A stretch of 48,528 nucleotides of DNA from a virus. Of the stretch, positions 1 through 48,528 are shown in pieces. The notes under the pieces are model-generated. The model worked only from the letters and a program-made list of their open reading frames with translations. It made no database searches and had not been told where the DNA came from. The position numbers and the translations under genes are program-made. Location: positions 1 to 48,528 of IMG/VR virus record IMGVR_UViG_3300031951_000269; one strand, written 5' to 3'. Numbering within the stretch: position 1 is the stretch's first letter; each line of letters opens with the position of its first letter.

Positions 1-2
1 AA

Positions 3-383
3 ATACGCAAGGATAGCAGTAAGGACCATAGATTAGTTGCAATGTTTTTTAATTCTATATTCTTAAGCATCGATGAACAAATCAATGATGAGGATGATGA
101 TAACATGTTATACCAAATTCCAGATCAATCTGAAGTTTACAATGTTGATCTAATGAATCTTTATTTAACTAGTTTGCTTAAAAAGCATTTAGACAATCGT
201 GAGTTTGAAGTATTAAGATTAAGCTATGGATTAGACTGTGATAAACATTCTGCTAATGAAATTGCGGACAAATTAGGCATCGAAGGAGCTAGTGCCTATG
301 TAAGAATTTCAGAGATAAAAAAGCAAGCAATTCAAAAATTAATTGACAAGGTAGATCCCTCACAAGTCATTGATTACCTATAA
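3..383 (+). CDS. Sigma-70-like factor, C-terminal part (5' end outside window)
   Basis: The frame is open from position 3 with no stop before the first internal ATG at 42, so the gene most likely begins left of the window and is cut. The readable end looks like sigma-70 regions 3-4: an acidic linker, then a run containing LSYGL and a helix-turn-helix-like segment (SANEIADKLGIEGASAYVRI) followed by a basic helix ending in QKLID. Region 4 of sigma factors contacts the -35 promoter element. Inferred role: a phage sigma factor that redirects host RNA polymerase to phage promoters. It could instead be another sigma-4-like DNA-binding regulator, since region 2 is not visible. Confidence 0.6.
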   Translation: MRKDSSKDHRLVAMFFNSIFLSIDEQINDEDDDNMLYQIPDQSEVYNVDLMNLYLTSLLKKHLDNREFEVLRLSYGLDCDKHSANEIADKLGIEGASAYVRISEIKKQAIQKLIDKVDPSQVIDYL

Positions 384-399
384 GTTAAATTCAAAATTA

Positions 400-426
400 G
401 TCCCAAAAATATACTAAATATGGGAC
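400..426 (+). promoter_or_regulatory. Inverted repeat in early intergenic region
   Basis: GTCCCA (400-405) and TGGGAC (421-426) form a 6-bp inverted repeat with a 15-nt A/T-only loop, just after the sigma-like gene and before the shared promoter-like boxes at 426-452. No T-run follows on the plus strand, so an operator or RNA hairpin is more likely than a factor-independent terminator. Confidence 0.35.
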
Positions 427-452
427 AAAACACGTAATTATAATAATATATA
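426..452 (+). promoter_or_regulatory. Candidate phage early promoter (box A/box B), copy 1
   Basis: CAAAACACG (426-434) is followed after 8 nt by ATAATATATA (443-452), ending 24 nt before the ERF start codon. The same two boxes recur at 2223-2252 before the primase-helicase. They do not match the usual Bacteroidota -7 element TAnnTTTG. A phage-specific promoter or regulator site is inferred. Confidence 0.4.
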
Positions 453-476
453 AACTAAACCAATTAAATCAAATAT

Positions 477-1040
477 ATGGCAAAAACAGAAGAAAAAGAA
501 TTAACATTAAACGAGAAACTTGCAGTCATACAGACTAAGTTTAAATCTAAAAAATCTAGGTTTAATTCATTTGGCAAGTACAATTTTAGGTCAGCAGAAG
601 ATATCTTAGAAGCTACTAAACCGTACTTGTTAGAATTAAATGTGTCAGTAACAATTAATGAAAGACTATTGGAAAGTAACTTCTTGCAATTCCCTATGTT
701 GGAATCAACAGCAACGATATCAGACAACCTATCTTCAATCAATGCAACAGCAATTGTTGGTATAGACTTAGATCAAAAAGGTATGCAGATGCCGCAGAAA
801 TTTGGATCAGCATCAAGTTATGGTAAGAAGTATGCATTAGGCAATCTATTCTTAATTGATGACACGCAAGATCCAGATCATGGCAAAGCAGAACCTGAAA
901 CTAATAAAGATCTTCCTGTTTTAGATGAAGCGGCATTTGCTAAAGCTAAAGAATTTATGACAAACGGCGGCTCAATTGATACAATTAAAAAGAAATATAA
1001 GTTGTCTCCTGAAGCGGAAAAAATATTAACTTCTTTATAG
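477..1040 (+). CDS. erf: ERF-family single-strand annealing protein
   Basis: This is a single-strand DNA annealing recombinase of the ERF family, used in phage recombination, repair and genome end joining. The family signature is visible from about residue 109: FGSASSYGKKYALGNLFLID followed by an acidic stretch. The N-terminal half has the expected LNEKLAVIQ and FGKYNFRSAEDIL segments. Residues 145-187 form a short helical C-terminal region that may bind partners. The start is preceded by an A/T-rich leader (TTAAATCAAATAT), with no Shine-Dalgarno site. It is followed one base later by a RecE/RecB-type nuclease, the usual exonuclease-annealase pairing. Confidence 0.85.
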   Translation: MAKTEEKELTLNEKLAVIQTKFKSKKSRFNSFGKYNFRSAEDILEATKPYLLELNVSVTINERLLESNFLQFPMLESTATISDNLSSINATAIVGIDLDQKGMQMPQKFGSASSYGKKYALGNLFLIDDTQDPDHGKAEPETNKDLPVLDEAAFAKAKEFMTNGGSIDTIKKKYKLSPEAEKILTSL

Positions 1041-1041
1041 T

Positions 1042-1779
1042 ATGACTAATAAAGAGAAGATATTAGCAAGGTTAAGAAATGATGAAGACTATTATGGAGA
1101 GTTTGGTAAACAGTATTTAAGCAACTCTAATATAGAAACATTATTAACTAATCCTTTGCTACTGAGGCAACCTCAACCTCCTAACATTAATTTTGCAATT
1201 GGTGGTTACTTTCATACTTTAATATTAGAACCTGAAAAGTTAGAGAAATATAAAGTTATAGAAGCTACTACCAGGAACACTACTAAGTATAAAGAATTAT
1301 CAGGCGGTGAGATATGTTTGTTACAACATGAGGTTGACAAGATAGAAAAAATGCGGGATGTAGTATTAGATAATGATATCTGCAGAGACCTTATAAGAGG
1401 TTTGAATATAGAATATGAAACACCAGGTATTGCTGAAATATTTGATGTTATGTGGAAGGGCAAGGCTGATATAATTAATCACGACCATAAATTAGTAATA
1501 GATTTAAAGACAACATCTGACATATCAGCATTCCCTTATTCAGCAAAGAAATATAACTATGACAGTCAAGCATATATATACAAATTATTATTTGGCTATG
1601 ACTTAATATTTATAGCAATAGACAAAACCACAAACCAGATAGGTATATTTGATTGTTCAGATAAGTTCCTATTAAGTGGTGAAGACAAAGTCAGACGAGC
1701 AGTAGACGCTTATCAATTATTTTATGAAACCGAGGGATTTGATCCCAAACAATTTTTATTAACTAAAACCCTTAATTAA
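1042..1779 (+). CDS. PD-(D/E)XK exonuclease, RecE/ExoVIII-like
   Basis: A 245-residue nuclease resembling the catalytic domain of RecE/exonuclease VIII and RecB-type phage nucleases. The core motif is visible: GKAD with D143, then IDLKTT with D154 and K156, followed by a QxxxY motif (Q176-Y180, in YDSQAYIY) typical of RecB-family nucleases. An upstream HTLILEP segment is also usual in this family. Inferred role: resecting DNA ends so the neighbouring ERF protein can anneal them. Its last base overlaps the first base of the SSB-like gene (TAATG), which suggests translational coupling across the recombination operon. Confidence 0.8.
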   Translation: MTNKEKILARLRNDEDYYGEFGKQYLSNSNIETLLTNPLLLRQPQPPNINFAIGGYFHTLILEPEKLEKYKVIEATTRNTTKYKELSGGEICLLQHEVDKIEKMRDVVLDNDICRDLIRGLNIEYETPGIAEIFDVMWKGKADIINHDHKLVIDLKTTSDISAFPYSAKKYNYDSQAYIYKLLFGYDLIFIAIDKTTNQIGIFDCSDKFLLSGEDKVRRAVDAYQLFYETEGFDPKQFLLTKTLN

Positions 1780-2099
1780 TGGCAAGTATTATTAAAGCAA
1801 GTATCAATTTAAATGAAATTCCAAAACACAAGATTATAGATGGAAAGAAAGGAAAGTACCTCCCAATAACTATAACAATCAACGATGAAGTAGATCAGTT
1901 TGGTAATCAAGGACCTATAATGGTTGAACAGTCAAAAGAAGAAAGAGAATCAAAAGCAGCAAAAGTATATCTTGGTAATGTAAAAGTTGTATGGACTAAC
2001 GGTACAAATGTTGAAGCTGCTCCAAGACAAGATGGGCAATCTGCCCCTACCCCACAAAGAGCACCGGCTCCAGTAGTCGAAGATGATTTGCCATTCTAA
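1779..2099 (+). CDS. ssb: Single-stranded DNA-binding protein-like
   Basis: A 106-residue protein with a short beta-rich region (about residues 1-75), a Pro/Ala/Gln-rich linker and the acidic tip EDDLPF. That tip is the hallmark by which bacterial and phage SSBs recruit partners. The OB-fold part is too divergent to assign by eye, so the call rests on the tail, the size and the position behind the ERF and nuclease genes. It overlaps the nuclease stop by one base. A strong hairpin follows 60 nt downstream and probably ends this transcript. Confidence 0.65.
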   Translation: MASIIKASINLNEIPKHKIIDGKKGKYLPITITINDEVDQFGNQGPIMVEQSKEERESKAAKVYLGNVKVVWTNGTNVEAAPRQDGQSAPTPQRAPAPVVEDDLPF

Positions 2100-2159
2100 A
2101 GCAAAACGTTTTATATTATGGACAAAATAAGCTATATTGCACATAATATGATGCCTTTC

Positions 2160-2200
2160 ATAGTTAGTTAGACCCCATTAATTGGGGTTTTTCTAACTAT
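2160..2200 (+). terminator. Long two-part hairpin, terminator or attenuator
   Basis: The outer stem ATAGTTAG (2160-2167) pairs with CTAACTAT (2193-2200), and the inner stem ACCCCA (2172-2177) pairs with TGGGGT (2183-2188), followed by TTTT. If only the inner stem forms, it is a classical terminator with a T-run; if both form, the U-run is sequestered. It sits between the recombination genes and the primase-helicase. The rest of 2100-2280 holds no convincing gene but contains the second promoter-like box pair. Confidence 0.6.
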
Positions 2201-2222
2201 AAAAAGCAATGAGTCTTACAAT

Positions 2223-2252
2223 CAAAACACGATGACTTATTGATAATATATA
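2223..2252 (+). promoter_or_regulatory. Candidate phage early promoter (box A/box B), copy 2
   Basis: CAAAACACG (2223-2231) and ATAATATATA (2243-2252) are separated by 11 nt and lie 28 nt before the primase-helicase ATG. They match copy 1 at 426-452 exactly in both boxes, with a slightly different spacer. A hairpin precedes both copies. Confidence 0.4.
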
Positions 2253-2280
2253 CGTAACAAATAATCCTTAACAAATTCCT

Positions 2281-4014
2281 ATGCTTATAGAGACAACTGA
2301 AATTAATGGTTTCCTTATTGATAACTTTAACCAATACAAATTGGAAGAGGGTAAGACGCAGGGGGTATGCCCTATATGCTCATCAGATAGAAAACCTAAG
2401 AATGAAAAAGCTAAATGTGCTTCTTACGATTGGGAACGAGGTATTGGTACCTGCCACAATTGTAATAAAACATTTCAATTACATACATATAAAAGAAAAG
2501 GCAAAAGCGAAAAAGTATATGTAAAGCCAGAAAGAGATGCGGTATTAGATTCTGGATTAGAGTATCCTTTATCAGAGCCTATTGTAAAGTGGTTTGAAAC
2601 ACGTGGTATTTCTAAAGAAACTTTACATGAGCTACAAGTAACTGAGGGCAAAGAGTTTATGCCACAAACCGGCAAAACTGAAAATGCTATACATTTCAAT
2701 TACTTTATTGGCGATCAATTAATAAACATTAAATACAGAGATGGACGCAAAAACTTCAAATTATACAAAGGAGCTGAAAAGATTTTTTATAATATTAACA
2801 GCATTGTGGGTTTTGAATATTGCATTATTGTTGAGGGAGAGATGGATGTGCTCGCATTGCATGAAGCGGGAATTACAAATGCAATATCAGTGCCAAACGG
2901 CGCAACGTTAGGATCTAATAATCTAGAATATTTAGATAACTGTATTGATTACTTAGACGACAAGTCAAAGATCATTATTGCGGTTGATTCAGATACGGCT
3001 GGCCAAGCATTACAAACAGAATTAGTTAGAAGATTAGGGGCTGAAGTTTGTTATTTAGCATCATTTGAAGATTGTAAAGACGCTAATGAATATTTACTTA
3101 AATATGGAAAAGAAGCATTATCACAAAGAATATCAAGAGCAAAACCTGTGCCGTTGGAAAACGTTACTACGTTTAAAGACATTGAGGATGAGGTTACAGA
3201 CTTTGTCAGAAACGGTTTCAAACCTGGTTTCCAAATTGGTTTGGATAACTTTGATAGTATTTTTTCTACATACACTGGTCAGTTCATTACTGTTACCGGC
3301 ATTCCATCTTCTGGTAAATCTGATTTTGTGGATCAAATGATTGTTGGTTATAATGAAAAGTATGGCTGGAAGACTGCATATGCATCACCTGAGAATACGC
3401 CTACATATTTGCATGCTCACAAGTTAATGCGTAAAACTTGGCAAGGTATGCCTACAGTAGCGGATATTAAAACTGATAAGTGGAATCAGATCGCGGATCA
3501 TGTTAATGATAATTATTTCTTTATTGACATGGATCGTTACACATTAGAATCCGTATTACGTAAAGGAGCTGAGTTAGTTAAACGTAAAGGTATTAAATGT
3601 TTGGTTATAGATCCATTTAATAAAGTAAGAGCACAAGATGCTTCTGGTGATGTTAATGTTTATACATTAGAGTACTTAAGTCAAATAGAAATCTTTGCTA
3701 AGAAATACGATGTATTGGTTATTGTTGTTGCTCACCCTACTAAAATGTATAAAGATACAAAAGGTAACATTGAGGAACCAACCATGTATAATATCAAAGG
3801 TGGTGGCGAATGGTATGATGCATCTTATCACGGATTATTAGTTCATAGAAACTATGAAGAGAAGACTGTTAAAGTAAAAGTACTTAAATGTAAGTTTCAA
3901 AACCTTGGTGAAAATGGTGCTGAATGCCACTTTAAATGGGATCTGTCTTCTGGTTGTTTTGTTCCACACAATCCTAATCTAATTAGTGATGATAAATTAC
4001 CCTGGGAAGTATAA
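2281..4014 (+). CDS. Bifunctional DNA primase-helicase (T7 gp4/Twinkle type)
   Basis: This protein unwinds the replication fork and probably primes lagging-strand synthesis. Domains in order: a zinc-binding module with C30/C33 (CPIC) and C58/C61 (CHNC); a Toprim domain with E185 in VEGEMD and D236/D238 in DSDTAG; then a RecA-like hexameric helicase with Walker A GIPSSGKS (residues 340-347), Walker B LVIDPFN (D444), the AHPTK motif and a GGGEWYDASYHG segment near the subunit interface. The 577-residue length is normal for the family. All catalytic positions inspected are present, so both activities may be retained. Its stop abuts the next small gene. Confidence 0.92.
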   Translation: MLIETTEINGFLIDNFNQYKLEEGKTQGVCPICSSDRKPKNEKAKCASYDWERGIGTCHNCNKTFQLHTYKRKGKSEKVYVKPERDAVLDSGLEYPLSEPIVKWFETRGISKETLHELQVTEGKEFMPQTGKTENAIHFNYFIGDQLINIKYRDGRKNFKLYKGAEKIFYNINSIVGFEYCIIVEGEMDVLALHEAGITNAISVPNGATLGSNNLEYLDNCIDYLDDKSKIIIAVDSDTAGQALQTELVRRLGAEVCYLASFEDCKDANEYLLKYGKEALSQRISRAKPVPLENVTTFKDIEDEVTDFVRNGFKPGFQIGLDNFDSIFSTYTGQFITVTGIPSSGKSDFVDQMIVGYNEKYGWKTAYASPENTPTYLHAHKLMRKTWQGMPTVADIKTDKWNQIADHVNDNYFFIDMDRYTLESVLRKGAELVKRKGIKCLVIDPFNKVRAQDASGDVNVYTLEYLSQIEIFAKKYDVLVIVVAHPTKMYKDTKGNIEEPTMYNIKGGGEWYDASYHGLLVHRNYEEKTVKVKVLKCKFQNLGENGAECHFKWDLSSGCFVPHNPNLISDDKLPWEV

Positions 4015-4277
4015 TGGGTAGCGGTTATAAAAAAACAACTCAGATAGACATGGGTTTTTATGTGCCTACTATAAAAGAGCAATTAGCTTATTCTTGGTGC
4101 ATAAACAACGGTATATACATATCGCCTAAGCCATCAACAACCTCGTCTTGGCATTTACTTGTTGAAATAAATAAAAAAATAAGTATAAGTCCTGACGCAT
4201 ATAAGAAAGTAGAAATCTGGAAACAATTATATAAATTTTACACATACTATTACGATAAATATGCTATCACCAAATAA
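4014..4277 (+). CDS. Hypothetical protein
   Basis: An 87-residue protein I do not recognise. It is rich in Tyr, Trp and Lys, has no obvious membrane segment, and the centre (KPSTTSSWHLLVEI) could be a small beta fold. It is tightly packed: it begins at the primase-helicase stop and its end overlaps the ThyA-family start by 17 nt. This supports a real co-translated gene in the DNA-metabolism operon. Confidence 0.6.
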   Translation: MGSGYKKTTQIDMGFYVPTIKEQLAYSWCINNGIYISPKPSTTSSWHLLVEINKKISISPDAYKKVEIWKQLYKFYTYYYDKYAITK

Positions 4278-5052
4278 ACTATCAACAAGTAGATACGAAG
4301 AACAATATAAAAATATACTTGAACAATGCATTGCATTTGGAACTGAACGTCACGACAGAACAGGCGTCGGATGTTATTCTATTTTCAATGCAAGTTTGAG
4401 TATTGATTTAGGCGACGGTTTCCCTTTATTAACCGGTAGAAAAATGTTTGAGAAGACATTTAAAACTGAATTTGAATGGTTTATGAATGGTGAAACCAAT
4501 ATACAAAGATTCAGAGATGCTGGTGTAAAGATATGGGATGCCTGGGCAGATGAGAATGGAGATCTAGGGCCTGTGTATGGGCATCAAATGCGCAATTTTA
4601 ACGATCAAAATATAGATCAGATGCATAATCTATTAAATAACATAATGGACGATCCAGACAGCCGTAGACACATTATAAGCTTATGGAATCCTGCCCAATT
4701 AGCAGATATGAAATTACCTCCATGCTATTTGTATTTCCAATTCTTTGTTGATGGCGATAATATAAATATGTTTGTTGTTCAAAGATCAGGTGATCTATTC
4801 TTAGGTATACCTTATGATGTTGCTTTATTTTCGCAGATACTTATATATGTAGCTGAAGTAACCGGGTATAAGCCTAATAAACTAGATGTTCAAATTGTAG
4901 ATGCTCACGTTTATAAAACAAGTTCTCGTGCTGTTATGCAATATTTATTTCAAGATACATTTGATTTGCCAGATTATGAGTATAATAACGGAATATTAAC
5001 AATTATCAATTATAAGCACGGACCAGTAATTTCGGCTCCGGTTGCTGTTTAA
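4261..5052 (+). CDS. ThyA-family deoxynucleotide methylase; probable dCMP (hydroxy)methylase
   Basis: The 263-residue protein has the full thymidylate synthase scaffold: DRTG near the N-terminus, EWF..GETN, WADENGDLGPVYG, DPDSRR, catalytic C155 in PPCYLYFQF, the phosphate-binding QRSGD, and C-terminal PVAV. The decisive position is different. Thymidylate synthases have Asn in LGxPFNIA, which recognises the uracil ring, but here the segment is LGIPYDVA with D186 (GAT codon). Asp at this site occurs in T4 dCMP hydroxymethylase, and Asn-to-Asp mutants of thymidylate synthase act on dCMP. The product is therefore inferred to be 5-methyl- or 5-hydroxymethyl-dCMP rather than dTMP. Automatic annotation would call it thyA. 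Confidence 0.8.
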   Translation: MLSPNKLSTSRYEEQYKNILEQCIAFGTERHDRTGVGCYSIFNASLSIDLGDGFPLLTGRKMFEKTFKTEFEWFMNGETNIQRFRDAGVKIWDAWADENGDLGPVYGHQMRNFNDQNIDQMHNLLNNIMDDPDSRRHIISLWNPAQLADMKLPPCYLYFQFFVDGDNINMFVVQRSGDLFLGIPYDVALFSQILIYVAEVTGYKPNKLDVQIVDAHVYKTSSRAVMQYLFQDTFDLPDYEYNNGILTIINYKHGPVISAPVAV

Positions 5053-5063
5053 ATAAAAAAAAT

Positions 5064-5948
5064 ATGGAAAAAACTAAGAATTTATACTATATTTATCATA
5101 TTCCAGGCAAAAAAATTGGAATGACGCGTAATATTTATAACAGGGTCATTAAGTGCCAAGGATATAAACCTGGCGAATTTCAGATATTAGAATCGTCTTA
5201 TGATAAAGAATTTATAGAAAAGAAAGAACAACAATGGCAAAGATTTTTTAATTACAAAAAAGATTTTGCGTCTTATGACGAAGCAGAAAGAAGTCCTATT
5301 AATCAATTTAAATCAAATAAAACTATGTACACTAACGTAACAGATCAAACAACAACATTCAATGTCCCTGTAAACAAATTAAAAGGTTTTTTAATGGATA
5401 ATTTAGGGCATACATTTACAACAAGCTATGGAACATATACCGTAACTCCAGAGCTAGTCAAAATATTAATGGCTAACGTCAGAGAATCAATGTACCGCAA
5501 TACTGCGTGTTATGTATATAATAAAGTATTATTTGAAGCAGTTAATAAAATGTATAATACTGAGCCTGCTTCAACCGCTACTAATCCTGAAACTTTCGAC
5601 CCTAACAATGTATATGATTTAATTAGGCAATGGGCAAGCGATCGTGGTATATATACAAGTGGCGATTCTAAAACACAATATATAAAGTTGCAAGAAGAGT
5701 CTGGTGAATTAGCAAGAGCAATACTTAAAGATAATAAGTCTGAACTAATTGATGCTATTGGTGATATGATTGTTGTATTAACTAATTTGGCCGCATTAGA
5801 AGGATTAAAAGTTGAAGAATGTGTTGTATCAGCTTATGATGTTATTAAGTCACGACAGGGCTCTATGATCAATGGCACATTTGTTAAACAAGATTACGCG
5901 GCTTCAACGGCCCCTTCATTAACCGATCACATTAAAACAACATTATAA
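5064..5948 (+). CDS. GIY-YIG-like domain fused to MazG-type pyrophosphohydrolase
   Basis: Residues 1-75 resemble a GIY-YIG nuclease or DNA-binding fold (YYIYHIPGKKIGMTRNIYNR, then a Glu-rich helix). Residues 185-285 are a MazG-type all-alpha NTP pyrophosphohydrolase with the metal-binding EExxE (E211, E212, E215) and ExxD (E227, D230) motifs plus D234. Between them lies an unassigned linker. MazG-family enzymes hydrolyse (d)NTPs to monophosphates. Lying directly behind the ThyA-family gene, it could remove dCTP or another nucleotide from the pool. The start codon follows an A-rich leader without a Shine-Dalgarno site. The GIY-YIG assignment is weaker than the MazG one. Confidence 0.7.
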   Translation: MEKTKNLYYIYHIPGKKIGMTRNIYNRVIKCQGYKPGEFQILESSYDKEFIEKKEQQWQRFFNYKKDFASYDEAERSPINQFKSNKTMYTNVTDQTTTFNVPVNKLKGFLMDNLGHTFTTSYGTYTVTPELVKILMANVRESMYRNTACYVYNKVLFEAVNKMYNTEPASTATNPETFDPNNVYDLIRQWASDRGIYTSGDSKTQYIKLQEESGELARAILKDNKSELIDAIGDMIVVLTNLAALEGLKVEECVVSAYDVIKSRQGSMINGTFVKQDYAASTAPSLTDHIKTTL

Positions 5949-5949
5949 T

Positions 5950-6333
5950 ATGACAAAACAAGAAATTGAATTTAGAGATCCAGTTGTACAATCTGTAGTA
6001 AATAAGTTTGTAGATAGATCTGATGTTGGCTTTGCAAAGTACGGCAAAACATTACGTGATGATAGCTCTGATGTATTTGCTTGGCTTAATCATTTGCAAG
6101 AAGAATTAATGGATGCTACATTATATTTACAACGATTAAAAGAAGAAATAACAACATTGCGAGAAGAAAAAGCATTGCTAAGAGAATTAAATGACATTGA
6201 TGTTATAGACGCTTTTATTGTAGAAGAGAAAAAAAAACTGCCGAAAGATTTAAAAAAATTCAAGAAGAAGTGTTTGAAGCATGGGCATGGTCTTGGGCGT
6301 GATTATTGGTATACAGTTGAAATAGATGATTAA
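5950..6333 (+). CDS. Helical protein with EELMDA motif; C-terminus may be set by frameshifting
   Basis: The N-terminal half (DRSDVGFAKYGKTL, then NHLQEELMDATLYLQRLKEE) matches a common small phage family, possibly related to all-alpha NTP pyrophosphatases, followed by a coiled coil. The annotated C-terminus after residue 93 is very Lys-rich (KKKLPKDLKKFKKKC). A run of nine A (6229-6237) sits at that junction. A -1 shift there gives a more protein-like end, TAERFKKIQEEVFEAWAWSW, stopping at 6300-6302. Either programmed slippage or a homopolymer indel is possible. The zero-frame stop overlaps the next start by 8 nt. Confidence 0.65.
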   Translation: MTKQEIEFRDPVVQSVVNKFVDRSDVGFAKYGKTLRDDSSDVFAWLNHLQEELMDATLYLQRLKEEITTLREEKALLRELNDIDVIDAFIVEEKKKLPKDLKKFKKKCLKHGHGLGRDYWYTVEIDD

Positions 6334-6772
6334 GCGATCAAAAAAGAAAGGCCCAGTAGTTGCAAAAAAGGTAATGTATAATGGCATTACCTTTGCTTCT
6401 GGCCTTGAAAAGTTTATGTATAAGGCTTTAAAAGATGCTAAGATAGAATTTAGATATGAAGGCGAATCATTTGAATTACTACCAAGTTTTAATTCTAAAA
6501 ATGAATGTTATGAACGGCAATCTAACGGCAAAGGAGATTTTATAAATAGAGGAAACAAAAAGGTACTTAATATAAAGTATACACCTGATTTTATTGGTGA
6601 TGATTTTATAATTGAAACAAAAGGTAGAGCTAATGAGTCTTTCCCATTGCGTTGGAAGATGTTTAAATACATAATGCACTTAATGAATGACAAAAGAATA
6701 TTATATAAACCGCAAAATCAAGATGAATGTTTAAAGACAGTGAAGCTAATACTAGAGAAGAGAAAAGACTAG
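6326..6772 (+). CDS. Endonuclease I-like Holliday junction resolvase
   Basis: This 148-residue protein resembles phage T7 endonuclease I (gp3), a PD-(D/E)XK enzyme that resolves branched DNA before packaging. Matching features are SGLEKFMYKALKDAKIEFRYE (E28 as first catalytic acid) and KYTPDFIGDDFIIETKGR, with D88, E97 and K99 at the positions of T7 D55, E65 and K67. A small insertion (about residues 55-80) separates the first Glu from the core. Its start overlaps the previous stop by 8 nt. Confidence 0.82.
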   Translation: MIKRSKKKGPVVAKKVMYNGITFASGLEKFMYKALKDAKIEFRYEGESFELLPSFNSKNECYERQSNGKGDFINRGNKKVLNIKYTPDFIGDDFIIETKGRANESFPLRWKMFKYIMHLMNDKRILYKPQNQDECLKTVKLILEKRKD

Positions 6773-6903
6773 CAAGAAAAAAATACGCTGAAAGACAATT
6801 TGATAAATGGATTAGATGGTCATTTGAAATTAAAGGCAGAATAAAATATAAAGACGTTTTAAATAAGCAAGAGGAATTAAATTTAACCAACAACAATTAT
6901 TAA
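6727..6903 (+). CDS. Small basic hypothetical protein
   Basis: A 58-residue frame beginning with ATG at 6727, overlapping the endonuclease gene end by 46 nt and filling the otherwise empty stretch to the next start at 6906. It is highly charged (EEKRLARKKYAERQFDKWIR) and probably helical, without a membrane segment. No function is recognised. The support is the clean filling of the gap, with its stop 2 nt before the next ATG, and a plausible composition. Confidence 0.5.
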   Translation: MFKDSEANTREEKRLARKKYAERQFDKWIRWSFEIKGRIKYKDVLNKQEELNLTNNNY

Positions 6904-6905
6904 TT

Positions 6906-7094
6906 ATGACAAAGAAAAAAAAAGAAGTTGAGCCAACGCTATTGCCAGAAGAGCCACAAGGAAGGTACTGGACGTTCTCTATAGGTGTATATCCAGGAAT
7001 ATTATTTGGTATAAGAACATATGAGGAAGTGGATTTTAAAACGCATGTATTGTACTTACCATTTATAGATTTTGCATTAGAAATTGATAACTAA
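6906..7094 (+). CDS. Small hypothetical phage protein
   Basis: A 62-residue protein with a Lys-rich start and a compact beta-rich body (WTFSIGVYPGILFGIRTYEE, then HVLYLPFIDFALEI). I have seen similar short proteins next to ribonucleotide reductase genes in environmental phages, but the function is unknown. It stops 17 nt before the ribonucleotide reductase start and is probably cotranscribed with it. Confidence 0.65.
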   Translation: MTKKKKEVEPTLLPEEPQGRYWTFSIGVYPGILFGIRTYEEVDFKTHVLYLPFIDFALEIDN

Positions 7095-7111
7095 AAAATA
7101 ATAATATAAAT

Positions 7112-8983
7112 ATGAGTTTAAGCTTAGATAAGCAAATATTAAGTGACATCACGGTATACACTAAGTATGCTAAATATTTACCGGAAAAAGAAAGAAGAGA
7201 AACCTGGGAAGAACTAGTAACGCGTAATATGGAAATGCATACTGCCAAGTTCCCAAAAATGAAAGAATCAATTGAACAAGTTTATAAGAATTTTGTATTT
7301 ACTAAAAAAGTTTTACCTTCGATGCGAAGCTTGCAGTTTGGTGGTAAAGCTATTGAGCTTAATAACGCTCGCGTTTATAACTGTGCTTTCCTACCTGTTG
7401 ATAGTATTCATAGTTTTTCTGAGACTATGTTTTTATTGCTCGGAGGGACTGGCGTTGGTTATTCGGTCCAGAACCACCACATTGAGAAACTTCCTGAAAT
7501 TAGAAAACCTAACTACAATCGTAAGAAAAAGTATGTTGTTCAGGATAGTATAATTGGCTGGGCAGATGCAGTTAAGGCTTTATTTAAATCTTATACAGGA
7601 GGATTAACTTCGCATATAGAGTTTGACTTCTCTGATATAAGACCTAAAGGAGCTTTACTTATAACAGCGGGAGGTAAAGCACCAGGTCCTGAGCCATTAA
7701 GAATTGCGTTAGTAAAGATTGAAGCTGTACTACGTGAGAAAGATGATAGATCTAAACTAACAGATATTGAGTGCCATGATATTCAGTGCCATATTGCTGA
7801 TGCGGTTTTAGCAGGTGGTATTCGTAGAGCAGCAATGATTAGTTTGTTTGATCTTGATTCTGATGCAATGTTAAATTGTAAAGCTGGTAACTGGTGGGAA
7901 GACAATCCACAAAGAGGTAGGTCTAATAATTCTGTAGTATTGTTAAGGCATAAGATTGATAAGAGAACATTTGATAAAGTGTGGGAGCGTATTGAAGCAT
8001 CCGGATCTGGCGAACCTGGTATATACCTAACTAATGATAAAGATTGGGGAACTAATCCTTGTTGTGAGATCGCTTTAAGACCATATCAGTTTTGTAATCT
8101 TACAGAGATTAATATGGCTGATATTGAAAATCAAGAAGACTTTAATGCTAGAGCATCCGCCGCGTCATTTATTGGTACATTGCAAGCATCGTATTCAGAC
8201 TTTCACTACTTAAGAGATATATGGAGAAAAAACACAGAAAAAGACGCATTGCTTGGGGTATCAATGACCGGCATTGCATCAAAACACAATATACAATGTT
8301 TAAACTATGAAGAAGCTGCTCGAGTTGTTAAAGAAACCAATAACGTTATTTCTGCTGCCCTCAACATTAACAGAGCTGCAAGAACTACCGCTGTTAAACC
8401 AGCTGGCACTACTTCTCTTGTGCTTGGTACGTCTAGTGGTATTCACGCTTGGCATAACGATTATTACATTCGCCGTATGCGCTTAGGTAAGAATGAAGCG
8501 ATCTATTCGTATCTCGCAATAAATCATCCAGAACTGATCGAAGATGAATATTTTAATCCAACATTACAAGCAGTTGTTTCTGTGCCTCAGAAGGCTCCAG
8601 ATGGTGCCATAACACGACACGAATCAACATTAGATTTGTTAGAGAGAGTTAAATTAATTTCTAAAGATTGGGTTAAACAAGGTCATGATAAAGGTAATAA
8701 TACCCATAATGTTTCTTGCACTGTTTCTGTGCGTGATGATGAATGGAAAATCGTTGGTGAATGGATGTGGGCAAATAAAGAATACTATAATGGTTTATCT
8801 GTATTGCCTTATCACGGAGGTACATATAAACAAACGCCGTTTGAAGATTGTACTAAAGAAGTATATGAGCAGATGATGTCTACATTACATAATGTTGATT
8901 TATCTAAAGTAATTGAAATACAAGACAATACAAATTTTAGTGACTCTGCTGCTTGTGGAGGCGGTAATTGTGAAGTAATATGA
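7112..8983 (+). CDS. nrdJ: Monomeric class II (adenosylcobalamin-dependent) ribonucleotide reductase
   Basis: Converts ribonucleotides to deoxyribonucleotides for phage replication. The active-site loop is NPCCE (N315, C317 as thiyl radical site, E319); the redox cysteines are C91 (NCAFLP) and C328 (FCNLTEIN); and the C-terminal CGGGNC (C615, C620) is the reducing tail typical of class II enzymes. The 623-residue length and the AGGIRRAA segment fit the monomeric, RTPR-like form common in phages. No ATP-cone is visible at the N-terminus and no radical-generating subunit is present nearby, so cobalamin from the host would be needed. It overlaps the following oxygenase start by 4 nt (ATGA). Confidence 0.9.
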   Translation: MSLSLDKQILSDITVYTKYAKYLPEKERRETWEELVTRNMEMHTAKFPKMKESIEQVYKNFVFTKKVLPSMRSLQFGGKAIELNNARVYNCAFLPVDSIHSFSETMFLLLGGTGVGYSVQNHHIEKLPEIRKPNYNRKKKYVVQDSIIGWADAVKALFKSYTGGLTSHIEFDFSDIRPKGALLITAGGKAPGPEPLRIALVKIEAVLREKDDRSKLTDIECHDIQCHIADAVLAGGIRRAAMISLFDLDSDAMLNCKAGNWWEDNPQRGRSNNSVVLLRHKIDKRTFDKVWERIEASGSGEPGIYLTNDKDWGTNPCCEIALRPYQFCNLTEINMADIENQEDFNARASAASFIGTLQASYSDFHYLRDIWRKNTEKDALLGVSMTGIASKHNIQCLNYEEAARVVKETNNVISAALNINRAARTTAVKPAGTTSLVLGTSSGIHAWHNDYYIRRMRLGKNEAIYSYLAINHPELIEDEYFNPTLQAVVSVPQKAPDGAITRHESTLDLLERVKLISKDWVKQGHDKGNNTHNVSCTVSVRDDEWKIVGEWMWANKEYYNGLSVLPYHGGTYKQTPFEDCTKEVYEQMMSTLHNVDLSKVIEIQDNTNFSDSAACGGGNCEVI

Positions 8984-9543
8984 TCTATATAAAAGATGAT
9001 TTTTTAGATATAAATTTAATTGATTTGTTACGAACCAATAAGGATGAATTCCAGGAAGTAAAAACCCCTGGAAAATCCTTTTGGGTTAAGGAAGTTCCTA
9101 CGCCAATTATGCAAATTATAAAATTTGAACTTGAAGATTTAGAAGGTCATAGAATAGAACCTATATTAGGTTTTATGCGTGAAGCTAAAGAAGGACAAGA
9201 TCGTGATTGGCGCATTCATAATGATTCTATAATAGAAGGGCAACAACCTGATAGAGCTTGTGTATTGTATATATCCGATTGTAAACAAGAAGGATTAAAT
9301 GGTACGGCTTTTTGGGAACATAAGAAACATGGTGATAGATTCGAAAATGTTAGTCTTGCAGAACAAAATAGATTATTAAATGAAGATGCTAATGATCTTG
9401 ATTTATGGGATTTAAAATCTATTATAGGTCATAAAAAAAATAGATTGATATCTTATCCTTGTAATTACTTTCACAGTAAGTATCCTAATGAATTTGTAGA
9501 AAGTAGAATAGTATTTGTAATGTTTTATAAAATAAAAAAATGA
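8980..9543 (+). CDS. 2-oxoglutarate/Fe(II)-dependent oxygenase, prolyl-hydroxylase-like
   Basis: The iron-binding triad is visible: H80-N81-D82 (IHND) and distal H165 (NYFHSKYP), with R176 (ESRIVFVMFY) placed to bind 2-oxoglutarate. The double-stranded beta-helix layout and 187-residue length match P4H-like oxygenases frequent in environmental phages. The substrate could be protein or nucleic acid. Its coupling to ribonucleotide reductase and nearness to the ThyA-family enzyme make a nucleotide or base substrate conceivable, but this is inference. Confidence 0.75.
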   Translation: MIYIKDDFLDINLIDLLRTNKDEFQEVKTPGKSFWVKEVPTPIMQIIKFELEDLEGHRIEPILGFMREAKEGQDRDWRIHNDSIIEGQQPDRACVLYISDCKQEGLNGTAFWEHKKHGDRFENVSLAEQNRLLNEDANDLDLWDLKSIIGHKKNRLISYPCNYFHSKYPNEFVESRIVFVMFYKIKK

Positions 9544-9734
9544 AAGAAAACGAATTAGTAATGATGAGGAATAAGATAGAATCTTTAACTCGAATAGTAG
9601 ATTTTATGTTAACCGAACTTGAGAATACCAAGACTATGTCAGTTGGCGTTTATCAATTAATAAAAGAAATGCCCGGTTATGAACACGCTATTTCTTTAAT
9701 ATCTGAAAAAGCAAAAGAGGAAACAACAGAATAA
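9540..9734 (+). CDS. Small helical hypothetical protein
   Basis: A 64-residue, mostly helical protein (NKIESLTRIVDFMLTELENT) that may form a short coiled coil. Its start overlaps the oxygenase stop by 4 nt, and it is the last gene of the plus-strand operon before the convergent terminator. The function is unknown. Confidence 0.6.
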   Translation: MKENELVMMRNKIESLTRIVDFMLTELENTKTMSVGVYQLIKEMPGYEHAISLISEKAKEETTE

Positions 9735-9740
9735 TAAAAG

Positions 9741-9773
9741 AGGGGATTCACTTATGTGGTCCCCTTCTTTTTT
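9741..9773. terminator. Bidirectional terminator between convergent operons
   Basis: AGGGGA (9741-9746) pairs with TCCCCT (9760-9765), followed on the plus strand by TCTTTTTT. On the minus strand the same stem is followed by CTTTTATT. It lies exactly between the plus-strand stop at 9734 and the minus-strand stop at 9800, so it can end transcription from both modules. Confidence 0.8.
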
Positions 9774-9799
9774 ACGCAACTTTAGGTATGGTGCCTATT

Positions 9800-12700
9800 C
9801 TATTTGTTTGCGTTTAATTTATCTAATATTTCTAGTCTTCTATCTCTTCTCCTAATTTTTTCTTCAATTTTTTTGTCCATATAATTATCGTATTCTTTTG
9901 GAGATAATTTATCAAGGCTATCCATTACTTTAATTTTATTTGTTTCCCTTGTTATTATAGATTTTTCCCATCCTTCTTCTTTCCGCTTTGCTTTAGCGGT
10001 TTCTTTTATAAGTATATCTCCTTTTGTTCCTTCAATACCTACTGTCCAAGGCGAATAACCCATTCCGGTCGCAAGTCTTTGCATGGCAGTATTTTCAGAG
10101 TTAAATGCTTGTGATACATTCTCAACCTTATTAACTAATCGATCCATAGGGAAGTTAGTTCCAACCTCAACAAGTTTTCCAGTTACAGAATACATAGGGC
10201 CTAGGTGAACTCTGCCATCCTGCATAACACCCCAGCCTCTTGCTTCTATTAAGTCCTTATCATATTTAGTTTGTTGTAACGCGCTATATGTTTTTCTTAG
10301 TTTAGATCCAATTGGTGGAGACATATTTGCTGCTTCAAGAACAACCTTAGCATATTCTGCTTTTTGTTTCTTAGCCCTTTCTTCAAGGTATTTAACAACA
10401 GTATTCTTTAATGTTGCTGCAACACCACCAACAAAACCAGTACCTCTAAGTATACTATCTAGTACTCCATTTGCAACATCAATAGCCGCATCAGTTTTTT
10501 TCTTTTTCTTTTTGTCTTCATCCTCTTCGTCATCATCAAACATAACGGCAAATAGACCTTGTTGTAATGTGGAGAACATTATGTTTTGTACTGCTAAGTA
10601 ATAAGCTATTTTAGCAATATTAGTTTTTGCATCACCTCTACCATTTTTAAGATCTAGTACAGCTTTTTTAACGATACGGGATTGCTGCATTGTAAAGTTC
10701 TGGAATACTAATAGTAATCTACCAGCACCACTTGACTGTTGTTTTGATATATCTTTTGGATCACCAGATTGCTGTGTTTCATCTGATACTTTAGAAAAGT
10801 CTTGCCATGCTTTTGCTTCCGCTTCCTGCTCTGTTAATCCTTCTTTTAAATAAGAGTTAATTCTATTTCTATAAAATGGAGCACCTCCAGAAGCAATAGC
10901 AAAACTATCCGCTAGTTGTGTTGGTGTATATCCAATCTTTAATAAATACGATGTTACCGCCACAACTTTATTTTTACTTCCCGCTGCAGCATTAGCAATC
11001 TCAGCAGATGCAACATCTTCTCTTAAACCACCACGTCTTTCTTTTAACTTATCTGAATTCCATATACGAGCGAAGTCCTTCCAGTATTGTGGTTGATTTA
11101 AGAATGCTTTGCCCGCATTGAATGGATTGTTGTCTCTCCAGTTTAAGAAGTTAACCGCTCCTAACATTTGCAATGCAGCAGATCTAGTGTTCATAAACAT
11201 GATAGCCCCTGTCGAACCATTTACCCAACTACTCCATGCAGTTGTTTCTTTATCCTGCCCAAAACTTCTATTCTTACCGTTTATCATTCTATATATAGAG
11301 TCTTCTAATGCTTCTCTAACATTTGTACCATAAACAGCTTCTACTTTATTTATATTAGGACCAACTAATCTGCCATCTTCCCACTTGCCAAAAATATTTT
11401 CTGTGTTTTCAATAAACTCCGCTAAGAATTTCTTTCTACCAGAACCTTCTGTTATATTATATAAGTCAGAAACAATAGTATCGGAATCCCAAAAAGTTCC
11501 TGGAGGTAACCAACCATCTTTTTGTCTCCCCATCACTATTAATCCGTCTTTAAATGCAGCAAGTTCAGGATCGTTATTAATAAGGTCAGTTAAATAAATT
11601 GTATCTCTTTGAGATAATCCTGGAATTTCTGTGCCATATTGACTCCATATTGCAACTCTCATTGCCTGATCATAAGTAAAGTCTTTATTAGGCGTTAACT
11701 TTTCAAGGTCTTTTTTAACCTCTGGGAATGATTTTAACAATGCTTTGTATTCCTTCTTAATAGATTGTCTTACAGCGTCCATTAAGTTAACTCCATTTAT
11801 ATATGGGGTTATTAAAGCGTCTTGGAAGAATTTCTTTTGCTCTTCCCCCAATGCCCCTTTACCCATAAAATTGTAAAGTAATAATTCAAAGTCCGCTGCA
11901 GAAGGTGGAACATAAAAATCAAATCTGTTTTTCTTTAATCCTCTTCTTCTTGCAGTAATATCAGAAAATACTTTGTAACTTTCTACACCTTTATTTTCCT
12001 CAATGATTCTATTGAAATCGTCAGACATGGTTTTACTAAACTTAATTTTAGCTTGTTGCCTTGGCGATTTAACATCAACTACATTTAAAACGTCTTGAAC
12101 CGCTTTGCTTTGATTTTCAAATGGTAAAATTCCTCTTCCTGCTGGATATTTAGATACTATGTATACTCCATTTTTAGAAAAAACATTCCATTTTAATTTG
12201 TTCGCTATTGTAGAAGCAATTGCATCATATAATTTAATCCTGCTAGGTTCTTTTGCAGTAAATATAAAACTATCTGTATTATTTGCATTTGCATAATCTA
12301 TTACTCCGTTTATTACTGTTCCAAAAACCTCCGCTGCATTACCCCCTCCTGTTATATCCGTAGAACTATTTTCATCAGAAAATACTAAATTTAACGTTTC
12401 TCCTTCATAAGAACCTAATAAAGCAGGTTCATCTAGGTCGTATTTATTTATCAAGGTATTTAAAGTAGCCTCAGTTCTATCTCCCCAATTAAAATAACCT
12501 GTATCTGTTAAGAATAAAGAATATTCTTTTCCTTTTACTTCAAAAGTAGCAAACTTGCTATCTCCAGTTTCTCTCCAATTTAAGTCTTGCCTAGAATTTA
12601 AAGAAAACTTAATACGTGCTTGTTGCACTTTTGAAGTTATACCAGGAACCTCTAAGGCTTTTTTAACGGCTTCTACATTTTGGGGAGCATCATCAGCAAA

Positions 12701-15700
12701 GTAAAAATCATTATATCCCTCTGCTGCTTTTGCAGTCATCCAATCCGCTTTTGCTTGAGCTGTACTGTTACCTAATCCCGTTATGTTTTCTAATGGTATG
12801 TTAATGCCTATTGACGATAAAAATTCGTGGATAGGGCCAGCAGCTTCTGGCGGACGAGCCGTAAGAATAAAGAAATTTTCTGGTCCAAATTTGCCAATCA
12901 TCTTCTTCATCTTTTCAACCATAGGCCCAGGTTTGCCGTCTACGACCTTACTAAATTCAGAAAAATCAAATACTGCACCTTCTTCCAAAAGTTTAGATCC
13001 ATTTTTAGCAAACTCCTCTGCGTTTAATTTTTTAGGCTCAGATATTATGGATGTATCAATTACCGCAATACTTGTTGTAAACCTACCGCTAACTTGAGCT
13101 CCATCATTGTAGCTTATAGCTTTTATATTGTCTTTTTTTAGAGCATCAAATAATTTTGTTATATCCGCTTTGCTTAATGACTCCTCAAAACGTGTGTCTA
13201 TTAACTCATAAAAAGAAACATCATCTACCTCAAATTCCTTATTTTTTGGAGTTAAACCCAATTCTTTAATTTTATTTATAACAACATCTTCATCAACAAC
13301 TTGAGAATTATTTATAACAAATTGTTGTGTTGTGCCGGAATTCATTCTAGCATACTCATCTGCTTCTCTTATATCCGTAGCAAAAAACTTAACTCCCTTG
13401 TCACTAATTTTTGTAACATCTTTTCCTTTAGGAGCGCCGTGATAAATTGGCAGATCGTTTGGCATTGTGTATAGCACACTACCTTTTGTTAATCCAACAG
13501 TGTCATCAAAATCAAAAACAGATATACCTTTTACAGATTTAGAAGGTTTTAAAGATTTTATAGTTGCCTCTTGACTATTACTAATATTTAATGCGTTTTT
13601 CCTTGCTTCGAAATTAATTTTTTTAATCTTTTTGCCTTTTCCATTTAGGATTGTTAAATCTTTTCCTCTTAAATCAATACCATTTGCTTTTAGCGCATTT
13701 AATACTTTTCCATCAAAATATCTGGCATTATATATATCATCTCCAGGTTTCCAACTTAATGGCATTCTGCTTTTAAGTATGGTATTTAATACATCATTAA
13801 TATGAGTAGGTAATAATGATATTTTACTTTCTTCTAAAAATTTTTTTAAATTTTCTTTAGTTATAATAGGTCTGTTTGCAAATGGCAGGTCTAATATATA
13901 AGATAATACAGCTCTAACACTTTCATCAGCCGGGATTGCATGTTCCCAGGTATACTCCTCTGCTTTTGTTAAATTTTCATCTAATATAACAGAATCAACT
14001 TTTGCTAATGTTCTTAATGGTGAATAGGTGCTAGATCCCATAAGTATAGCCGCCATAGCCTTAGCTTCGGGCGAGAGTGTGGAATTTTTAATTTTTTCTG
14101 CAAAAGCCATTACATCGGTTACAGATTGTTCGCTTTGGGCATCTCTAATTTTTTTATTGCCAATTATATTTAATCCTTTTAAAAATATATCATCAAAATC
14201 TTTACTTTTTGTTGTTTGACCCTCAATATAATTTGTATTTTCCCCATTCTTGTCAACAATTATGCTTATATTACCAACTTTTTTTAGATTATATCCTAAT
14301 TTTTTAAAACCATCAATTTTTAATAATTCATCAAATAATTTTGTATTTGATAAATAAAAATTTTTTCCTTTATCACCACCCGTAAGAACAGCTCTATATG
14401 TTCTTAAAAAAGTATTTACTTTATTAGTTTTTTCTAAATCGCTTAATTCATCATTATTTAAATCCTTTTCTAAATCACTTATTATAAAATTATTTATTTC
14501 ATTAATTTTTTCTTGATTATTTTTGGCAAAGTCTAATCCTTTTGGAGTAAGCCCTAATGCCATAGTTTTAGATGTTCCTGCAATTTCTAATTTTTTAGAA
14601 AAGTATTCATCAAAATCTTCTACTTTAGGATATTTATCTTTTAATTCTTTATTTTTTTTTGCAATTAACTTAGACAATAATTCTTTGGAATTATTAACAT
14701 ATGCAGTTTTCCATCTTTCTAATATATCTTCTAATTTATTTTTTATATCATTATCAATTACTTTTACATCTTTACTATTTAAATAATTAAATACCGATGC
14801 TCTATTTGTATAATTTAGATTTTTATAAAAATCATTAAACTCATTTGATATATTGTCTATTGCTCTTATACCCGTTTTAGAAAATTTAATATTACCTCTT
14901 TCAGATTGTCTGGCTATTTCAACAGCAAAAGCATTAGTCACTTCATAACCTAATCTTTCTTGATTAGTAACAAGAGCTTCGAATATCGGCCCTTCTTTAG
15001 CAAGGTCATCATTAATAATGTCAAAAGCCCCTTCTTCTGCCATTGCTTTTGACACTGATTCTTTTCTGCCTCTAATCGGATTACCGTCAGGCCCTATTAT
15101 TTGCGCTAAAAAATCTTCATTAGAAACATTATTATTAACATTAGGCAAACGTCTAACTAGTTCTGCTCCAGAAGTTCTCCCCGCTTGATCTGTAGTTGTT
15201 TTTTCTCTATCAATTTTTTGACCAACCCAATCAGGATAACTAACCCATTTACCATCAATTTGTTTTTGAATAGCTTGTGGTATGCCTCCTTGTCCATCTT
15301 TACCCATTAACCAAGTGGTGGTCATATTTTCAAGGATATAACGTTTATTCCTTAATAACTCTTTTCTAAGCACACCGTCTTTTTTGCCTCCAAGCATTGT
15401 CTTTATATCAATGTCTAATTGTTTCCCAACTTCGTCTCTTATTTCAGAAATTAATGGAGTTACAGTTCTATTTAATGTAACAGGAGCATCAATTCTATTT
15501 TTTAGTGTTCTAACTATTGTTACTATCTTGTTTGTAGCTGTTTTTAAGATCTCTGGGCTAAAAACATTTGATTCTAATGCATTCTTATATTTTGGCTTTT
15601 CTTTTGCCTCAGAAACAGTTTCTTCGGCTATTAAACCTTTTTCTTCTGTAACGTCTTTACTAAAGTCTTTGTCTAATACTCTTCTTGATGCAGCAATTGC

Positions 15701-18700
15701 TCTTAATGGTAATTGTTTATTTATATAAGCCGCTAAAGGCACTCCTGTTTCAGGCTTATAACTTCTAATAAGATAGAAAAGGCCACCGTCCCCAGTTTCT
15801 ATTTCGCTTGTTAACAATTCTCTATCAAAACCAGGAGCGTCCATTCTTTTATTTACTAATTTTTTAGTAATAGGTTTAAATAGATCTATAATCTCTTGAG
15901 CTCCATTTACTCCTTTTTCTTCATATATTCTTTGAACTTTATCAGAAGATATAGAGCCTCTTTCATTTTTTATTATTTCTTTATCTGCTTCTTCTTCTGT
16001 AACTTCTTTTTTAATTGTTGGTTTTGGCGCTTCTTCAGGCATTAATTTTGCTTTTGCTAAATCTGCCTCAAATATTTCAAGTCTACTTTCATAGTCTTCA
16101 TAATCAATTTCTCCTTTATCTAATTGATCTTCTAAATTATCTATCTTTTTTTGGACCTCAGCAACTTTTGCTTTTGACGCTTTAAATCCAGTAGCGGGAG
16201 TTTCTTCCGCAGCTTTATCTTCTGTATCAGAATTAATAAATCTTATATTTTGACCGGACTTAGTTCTTTTAGCCCCGGCTTTCTGACTATATGCTTTTAT
16301 TGTATCAAATAAAGCTTTCCCGGAATCCGTGCTAATATTTTTAATATCATATGTTGAAGATGTTCCAAACGCTCCTTTAGTTATTTTATTAACTACTTTG
16401 GATATTTGGGTAAATACATCGTCATTTGGTATTTTTCCATCACTAAAAGAATCTGAAAGGGCATTAAATACTTCTTCCCCATAAGCTTTGTACTCAGGCT
16501 TGTAAGCTTTCATTCTTTCTTCTACTGCCGCATAAAGTGATGGCTGTGCTGTTTTTAAATATTCAAGTAATTTTATACCGTTTTTATTTGCCTCCTCTTG
16601 ATTGCCTTGAAAAGCTTTAGACAGTACAGTATGCAATACCTCATGTGATCCAGTACTTGTATGCCCGTTTTTAATAGCGTTTGGTTTATATACTACCAAT
16701 GTATTATCATCTATATTAAACCCATTTGTTTTTCCATTTTTAAAATCTTTTAATTCTTCTTCATCTATAAATTTACCATATTTTTCTAATAATTCTTTTT
16801 CGCTATTTATTGTTTCAATTTTTATATTTAGCCCTAATTCTGTTGAAAAATCATTAGCAGCTTGAATATCCCTATCTAATTGTTTGCCAATTTCTTCTCC
16901 AGCATACAATTCTCTAGCTTTACTATCAACCTCTTTATTAGATAATTGATCCATAGTAGCGTCTTGGTTTAATTCTAACAATGCTAAATCATTATATCTT
17001 TGTTTTTCTTCTGATGATAATTTATCAAATCCAGCCAGTTTTTCAAGATAAGTTTTTCTAGTTAATCTTCTTTTATATAAATTATAACCAGCTGTAGCTT
17101 CAAATGTAATTCTTTTTTGAGCATTTTCTTTTTTATTTTTGCCAGTTAATTGCTTGTCGGTAAGCATTGCTTCTCTTGCGGCAAATACTTCATTGTATTG
17201 CTTTTGATAATATTCTTTTAATGATCTTAATTGAGCATCATCAATTCCAACTGTTTTACTAGCTTCATTCCAATCTCTTGTTATTTTTCTTAATTTCTGA
17301 TTAAAATCACCTACTTTTTTTGCATCCTCCATAGAAAAATCTTTGCCTAATCTATCTAATATACGAAGATCATCTCCGTCCATTTGATCAATAAGATCTT
17401 CTACAGCCTTTTTAATAGGCGGTTGTAATTTTAATTTATTAAGTTCTCTTTTTGTTAGTCCTGTAATATCATCTAAACCAGTAAGTTTTTTTATTTCATC
17501 AAGTTTTTTATTTCTTGCTTTAAATTCCTCTTTTGTGGCAAGTTCGCTAATAACACTTTTCGTAATATTATTACTTATTGTTCCAGCTCCTCCCATTGCA
17601 GAGAATCCAGGACCCATAAATGCTCCTCCAGCCATTGCATCTGGAACACCGTCAAAATAGTTTTTATCTTGTCCTAATAAATGAATATCTCCAAAGTTAT
17701 TAGCTAATTGAGTTAGGCCCTCTGTCCACGATTCAACACCGGCAGATTTACCCATTTCTTTACCAATAACTTTTAACTGGCGTTTGATTTCTTGAGGAGG
17801 TATAGCTCTAAGTATATTATCAGTTTGTTTTATAATACCTAAGGTACCATACTTTTCTAATAATACCTCTGCAGCACCGGCTAACACTTGAGATGTTAAC
17901 TTTGTTCCTTCTGATATATTCAATGTTTTTTTATCCGAGGCAATTTGCTTTTGCACATCGGCCATATCTTCTGCGGCAACTAATCCTTTATTAATTTGAT
18001 CAGCATTATATTGCAATCTACTAAGAGCTGATTCCTGCAAACTAGCAATTTCATATTGTTTTGAACCATAACCACTAAGAAAAAATAATGGCAATGCTGC
18101 TTCTCCTGTAACGGCCATAGCCATAGACGAAGGCATTTGAGTTAAAATCCCAGCTCCCCATCTGCCAAGATCTTTCATGCTCTTTATATCCTTAATTTGT
18201 AAATCACGTTGGTAAGATTCTAATTCTTTGCTAGCCGCTTTTTGCTCACCATATATAGGATCTAATAAAGTTTCTTTAAGTATACTTTTATTTCTTGTAT
18301 ATGTTTCACCAAATGAATCTCCATTGGCTACCGATTGAGCAAGTGCCAATTCAAAAGCCTTTGTACTAATACGTATATCCTCAGCCGCACCTGCTAAAGC
18401 TAGTCCAGTTTGCTTTAAAAATGTACCAGTTTGGTTTAATCTACTATAATCTTTTGATGCTGCTTCTGATACTGCTTTAATATTATTGAAATCTCTATTA
18501 AGTGTTAATGCTTCTTTATTATATGCATTTGATCTATTTTGTAATGCTAAATATTCTTTTTGAATTTCATCATATTCTTGTTTAGTAGGAGGCGTTTTTT
18601 GGAATTTAGCTATTTTTTCACTAAGAGCTTTACCCGCTTTATCTAATTCATCACTTTCTACCGATAGTTTTACTTTTCCTTCTATGGCTTTATCCTCACG

Positions 18701-19681
18701 CTCCGATTCTAGGGCGAGCAACATTGTCCGTTGTTCTTGAGGAGCATCAGACATTAATTCCGCTGATTTACTATCTCTATAATTATTGTTTTTTTCCTTA
18801 ATAAACTTTTCTAATTTTACCTCACTAGGCAACGGTATTTGACCTGTCTTTTTCCAATATTCATATAAATTATATTTTTCTGGACTATCAAAATCTTTTT
18901 TAGTTGGCTTTACTGCATCAATGTATTTTCTTTGTGATGCAGACATATAGCCACTATTTGCTCTTAAACGGCTTTTTATAGACTCCTCTTTGTTCTTAAA
19001 CTCGTTTATTAAATCTTCGTTATATTCTTTTACTTTTGTTTCCCAAGGCCTAGTAGGAGCTTGTATTTTTTGTTCAGCGTCTCTTACTAAATTTGGATTT
19101 TCTTTTTTAACTTTCTGAATATAGTCTTTATTACCATATTTGCCTATATAGTCATTTAATATTTTTGCACTAGCTATAAGTTCTTCTTTAGATGCGTCTG
19201 CCCCTACAACAACCTCTGGTAAATCATACATTCCTGTTGAAATACCGCTTGGATCCACAACATGTTCTAATTGTTGTTTTTTATCCCCTCTAAGTGTAAT
19301 TCTATTAACTCCAAAAACTTTTTCTTCAGGAGTTAATCCAAATCTAGCTACTCTTTTTTGAAGGTTTTCCGCTACAGTTGTTTCTTCAGCTTTAAGATCT
19401 TCCCACGTAACTACCTCATTCCATTTTTTAGCAACAGGTTTTTTCTTCTTAGTTTTATTAATTTCAGAAAATTGATCTTTTGCAGGATTCTCAAACCCAA
19501 ACGTTTTTTTATAAACATCCTCACCAAACCTTTCGTCAAGTTTAGCGGGTTGCTTTGTTTTTTTAGAAGCAGGCTTGAAACCTTTACTTTTAATATAAGC
19601 CGGGAGTTTGTCTTTACCCCCGGCCATTTTAATTAAATCTGCTTCTGTATATATTTTACCGTTTAATTCGTATTCTAGCAT
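9800..19681 (-). CDS. Giant polyvalent internal virion protein (3293 aa)
   Basis: It resembles the phage polyvalent proteins thought to be injected with the genome. Segments seen in order: coiled-coil and hydrophobic N-terminal region; zincin-like HEVLH (1013-1017) with E1069/E1070 as likely third ligand; sigma-region-2-like segment (about 1277-1335, KPETGVPLAAYINKQL); HAD-like phosphatase with D2057/D2059/T2061, T2274 and D2330/D2331, interrupted by an ADP-ribosyltransferase-like insert (YHG at 2080-2082); acetyltransferase-like segment (about 2365-2540); and a long C-terminal region shared with phage ejection-type proteins, with hydrophobic helices around a charged DDDEEDEDKKKKKK hinge near 3050. 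IKFS-like motifs recur at domain junctions. No RNA polymerase DxDGD motif was found. It is the last gene of the late operon. Confidence 0.85.
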   Translation of the reverse strand: MLEYELNGKIYTEADLIKMAGGKDKLPAYIKSKGFKPASKKTKQPAKLDERFGEDVYKKTFGFENPAKDQFSEINKTKKKKPVAKKWNEVVTWEDLKAEETTVAENLQKRVARFGLTPEEKVFGVNRITLRGDKKQQLEHVVDPSGISTGMYDLPEVVVGADASKEELIASAKILNDYIGKYGNKDYIQKVKKENPNLVRDAEQKIQAPTRPWETKVKEYNEDLINEFKNKEESIKSRLRANSGYMSASQRKYIDAVKPTKKDFDSPEKYNLYEYWKKTGQIPLPSEVKLEKFIKEKNNNYRDSKSAELMSDAPQEQRTMLLALESEREDKAIEGKVKLSVESDELDKAGKALSEKIAKFQKTPPTKQEYDEIQKEYLALQNRSNAYNKEALTLNRDFNNIKAVSEAASKDYSRLNQTGTFLKQTGLALAGAAEDIRISTKAFELALAQSVANGDSFGETYTRNKSILKETLLDPIYGEQKAASKELESYQRDLQIKDIKSMKDLGRWGAGILTQMPSSMAMAVTGEAALPLFFLSGYGSKQYEIASLQESALSRLQYNADQINKGLVAAEDMADVQKQIASDKKTLNISEGTKLTSQVLAGAAEVLLEKYGTLGIIKQTDNILRAIPPQEIKRQLKVIGKEMGKSAGVESWTEGLTQLANNFGDIHLLGQDKNYFDGVPDAMAGGAFMGPGFSAMGGAGTISNNITKSVISELATKEEFKARNKKLDEIKKLTGLDDITGLTKRELNKLKLQPPIKKAVEDLIDQMDGDDLRILDRLGKDFSMEDAKKVGDFNQKLRKITRDWNEASKTVGIDDAQLRSLKEYYQKQYNEVFAAREAMLTDKQLTGKNKKENAQKRITFEATAGYNLYKRRLTRKTYLEKLAGFDKLSSEEKQRYNDLALLELNQDATMDQLSNKEVDSKARELYAGEEIGKQLDRDIQAANDFSTELGLNIKIETINSEKELLEKYGKFIDEEELKDFKNGKTNGFNIDDNTLVVYKPNAIKNGHTSTGSHEVLHTVLSKAFQGNQEEANKNGIKLLEYLKTAQPSLYAAVEERMKAYKPEYKAYGEEVFNALSDSFSDGKIPNDDVFTQISKVVNKITKGAFGTSSTYDIKNISTDSGKALFDTIKAYSQKAGAKRTKSGQNIRFINSDTEDKAAEETPATGFKASKAKVAEVQKKIDNLEDQLDKGEIDYEDYESRLEIFEADLAKAKLMPEEAPKPTIKKEVTEEEADKEIIKNERGSISSDKVQRIYEEKGVNGAQEIIDLFKPITKKLVNKRMDAPGFDRELLTSEIETGDGGLFYLIRSYKPETGVPLAAYINKQLPLRAIAASRRVLDKDFSKDVTEEKGLIAEETVSEAKEKPKYKNALESNVFSPEILKTATNKIVTIVRTLKNRIDAPVTLNRTVTPLISEIRDEVGKQLDIDIKTMLGGKKDGVLRKELLRNKRYILENMTTTWLMGKDGQGGIPQAIQKQIDGKWVSYPDWVGQKIDREKTTTDQAGRTSGAELVRRLPNVNNNVSNEDFLAQIIGPDGNPIRGRKESVSKAMAEEGAFDIINDDLAKEGPIFEALVTNQERLGYEVTNAFAVEIARQSERGNIKFSKTGIRAIDNISNEFNDFYKNLNYTNRASVFNYLNSKDVKVIDNDIKNKLEDILERWKTAYVNNSKELLSKLIAKKNKELKDKYPKVEDFDEYFSKKLEIAGTSKTMALGLTPKGLDFAKNNQEKINEINNFIISDLEKDLNNDELSDLEKTNKVNTFLRTYRAVLTGGDKGKNFYLSNTKLFDELLKIDGFKKLGYNLKKVGNISIIVDKNGENTNYIEGQTTKSKDFDDIFLKGLNIIGNKKIRDAQSEQSVTDVMAFAEKIKNSTLSPEAKAMAAILMGSSTYSPLRTLAKVDSVILDENLTKAEEYTWEHAIPADESVRAVLSYILDLPFANRPIITKENLKKFLEESKISLLPTHINDVLNTILKSRMPLSWKPGDDIYNARYFDGKVLNALKANGIDLRGKDLTILNGKGKKIKKINFEARKNALNISNSQEATIKSLKPSKSVKGISVFDFDDTVGLTKGSVLYTMPNDLPIYHGAPKGKDVTKISDKGVKFFATDIREADEYARMNSGTTQQFVINNSQVVDEDVVINKIKELGLTPKNKEFEVDDVSFYELIDTRFEESLSKADITKLFDALKKDNIKAISYNDGAQVSGRFTTSIAVIDTSIISEPKKLNAEEFAKNGSKLLEEGAVFDFSEFSKVVDGKPGPMVEKMKKMIGKFGPENFFILTARPPEAAGPIHEFLSSIGINIPLENITGLGNSTAQAKADWMTAKAAEGYNDFYFADDAPQNVEAVKKALEVPGITSKVQQARIKFSLNSRQDLNWRETGDSKFATFEVKGKEYSLFLTDTGYFNWGDRTEATLNTLINKYDLDEPALLGSYEGETLNLVFSDENSSTDITGGGNAAEVFGTVINGVIDYANANNTDSFIFTAKEPSRIKLYDAIASTIANKLKWNVFSKNGVYIVSKYPAGRGILPFENQSKAVQDVLNVVDVKSPRQQAKIKFSKTMSDDFNRIIEENKGVESYKVFSDITARRRGLKKNRFDFYVPPSAADFELLLYNFMGKGALGEEQKKFFQDALITPYINGVNLMDAVRQSIKKEYKALLKSFPEVKKDLEKLTPNKDFTYDQAMRVAIWSQYGTEIPGLSQRDTIYLTDLINNDPELAAFKDGLIVMGRQKDGWLPPGTFWDSDTIVSDLYNITEGSGRKKFLAEFIENTENIFGKWEDGRLVGPNINKVEAVYGTNVREALEDSIYRMINGKNRSFGQDKETTAWSSWVNGSTGAIMFMNTRSAALQMLGAVNFLNWRDNNPFNAGKAFLNQPQYWKDFARIWNSDKLKERRGGLREDVASAEIANAAAGSKNKVVAVTSYLLKIGYTPTQLADSFAIASGGAPFYRNRINSYLKEGLTEQEAEAKAWQDFSKVSDETQQSGDPKDISKQQSSGAGRLLLVFQNFTMQQSRIVKKAVLDLKNGRGDAKTNIAKIAYYLAVQNIMFSTLQQGLFAVMFDDDEEDEDKKKKKKTDAAIDVANGVLDSILRGTGFVGGVAATLKNTVVKYLEERAKKQKAEYAKVVLEAANMSPPIGSKLRKTYSALQQTKYDKDLIEARGWGVMQDGRVHLGPMYSVTGKLVEVGTNFPMDRLVNKVENVSQAFNSENTAMQRLATGMGYSPWTVGIEGTKGDILIKETAKAKRKEEGWEKSIITRETNKIKVMDSLDKLSPKEYDNYMDKKIEEKIRRRDRRLEILDKLNANK

Positions 19682-19699
19682 ATATTTTTTATTTATTTA

Positions 19700-21253
19700 T
19701 CAGGGTCTTAAATACTCAATGACCTCTTCCTTCGTGTCAAATTTTCTTAATAAATTACCACCAGATGTAGATACTCTAAAATTTTTGCGATCATAACTTA
19801 CTTTTTTGCCGTTAAAGTTAATATCCTTAATATCCCCAAGTTCAATATCTTTTATTGTTTTTAATACCCCTTGCCATTCTGCTTCCTTTTCAGCCGCTTT
19901 TTTATCTTCAGTAGTAGTTCCTTTTTGCTTAGTGTCAAATTCTTTCAATGCCATTTCATCTAATTGATAATATGTATTATTTTTTTTGTCAAATCTAATG
20001 TTATTATCACGCATAATATCAGCTCTATATCCATCTATTATATATTTTGAGAGCATGTCTACTTGATCTTTAGTATTCATTTTAACAAATTCTTTAGCCG
20101 CTTCCGTTCCAGCTCCCCAAGCTCCAATCTTCCTGCCGAATCCTCTCAGCTTATTCATGTCTCCTAATTCCGTTGCAAGTAATCCCTCAATCGTTACATT
20201 TACTTGTTTTGTTAATAATTTATCAACAATAGTCATATCAATTTCTCGCTTTGGAACTTTTACAGTGGCTTCGCTTGTGGATATACCGGCATTTCCTTCA
20301 GCTTTAACGTACTGAGGGCTTTTAAAGAATGACTCTTGTAGTTGATCTTTATTATCGTAAATGCCCGCCGTTTGCAAATCCTTTTCTTTTTTAGCATCGG
20401 GTACAATAACATAAAATTCTCCTGTTTTTTCACCATCTACTTTTTGATTATATATAATATTATATGTGCCGTCGTTGTTAGCTTGTATTGCATCACTATT
20501 TTTATCAATAAAAGTTTGTAATGTATTTTTATCACTTATAATATTTGGATTTACTCCGCGAATATAATTTTCCAGTTCCTCTTTACTTATATTTTGAGTA
20601 CTCATATTAATACTCATGCCAGTTTCTTCTAATTTATCAAGATCATATATAAGATCTGCATTAACTAGTCCAGAGGATCCTTTAGTACTAATAACGGCTC
20701 TTTGCAAACGAGAAATGTCATCATCTCCTATATATTCTATATTTTGTGCGTTAGTTTTCCCAATGTCGCCGTTGGCAATAGCCTGCATTTGCGATGCTCC
20801 ACCACCCACCATTTTATTTAAATCACTCCAATATTTGTCAAAATTTTCAGTAAATTTTGCAGCTTCCTCCGCTTCCCCTGTTTTAAGGACTTCAAATGTT
20901 GCTTTTTCTCTATATACGCCTTTTTTAGTTTCTCCTTTAAAACGAAGATCTACTAGCACTTTTCCAATATTTGGCTTTACCCCTGCTTTGTCAAGAGAAG
21001 CACCAGTTTTAGAGGCGTCCTCGCTAGCCCTAGCAGTATTTTCAGAATAAAATTTCTGTCTACTAATCGTTAATTCTCTATTTTCTTTTGCTTTTCTTTC
21101 AGCTTCTAATCTTTCTTCTTTTTCCTTTGCCTCTCTTTCTTTTTTAGCGGTTTTATAACTTTCAACAAAAGACTGTCCTATACCAGCAAAGCCTGTCGCC
21201 CAAGCCATTGCGGATTCGTCTTTTATTATTGTTGGATTATCGTATGCACTCAT
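19700..21253 (-). CDS. Probable internal virion protein
   Basis: A 517-residue protein with an N-terminal hydrophobic patch (AMAWATGFAGIGQSF), then a highly charged coiled coil (residues 30-75), then a mixed alpha/beta body. Its place between the pilot-like protein (21313-22041) and the giant polyvalent protein suggests it is part of the set of internal proteins ejected with DNA, as in T7 or crAss-like phages. No enzymatic motif is visible. The giant gene starts 18 nt after its stop. Confidence 0.6.
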   Translation of the reverse strand: MSAYDNPTIIKDESAMAWATGFAGIGQSFVESYKTAKKEREAKEKEERLEAERKAKENRELTISRQKFYSENTARASEDASKTGASLDKAGVKPNIGKVLVDLRFKGETKKGVYREKATFEVLKTGEAEEAAKFTENFDKYWSDLNKMVGGGASQMQAIANGDIGKTNAQNIEYIGDDDISRLQRAVISTKGSSGLVNADLIYDLDKLEETGMSINMSTQNISKEELENYIRGVNPNIISDKNTLQTFIDKNSDAIQANNDGTYNIIYNQKVDGEKTGEFYVIVPDAKKEKDLQTAGIYDNKDQLQESFFKSPQYVKAEGNAGISTSEATVKVPKREIDMTIVDKLLTKQVNVTIEGLLATELGDMNKLRGFGRKIGAWGAGTEAAKEFVKMNTKDQVDMLSKYIIDGYRADIMRDNNIRFDKKNNTYYQLDEMALKEFDTKQKGTTTEDKKAAEKEAEWQGVLKTIKDIELGDIKDINFNGKKVSYDRKNFRVSTSGGNLLRKFDTKEEVIEYLRP

Positions 21254-21312
21254 ATTTATATTTTTTAATTAAGAAACTGTACCACTATCATTTACGGCCC
21301 ATGTGTCCTTGG

Positions 21313-22041
21313 CTACTCCTTTTTTCCGGCGCCTCCCGCAGCGGCCCCCGCAATGCTGCCAACAGCACTAAAAGCTTGTCCCCATGCGGCTCCCTGAGCG
21401 GCTTGAGCAGACGCTTGATTTTGCATTGCCTGAGTTAAGGCTCCTGCTTCTCTCCCTAAATCAGCATTAGTTCTATCTTCACGTGCTGCAAACATAAATT
21501 GTTTTCCAGCAGCCTCAGCAGCTTGAACTCTTTGCGCTTCGCTTATTTGTAATGATTGCAATCTTTGTTGCTCTGCCATCTTCATTTGATTACGCTCCAT
21601 TTCACCTTGAGCACGTAATTTTTCATTTGCCGCCTCTTGTTGTTCAATATTTGCGGCAATGCCTTTTTTGCTTTGTAATGCAGCCTGTGCCAATGCAGTT
21701 GCTCCACCCGCGCTTGCTCCAGTTGCTCTCAATGTATCTAACGTATTTGCTAATGCCATATCCGCTTGCTCAAATTCCATTTCTGCGGCCCGTGTAGCAA
21801 CCCCTAAATTTGCATAAGGATTATTTATCATTCCCGATAAATCCTTCGCTAATCCACTCACGTCCACTGTTGTTGCATAAGGATTAGTTATAGCTTGTCT
21901 TGCCGCTTTAATTGCATCCATTTCTGCCTTCGCGCGTCTTGCATCATTACGCGCTCCTTTGGCTGCTTGACCAGCCTGATGAGCTCCTACGGCTCCTCCT
22001 ATTATTGACACTCCTGCCCCTACTGCTGCTGCTACTGCCAT
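21313..22041 (-). CDS. Internal virion/pilot-like protein, Ala-rich
   Basis: A 242-residue, very Ala/Gln-rich, helical protein. It has Gly/Ala hydrophobic segments at the N-terminus (MAVAAAVGAGVSIIGGAVGA) and C-terminus (FSAVGSIAGAAAGGAG) flanking a long coiled coil. This architecture matches small ejection proteins such as T7 gp14, which insert in the host envelope to form a DNA conduit. The local GC is clearly higher than in neighbours because of the Ala codons. The 59-nt gap to the next gene holds nothing notable. Confidence 0.65.
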   Translation of the reverse strand: MAVAAAVGAGVSIIGGAVGAHQAGQAAKGARNDARRAKAEMDAIKAARQAITNPYATTVDVSGLAKDLSGMINNPYANLGVATRAAEMEFEQADMALANTLDTLRATGASAGGATALAQAALQSKKGIAANIEQQEAANEKLRAQGEMERNQMKMAEQQRLQSLQISEAQRVQAAEAAGKQFMFAAREDRTNADLGREAGALTQAMQNQASAQAAQGAAWGQAFSAVGSIAGAAAGGAGKKE

Positions 22042-22042
22042 A

Positions 22043-22450
22043 TTATATTAATTTTTTTGAAATTTCATACGATGGTTTTTCATCCACTGTATACCCTAAT
22101 TTTTTGTGCATATCTATTAATCCCGTGTTTCTACCAACACTTAATATTATATTCTTATCAACACTCAATGCCACATCCTCTAAACTGAGTATTAACATCT
22201 CCAATGCTTCTTTCCTATCCGCTTCCCTATAATCTTGGTTTGATATAATCCATTCCATCCAAGCTACCTTAGAATTTGTTAAATATAAAAAACCTGATAC
22301 TATTGGTATATCACCTTTGCAAACAATTAAACCGCCTGTTCCATTTAGTGGCAGCAGGTCTTTATTCATTTGTGGCCAATTCCATTTAGTCCACCATTCT
22401 TGTAATGTGTCCCAATCTGATTCTTGTAATGCTCTTACTGTTAATTCCAT
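22043..22450 (-). CDS. GNAT-like acetyltransferase
   Basis: A 135-residue protein with the layout of GNAT N-acetyltransferases: N-terminal VRALQESDWDTLQEWW, central strands GGLIVCKGDIPIVSGFLYL and WMEWIISNQDYR, a helix EALEMLI, and a final GLIDMHKKLGYTVDE typical of the last GNAT helix-strand. The classical R/Q-x-x-G-x-G/A pyrophosphate loop is not clear, so it may be degenerate. Similar genes often sit among tail genes of environmental podoviruses. It may modify a virion or host protein. It starts 10 nt after the preceding stop. Confidence 0.65.
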   Translation of the reverse strand: MELTVRALQESDWDTLQEWWTKWNWPQMNKDLLPLNGTGGLIVCKGDIPIVSGFLYLTNSKVAWMEWIISNQDYREADRKEALEMLILSLEDVALSVDKNIILSVGRNTGLIDMHKKLGYTVDEKPSYEISKKLI

Positions 22451-22460
22451 TTTATTTAAT

Positions 22461-24116
22461 TTAATTACTTAATGATTCTACAAATGTTGATGATACCGCG
22501 AATAAATTAGCGGGTTTTGTAAATACTACACCGGCTTGATTTACATCAGGAAAAGTAAATGTTCCTACAGCATAGAAACCGGCAAGGCCAGACATAGACT
22601 GTCCATATACAACCGTGCCTTCTGATGGAGGTGTAACATTTATAAGCGTACCAAAATATTTATTTTCTTTTGGTTTAAAATTGTTTAAAAATAATTGATT
22701 TTCTAATCCGGCTAAATTTATAACAGCCGATGCTGAAGTTATCGGGACTCCATTATTTGCGTCTGTATAGATTTCAGTTAATGACCACCCCGGCGATCCT
22801 TCATAATTTATTGTTTGGAATGTTTTAGAATACGATGGATTTGGATTCATTACAAAAGTAACGGTGGATACATATTGTGATCCATAAAAGTTACAATAAG
22901 GCACATTGGTAGAATAATGTTTCCATAAATTACCGTTTTGTGCCGTGTAGTAATTACCTAATAAACTAAATCCCGCATCTGGTTTAAATGAAAAAGTACT
23001 AGTCCATCCAAGTGAATCTTCATCAAAGGCTAATGTTTGATAGTATTCTTCTATATCTTCTTCTACACCGCCAATAGGCCTTCTAACACCCGCAAAAAGA
23101 GTTTCTTGTAAAGATAGTACATATTGCTTATTATGCATATCCCAGGAGCCTATAACAACTCCATTTGAATTAATTCTACCTAAACTATCTCTAAAATAAT
23201 CTAACATACCATACCCTGATATTTCTGTAATACCATCTTGAGATAATCGTAACACAGCATTTTTAGGTCTGTCTACAAAATATTTTCTATAACCATAAAC
23301 CGCAAAACTTTCAGGATTGGTGCCTATTCCATAGTTACCCGCGTAACCTTGCATTTGCCCTATAACCGTATTAGACGATGTAGTTAAAGGTTCTCCCTCC
23401 GCAGAATACACCGCAGTCTTATCTATTAATGCTCTAGTTACTTTTAACTCTTGAAATATTATTAAATTCGTATCTTCCGCGTATAATTTTTGTATTGAAC
23501 CTTGTGCAGGATCCATTGACCTAGTTATATCTTCCGCTACAGAAAATTGGTTAGTATTGTTTATACCTGTTCTAGAATTAAATATTCCAGAATAAATTAA
23601 AGAACTAACTCTGCTTTGTCTATTTGGAGTATCTTCAACAATATAAGCTCTAACACCTAAATCTGTAGATACATTATTGTAACCACCTCTAATTCTAGAT
23701 TCTTCAATATACCAGTCTTGATAACTATCAGTTGGGTCTGCAATATATTGCGTTGCTCCTGGTATATGATTAAAATTAGTTATAGCCCCAAATGATACTG
23801 GGACGGCCGGAATGGTTGTTTCGTCAAAAGAAGCAGAGGTTATTGGATTATCCAAATATACTCTAAACACGCTGCCCCCCATGTCTTTCCATCCTAATAT
23901 TATAAACGTATAAGTAATCCCTGCTAATGTATAAGATAACTTTTGTCCGGCTCCTATAAAAGTAGGTATCACATTAGTTGTAAAAAAACTATTTCCAGTT
24001 GTAAAATCATAATCAGCCAATGCTGCAGGAGCCGTTGCTGGTCCTACTGGCTGTATTGATTTTATTTTTTTTAACCAATACGAATTGAAATATTTAATCT
24101 CTAATGTTGCTGCCAT
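22461..24116 (-). CDS. Tail nozzle (stabilisation) protein, second component
   Basis: A 551-residue beta-rich protein. Its middle (ESRIRGGYNNVSTDLGVRAY, then SLIYSGIFNSRTGINNTNQF and IQKLYAEDTNLIIFQE) follows the pattern of podoviral tail stabilisation or nozzle proteins related to P22 gp10 and the crAss-like muzzle. The repeated YAED.NLIIFQE and NPESFAVYGYRKYFVD segments suggest beta-propeller blades. It directly follows the larger nozzle protein and the two probably form one tail-tip assembly. The split into two genes is inferred from family resemblance only. Confidence 0.65.
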   Translation of the reverse strand: MAATLEIKYFNSYWLKKIKSIQPVGPATAPAALADYDFTTGNSFFTTNVIPTFIGAGQKLSYTLAGITYTFIILGWKDMGGSVFRVYLDNPITSASFDETTIPAVPVSFGAITNFNHIPGATQYIADPTDSYQDWYIEESRIRGGYNNVSTDLGVRAYIVEDTPNRQSRVSSLIYSGIFNSRTGINNTNQFSVAEDITRSMDPAQGSIQKLYAEDTNLIIFQELKVTRALIDKTAVYSAEGEPLTTSSNTVIGQMQGYAGNYGIGTNPESFAVYGYRKYFVDRPKNAVLRLSQDGITEISGYGMLDYFRDSLGRINSNGVVIGSWDMHNKQYVLSLQETLFAGVRRPIGGVEEDIEEYYQTLAFDEDSLGWTSTFSFKPDAGFSLLGNYYTAQNGNLWKHYSTNVPYCNFYGSQYVSTVTFVMNPNPSYSKTFQTINYEGSPGWSLTEIYTDANNGVPITSASAVINLAGLENQLFLNNFKPKENKYFGTLINVTPPSEGTVVYGQSMSGLAGFYAVGTFTFPDVNQAGVVFTKPANLFAVSSTFVESLSN

Positions 24117-24145
24117 AATTAATAATCACTTATTTTTTTAAATTA

Positions 24146-27100
24146 CTACAATATCGGACAGGTTACTGGGCTTCCGGTATATGTAATTATCCCCCCGTCT
24201 GTAATTGATCCCATCGCTGATAAGCTTGATTGTCTAACAACTGGATAAGTACCTCCATTGCCAAAGCTTTTTGCATATTGCCCAGGTTGTATTATGCCTC
24301 CAATTATAGTAACTCCATTTCCGTGTAGCCCATTCCACCTAATTGGAAAAGTAGAAGTATTCTGTATTGTCCATTCATAACAATCCTCAGGAATATATGC
24401 ATCAGGATCACCTATAGTGCAGTTATAACTATCCGATACAACTTCAAATTCGTTTGAACTTGTAAATTCACCTTCTATAATAAAATCCACATAAATAGTT
24501 CTATTTGACTCAACGCCGTCTAGAGTAGTATAAATATATCCTTTAAAAAATAACGCGTAGGCGGGTTCCATTTCTCCTGCAATAAGTCCTTTAGCAATTG
24601 ATCTATTAGTAAAGTATCCATTGCCATTGTAAAGACCAGAAGGCCCAAACGGATAGAAATTAACAAGCACCGGCATAGTACCTTGGCCATACGAATAAAT
24701 ATCTTCACCTTCAAAAACATTCCCCGTATTTAATTGAACAAATTTGTATATTGAAACTGTACTATCTAATATTTTTTCTCCTTCTCTTAAATATTTCCAA
24801 AAATTTACATACCCAGACGCAAATACTGTATAAACAAAAGGTTCTTCTTGAACAAGGCTATTAGCAACACTTTGCCAATCAGAACAACCCGTTAAAAATG
24901 GAGAAGCAATAACAACATCTCTAGTAGTAAACAAAGAACCTGGAATAGGAAATGCAACACCCGTAGAAAATGTAGAATCCTGTAATTTCATTGTAAGAAA
25001 ATAATCTCCAGAAGGTATTTCATTTGTAATAATCCCAACATTACCTTGTAAATTATCTATATTAAAATAAGATGGCCCATCATTAGCAGACAATGTCCAA
25101 TAAAGGTCCGCTAAATAATTTGTTGAATTAGTGCTAAAATTTCCATTTTTACCTATACCATCAATAAATGGGCCAGGTAACGGATCATTTGTTAAGTTAT
25201 AAACTATATTATCGCTAGGCGGATTTAATATTACTGGCTCAACATTTGTTATTTTTAATCCACTTGCCTGAGTGCTTAATATGGGATTATAGACTACGCC
25301 TGAAACTGTATGGGTAATATTAAATGTAAATATAAATGTACCAATACCAGATAATGTTGGGAATGCTCCATCTACATTAGTGCCATAATAATAATCACTT
25401 TGGGTTATTTTTATTTTGTATTTACGATAAGTTGGACTAAGTGGGTCTGTATCTCTTATTAGTGCAAATTTACTAGAAACATTTGTGCCTACTATATCCA
25501 CAACGGACATAACAACACTATCTATATTAAATACCTCAACTCCAAAAGCGTTTTTAAAATAAAACCATTCCGTTATAAATGGAGATGTTTGTGTGCCTTC
25601 ATTAGGATCAGATCCTAAATAATTCTGATTTTCTCTATATATAAAATCTAAATCTGAAAAGCTTACAATAATATCAGATCCAGTTAATACATCTATATTT
25701 AAATCTGAAATATATCCAGTAGTTGATGTTTCCCAAAATAAGTCTATTAAAGAAGTATCAGGGTCAGTTTCAAATACCCCTAAATAAGGAGTCATACTTC
25801 CTGCGGTTACCCCAACTCTATTAGACGTTGATACCCTATTGATTAATGGATCTGTGTCAAATTGATAAAGATTATTAGGGGCACTCCCTGTTGATGAAAA
25901 ATTTAAATCATCTGATGGAGCAATAGTGTTAACAACATTAGATACTGTTCCCGGAAAATATTGTCTATTTGAAGCAGAAACCATATTTTCAACTCTTGGC
26001 CATAATTGTGCACTACTTCTATATTGTCTTTGATTAGGGCCAACTTCAGATAAATCTCGTGGTACTTTGTTTATATTATCATTTATAGAAACAAAATGAC
26101 ATGTAGTATCATCCTCTCCGCTAATTAATGGCGGAGTTTGAGATGGATAACCAGCCAACATTCCAGGCACATAAACATTATAATAGTCTTGCTCCTGTTG
26201 TTTTACAACTACTTTATATGAGTACCATCCTAATTCGTTTATTGAATATGAAAATTTTATATCAGGAAATGTTGGTCCACTTAATGGATTAAAATTGTAT
26301 ATTTCACTTATAGCGCCATCGGCGGTTAATGAGCCCGCAGAGGCGGTCAATACTTTTACGTAGTCTTTATATTTACCTTTTAAGTAATTACCTACTGTAG
26401 GCCTATTTAATTGGGGTGCTCCAATTGTTTGTAATGTATACGTATAAGTATATGGGCCTGCGTTATTAACAGTTCCCGCTGTTATTTCAAATCCAGCTTG
26501 ACTATTAGGAATTATTCCAGAAACTGTAGCATATAAACCTGGAGTACCTGCTGCTTCATTTCTAACTGAATTTATAGTTTCATTAAATATAACCACTAAT
26601 TCGTCTCCAAACCAACCTCTAACATCTGTTGCCCAGTTTTGACTTTTATAAGGTATAAACACAGATGATCCTCCATATACGGTATCTCCGTTTTCTATAA
26701 AAGGTGCCGCGGATGATAGTATTACTGATGATTGTCTACCAAATTTATCGCTTAAAACAATACCTACTTGGTATGTTCTATTTTGTTTTAAATTATGATT
26801 AGGGTATTCTACCCAACTTACAAAAGGGGTATAGTCATTACCTTTTTCAACTAGGGAAACATTATAATTTAAAGTTGCGGGAGGCGTATTTTGATTAATA
26901 AAATTACCATATATAATTCTATTACCTACGCTTTCTTGCCCTAATGCTCTTATTGGTATTTTGTCATATACCCTAAGAGTTTCGTTTTCTGCTAATGTTT
27001 TCTTTGGTTTTTGCGATTGATATTTATATGTATATATATTTGTATTAGCGGATACTTGTTGTAATTTAGATACTAATATTGTATCTACTACTTTAATTGC

Positions 27101-28294
27101 TAATGAGTCTGATTCTTTATATAATATATCAATACTTTTTATTTTATACGATGTGGCTATATTAGCCCCTGTATCCGGCAATTCTATTATTAATTTAACT
27201 TCATTAACAGAATTTTCCATCCACTCCAACACGGTTGATCTATATGCTGCATCTTCATCTCCATTTATAAAATAACCTTTTTGATTTGGTATAAAGGTTG
27301 GCTGCGTAAATGGAGCTATTAATGAATATTCGTTATCGTCAAATTTAAATCTATAACTAAATCTTACAAATTTATCTTCTAAAAAATTATCGTTCCCACT
27401 AATATTTGATACGGTATCAGCAGTGCCCATAGTGCATTTATAAAATTGCACCGTATCAGTAATTGTCCATACTCCCGTTATATATACGGACGAGGTGGTT
27501 CCATTATCAAAAATTTTAGTAATTACCACATTGTCTGATTGGCCTATTCCATCTGGTTGACTAATTATTTGATCACCGACTGTTATATTATAAGCAGTAA
27601 TATCAGAATTATCAATAGTAACAACTGTAAATCCGCCTGGCCCCGTTACAGAATTAGTAGCATCTAAATCAACATCAACAGGCGGTGATATTGAATATAA
27701 AGAAGGAGCCTTGAAAGGAGCATATTTTGCAACTGCTATTTGTTCCGCATTTGTATAATAAGGATTACCTGATTCTACAGAATTTGATATAGCGGTATCA
27801 ACATTTATTTTTCTTGGTTGGTTTCTATTATCAGTCCAGAATAATAAATTTTCAACTAGGTTGACACCTGTGATTAAATTAGTTGTTGAAAAATTTAAAA
27901 ATGTTCCTGAGACTAATGTTAAATATGGATTACCATTATTAGTTGGATCATAAACGGTGATTTTCATTTGCCTGCCGCTACCTGGAGGATTTATTAATGA
28001 TGGCGATGTGTCAACATAATCTGTTAAAAATTGAAATATTCTATTTCGCTCATTATCAACTACATACCCTATACATACTAAATCGGTATTGGATTCAAAT
28101 GGAGCACTGCCACTAGATGTTGGCTTTAGTAAAAGCTCATTGCCTAATATATTTTGTAATGACCCTACATTCTTGTCCTCAGATTTACCAACAGATATAT
28201 TTAAAGCATCTCGATATTCGCCTTCTCCTAAAATACGATTATCAAAATCCTTATTCATTTTACCTTTTAAAAAACTATTTTTTGATTCTGCCAT
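24146..28294 (-). CDS. Tail nozzle/muzzle protein (1382 aa)
   Basis: The N-terminus has the signature of podoviral tail stabilisation proteins: NSFLKGKMNKDFDNRILGEG followed by EYRDALNISV and GSLQNILGNE. Such proteins form the distal tail tube that plugs the portal until infection. The rest is beta-rich. A cadherin-like region is suggested near residues 1030-1120 (LYWTLSANDGPSYFNID, then SGDYFLTMKLQDS), which could bind a host glycan. The size is close to the muzzle protein of crAss-like phages. The start is preceded by an A-rich leader and abuts the upstream ring-protein gene. Confidence 0.7.
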   Translation of the reverse strand: MAESKNSFLKGKMNKDFDNRILGEGEYRDALNISVGKSEDKNVGSLQNILGNELLLKPTSSGSAPFESNTDLVCIGYVVDNERNRIFQFLTDYVDTSPSLINPPGSGRQMKITVYDPTNNGNPYLTLVSGTFLNFSTTNLITGVNLVENLLFWTDNRNQPRKINVDTAISNSVESGNPYYTNAEQIAVAKYAPFKAPSLYSISPPVDVDLDATNSVTGPGGFTVVTIDNSDITAYNITVGDQIISQPDGIGQSDNVVITKIFDNGTTSSVYITGVWTITDTVQFYKCTMGTADTVSNISGNDNFLEDKFVRFSYRFKFDDNEYSLIAPFTQPTFIPNQKGYFINGDEDAAYRSTVLEWMENSVNEVKLIIELPDTGANIATSYKIKSIDILYKESDSLAIKVVDTILVSKLQQVSANTNIYTYKYQSQKPKKTLAENETLRVYDKIPIRALGQESVGNRIIYGNFINQNTPPATLNYNVSLVEKGNDYTPFVSWVEYPNHNLKQNRTYQVGIVLSDKFGRQSSVILSSAAPFIENGDTVYGGSSVFIPYKSQNWATDVRGWFGDELVVIFNETINSVRNEAAGTPGLYATVSGIIPNSQAGFEITAGTVNNAGPYTYTYTLQTIGAPQLNRPTVGNYLKGKYKDYVKVLTASAGSLTADGAISEIYNFNPLSGPTFPDIKFSYSINELGWYSYKVVVKQQEQDYYNVYVPGMLAGYPSQTPPLISGEDDTTCHFVSINDNINKVPRDLSEVGPNQRQYRSSAQLWPRVENMVSASNRQYFPGTVSNVVNTIAPSDDLNFSSTGSAPNNLYQFDTDPLINRVSTSNRVGVTAGSMTPYLGVFETDPDTSLIDLFWETSTTGYISDLNIDVLTGSDIIVSFSDLDFIYRENQNYLGSDPNEGTQTSPFITEWFYFKNAFGVEVFNIDSVVMSVVDIVGTNVSSKFALIRDTDPLSPTYRKYKIKITQSDYYYGTNVDGAFPTLSGIGTFIFTFNITHTVSGVVYNPILSTQASGLKITNVEPVILNPPSDNIVYNLTNDPLPGPFIDGIGKNGNFSTNSTNYLADLYWTLSANDGPSYFNIDNLQGNVGIITNEIPSGDYFLTMKLQDSTFSTGVAFPIPGSLFTTRDVVIASPFLTGCSDWQSVANSLVQEEPFVYTVFASGYVNFWKYLREGEKILDSTVSIYKFVQLNTGNVFEGEDIYSYGQGTMPVLVNFYPFGPSGLYNGNGYFTNRSIAKGLIAGEMEPAYALFFKGYIYTTLDGVESNRTIYVDFIIEGEFTSSNEFEVVSDSYNCTIGDPDAYIPEDCYEWTIQNTSTFPIRWNGLHGNGVTIIGGIIQPGQYAKSFGNGGTYPVVRQSSLSAMGSITDGGIITYTGSPVTCPIL

Positions 28295-28297
28295 TTT

Positions 28298-29515
28298 TTA
28301 ATGTTTAATCCATTTAGATTTACCTCTGAATACTTGGGTTATCTCTTCTAATTTAATATTTGAAAGTCTTATTTTAGCATTTCTTAATTTTGCTGATTTA
28401 TCTTGTTGCAATCTTCTAACAACATATTCTGTTGATGTTGAACGATGGGCCATAATAGCATGTAAAATATAAGCATACATAGCGTCTTCAGCCATCTTTG
28501 GTATTCTAGAATCTAAATCATAAGCTAATCCATCTGATATATATTCTAATACAATTAATTTACCTACTAAATTACTGCTAAAAGATATTTTATTTTCTCT
28601 ATCATTTATAGAAAAATATCCATTTATATTAGCATATTGAGGGTCAGCTCCAAACAATCTGCCATAAAATCTATCTTGAACCCAGTTATCATCATTATAC
28701 CAATTATTATTCAAGTTGTCAAACTCATTAATCTGAACAAGTATATTATTCTTATCCCATCTTTCTTCTGTTAAAGAATCCCCCTGTATATTTGCATCAA
28801 AGTTATCCTGTATTGGTATTCCCCTTTGATCTTGTATTGGATTTTCATATGGGTTTGTAGTTAACGCATTCACGGGGTATATAGGATGCTTAACGCCATG
28901 GTGATCTATCCAGGACATTTTTACGTAGTTAACATAGTCTTGCGGTATTACTACGCTTAGACTAGGCGGTATATTTAACTCCTGAGATTTAATGCTTTTT
29001 AATGTGTCATAACTAAATTCCTGCATTCCACGCTTTGCATGGAATATAACATCAGTTCTTTTTGCTGCACCTATCAGTTTACCAGTACCTACATAAGCAA
29101 CCATAAAATTGTTTATAATATCATTTAAGGAGATATAAGAGTAGCTGCCATAGTTTTCCTCTACAGCAGTGCCAAAAGCGTCATTATCGCCATAATTACC
29201 ACCATCTAATATTTTTAATTGTACTACTACATAAGTGCCTACTGCTAATGGCGTATCAGGAGTTATAGTATTATTTACTACTGTATATTCTAATATATAT
29301 TCATCAAATGACCCTGGCAATCCGGTAGGGCTAGTATATAACTTAAAATTATTTAAAGCATAATTAATCTCATTTGGATCCCAACTTCCAAAAACTAAAT
29401 CAGTATTAAATGTAGTTGTAAATTCAGTTGTTCCTAATTGAGCTATAAAACCTTGCGCTCCCTCGTAATACTGTCTATTTGTTTCGGTAATTAAACCATT
29501 ATTAGGTGTTGGCAT
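28298..29515 (-). CDS. Tail tubular/ring (adaptor) protein
   Basis: A 405-residue virion protein between the short adaptor-like gene and the nozzle gene. Recognisable segments are the helix HAKRGMQEFSYDTLK, followed by PPSLSVVIPQDYVNYVKMSW, and a C-terminal helical part (PKMAEDAMYAYILHAIMAHR). Proteins of this type in environmental podoviruses form a ring under the portal. The precise ring number cannot be told without comparison. Confidence 0.6.
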   Translation of the reverse strand: MPTPNNGLITETNRQYYEGAQGFIAQLGTTEFTTTFNTDLVFGSWDPNEINYALNNFKLYTSPTGLPGSFDEYILEYTVVNNTITPDTPLAVGTYVVVQLKILDGGNYGDNDAFGTAVEENYGSYSYISLNDIINNFMVAYVGTGKLIGAAKRTDVIFHAKRGMQEFSYDTLKSIKSQELNIPPSLSVVIPQDYVNYVKMSWIDHHGVKHPIYPVNALTTNPYENPIQDQRGIPIQDNFDANIQGDSLTEERWDKNNILVQINEFDNLNNNWYNDDNWVQDRFYGRLFGADPQYANINGYFSINDRENKISFSSNLVGKLIVLEYISDGLAYDLDSRIPKMAEDAMYAYILHAIMAHRSTSTEYVVRRLQQDKSAKLRNAKIRLSNIKLEEITQVFRGKSKWIKH

Positions 29516-29521
29516 TTTTTA

Positions 29522-30226
29522 TTAACTTTTTGAATTAATATTTTCCATCTGCACTTGTTGTGCTGCGGCTTGTACTATTTGTGGGTCTTTAATAACTATA
29601 CCTGAATAAAGTAATATTCTAGTTATTATGTTTACTTGTTCTATTGGATGTAATTCAAAGTCCTGTGAACCTGTTGAAGTATATATATATTGGTATCCTG
29701 CTCCTGTTGTAAAATTCCATACAGGATCTAATGGTTTTCTTATATATGTGCAGGATATATTATTTGTAATAGTATTTGGAGATACTGTTATTTGTAAATT
29801 TTTAAATGTATAAACCGGCCAATAAGTGGATGGTTTTGTTATTGGTGAAAGATTAAGTTCTAATAGTTCATTTGGTTGAACATATTGAACTTCTTTTTCA
29901 TCATTATATATAACGGTTCCTAATTTATAAAATTCATAAGGGGATGTTAGTGTAGGTAAATTAAATTTCCCACTAGAATAAGTGCAATTTCCAATTTCTT
30001 GGAATATTGAAATCCTTTGTTCTAAATTCTTTATACGATCACTATATTCGCTATCATTGCCAGGCACTCTAAGTTGCTGGTTAAGGTCATCGAAATATTC
30101 ATTAAATATTTCAAGTTGTACTTGAGCCGCTGTTCTATTGAATTCATCTGGAGTTAGATATCCTCTTTGTTCTTTATTAATAATTAATAAAACGGTTCTA
30201 TAAACCGTATTTACATTTACCGCCAT
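29522..30226 (-). CDS. Head-tail connector/ring protein
   Basis: A 234-residue protein beginning MAVNVNTVYRTVLLIINKEQ and continuing with RGYLTPDEFN and LQLEIFNEYF-like helices, as in small adaptor proteins of podoviruses that sit directly below the portal. The second half is beta-rich with an YIRKPLDPVW strand. It sits 6 nt before the next ring-protein gene and is preceded by a hairpin in the 65-nt gap. Confidence 0.55.
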   Translation of the reverse strand: MAVNVNTVYRTVLLIINKEQRGYLTPDEFNRTAAQVQLEIFNEYFDDLNQQLRVPGNDSEYSDRIKNLEQRISIFQEIGNCTYSSGKFNLPTLTSPYEFYKLGTVIYNDEKEVQYVQPNELLELNLSPITKPSTYWPVYTFKNLQITVSPNTITNNISCTYIRKPLDPVWNFTTGAGYQYIYTSTGSQDFELHPIEQVNIITRILLYSGIVIKDPQIVQAAAQQVQMENINSKS

Positions 30227-30249
30227 ACTATATATTTATTATAATATTA

Positions 30250-30273
30250 AGGCGGTAACCAAAGCCACCGCCT
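30250..30273 (-). terminator. Hairpin after late structural gene
   Basis: AGGCGGT (30250-30256) and ACCGCCT (30267-30273) form a 7-bp GC-rich stem in the gap between two minus-strand genes. The trailing sequence on the minus strand is A/T-rich without a strong T-run, so partial termination or RNA end protection is the best guess. Confidence 0.5.
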
Positions 30274-30291
30274 ATATATTAATATTACGTA

Positions 30292-31143
30292 TTATTTTAA
30301 TTTTTTCTCTATAGACTTAAAGATTTCTATACCTTCATCTGTTTTGAAAAATGCCGCCATAGCTGAGTATGGGTTTTCATCAAAAGGCACCGTCATTAAC
30401 TTTCTATTATTTTCACCCCAATGGAATGTTCTGTTGTCAGGTGATAATGTTATAATGTTTGCTTCTACGGCTCTAATAGCTATATTCCTAAGATGTACAT
30501 TATCATCATTTGCTAACTCTATAAATAAAGCAGGGTTATTTCTTGCTAATAATAATAAGTCTCTTTTTATTTCTTTAGAACTCATTTTATTCACTCTAGA
30601 TCCAACCTCTACTCTAACAATAGATTCTGCTTGATCAATATCCATTTCTAAAGCGGCGTTCAATGCTAACACTTCTAATTCAATATCTTCTAATTCATCC
30701 TCAGCTTCTACTGTTGGATCAAACTCTGTATATCGGACATTTAATCCTGGATGGTAAATTGATAATAATTTTTGTAGGTTTTGCTTTTCTTTTGGTACAT
30801 TTAATATTCCATTATCAAATACAATATGGCCTAAAGTAGCAGCTCCTTTTTGTTGTGACACTAATGGAGAGTTTTGATTAGTCGCATATCTTAATTCTTC
30901 TTGCTCCCCTGTTTCTTTATTAAACCATAATAAAGGATACCTCAGCGAATGCCTACTTTGTAAAGTATAAGTTAAAGGGGAATAACCATCAGCTATAATA
31001 TAAGTTCTGTCCTTTATTACCCAGGTATCTTTTAATGATTTTTGTTTTGTTTCTTTAGGTACAATTGTTTCTTCCACAGTAATTGTATCTACATCAAATT
31101 CATTTGATTGTAATTCTTTTTTTGTTGTTTGTCTTGTTGCCAT
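30292..31143 (-). CDS. Virion-associated hypothetical protein following the capsid gene
   Basis: A 283-residue protein, soluble, with an N-terminal charged region, a beta-rich part (WVIKDRTYIIADGYSPLTY) and a helical acidic C-terminal half. Similar genes occur directly after the major capsid gene in crAss-like and related phages, so a head-completion or decoration role is plausible, but I see no diagnostic motif. It is flanked by hairpins on both sides, which suggests its own transcript level. Confidence 0.55.
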   Translation of the reverse strand: MATRQTTKKELQSNEFDVDTITVEETIVPKETKQKSLKDTWVIKDRTYIIADGYSPLTYTLQSRHSLRYPLLWFNKETGEQEELRYATNQNSPLVSQQKGAATLGHIVFDNGILNVPKEKQNLQKLLSIYHPGLNVRYTEFDPTVEAEDELEDIELEVLALNAALEMDIDQAESIVRVEVGSRVNKMSSKEIKRDLLLLARNNPALFIELANDDNVHLRNIAIRAVEANIITLSPDNRTFHWGENNRKLMTVPFDENPYSAMAAFFKTDEGIEIFKSIEKKLK

Positions 31144-31180
31144 AATATAATATAATTTAATAAATTTTTAAAAGGTAATA

Positions 31181-31209
31181 ATTACCCCTGCTAATTTAAC
31201 AGGGGTAAT
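31181..31209 (-). terminator. Strong hairpin after the major capsid gene
   Basis: A perfect 10-bp stem (31181-31190 with 31200-31209; core TTACCCCTG/CAGGGGTAA) with a 9-nt loop lies between the capsid stop and the next start. A short T-run (CCTTTT) follows on the minus strand. It is well placed to limit read-through so that capsid mRNA exceeds downstream mRNA. Confidence 0.7.
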
Positions 31210-31222
31210 ATCACCATGGTTG

Positions 31223-32689
31223 TTATGTAGAAGCAGTAAATAACACAAAGTTATTAGCTCCTTGAGTAACTAAACATCTTTCAGATAAGAAGTGTACTTG
31301 CATTGCATCAAGATCAGAAGTATAAGCACCTCCAACAGATCCAGTAATCCAAGTTTTCATTCTTCTATCGTCAGCTTGATTAGCTCTATAACGAACATGT
31401 AAGAATGGTCTACGGATATTAGTACCTAATTGTTGATCATATACAGTTGATGTACCAGCAGGAACAAGTAATCCATCAATAGACGAAGTATTCATACCTC
31501 CACGAGTAGATGCGTCATTTAAGTATTTCCAGTCTGTTTTGTAGAAATCATAAGATCCACGACGGAAACCAGAAAATCCTAAATTCAATGCCATTTGCTC
31601 AGAGTTCTCAAATAAACCGTAGGCTACACCTCCAGCTGCCCCAGAAGATAAAGAAGCAAGCATATCATCAAAGTCAAGAGAAGTTGCGCGGTTTAGGAAT
31701 AACATGTTTTCCTCAATAGCTCCCTGAGTATCCAATCCTTTTAAGATTGAATCAAAATCATTAAGACCTGAAGCTGCTGTAAAGTTGTTTACAATATTAC
31801 CTCTTTCTCTAACAGCAGAGAAAAGACCTTGTGTACCTTTGTAAGTAACGCCTGTAGCAGGAGTTAAAGTCGATACACCTGAACTAGCTGCTGATAATTC
31901 TCCTTCAATTACACTCATCTCTAAGTAATCTTCAAAACGTAATCTTGTTTCAGATTCTGCTTTTAAATACCATAAATATCCAGAAGCTCCATCTTCAGTA
32001 GCAACTTCTACCCATCCAATTTGAGCAGTATCAGATCCATTGATTTCATATTTTTCTCTAACAATAATTGGTGAATTACTGTATTGAGTAAATGAAGGAG
32101 TAACCGATTTTAAAGAGGAGTCTGTACTTCCTTTTATAAATTCAGAACCATAAACAAATATTTTAAGATTTGTATTAGAAGCGCTCCATACTACTGCCCC
32201 AGAAAACAAACTAGCTTGAGTGTAAGGGTAAACTGTAAGAGTAGCCGTAGTACCCACCGTAGTAGAAGCACTAACAAGAACTTTTAATTCTTGCCCAGTA
32301 GTAGGATTCATAACTACTAAAGTTTGACCTGGAGAAACAACGTTTTGAACAAAGTTAATACCAGTTCCACCAACTGTAAATGTTAAAGTAGTAGCTGTAG
32401 CTGAAGTTACGTTATTATAAGCAATATGCAATCTGTTTTGTTCAGACCAAACAACTTGATCAGAAGACATTGGCATCTCAGCTCCTACCATACGTAAGAA
32501 ACCAGATAAAGTTCTATTACCATAACGCTCAATTTCTTGCTCGTAGATTTCTGGTAAATATTGTTGCGCAAAGTCATTACCACTACCATTTGTAAAGTTT
32601 AAGTAGTTTGTTTCTAATGCTTGCTGTTTTTGTGACGGTTTAATAGAACCAAAATTAGTCCCTGTAACCGAGTTAATCATGTTTGACAT
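31223..32689 (-). CDS. Major capsid protein, crAss-like type
   Basis: A 488-residue HK97-fold capsid protein inferred from family resemblance. The N-terminal run FAQQYLPEIYEQEIERYGNR, then TLSGFLRMVGAEMPM and DQVVWSEQNRLH, is typical of capsid proteins of crAss-like phages and relatives. The C-terminal part includes RRPFLHVRYRANQADDRRMK. Its place after portal and scaffold genes fits. The leader before the start is A/T-rich (ATTAAAAATTAAACGATT) with no Shine-Dalgarno site, and a strong hairpin follows the gene. Confidence 0.82.
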   Translation of the reverse strand: MSNMINSVTGTNFGSIKPSQKQQALETNYLNFTNGSGNDFAQQYLPEIYEQEIERYGNRTLSGFLRMVGAEMPMSSDQVVWSEQNRLHIAYNNVTSATATTLTFTVGGTGINFVQNVVSPGQTLVVMNPTTGQELKVLVSASTTVGTTATLTVYPYTQASLFSGAVVWSASNTNLKIFVYGSEFIKGSTDSSLKSVTPSFTQYSNSPIIVREKYEINGSDTAQIGWVEVATEDGASGYLWYLKAESETRLRFEDYLEMSVIEGELSAASSGVSTLTPATGVTYKGTQGLFSAVRERGNIVNNFTAASGLNDFDSILKGLDTQGAIEENMLFLNRATSLDFDDMLASLSSGAAGGVAYGLFENSEQMALNLGFSGFRRGSYDFYKTDWKYLNDASTRGGMNTSSIDGLLVPAGTSTVYDQQLGTNIRRPFLHVRYRANQADDRRMKTWITGSVGGAYTSDLDAMQVHFLSERCLVTQGANNFVLFTAST

Positions 32690-32709
32690 AATCGTTTAAT
32701 TTTTAATTG

Positions 32710-33882
32710 TTAAAATTTTTTTGTTTGGATCCTTAGTTTCGAGGAATCCTGGCCACTTATAGATTTGACTCTAAGTCCATTAATGAATGGCTCACCAGCA
32801 GTTCTGGGGGCGTCCATACTTGGATTTTTGGAATTACTAATAACTTGTTTAACAGCATCAGCTTTTCCTTGTTCATAAAAATGAGCGGCTATTTTGTCAG
32901 CATTCATTGCTGAATACAAAGCCTTGTGATAACCCGGCACATCTGCTACATTACCTTCTTTGTCCAGAAACTTTCCGATGAAGGTTTGTATATTTGATTG
33001 AGTTTCGGCAACTTGATTTGGATTTTGAACATTATATCTAAATCTTTTTTCACCTAAGTTGTATTCAAAACCTTTGAATTCGTTGTTGAAAAGACTAGAC
33101 GTTTGTTTTTTAAACGCATCTTGTTGTTGAGCCACTTTGTTTTGCTCGTTATTATATCTGTTAAAAAAATCAACAGCTTTTTGTTGTTCTGCATTAACCC
33201 CAGGCCTTGCCTTGATTTCTGCATAATACTTTTTCTTTGCATCCTCTAAAAAATTCCTAGCTTTAGAAATCTCATCTTTAAAGGCTAATTTCTTTAATTT
33301 AATTTCTCTTTCGTCGTCAATATCTTCGTCAAAAAAGAATTTGTCTTCTAATAAGAATTCTACTTCCTCAGCATCTAAATGTGGCTTTGTGCTCTTATAG
33401 TATTCTTTTAATAAAGCAACATTATTTATATTTGAGTAATCAGCATTTAACCTAACATAATCCTCAATTGTTCCACCAGTCTCTTGCATAAAAGAAACTA
33501 GTTTCTCTATATTTTCTGGTAGTTCTGTATTATTCTTTGTTTGCTCTTGAGTATGAAATTGTAGTTCTTCTTTAATATCTGCAACTTCTTGTTTTATTTC
33601 TTGTTCGAGGATTTCTTCAATAACATTTTCAGCGGCCCCTTGGTTTCCTTCGACCACTTCTTGCAATCCCACTTCGGGCTGTTTATCGCGTAACACGCTT
33701 TCATTTGTTCCTTGCTCTTGAATGGCATTTGTTTCTTCTTTAGGGATTACTACTTTTATTGGATCCTCTTGCTTCTGTGTTAAATCAACCTTAATAGGTT
33801 CATCTGTTTTGGTTAGTTTTTTTACCGAAGGTTTCTTTGCTTTTATTTTAAATTCTCCTTCTTGTTTTACTTCTTGTGACAT
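32710..33882 (-). CDS. Probable scaffold/head-assembly protein
   Basis: A 390-residue protein between portal and capsid genes. It is acidic and low-complexity in the first third (KQEDPIKVVIPKEE, many Glu/Gln), helical and charged in the middle with coiled-coil character, and basic at the C-terminus (KLRIQTKKF). Position, charge pattern and helical content match scaffold proteins, which guide capsid assembly and leave or are degraded before packaging. No protease motif is visible in it. Confidence 0.6.
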   Translation of the reverse strand: MSQEVKQEGEFKIKAKKPSVKKLTKTDEPIKVDLTQKQEDPIKVVIPKEETNAIQEQGTNESVLRDKQPEVGLQEVVEGNQGAAENVIEEILEQEIKQEVADIKEELQFHTQEQTKNNTELPENIEKLVSFMQETGGTIEDYVRLNADYSNINNVALLKEYYKSTKPHLDAEEVEFLLEDKFFFDEDIDDEREIKLKKLAFKDEISKARNFLEDAKKKYYAEIKARPGVNAEQQKAVDFFNRYNNEQNKVAQQQDAFKKQTSSLFNNEFKGFEYNLGEKRFRYNVQNPNQVAETQSNIQTFIGKFLDKEGNVADVPGYHKALYSAMNADKIAAHFYEQGKADAVKQVISNSKNPSMDAPRTAGEPFINGLRVKSISGQDSSKLRIQTKKF

Positions 33883-33912
33883 AATATGATAATATAAAAT
33901 TGGTTAATAAGT

Positions 33913-36321
33913 TTATTCCATTTGTAACATGCCACCTAAATCCTCCATTAAATTTTGTGCGTTACTTTGAAAATCTTTTGGTAAAGAATCGTTCTTGCGC
34001 TGATCTATTAATTCTGATTGCTGCGTGGCCTGTATCTTAGTTCTTTCGTCTTTTCTATCTTCTAACTGATTGAACTTATTTGTGTCTGCTTGAACCTTTA
34101 ATTGCGCTAATTGCATATCATAATTAAACTGTTCAGACATTAATTGTTTTTTAATTTGAGCCTCTGTTTGTAATTTTTGTATTTCAAATTGAGATTTAGC
34201 TTGCTCTATTTGTATTTGCGTTTGAGCTAAAGCTTCTTGTTTTTGCACTTCAAACATTGCAGCTTTCTCAGCATTTTGTGAATTAGCATCTGCTTGCGCT
34301 TGTATATTAGCTAATTGCTGTTGTTGCAACTGCTCTTGCTTTCTTTTTCTTTTTAACTTTAATAACTGATTTGCTAATTTAAGATTTCTAACTTGTCTTA
34401 TATCTATTGCATCTTCTAAATCAATTCCTTGGTTTTGTAAAGAAACTTGTATGTTTTGTTCTAATTGCTGTTTTTCTTCTTCATCAGGTTCAATTTCTAA
34501 GAAAATACCAAAATCGTGTAAATTCAGTTTTTCCATTTCTCTTAAAACATCAACATTATAAGTTGATATACTTTGTTTTAATGAGTTTGCTGTTAATGGA
34601 TTATTTAAACAATCTGCTATTCTTAAAGATATATTTTCACAAATTTTAGTAGTTAAATATATACTTGCATCTTTTATATGGCGAGTAGCCACATTAGAAG
34701 CGTTTGCTGCTATTTTTTGTAATCCTACCAAAGCATTAGAATCAGGTTTACTACCATCAACAGCTTCATTAAGACCTGTAACATCTCTAATCATCTGTAA
34801 GTAATACTGATAAGTTTGTATTAAACTTTGTATTTTACCTTGACCACTTGATGTTGTTAATTCTTGAATAGGCACTTTGCCTCTATTTATATCTCCGTCT
34901 TGTGTTAAAGATCTACCCACAATACTACCAGTTTGGAAATACATGTTTAATGCTTCCGCCGGATTGTATTTTGTTCCATTACCCAAATCAACTTCCATTA
35001 AGCCATCTACATCTAAGAATACACCGTCTGGCACTACTCTTGACATAACTTGCTGAAGTTTTAAGTGAGTTAATTGGATCATGTCCGCAAAAGAAATGCA
35101 TTTAGTAACAATAGAGTCTATCCTGCCTTTATACATTCTAGGAGCAACTATATTATAATTCATTTTAACCCTTGCAGTATCTGCATATGGACGAGTCATA
35201 TCATTTGATAACTTCCATTCTAGCATCATATTTGTGCCTATAATTTTAGCGCCAGTATATAATACTTCTATTGTTCTTGATACTCTTTCAAAGTTGTCAT
35301 TTGGAGGCGGATTAAAAGAATCAGTTTTTTGAATAACTTTTTCTAATCCATTCTCGCTTTGTTTTATTTTGAACACTTGATTCATATAAGTCTTATACTC
35401 AAAGTATAATACTTGTACTGTATTCTCGTCATAATTACCCCACCCTTGAATATATTGTCTATTGCCGGGCATTTGTTGTATCTTGAGAAGTTCATCCTCC
35501 GATATATATGGGAATTCTTTTTTTAATTCTGGTATTGTTACTGCTTTAACCTCCCCCACATAATAAATATCTTCAAAGTTAGGGTCTTCTGTATATGAAT
35601 AAACTAAATAAGCAGGATCCACATAATCAACAACAATACCTTCAGATTTATTAAACGACGTTTTAACTGCCGCAATACCAATAGTTGTTAAATCATAATT
35701 TAATCTTTTTCTAGTAAGATCATATTTATTAGTTTTTAACACTGTATTTATCGCTTCTTCTTCCGCTATCTCAATAGATTGCTTATAAGAAAGCTGCATA
35801 TGTAATTCTAATTCATCTAATGTAGCAGGTAAATCAGCCGGGGGAATATTTGATTTTGATATATCTATTCCAAATTCTTGTTTATTGCTGCCTATTAATT
35901 CTTTATTAGCCATATCAAATTTTAAGGCTGAAGCGTAATTCATACGCTTTTTTAAAGAATCCGGGTCTTGTGCAAATGCCCTTACGTCGTAAGTTTTTTG
36001 TGAAATTCCATTAGCAACTATATCAACAAATTTTGATAATATAGGCACAGGAGTCCAATCTAAATTCAAATAAGATAAATCACCATTAATTGATAACTCA
36101 TCTTTATATTTTTGCACGGATTGTTCTCCTCTTGCGTATAGTCTTAATCTATTAAAATTATTCCAATGTGTTAAATACCTATTGCCGCTAGTCCTCCCTT
36201 GATTAAACCATTCCTGTTCTATAGCTCGAGATACCTGTAATCCATATTCTTCGGAAGCCTTAGTAGCATCATCCACAACCTGACTAGGGAAAGCGCTATT
36301 TGGATTTGTGTATATATTCAT
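33913..36321 (-). CDS. Portal protein
   Basis: An 802-residue protein directly behind TerL, sharing no gap with it. It forms the dodecameric DNA channel of the capsid. Portal-like features include the N-terminal clip region (RLYARGEQSVQKYKDELSIN), a central DSNALVGLQKIAANASNVAT stretch with helices of the stem/crown, and a long C-terminal Gln-rich coiled coil (about residues 640-770) like the portal barrel of podoviruses. The size is large but normal for crAss-like phages. Confidence 0.8.
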   Translation of the reverse strand: MNIYTNPNSAFPSQVVDDATKASEEYGLQVSRAIEQEWFNQGRTSGNRYLTHWNNFNRLRLYARGEQSVQKYKDELSINGDLSYLNLDWTPVPILSKFVDIVANGISQKTYDVRAFAQDPDSLKKRMNYASALKFDMANKELIGSNKQEFGIDISKSNIPPADLPATLDELELHMQLSYKQSIEIAEEEAINTVLKTNKYDLTRKRLNYDLTTIGIAAVKTSFNKSEGIVVDYVDPAYLVYSYTEDPNFEDIYYVGEVKAVTIPELKKEFPYISEDELLKIQQMPGNRQYIQGWGNYDENTVQVLYFEYKTYMNQVFKIKQSENGLEKVIQKTDSFNPPPNDNFERVSRTIEVLYTGAKIIGTNMMLEWKLSNDMTRPYADTARVKMNYNIVAPRMYKGRIDSIVTKCISFADMIQLTHLKLQQVMSRVVPDGVFLDVDGLMEVDLGNGTKYNPAEALNMYFQTGSIVGRSLTQDGDINRGKVPIQELTTSSGQGKIQSLIQTYQYYLQMIRDVTGLNEAVDGSKPDSNALVGLQKIAANASNVATRHIKDASIYLTTKICENISLRIADCLNNPLTANSLKQSISTYNVDVLREMEKLNLHDFGIFLEIEPDEEEKQQLEQNIQVSLQNQGIDLEDAIDIRQVRNLKLANQLLKLKRKRKQEQLQQQQLANIQAQADANSQNAEKAAMFEVQKQEALAQTQIQIEQAKSQFEIQKLQTEAQIKKQLMSEQFNYDMQLAQLKVQADTNKFNQLEDRKDERTKIQATQQSELIDQRKNDSLPKDFQSNAQNLMEDLGGMLQME

Positions 36322-38544
36322 TTACTTAATAATTTTTGATGTAGTTCCTTGATTATTATATTTCTTAAAACCTAAAGGGACAGACACTATTTCTCTTTTT
36401 TCAGTTGGCATATATTTGTTTTTATTACAAGCCATTATTGCTAATCCTGAACTAATAGAAGCATCATGATTAGTTCTTTTATTTATATCAAATCTTGCCC
36501 AATCTTCTAACGTATCTTGAAAATACATTGTTCCATAACCCATTTCATTTAAACCCACATAATCTTCTATATAAGTTTCTATTGCTGCTGCGTGAGCTTG
36601 TATTATATCCTGTGATGAGTTTGGTATTCCGCCTATCTCTCTTTCTGTTGCGGATAGTTTATTAAATATTCTATCCGGTCTATTCATTGAAAAGCCTCTA
36701 TAACCTCTCCTTTTAAAATGATATAATAATCTTGGTTTATTATTTTCTGCTAATATTGGCATGCCATAAAATATACACGCCATAAGCACGTCTTCAAAAA
36801 AGATCTCAGCCGTTTGAGGCCTTGATATATATTGTAAAAAGAATGTATTAGATGGAGCATCTTCCATTGAGAATTTAGTTAATCCGTGTAAAGCTCCTTT
36901 GGATCCTTTACCATCTGTTGTTCCTGATATGTCATAAGGGTCACAACCAAATGCACCAATATGCTCATTACCAGGATATTTCATACTATTCTTTAATATT
37001 ATTTTATTTTGTAAATGATAAGGAGGAATCCATGATACTAAAAATCTACCATCTTTGTTTGGATAAAATATCACTTTGGTATCTTGTATGCCACCTTCCC
37101 ATTGAAAATTACCTCTTGTTAATATATTTGAATTTCTTAGATCATTATTATAATCAATTTGCTCATATATTTTTGTAAGATTAAATAGAGATTGTTTTGT
37201 TTCGTCTCTAAAAGCGTGTTGTTCTGTTCTTGGAAATTGTCTATAATATTCGTTTAATCCATCAGAATCAGTTTTTAAACCATCAACCTCATTTTGCCAG
37301 TGTTCAATAACACCATAATCTATTTCGTTTCCGTCAATTCCTTTGATTGAGGTTTTTGGAGTGTCGAAGACAGGTAAGCCATAAGTATCAATGAATCCCT
37401 CGTACGACCATTCCATAGGTATGAACAAACTATATAATCCTGAATTAGTCTGGCCATTGCGGTTTCTTTTCGTGACATCTGAAGCATAATATAGTTTTTT
37501 AAAATTGTCTCCCCCTTTATCTAAAGCATTTGACGTTGAACCCATCATACACTTGCCAATAATCCGGCTACCTAATCTTAAACAGGTTTTAGTAACCCTC
37601 CAGTTATTTAATATATTGTCAGGTCTTAACCATTTACCACTTTCGTCATGAACTAGCAATTTAAGTTTTTCACCATCATAGGAGTTATCTCCAGTGTTTT
37701 TCCAATCTATTGTTGTATCAAGACCTTCAAGTTCTTCAGGATTTTCTTGGCTATCTAATTTTCTTCTTGTAAACTTTGAAGCAGGCACTCTATAAGCGAG
37801 TTCTGTTTTAGGTCTATCCATACCATCTTGTATGGGTTTAAAGAAGAAAGGATAGTTAAGAGAGATTGGAACAACTTTATCGGTAAACATTGTTTTAGCA
37901 TCTGCTCCAGCTTTTGATAAGATCCCAAATCGCGAGTCACTTGATATAGTAGCTTGATTAACTAATTCAGCGGATGACATAAAAGAAAACCCGGAACGTC
38001 TATTCTTTAAATAGCACATTCCATAACATCTTGGGTCTGCCTTACAGGCTTCCCAAAATATAAAAAATAATCTATTTGATTCTCTAAAGTCTGGTGCTCC
38101 AACATCAATCTTACTCCACTGTAAATACATATAATGTGTACCGGTCACATATGTGGGAACTCCATTATTATAAAATGAGAAACCTTCTTCTCTACGTTTA
38201 AATTCGTTATCTACATAATCATACCATTTTTCCTTGAAATGATCTGGATATTTATTCCAATCAAATACGCTTTTTATTTTTTCAAGTTCTTTTGGTATTT
38301 TTAATTGTTCCCAATATTGTTCTTCTTTTTTTGGGGCTCTTTTATAAGATTCATCAATTAAAGGCAAAGCGATCCTTAAATTCTGTATCTCGTATATTTC
38401 TCCAATCTTACCTGTTTTGCTTATAATAATTAGATCATGCTCTTTATTATAGCCATATTTCCATTTATTATATCGGTTTTGTTGTTTAATCACCGATTGT
38501 TTTACGTAGTCAGGAAGTATTTTATAAAGTGTTTGCTCGTACAT
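36322..38544 (-). CDS. terL: Terminase large subunit
   Basis: The packaging ATPase-nuclease (740 aa). The ATPase part has a P-loop variant RRSGFS (residues 182-187), lacking the usual Lys but with the upstream arginines seen in many TerL proteins, and Walker B LLVHDE (D300, E301). The nuclease part shows an RNase H-like CDPYDISGT motif, a later AEN segment and a final NHDASISSG acid. The run THYMYLQWSKIDVGAPDFRE is characteristic of TerL from crAss-like phages and relatives. The portal gene follows without a gap. Confidence 0.88.
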   Translation of the reverse strand: MYEQTLYKILPDYVKQSVIKQQNRYNKWKYGYNKEHDLIIISKTGKIGEIYEIQNLRIALPLIDESYKRAPKKEEQYWEQLKIPKELEKIKSVFDWNKYPDHFKEKWYDYVDNEFKRREEGFSFYNNGVPTYVTGTHYMYLQWSKIDVGAPDFRESNRLFFIFWEACKADPRCYGMCYLKNRRSGFSFMSSAELVNQATISSDSRFGILSKAGADAKTMFTDKVVPISLNYPFFFKPIQDGMDRPKTELAYRVPASKFTRRKLDSQENPEELEGLDTTIDWKNTGDNSYDGEKLKLLVHDESGKWLRPDNILNNWRVTKTCLRLGSRIIGKCMMGSTSNALDKGGDNFKKLYYASDVTKRNRNGQTNSGLYSLFIPMEWSYEGFIDTYGLPVFDTPKTSIKGIDGNEIDYGVIEHWQNEVDGLKTDSDGLNEYYRQFPRTEQHAFRDETKQSLFNLTKIYEQIDYNNDLRNSNILTRGNFQWEGGIQDTKVIFYPNKDGRFLVSWIPPYHLQNKIILKNSMKYPGNEHIGAFGCDPYDISGTTDGKGSKGALHGLTKFSMEDAPSNTFFLQYISRPQTAEIFFEDVLMACIFYGMPILAENNKPRLLYHFKRRGYRGFSMNRPDRIFNKLSATEREIGGIPNSSQDIIQAHAAAIETYIEDYVGLNEMGYGTMYFQDTLEDWARFDINKRTNHDASISSGLAIMACNKNKYMPTEKREIVSVPLGFKKYNNQGTTSKIIK

Positions 38545-38819
38545 TATTTGGATCTCCCTTCTGCAAAACCTTTAAAAGTCTTTATTGTAGGATCTTTATC
38601 TTCTTCTTCTAGCATACGGGTTTCATCCTGTATTCTACTTAGAATTTCAAAAGCATCAAATATGGCTAACTTTTTTGTAGCTGCAGCATTCTTTAACTTA
38701 TCTGCGGATAAATCATCATCCCCATTATCTAAAATAGCTTCCTCTGCAACTTTAATTAATTCAAGAACTGCTTTGTGCCCAGCTTGGATTATATTCTGTT
38801 TCGTTTCCTTTATGTCCAT
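38544..38819 (-). CDS. Small helical protein, candidate small terminase subunit
   Basis: A 91-residue all-helical protein (QNIIQAGHKAVLELIKVAEE; ATKKLAIFDAFEILSRIQDE) located immediately before TerL, the usual place of the DNA-recognising small terminase. No helix-turn-helix is obvious, so the role is inferred from position. The start overlaps the preceding GroES-like gene by 59 nt; a similar N-terminus appears in related environmental phages, which supports this start. Confidence 0.55.
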   Translation of the reverse strand: MDIKETKQNIIQAGHKAVLELIKVAEEAILDNGDDDLSADKLKNAAATKKLAIFDAFEILSRIQDETRMLEEEDKDPTIKTFKGFAEGRSK

Positions 38820-39369
38820 ATTTAATTACAATATCATTAGATTTCATACAATAAAGTCTTTGCCCATCAATAACAAAGTCAAATTCTCCATAAGGAGTAT
38901 ATCCAACAAGGTCTCCCTCGTTTATTTTAAGCGCTTCTAAGGAGCTATTTCCGTATTTTAATATACCAATAAGTCTTTGCTCTTTAGCTATGTTTAAATA
39001 GTCTTTATTCTTAATCGGTTTAATAAAACATCTGTCTCCAAATGCTTTCCATTTACCTGTATTCTTATATAGGTATATTTGGTCAAGATCACAAAAATAT
39101 AAATCATCCATAAAATATGATCTACTATTTTTTTTATTTCCTCTTATATCATAAAATACCCTAAAAACATTATGATGAATTACAACTATATCTCCAACTT
39201 TAATATCGGTTGAATAAGCTAAAGGCACTGCAACAACTTCTGCTACATTATTTACGGATTTAAAACTTTCAATCTTAGTATTGATTATTAGTTCTTTATC
39301 CTCAACCTTAACTTTATTGTTGTATCTTTCGCCTACTGGTTTTACAATAAAACTAAATATACTTCTCAT
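38761..39369 (-). CDS. Tandem GroES-like protein
   Basis: A 202-residue protein that seems to be two GroES-like beta-barrels in a row. Unit 1 (residues 1-105) contains VAEVVAVPLAYSTDIKVGDI and VVIHHNVFRV, as in phage Hsp10/gp31-like proteins. Unit 2 (111-185) runs from GDRCFIKPI through INEGDLVGYTPYGEFDFVID to GQRLYCMKSNDIVI, matching the GroES pattern GDxV..xxxxG.E...DG..Y.....DI. The tail (186-202) is polar. It is separate from the canonical GroES at 43860-44120 and sits with packaging genes, so it may cap the chaperonin for a specific virion substrate, or be structural. Confidence 0.65.
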   Translation of the reverse strand: MRSIFSFIVKPVGERYNNKVKVEDKELIINTKIESFKSVNNVAEVVAVPLAYSTDIKVGDIVVIHHNVFRVFYDIRGNKKNSRSYFMDDLYFCDLDQIYLYKNTGKWKAFGDRCFIKPIKNKDYLNIAKEQRLIGILKYGNSSLEALKINEGDLVGYTPYGEFDFVIDGQRLYCMKSNDIVIKYGHKGNETEYNPSWAQSSS

Positions 39370-39596
39370 TAATATTCTAAATCGTATTCAACTGAGATAG
39401 CCATATTAGAATTAAACTTCTTCCATGGCATAACTTCATCTTCTTTTTTAATATATATATTATACGATGTATCATTATCGTCAAATATAATATTACATAT
39501 TGCATGGCCCCCGTAAACGTTTTGGCCTACGGAGTAATGCATAGCTTCATTTTTATAGTCTGTGCCTATACTTATTTTTCTAATAACAGAACTCAT
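39369..39596 (-). CDS. Hypothetical protein
   Basis: A 75-residue beta-rich protein (SVGQNVYGGHAICNIIFDDN). It is unrecognised. It is coupled to neighbours by one-base overlaps at both ends, which supports it as real and cotranslated with the tandem GroES-like gene. Confidence 0.6.
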   Translation of the reverse strand: MSSVIRKISIGTDYKNEAMHYSVGQNVYGGHAICNIIFDDNDTSYNIYIKKEDEVMPWKKFNSNMAISVEYDLEY

Positions 39597-39862
39597 TATT
39601 CAACTTTCTCTAATTTAACCTCTTCAGGTTTATCTATATAAGTATAAGAACCATCCTCGATATTAATATTAATATCTCCGTATTGTGCTTGTAATTCTGA
39701 TTTGAATTCTTCTACTCTTTTATTCACTTCCGCGATTTGATGTAGGAATCCATGTTTTTGTGATTCAAGTAACCCTATATTAGATAATAGGGCACTCATA
39801 TCTTTTTGTTGATTAACAATAGTTTCTAATTGTTTCTCTGTAATTTTGTTTGTGTTTTCCAT
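39596..39862 (-). CDS. Small coiled-coil protein
   Basis: An 88-residue protein with a long predicted coiled coil (residues 8-58: EKQLETIVNQQKDMSALLSN onward) and an acidic tail. Short proteins of this type are common among late genes of environmental phages. No function is assigned. An A/T-rich leader (TCAAATTAAATAAA) precedes the start. Confidence 0.6.
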   Translation of the reverse strand: MENTNKITEKQLETIVNQQKDMSALLSNIGLLESQKHGFLHQIAEVNKRVEEFKSELQAQYGDININIEDGSYTYIDKPEEVKLEKVE

Positions 39863-39892
39863 TTTATTTAATTTGATTATTATTATTTATTT

Positions 39893-40165
39893 TTATACTG
39901 GGCAACCTGTATATACCGGCCCGCTTATATTAAATACCGTTTCTCCCGCCTCATACACTATCTCTCCTAATATAAGCCTACCTGTTTGAGTTTGGAATTC
40001 AAAATCAACAAAATCACCGGGCTGATATATGGAAATATCTACTAATTGGGTGGACGTTTTTAGTGGAGGATCTCCTCCGCAGATACTCTCTATTAAAAAA
40101 TAAGCCATTTGTGATTGATTAGAAGCGCTTGCATTAGGCCAGCCAATTCCAATACCCATTCTCAT
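39893..40165 (-). CDS. Small putative virion-associated protein
   Basis: A 90-residue protein starting MRMGIGIGWPNASASNQSQM, with a beta-rich remainder and CPV end. The GIGWPNAS start recurs in late small proteins of environmental phages, so a minor structural role is plausible. It overlaps the preceding gene by one base. Confidence 0.5.
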   Translation of the reverse strand: MRMGIGIGWPNASASNQSQMAYFLIESICGGDPPLKTSTQLVDISIYQPGDFVDFEFQTQTGRLILGEIVYEAGETVFNISGPVYTGCPV

Positions 40166-40461
40166 TAGTAAAGTGCTACTATATTAGAGCAGGTTGTTTC
40201 TCCTTCATCATAACCTGCCCATACATTACTAACTATAACAGGGAAAAATGTGCCGTCTGGGATATTAGTAAATTCTGTAAAAATACCTAATCCATCATCT
40301 CCATTTCCGCCTACAACGTTACAAAATAAAGTTCCCCCAGTGCCTATATATAATGCAGCTGATCCCAAATTAATACCTGGTATTTCAAGCGCTGGATTTC
40401 CAGTAGGCAATATATATCTTGCTCTTGTCCCAAAGTCTGGCTGATTTCCAAATTGTCCCAT
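40165..40461 (-). CDS. Small beta-rich protein, possible spike/decoration protein
   Basis: A 98-residue, Gly-rich beta protein (GSAALYIGTGGTLFCNVVGG; FTNIPDGTFFPVIVSNVWAG). This pattern is seen in small trimeric spike or head-decoration proteins, where a short strand-rich fold ends in NIVALY-like sequence. The assignment is tentative. Confidence 0.5.
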   Translation of the reverse strand: MGQFGNQPDFGTRARYILPTGNPALEIPGINLGSAALYIGTGGTLFCNVVGGNGDDGLGIFTEFTNIPDGTFFPVIVSNVWAGYDEGETTCSNIVALY

Positions 40462-40464
40462 AAT

Positions 40465-40704
40465 TTATTTTTTAAATATTCTATTATATATTGTTGATTT
40501 CTTCATAGGTATCTCTAATACAGTATCACCTGGATAACTATAATCTTTACCTGGTTTCATTACTTTTGAATTTCCTTTATTATCTATACCTAAAACGGGA
40601 AACTCCACATTTTCCATAGTGATTTCCCCGCTAGGTATTACATTATAAGGTCTATCTTTATCAGGGCTATTTTTTTTATAACCTTTTACAGATAGATTTT
40701 TCAT
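40465..40704 (-). CDS. Small late protein with NSPDxxxPYN/IPSGEITM motif
   Basis: A 79-residue protein with the recurring sequence GYKKNSPDKDRPYNVIPSGE followed by ITMENVEFPVLGIDNKG and a PGDTVLEIPM end. I recognise this combination from conserved small or fused proteins of environmental phages but not its function. It is adjacent to several other small late proteins sharing SPxK/FKMK-type motifs. Confidence 0.55.
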   Translation of the reverse strand: MKNLSVKGYKKNSPDKDRPYNVIPSGEITMENVEFPVLGIDNKGNSKVMKPGKDYSYPGDTVLEIPMKKSTIYNRIFKK

Positions 40705-41223
40705 TTAGTATTTTTTCATTTTAGCAGGTGCCATTTTCATTTTTTGTTTGACTGGCGTTGCTTTGCTAGTAGCAATTAAAGATCTTTTTTGTTCTTCAGA
40801 TAATTTATCTGGGGAAGTTCCACCTCCAAAAGCATTGTAAAGATTAGCATTACGAGTTTGTCTTCTTGTTACATCAGCATTACGCTTTTCAACATTTGCG
40901 TAAAAAGACGTATTGCCTCTAGAATCTTGTTGCTCTTCTTTTACTACATTACCTTTTGAATCAAGCTCTCTTACCTTAGTTCCAGATTTAACAACTGTAT
41001 GCATTGGTAAATTTGGTGTTGAAAATCCAGATACAGCATCAACTTTTATACCACTTGGAGTGTTTCCTTTTTCTCTATTCTCTTTGTATTTTTCTACACC
41101 CTCTGTATATTTTTTGGTAAGTTCAATATCTCCGCCGTGATCTTGTCTTAATGGCGTAGGCAATCCATTCCCTGTTTTTGGCATATTACCTCTGCCTGGT
41201 TTCATTTTAAAAGGAGTATTCAT
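40705..41223 (-). CDS. Disordered basic late protein
   Basis: A 172-residue protein, low in hydrophobics and probably disordered. It begins MNTPFKMKPGRGNMPKTGNG and ends QKMKMAPAKMKKY. The FKMK start and KMKK end are echoed in neighbouring small proteins (41632-41946, 42348-42503). It could bind nucleic acid or the virion interior, but nothing is proven. Confidence 0.5.
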   Translation of the reverse strand: MNTPFKMKPGRGNMPKTGNGLPTPLRQDHGGDIELTKKYTEGVEKYKENREKGNTPSGIKVDAVSGFSTPNLPMHTVVKSGTKVRELDSKGNVVKEEQQDSRGNTSFYANVEKRNADVTRRQTRNANLYNAFGGGTSPDKLSEEQKRSLIATSKATPVKQKMKMAPAKMKKY

Positions 41224-41228
41224 TTTGT

Positions 41229-41588
41229 TTAGTTTTTATTTATTAGTCTTTTATAAATTACGGGTCCGGGAGCGTCACTAACATAATTAGCAACCATTGT
41301 ATCTTGATCTACAACTATAAATTTACCTAAAGCTTCCCAGTCATTAGGCTCGTGCAATGTATTCAAATAGAAATTATTCTTATCAAATTGGTAACCTAAT
41401 ATTTTAAAGTAATTTCCAGTTAAATAAGAAAATGATACCACATTAAGTTCATTCTTGTTTATAATAGAAAAATCTATTTGCACAGTTTCGGAAGTCCATG
41501 TTCCTACTAGAAAATCCTTAGTAAGCTTTTGAGCTTGAACATAGGAATTAAAAACTAAAAATACGATAATACAGATTACTTTTTTCAT
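41229..41588 (-). CDS. Exported lipocalin-like protein
   Basis: A 119-residue protein with a clear signal peptide (MKKVICIIVFLVFNSYVQAQ, cleavage likely after AQA or AQ), followed by a beta-barrel-like body opening with LVGTWTSETVQIDFSI, as in small lipocalin-like exported proteins of Bacteroidota. It has no lysis or virion motif. It may be a cargo gene acting in the host periplasm, for example to alter the surface or to block superinfection; this is inference. Confidence 0.5.
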   Translation of the reverse strand: MKKVICIIVFLVFNSYVQAQKLTKDFLVGTWTSETVQIDFSIINKNELNVVSFSYLTGNYFKILGYQFDKNNFYLNTLHEPNDWEALGKFIVVDQDTMVANYVSDAPGPVIYKRLINKN

Positions 41589-41631
41589 AATATATTAAAT
41601 TAAAGTTATATATTATTATTATTACGCGTAT

Positions 41632-41946
41632 TTATTGCTTTTTATAAGCTTCCTTTTCCCAAGGTAGATTTTTAGCTCCTTCTTTCATTTTAGAACGTGG
41701 ATACTTTTTACCTTTCCAGATAACGTGTGAATCATTATAATCCAGATCTCCACGTTTCATTTGATCTATATGTACTTTCTCGTGTGATATAGTTTTATTC
41801 TTTTTTAATTCTAAAGGAGATATATTTTTATTCACTAATATAGTTCCATTAGATTGCGCCATACCTAAAATATTGCCGTCCATATCGGTACTATAAACAG
41901 GAGTATTATCCACATTATATGGAAATCCTTTCATCTTAAAAGACAT
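41632..41946 (-). CDS. Minimal HExxH zincin-like protein
   Basis: A 104-residue protein with a zinc-protease motif H55-E56-K57-V58-H59 (ISHEKVHIDQ) and a downstream NLPWEKEAYK whose E97 or E99 could be the third ligand. This is the compact layout of small phage metallopeptidase-like proteins. The N-terminus MSFKMKGFPYN carries the FKMK motif shared with neighbours. It could process virion proteins, including the giant polyvalent protein. Confidence 0.6.
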   Translation of the reverse strand: MSFKMKGFPYNVDNTPVYSTDMDGNILGMAQSNGTILVNKNISPLELKKNKTISHEKVHIDQMKRGDLDYNDSHVIWKGKKYPRSKMKEGAKNLPWEKEAYKKQ

Positions 41947-41963
41947 ATAAATAATAAATATTA

Positions 41964-42001
41964 TTAAATTCCCTATAAAAGTATATCTATAGGGAATTTA
42001 A
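41964..42001 (-). terminator. 14-bp perfect hairpin
   Basis: TTAAATTCCCTATA (41964-41977) pairs perfectly with TATAGGGAATTTAA (41988-42001) around a 10-nt loop, starting just after the stop of the gene at 42009-42296 (minus strand). It is followed on that strand by T-rich sequence. It probably acts as a terminator or mRNA 3' stabiliser. Confidence 0.65.
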
Positions 42002-42008
42002 ATTAATA

Positions 42009-42296
42009 CTATGCTGCTGGGGCTATAGGAACAATAATAGGCAAATTAGCAATAGTAACACCAGTAGGAATTGCGACAGGCGATAAAGTTGGCCCTTGTG
42101 CAAAAATAGCAGTGTTTACAGCAGCAACAGTACTAGATGCGCCATTCGTGCTTGTAGTAAATGTGTAACTTATAGGCCCAGTATAAATAGCAAAAGTAGT
42201 TGAACTGAGATAAGATACCGCAGTAATATTTGCTACATTAAAAAGAATTGGTTGTGCACCTGCTACATTTGTAGCAATTGAGATAAATTTGAACAT
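42009..42296 (-). CDS. Small hydrophobic beta-rich protein
   Basis: A 95-residue protein rich in Ala, Thr, Val and Ile (AVSYLSSTTFAIYTGPISYT). It has no signal peptide and is likely a small virion or decoration protein. It is followed by the strongest hairpin seen in the late region, which suggests a separately ended and perhaps abundant transcript. The function is unknown. Confidence 0.5.
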   Translation of the reverse strand: MFKFISIATNVAGAQPILFNVANITAVSYLSSTTFAIYTGPISYTFTTSTNGASSTVAAVNTAIFAQGPTLSPVAIPTGVTIANLPIIVPIAPAA

Positions 42297-42347
42297 TGTT
42301 TTTAGTTTTAGTTTTGGTTATTGTTTATATATAAAGAATGTTAATAA

Positions 42348-42503
42348 CTAACATTTTTTCATTTTCATAGGAGGCATTTGCTTGGGCCCCTTTTTTTCTT
42401 TCTTTTCAAAAGACTTGGTTTCTTTTTTTTCGTGCTTTGCTTTAGCGGCCTTTGAAGGATACTTTTCTTTTCCTCCATACTCAGATATAACTTTCTTTTT
42501 CAT
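42348..42503 (-). CDS. Small Lys-rich protein (start corrected)
   Basis: A 51-residue protein from ATG at 42503, one base after the preceding stop at 42505. A longer frame exists upstream (to 42659), but it would overlap the neighbouring gene almost fully, so the shorter start is chosen. The sequence is extremely basic (KKETKSFEKKEKKGPK) and ends PPMKMKKC, resembling the C-terminus of the 40705-41223 product. It may bind DNA or be a short disordered virion protein. Confidence 0.5.
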   Translation of the reverse strand: MKKKVISEYGGKEKYPSKAAKAKHEKKETKSFEKKEKKGPKQMPPMKMKKC

Positions 42504-42504
42504 A

Positions 42505-42723
42505 TTAGTATCTTCCTTTAGCTCGTTGTGTAATTGCTCTTGGATCACAGACAGGTTTAATGTTATTGAATACAATACCATCTTTTCCTGAACTTGATCC
42601 TTTACCTTTTGGCAATGCGGTAGTGTCAAATGGACCATTCCATATTGCATTAGCTCCAACTCCAGATAGTTTAGCTTCTCTGTCGTGAACGCTCATTGGA
42701 TGTTTTTTTGCGTTTAAATTCAT
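42505..42723 (-). CDS. Small hypothetical late protein
   Basis: A 72-residue polar protein (MNLNAKKHPMSVHDREAKLS, later NIKPVCDPRAITQRAKGRY). It is unrecognised and belongs to the run of small basic late proteins. It is separated by 2 nt from the upstream gene stop and by 1 nt from the downstream start, as expected for coupled genes. Confidence 0.55.
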   Translation of the reverse strand: MNLNAKKHPMSVHDREAKLSGVGANAIWNGPFDTTALPKGKGSSSGKDGIVFNNIKPVCDPRAITQRAKGRY

Positions 42724-42725
42724 AG

Positions 42726-43418
42726 TTAATAGTTGTTTATATCGTAAGGTGGTGTAGTTGGTGTTGCAATTCTATTAGGCGGTTGCAACGGCTCGTCAAT
42801 ATTCTGCGCAATCATAGGATCAATAGGAGATTCCATATTTTGCTTAATTGGGCTACCTCCTACTTTTCTAGTAAAAGTATTTGGTAACGACTCTCCCATT
42901 ACATTTTTAATATTATCTGTATTACTAAATGCTTTATTATTTATATTATTATATTCCATATTATTACTTTTTAACTGTGGCAATGGCGCTGTTGAAGCAG
43001 GCTTTGGTTGAGATGGCAACAATCCTCTATCAACTAATCTTTTATTACTAGTAGCGACTTTTATTTCGTTGGCTCTCATTTCTCTTTTTTTCTCAAGAGC
43101 ATATTGGCTATTTTTTAATATTCCACCTAACCCATAATCTTGATTACTTCTACCAAATAATGCATTTTGTGTTGGATTACTAAAATCAATATTTAGAGCA
43201 AAGTTTTTCCCAAATAACCCATTTTGGTTTGGATTGCTAAAATCAACATTAGGAGTATAATTACCAAATGGCATATTGCCTAAAAGTTTATTTGTTGGAT
43301 TATTTTTATTTTTTAAAGGATCAAATGAATTAAGGACTGAACGCCCTGCCCCAATAGTGTTACCTCCTGCAAACGCATTACCAAATTGTTTTATAGGACT
43401 ATTTTTTTTAGTATTCAT
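42726..43418 (-). CDS. Low-complexity Asn-rich late protein with internal repeats
   Basis: A 230-residue Asn/Pro-rich protein, probably disordered. It starts MNTKKNSPIKQFGNAFAGGN. It contains a 19-residue tandem repeat (NVDFSNPNQNGLFGKNF, then NIDFSNPTQNALFGRSN) and a later GSPIKQNMESPID. The repeated SPIKQ motif echoes short motifs in adjacent proteins. No function is recognised. It overlaps the upstream gene by 11 nt. Confidence 0.55.
   Translation of the reverse strand: MNTKKNSPIKQFGNAFAGGNTIGAGRSVLNSFDPLKNKNNPTNKLLGNMPFGNYTPNVDFSNPNQNGLFGKNFALNIDFSNPTQNALFGRSNQDYGLGGILKNSQYALEKKREMRANEIKVATSNKRLVDRGLLPSQPKPASTAPLPQLKSNNMEYNNINNKAFSNTDNIKNVMGESLPNTFTRKVGGSPIKQNMESPIDPMIAQNIDEPLQPPNRIATPTTPPYDINNY
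43153..43253 (-). repeat. 57-bp imperfect tandem repeat within coding sequence
   Basis: Two copies with a 57-nt period (starting near 43154 and 43211), differing at several bases, encode the repeated FSNPxQNxLFG segment. The period is a multiple of three, so copy number can vary without breaking the frame. Confidence 0.6.
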
Positions 43419-43863
43419 TATCTCTTGTTTTATCTTTATTCACGTTCTCTATAGCCGTTATTCTAAGCTTGTCCATATGAGTTTTGCCACTCATTATAAT
43501 ATTTCTATGACTTGTAGGCAAATCTTCTTTACCAAGCATTATACGGTACATCCTACTTATTAGTTGTTTACACTTAAATGAAACTTTATATATATTGTAT
43601 TTTTGGGTTGTATGGTTTCTATTTCTCCAAACCACTATCCACCCTTCTTTTAATAAATTGTTCCAGCGTTTATTGTCCCAACTGTAAGCATAAGTACCTA
43701 TTTTATAATCTTGTTTGGTAAAAAATTCCATACAATCAAAATAGATTAGTAATTCTAAATCCGCATCTGTTAAATCATTATTCCTACAAGCCCATCTACG
43801 TATTATTCTATAGTGTTTTAATAAACCTATATCTCTAATATCTGAAGGTTCTAAGCGGCTCAT
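43408..43863 (-). CDS. Winged-helix-like DNA-binding protein
   Basis: A 151-residue protein starting MSRLEPSDIRDIGLLKHYRI. It contains a segment resembling a MarR-type winged helix: LTDADLELLIYFDCMEFFTK, then NNLLKEGWIVVWRNR (recognition helix and wing), then YKVSFKCKQLISRMY. Such proteins are conserved in environmental phages. It could regulate late genes or, being next to the chaperonin genes, their operon. Its start overlaps the GroES stop by 4 nt (ATGA). Confidence 0.55.
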   Translation of the reverse strand: MSRLEPSDIRDIGLLKHYRIIRRWACRNNDLTDADLELLIYFDCMEFFTKQDYKIGTYAYSWDNKRWNNLLKEGWIVVWRNRNHTTQKYNIYKVSFKCKQLISRMYRIMLGKEDLPTSHRNIIMSGKTHMDKLRITAIENVNKDKTRDNEY

Positions 43864-44120
43864 AATACAACTACAACATCGTCTAATCGTATAACGTAAT
43901 AAGTTTCTTTCCCAGGTTCTATTTTATGACCATTATGTCTGTCATAAAATATATTATCACCTTCTTTAACCCCTACTACTTCGTCACCAACACTAATAAC
44001 TTTGGCTTCTATATATCTAATATCTTCTCTGTGATTTTCAGCTAATAGAAGGCCTCCTTTTGTTTCTGTAGTACCTTCTTTTACTTTTTCTATAATTAAT
44101 CTTTTACCAACTGCTTTCAT
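43860..44120 (-). CDS. groES: Co-chaperonin GroES
   Basis: An 86-residue Hsp10: AVGKRLIIEKVKEG, a mobile loop with TKGGLLLAE (hydrophobic LLL in place of the usual IVL that contacts GroEL), EAKVISVGDEVVGVKEGDNI and final YYVIRLDDVVVVL. It should cap the adjacent phage GroEL. The gene follows groEL with a one-base TAATG overlap, the reverse of the bacterial groES-groEL order. The loop change could tune affinity to the phage chaperonin. Confidence 0.9.
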   Translation of the reverse strand: MKAVGKRLIIEKVKEGTTETKGGLLLAENHREDIRYIEAKVISVGDEVVGVKEGDNIFYDRHNGHKIEPGKETYYVIRLDDVVVVL

Positions 44121-45664
44121 TATGCACGTAAATTATTAATTACACAATCAGTTGATAATATAGTTGTCGCTACAGATGCTGCATTTCTTAATGCACTTTT
44201 AGTAACAAGCAATGGATCTATTATGCCAGCCTCAATCATATTAACAGTTTTACCTGTTACAACATTTAAACCGTACCCTACTTTTGATATTGTTTCTAAA
44301 GGAGCATTTTCTATGCCTGCATTATCTAATATAGTATTAAATGGTGCTCTAATAGAATCTAATAATATTTCCTCACCAAGTGAGAAGGTATCTATGTTAT
44401 GAGAAGCATTTAATAAAGCAATCCCTCCTCCTGGCACAATACCTTCTTTAATCGCTGCCTTGGTCGCACAAATAGCGTCTTCTATTCTATCTGCTTTTTC
44501 TTTTAACTCTATCTCTGAATTAGCTCCTACTTTAACTAAAGCAATTCTACCTGTTAACCTTGCTAATCTTTTTTCTAACTTTATTACTTTTGTTGCCGTA
44601 GGATTTTCTAATAAAGATTTTTTAATATCATCTATTATCTCCAATACCTTTTCAGGTGTTTCGCTTATGTGTAATATTGTTTCTTCTTGACTAGTGATAC
44701 TTTTAACGCAAGTACCAAGTAATTCTGGTTGTATTAGATCCAGATCATCACCAAGATCTTCGTTAATTACAGTTGCTCCTGTAAGTAATGCTAGATCATC
44801 AAATATTTCTTTTCTATTTACTCCAAACGTAGGAGCATCAATAACATTTATTTTTATGTTACCTTTTAACTTGTTCATTGCTAATGTAGATAATGGTATT
44901 GCTTCCATATCTGCAACTATAAGTAATGACTTGTTATTCTTTATAACATATTCTAATATTGATTGTATTTGTCTTATGTTATCTATTGGTGATTCAACTA
45001 ATAATACTAATGGATTATCTAGTTCGGCAGTTTTGTTTTTTAGGTTAGTTACAAAATGCATGTTCTTTAATCCCATATCACATTGAATACCTTCAACTAA
45101 TTCTAAACTGCATTCAGGGTTAGATGATGTTTCCATCATTACAACCCCTGTATTTCCAACAGATCTAAAAGCATCTCCAACTAACTTGCCTAATTCAGGA
45201 TCATTATTAGTAGATATAGTTGCAATTTGATCCAACATATTATCATCAACAGTTATACTTATCTTTTCTAGATAATCTATTACTTTATCTACTGCTGAGT
45301 TTATACCTTCTTTTATTTTTCTTTCGTTTGGATTTTCAACCTTGTAAGCATTCTTTAAAATAGCGTGCGCTAATACCGTTGCTGTTGTTGTTCCATCCCC
45401 CGCTTCTCTAACGGTTTTTCTTGCTGCTTCTTTTAATAATGTAGCCCCCATATTTTCTACAGGATCTAACAATATAATAGAATCCGCAACTGTTACACCA
45501 TCTTTTGTAATTACAGGCCTGCCGGTTGTATCTTCTAAAAGAACACATTTACCACTTGCTCCTAATGTAGAACTAACCGCCTTGGCTAGTTTCTCTATTC
45601 CAGCAAATACTTTATCGCTGGCTTCTTTCCCGAAACTTAAGTTTTTGACTATAGCGTCTGACAT
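44120..45664 (-). CDS. groEL: Chaperonin GroEL
   Basis: A 514-residue Hsp60 with intact ATPase motifs: ITKDGVTVAD, GDGTTTATVLA and RIEDAICATKAAIKEGIVPGGG carry the positions equivalent to E. coli D52, D87 and D398. It lacks the C-terminal Gly-Gly-Met tail (it ends INNLRA) and is somewhat shorter than E. coli GroEL. A phage chaperonin presumably folds a demanding virion protein such as the capsid or the giant polyvalent protein. The leader before the start is A/T-rich (TTTAATCAAATAAAATT), and an inverted repeat lies 18-37 nt upstream. Confidence 0.93.
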   Translation of the reverse strand: MSDAIVKNLSFGKEASDKVFAGIEKLAKAVSSTLGASGKCVLLEDTTGRPVITKDGVTVADSIILLDPVENMGATLLKEAARKTVREAGDGTTTATVLAHAILKNAYKVENPNERKIKEGINSAVDKVIDYLEKISITVDDNMLDQIATISTNNDPELGKLVGDAFRSVGNTGVVMMETSSNPECSLELVEGIQCDMGLKNMHFVTNLKNKTAELDNPLVLLVESPIDNIRQIQSILEYVIKNNKSLLIVADMEAIPLSTLAMNKLKGNIKINVIDAPTFGVNRKEIFDDLALLTGATVINEDLGDDLDLIQPELLGTCVKSITSQEETILHISETPEKVLEIIDDIKKSLLENPTATKVIKLEKRLARLTGRIALVKVGANSEIELKEKADRIEDAICATKAAIKEGIVPGGGIALLNASHNIDTFSLGEEILLDSIRAPFNTILDNAGIENAPLETISKVGYGLNVVTGKTVNMIEAGIIDPLLVTKSALRNAASVATTILSTDCVINNLRA

Positions 45665-45682
45665 AATTTTATTTGATTAAAT

Positions 45683-45701
45683 TGATATAACTTATATATC
45701 A
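45683..45701 (-). promoter_or_regulatory. Inverted repeat upstream of groEL
   Basis: TGATATA (45683-45689) and TATATCA (45695-45701) are perfect 7-bp inverted copies with a 5-nt spacer, in the leader between the small gene stop (45723) and the groEL start. It could be an operator or a weak RNA hairpin controlling chaperonin expression. Confidence 0.35.
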
Positions 45702-45722
45702 CCTGTTTTTATTTTTTTTTAC

Positions 45723-45854
45723 CTATCCTTGTCCTCTAGATAACTTTTTATAATTTTTAGATGTTTTTAAATTTGATGTTTTCGATTTAGCATGAATGCC
45801 TGGTCTTGCGATATTTTTTACAACACGTTTAACAACCACGGTTTGTTTCGCCAT
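45723..45854 (-). CDS. Small basic conserved-type protein (43 aa)
   Basis: A 43-residue frame from ATG at 45854: MAKQTVVVKRVVKN, then IARPGIHAKSKTSNLKTSKN and YKKLSRGQG. The GIHAKSKTS...SKNYKK...GQG pattern is one I recall as recurring in short proteins of Bacteroidota phages. The start overlaps the spanin gene end by 37 nt. The strong positive charge suggests nucleic acid or ribosome contact; the function is unknown. Confidence 0.6.
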   Translation of the reverse strand: MAKQTVVVKRVVKNIARPGIHAKSKTSNLKTSKNYKKLSRGQG

Positions 45855-46306
45855 AATAAATATATAATTAATATTAATAATATCCACCAAAAAAAGCTCC
45901 AATAATTTTGTTCTTTATCAATTATTTTTGTTTTTTCAATTTGATGTTCTTTTGTTTTTACTGTAGATACTGTCGCGGAGTCAATACGTTTAATATTAAC
46001 TTCCTTTTTATTATTTGTATATAATGTATTAGATTTATTTTTTTTAATCTTTAAAACAACGTTTTTATAACTTTTACCGTCAACTATAATTGTTTTACTT
46101 GAATCTATAGGGGTGATAACAATTTCACTACTATCAGTATCTATAATTACTTTTGTAGAATCTGTTTTATTTACGGTGTCTATTTTTGTAACTGTTACTT
46201 TTGTTTCTGCAATACTATCTTTCTTTATATCAGTTTTATCAACCAATACTTTTCTTGAAGAACACGATGTTAAAAGTACTATTATTATAAATATAAGTTT
46301 TTTCAT
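45818..46306 (-). CDS. Unimolecular spanin (u-spanin)-like lipoprotein
   Basis: A 162-residue protein with an N-terminal lipoprotein signal (MKKLIFIIIVLLTSC, lipidated C15) and a C-terminal membrane helix (about residues 136-152, WSFFWWILLILIIYLLW). The Lys/Thr/Asp-rich middle can span the periplasm. A lipobox at one end and a membrane helix at the other is the layout of u-spanins such as T1 gp11, which fuse inner and outer membranes at lysis. It directly follows the endolysin gene, which supports the role. Confidence 0.75.
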   Translation of the reverse strand: MKKLIFIIIVLLTSCSSRKVLVDKTDIKKDSIAETKVTVTKIDTVNKTDSTKVIIDTDSSEIVITPIDSSKTIIVDGKSYKNVVLKIKKNKSNTLYTNNKKEVNIKRIDSATVSTVKTKEHQIEKTKIIDKEQNYWSFFWWILLILIIYLLWRNKPWLLNVL

Positions 46307-46315
46307 TTTTTAAAT

Positions 46316-46774
46316 TTAATCTTTAACTTGGAAATGCATCCAATCGTAATTCTTTTCTCGGCCTAAACTTTCAAACCCATGCTTATAAAATATATCGATC
46401 ATTGGTTTGTATTCTATACGAGCAAACCTTGCAGTCTTGGATGTTTCTTTTAATAAATTCCTACTTGGGTTTAAATCAATAGCGCAACCCCAACTATGCA
46501 CACTTAATTTAGTTCCACCTCGCATTAAACGATAATTGAAGCACCCGCCATAGTCATCGATCTTTAAATCACTAATTGCATCTTGTCCGTAAAATTCTAA
46601 TATATCATTAAAGATTGCTAATAATTTATCAGCAACTAATTTATGACAACGTATTTTAGTTACCTTTTTACCGTCATAGTACATTGGATACGGCAAAGTT
46701 ATTGGTACAATATATCCTTTGCCACTTTCATTAGGAGTGCCGTATTTAGCTATTAGTTGTTCCTGTGTTATCAT
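46316..46774 (-). CDS. M15-family peptidase endolysin
   Basis: A 152-residue cell-wall peptidase (VanY/L-Ala-D-Glu or D-Ala peptidase type). The zinc site is visible as [14 protein letters not shown] with H93 and D100, and distal H147 in DWMHFQ. There is no signal peptide, so release needs a holin. The genes on both sides (small membrane proteins upstream, spanin downstream) complete a Gram-negative lysis cassette. The start overlaps the upstream membrane-protein gene by 29 nt. Confidence 0.85.
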
Positions 46775-46931
46775 TTTTTTTATTTTTTTCCATTAGCCAC
46801 CATCGTCTTGCAGTATATCCAACTGCTAATAATAAAGACAATATCTTTAGTCCTAATTCTACATTTGAAAAAGAAAAACTAATTAAAAAACCATTTACAA
46901 TCAAAAGTCTTATGTCGTGCACATTATTCAT
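46746..46931 (-). CDS. Small membrane protein, holin candidate
   Basis: A 61-residue protein with hydrophobic stretches ([13 protein letters not shown] and [16 protein letters not shown]) and a charged tail ([14 protein letters not shown]). One or two membrane helices and a cytoplasmic charged end are typical for small holins. The position right before the endolysin gene fits. It overlaps its neighbours on both sides. Confidence 0.6.
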
Positions 46932-47130
46932 TACTACTATTATTTTTCATTTTAGAATATACCATAACTGAATCTAATATTGTTTGGCTGCTTAAATATG
47001 TTATTGCAATTAACGCCCAGTCTGATGACTCTAGATCTGCAAACATTAATAAACCGCTAGCTACTAGGAAAACAAATAATTTTCTACTTATCCATTTATT
47101 TATTAATGCGTCTAAATTTTTTCTACTCAT
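46924..47130 (-). CDS. Small membrane protein, holin/antiholin candidate (start corrected)
   Basis: A 68-residue protein from ATG at 47130 (MSRKNLDALINKWISRKLFV), chosen because it makes an ATGA overlap with the upstream stop at 47127. A longer start at 47184 would overlap that gene by 58 nt. Two hydrophobic segments (LFVFLVASGLLMFA; WALIAITYLSSQTIL) are separated by an acidic turn (DLESSD), as in two-helix holins. Confidence 0.6.
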   Translation of the reverse strand: MSRKNLDALINKWISRKLFVFLVASGLLMFADLESSDWALIAITYLSSQTILDSVMVYSKMKNNSSNE

Positions 47131-47471
47131 TTTTTTAAAAAATATTTTAAATCGTTTAACACTAAAAGAGTTGATATAATACAAGTGCTAATCATTAGCC
47201 ACTTTATATCTGGAAGCCAAAGACTAAATATACCTCCTGCGAATGTGCCTACAGCGGTCCTTACTATATCCATAACATCAAAGTAAGACTTTATAATTAC
47301 CGTCTGAGCCCACTCCCAAAAGAAACCTATCATTGCACCTACAAATGCAGACGCTATAGGAACTCCTATAATTTTTCCGTCAAGTGTAAATTCTGCGAAA
47401 TCTGTAACGCTGCCAATTAAATACATAATTGCAAACCCAATAAAAATGTGAAAGCTGTCCCTTAATTTCAT
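47127..47471 (-). CDS. Multi-pass membrane protein of the lysis region
   Basis: A 114-residue protein with about four hydrophobic segments (FIGFAIMYLIGSV, IASAFVGAMIGFFWEW, IVRTAVGTFAGGIFSLW, WLMISTCIISTLLVL). The function is unknown. The placement at the head of the lysis cassette makes a holin or a superinfection-related membrane protein plausible. Confidence 0.55.
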   Translation of the reverse strand: MKLRDSFHIFIGFAIMYLIGSVTDFAEFTLDGKIIGVPIASAFVGAMIGFFWEWAQTVIIKSYFDVMDIVRTAVGTFAGGIFSLWLPDIKWLMISTCIISTLLVLNDLKYFLKK

Positions 47472-47473
47472 AA

Positions 47474-48528
47474 CTATATATTATAACTTGCTATTTGCCC
47501 ACCAGTTGTAGCCACTGTACTTGCATTTTGTAATCTGTCTCCAATACTATTAGCAGTAAATCCACTTGCAATTAAATAGTTCCAAAAATCTGCTGGTGTC
47601 ATTAATAATGTTCCTGTTGTGTTATCTACTAAAACGCCACTTAATACGTTTGCAGTACTTGGCACTCTTAACGTTCCAGTTAATTCGCTTGATGCACCAT
47701 AAGTAGTTCCAAATCTTACGTTACTTGTTGCTGGATTTCCTAAAGATACACCAGCAGCGTATAAAGTTCTATTGCCACCAGTACTTATTTGAAATAACCA
47801 ACTTGATGTAGCAGTATCTATTGTTACTCTTGGTGCTATAATTGCCATTAATCCATTTGCATTTACAGGATTTCCACTCACCTTTACAAGTGTACCTGAA
47901 GCAGTATTAGTCGTATATGCAAACGATGCTACTACCGCAGGTGCTGTTGCACTTGAAGTAGCAACTCCTGTTATAGAAATAGTTGCCGCTGCTGTGTTAT
48001 TTAATAATCCGGGAACTGAAGTACCTCCTGTTATACTACCTATTATATTAACAGTAGAACCTATTGTATATATTCCTAAAGACGCTGCTCCTGTAATATT
48101 TCCTGTAACATTTAAAGTTAAATTTGAGTTACAATATATAACAGCTGAACCACTTGCATTTACTATACCTGAACTTGCTGTAATATCTCCTGTCACATTT
48201 ACAGTTGCATTTGCATCTATTCTTAAGGCATTTGCAGCTGATGCTGCTGATGTTATTGTACTTGATAAATTACCAATTACATTTAAAGTTCCTGCTGCAG
48301 TAACGTATATAATTTGTTTTAAAGCTGCACCATTATCTACTGTATAATTACCTGTACAAGTTAATGTACCTGTTCCTGATAACCTTATGGCATTATAATT
48401 TGTTGTATTTGTAAGTGTTAAAACAGAACCATTAAATATTGCAGTATTACCACTTGCTAAAGCCATCTCTAAAACAGGAGTTGTTGAACCCGCAAAAATA
48501 GCTTGCGCAGCAGTACAAGTTAAATTAC
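47474..48528 (-). CDS. Beta-helix-like appendage/receptor-binding protein (5' end outside window)
   Basis: The frame stays open from the internal ATG at 48466 to the window edge (reading ...TAAQAIFAGSTTPVLE before it), so the protein is probably longer and cut here. The body is made of short repeating strands rich in Thr, Asn, Gly and Ala (LNVTGNITGAASLGIYTIGS; VNIIGSITGG; INVTGDITASS-like turns), as in parallel beta-helix fibres and spikes. The final 90 residues (TLLMTPADFWNYLIASGFTA, then IGDRLQNAST) may be a trimerisation or attachment tip. It likely contacts the host surface. Confidence 0.6.
   Translation of the reverse strand, partial: NLTCTAAQAIFAGSTTPVLEMALASGNTAIFNGSVLTLTNTTNYNAIRLSGTGTLTCTGNYTVDNGAALKQIIYVTAAGTLNVIGNLSSTITSAASAANALRIDANATVNVTGDITASSGIVNASGSAVIYCNSNLTLNVTGNITGAASLGIYTIGSTVNIIGSITGGTSVPGLLNNTAAATISITGVATSSATAPAVVASFAYTTNTASGTLVKVSGNPVNANGLMAIIAPRVTIDTATSSWLFQISTGGNRTLYAAGVSLGNPATSNVRFGTTYGASSELTGTLRVPSTANVLSGVLVDNTTGTLLMTPADFWNYLIASGFTANSIGDRLQNASTVATTGGQIASYNI

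Follow-up and report, generated by a model that had tools for sequence, protein, structure and literature searches.

The window analysed here, an IMG/VR virus record of 48,528 bases (32.7% GC), carries a thymidylate synthase (TS) homologue. Judging from its sequence and its relatives, this is most likely the gene of a dCMP methylase through which 5-methylcytosine would enter the phage DNA. In this homologue the Asn that selects dUMP is replaced by Asp. This Asp-type gene, its neighbours, the gene content of sister phages and the fact that restriction sites are not avoided together suggest that the phage DNA contains methylated cytosine as a protection against restriction enzymes.

The phage and the gene neighbourhood

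The phage is podovirus-like and uncultured; phages related to it by their terminase have Flavobacteriia as hosts (Flavobacterium elemo phages, 45%; Cellulophaga; Maribacter). The nearest annotated relative is MW202828 (terminase 63%), and no near DNA matches of the window were found in phage records. The TS homologue is part of an operon-like series, preceded by genes for an Erf annealing protein, an exonuclease and a primase-helicase and by an 87-aa ORF, and followed by genes for a MazG-type pyrophosphohydrolase, a resolvase-like DUF1064 protein and ribonucleotide reductase. The features used below are as follows.

2281-4014, + strand: primase-helicase (phrog_239, 2.9e-88), the upstream marker of the exchange slot, in the same position in phages with the Asp-type TS and in those with a hydroxymethylase-like gene
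4014-4277, + strand: 87-aa ORF (phrog_5945, 4.4e-5), conserved in the slot as its upstream border
4261-5052, + strand: Asp-type TS homologue, predicted dCMP C5-methylase (PF00303, 4.6e-73; phrog_160, 7.8e-81)
4723-4728, + strand: codons TGC TAT of the catalytic Cys155 and of Tyr156 (E. coli His147 position)
4816-4818, + strand: codon GAT of Asp186 (E. coli Asn177, T4 gp42 Asp179)
5038-5049, + strand: C-terminal PVAV tail of TS type (VAV or VAI in close relatives; absent from T4 gp42)
5064-5948, + strand: MazG/PRA-PH pyrophosphohydrolase, candidate dCTP pyrophosphatase (PF01503, 7.6e-6; PF03819, 1.1e-5; phrog_1992, 1.5e-35)
7112-8983, + strand: apparently B12-type ribonucleotide reductase, encoded in the same operon (phrog_367, 2.5e-132; below the cut-off, PF02867, 9.7e-9, and PF21995, 8e-5)

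The product of 5064-5948 also has a weak N-terminal MUG113 match and contains EESGE...ELID, which we take to be the MazG metal-binding pattern. The ribonucleotide reductase is predicted to supply deoxynucleotides. In one related genome (G005; L038:1-2087 and the end of L041) this gene is found in two pieces with about 750 bases between them, possibly an intron or intein; the window gene is continuous. The adjoining ORF at window positions 8980-9543 (+) contains an HxD...H pattern that hints at a 2-oxoglutarate oxygenase. It was set aside as a 5-methylcytosine oxidase, having only a sub-threshold DUF6445 match and being missing from some relatives (G004, G009). Elsewhere, the window encodes a GroEL and GroES pair (43860-45664, -), which is kept in relatives, and a 3293-aa ORF (9800-19681, -), the length of which varies among them.

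An Asp-type thymidylate synthase homologue

The earlier note had described the ORF at 4261-5052 as a ThyA homologue, and its product of 263 aa indeed matched the PF00303 profile over positions 1-266 of 266, with the catalytic Cys present. The details given there were also borne out: the TS motif LGxPFNIA reads LGIPYDVA, with Asp186 in place of the dUMP-selecting Asn, and Cys155 (PPCY, from residue 153), QRSGD (from residue 174) and DPDSRR (from residue 131) are kept. Pfam and PHROGs both label the gene as a thymidylate synthase, so that automatic annotation does hide it as thyA. In the alignment with ThyA and T4 gp42-type enzymes that had been proposed as a check, Asp186 falls on E. coli Asn177 and on T4 gp42 Asp179.

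Asp186 was kept in all 31 IMG/VR relatives (68-97% identity), encoded by GAT in 23 and by GAC in 8, and is therefore neither an error nor a chance substitution. The dN/dS values of five close pairs (0.10-0.22) indicate purifying selection on the window-type gene. Relatives are encoded, with a match to the Asp-type motif, in at least 576 IMG/VR stretches, and no cellular relatives were found in genome_contigs. The window-type gene is the sole TS in each of 24 records, and no second TS, ThyX, DHFR or dCMP deaminase was found in the relatives in these records. The AlphaFold model (pLDDT 72, pTM 0.79; weak in the active-site loops) has E. coli thymidylate synthase as its best PDB fold match, and the solved structures closest to the window protein are all thymidylate synthases.

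A second active-site change, missing from the earlier note, is the replacement of the usual His (E. coli 147) by Tyr156, which is invariant in a 12-sequence clade alignment; Tyr185 lies beside Asp186. In MetaGPA, TS homologues from cytosine-modified and from unmodified contigs were best told apart at positions 177 and 147, with Asp177 in the modified set, and co-occurrence of Asp177 homologues with a PF01503-type pyrophosphohydrolase was reported (Yang et al., PMC8670742). Asp at this position marks the cytosine-using members of the superfamily (MilA, PMC5175136; T4 enzyme, PMC6400193), and this is the residue present in the window protein; the Asn typical of dUMP-specific TS is found neither there nor in the 31 relatives. 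The earlier proposal that the Asn-to-Asp replacement leads to dCMP use thus gains support from the conservation of Asp and from Tyr156 at the second MetaGPA position, and the neighbouring pyrophosphohydrolase, the exchange with a hydroxymethylase-like gene and the unpurged sites described below also agree with it. In all probability, the window enzyme handles a cytosine nucleotide.

Methyl or hydroxymethyl product

The signature of hydroxymethylases combines an acidic residue (Asp or Glu), three positions ahead of the catalytic Cys, with a Ser or Thr that precedes Tyr by two positions, and T4 gp42 lacks the C-terminal tail that seals the active site in TS (Park et al., PMC6400193). At these positions the window protein has Leu152 and Pro104 (before the conserved Tyr106), and it retains the PVAV tail; Trp95, Leu152 and the tail are all of TS type. 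The ribose preference of MilA is marked by Ala and Lys at the positions where the deoxyribose type has Ser and Arg (PMC5175136). The window protein has Ser176 and Arg135, the deoxyribose type, and so differs from the CMP hydroxymethylases MilA and BcmA. It combines Asp at the E. coli 177 position with the methyl-transfer machinery of TS (Asp186, Leu152, Trp95 and PVAV), the combination expected of a dCMP methylase with Xp12-like activity. Laboratory mutants with the same replacement, L. casei TS N229D and E. coli N177D, make 5-methyl-dCMP (cited in PMC8670742). Taken together with the mutants' product, residues Leu152, Pro104, Trp95, Ser176 and Arg135 and the tail would make the conversion of dCMP to 5-methyl-dCMP, with release of dihydrofolate, the likeliest reaction. 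The choice between methylase and hydroxymethylase had been left open, and these residues and the intact C-terminal tail favour the methylase; provided that a cytosine nucleotide is used, the product is likely methyl rather than hydroxymethyl. Against this explanation, no DHFR was found to recycle dihydrofolate, and no nucleotide kinase for 5-methyl-dCMP was identified.

In the route that we infer, Cys155 would attack C6 of dCMP, and Asp186, standing in for the Asn that selects uracil, would both recognise N3 of cytosine and protonate it. A one-carbon unit and then a hydride would be donated by 5,10-methylene-tetrahydrofolate, yielding 5-methyl-dCMP and dihydrofolate; hydride transfer rather than hydration is expected because the TS-type tail, Trp95 and Leu152 would exclude water. 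The adjoining MazG-type enzyme would split dCTP to dCMP, both supplying the substrate and lowering unmodified dCTP. Phosphorylation to 5-methyl-dCTP would fall to kinases, presumably the host's, and 5-methylcytosine would enter the phage genome during replication; many restriction enzymes would then be unable to cut it.

Exchange of the gene in sister phages

In three sister phages reached via the terminase (G122, G125 and G130), the slot between the primase-helicase and the MazG fusion gene holds another TS-superfamily gene, of 212-218 aa, and a homologue of the 87-aa ORF was detected at the slot in G122 and G125. The slot genes are as follows.

L360:13191-13844, + strand: gp42/MilA-type hydroxymethylase-like slot gene of a sister phage
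L366:6171-6809, - strand: gp42/MilA-type hydroxymethylase-like slot gene of a sister phage
L369:14064-14720, + strand: gp42/MilA-type hydroxymethylase-like slot gene of a sister phage

This alternative reads NDTPC, with Asp three positions before Cys, SNYGW and MRSNDIWYGFCND, and it lacks a TS tail. Among solved structures it matches the CMP hydroxymethylase MilA (7e-19) and T4 dCMP hydroxymethylase (8e-16) best, ahead of every thymidylate synthase. The terminase and primase trees each require two exchanges between the gene types. The alternation of one locus between enzymes that have only the cytosine-selecting Asp in common argues for dCMP as their shared substrate. It is conceivable, although our confidence falls a little short of even, that within one phage clade a single slot of the replication operon alternates between two dCMP enzymes, a TS-like methylase and a hydroxymethylase of gp42/MilA type, both served by the same MazG-type enzyme, and that close relatives are thus protected by 5-methylcytosine or by 5-hydroxymethylcytosine. 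Such alternation would perhaps occur under pressure from modification-dependent restriction. No shared candidate for a glycosyltransferase specific to the hydroxymethylase-slot phages was seen in the list of their specific ORFs.

The window enzyme might itself be a dCMP hydroxymethylase, in which water quenches the methylene intermediate to give 5-hydroxymethyl-dCMP as in T4. Asp186 is common to T4 gp42 and MilA, a gene of their type occupies the same slot in the sister phages, and the Asp177 enzymes of MetaGPA stem from contigs with either modification. However, the window protein has neither the Asp145-type residue nor the Ser of Ser-x-Tyr, and Leu152, Trp95 and the sealing tail are present. 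Furthermore, its nearest solved structures are all thymidylate synthases, whereas the slot alternative matches MilA and the T4 hydroxymethylase first. We therefore consider a hydroxymethylase unlikely and retain the dCMP methylase as the preferred reading.

Asp-type and Asn-type homologues in other viruses

A survey of 177 distinct viral TS homologues comprised 118 Asp-type and 59 Asn-type sequences. At the E. coli 147 position, the Asp-type sequences had Tyr (94), Phe (12), Pro (9), His (2) or Leu (1), and the Asn-type sequences had His (57) or Met (2); at position 176, Phe or Tyr was found in the Asn-type and nearly always Tyr in the Asp-type. In 107/118 Asp-type and 0/59 Asn-type cases, an NTP-pyrophosphohydrolase was encoded on the same strand no more than 300 bp away; for DHFR, the corresponding counts were 4 and 14. 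Since the pyrophosphohydrolase profiles had been seeded from Asp-type neighbours, the comparison was repeated over whole records with Pfam MazG (PF03819), which was found anywhere in the record in 40/50 Asp-type versus 3/59 Asn-type cases. Asp-type genes with a pyrophosphohydrolase adjacent or near were also found in marine phage MedDCM-OCT-S28-C10, Edwardsiella phage ZHX and Vibrio phage VPMS1, and a homologue of the MazG-type gene at 5064-5948 was present in all genomes compared that have either the Asp-type TS or the hydroxymethylase-like gene in the slot. As a point against the methylase reading, one Asp-type gene (L106:2956-3786), with Leu at 147, has an adjoining DHFR and no pyrophosphohydrolase, and was placed among the Asn-type genes.

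In the TS tree (102 sequences), the Asp label needs four changes and the well-supported branches force only one, so the association between Asp and the pyrophosphohydrolase rests on a handful of events; a sign test on this tree had few independent pairs. Furthermore, the terminase relatives elemo and Panino have pyrophosphohydrolases without any TS, and this gene may therefore be ancestral in the viral group.

These data also bear on whether the window enzyme is still a thymidylate synthase using dUMP, with Asp tolerated at position 186, or an enzyme using both substrates. The full TS catalytic set and the tail would fit such an enzyme, as would its being the sole TS in 24/24 records without ThyX or DHFR; MW202828 carries ThyX, and the viral group can therefore benefit from a supply of dTMP. 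However, no member of the clade has reverted to Asn, even though the codon used for Asp varies, the window protein has Tyr at both 147 and 176, where the Asn-type enzymes have His or Met and Phe or Tyr, respectively, and the Asp-type nearly always has Tyr at 176, and dUMP use leaves the hydroxymethylase-like exchange and the unpurged sites unexplained. It appears slightly less probable than a hydroxymethylase, and the dCMP methylase is again the better reading.

Restriction-site avoidance

Four-base palindromes were counted against a second-order Markov expectation, and a site was considered purged when at least 25 copies were expected and no more than 5% of these were seen. A looser test on 6-mers had produced scattered calls at chance level, and 4-mers with this minimum expectation were used instead. 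G128 and G129 were left out because their contigs lack the replication module. Purged palindromes were found in 0/17 genomes with the window-type gene and 0/3 with the hydroxymethylase-like gene, versus 7/8 terminase relatives with neither gene (GATC, CATG, CTAG or CCGG), in which purging was often total, with observed/expected counts of 0/203 and 0/193 for GATC, 0/181 for CATG, 0/189 for CTAG and 0/47 for CCGG. Fisher's test for this clade contrast gave p = 7e-6, with few lineages and counts that are not independent; the purged set consists of one terminase clade and two outgroups, and the independent contrasts therefore number about two or three. In other phages, purging was seen in 0/10 Asp-type versus 5/20 Asn-type genomes (p = 0.14, not significant alone). 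No DNA methyltransferase (PF00145, PF01555, PF05869) that could explain the protection was found.

Complete site loss (GATC, CATG, CTAG or CCGG) was recorded in G115-G118 (L371-L381), MW202828 (L049, L051) and Panino (L274); three of the purged phages are also without CCAG/CTGG, and MW202828 is nearly so. These losses suggest strong restriction pressure from several enzymes on related phages.

GATATC, unlike other palindromes, is strongly depleted both in phages with the Asp-type TS (58 of 260 expected) and in hydroxymethylase-slot genomes (5 of 51), perhaps owing to an EcoRV-like enzyme tolerant of modified cytosine. Its depletion in the Asp-type phages counts against the methylase reading. 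GGTACC, the KpnI site, is scarce in the window-type phages (56 of 137 expected). KpnI is among the few enzymes that cut Xp12 DNA fully (PMC7653180). GGTACC is scarce also in relatives without the gene, and its scarcity is therefore compatible with 5-methylcytosine and not diagnostic.

It is improbable that the sites are unpurged simply because the hosts have no such enzymes, with the neighbourhood merely inherited and the role of the enzyme in DNA modification incidental or lost: although no host is assigned to any contig and the purged relatives are one terminase clade and two outgroups, the enzyme is under purifying selection and two independent exchanges keep a cytosine-modifying gene in the slot.

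Significance and comparison with known systems

If the dCMP methylase reading is right, nucleotide-level 5-methylcytosine, known in Xp12, would be widespread among uncultured aquatic phages but concealed by the thyA label. The exchange with a hydroxymethylase-like gene would allow two protection chemistries to be compared in naturally paired, near-identical phages, and whether restriction sites are purged or not would offer a route to predicting modified genomes from sequence alone. No description of the locus exchange or of the purging contrast was found in the literature searched, and these are the parts that would be new to a specialist.

The kind of enzyme is already known, and the window protein bears both of its marks, sharing with the MetaGPA Asp177 homologues Asp at 177 and a residue other than His at 147. 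Methyl and hydroxymethyl products were not separated in MetaGPA; for comparison, the 24 records of the window clade have no dCMP deaminase match.

For dCMP methylation of the Xp12 type, the comparison phage was AXL1. The Xp12 genome is fully 5-methylcytosine, and AXL1 is a relative with the same restriction resistance, for which the authors gave no genetic cause (PMC9206674). In AXL1 gp63 (L052:2980-3921), annotated as TS, the motif reads LPYDV and so includes Asp, and an adjacent gene encodes a nucleotide pyrophosphohydrolase, an arrangement like that of the window; this Asp-type TS is a candidate cause of the AXL1 resistance. Unlike the window enzyme, it lacks a TS tail and carries Pro, Val and Phe at positions 147, 143 and 83, respectively, and its gene neighbours include DHFR and dCMP deaminase. 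The tail and Leu are therefore not required for 5-methylcytosine, if AXL1 makes it.

T4 gp42 has in common with the window enzyme the Asp for cytosine, the catalytic Cys and the fold, but it has the hydroxymethylase signature and no TS tail. MilA also has an Asp186, the equal numbering being coincidental, and has Ala and Lys where the window protein has Ser176 and Arg135 (PMC5175136). In L. casei N229D and E. coli N177D, the same single substitution in a TS-like active site turns a TS into a dCMP methylase; in the window enzyme, by contrast, the replacement occurs in nature, is kept across a viral clade and goes together with Tyr156 and Tyr185.
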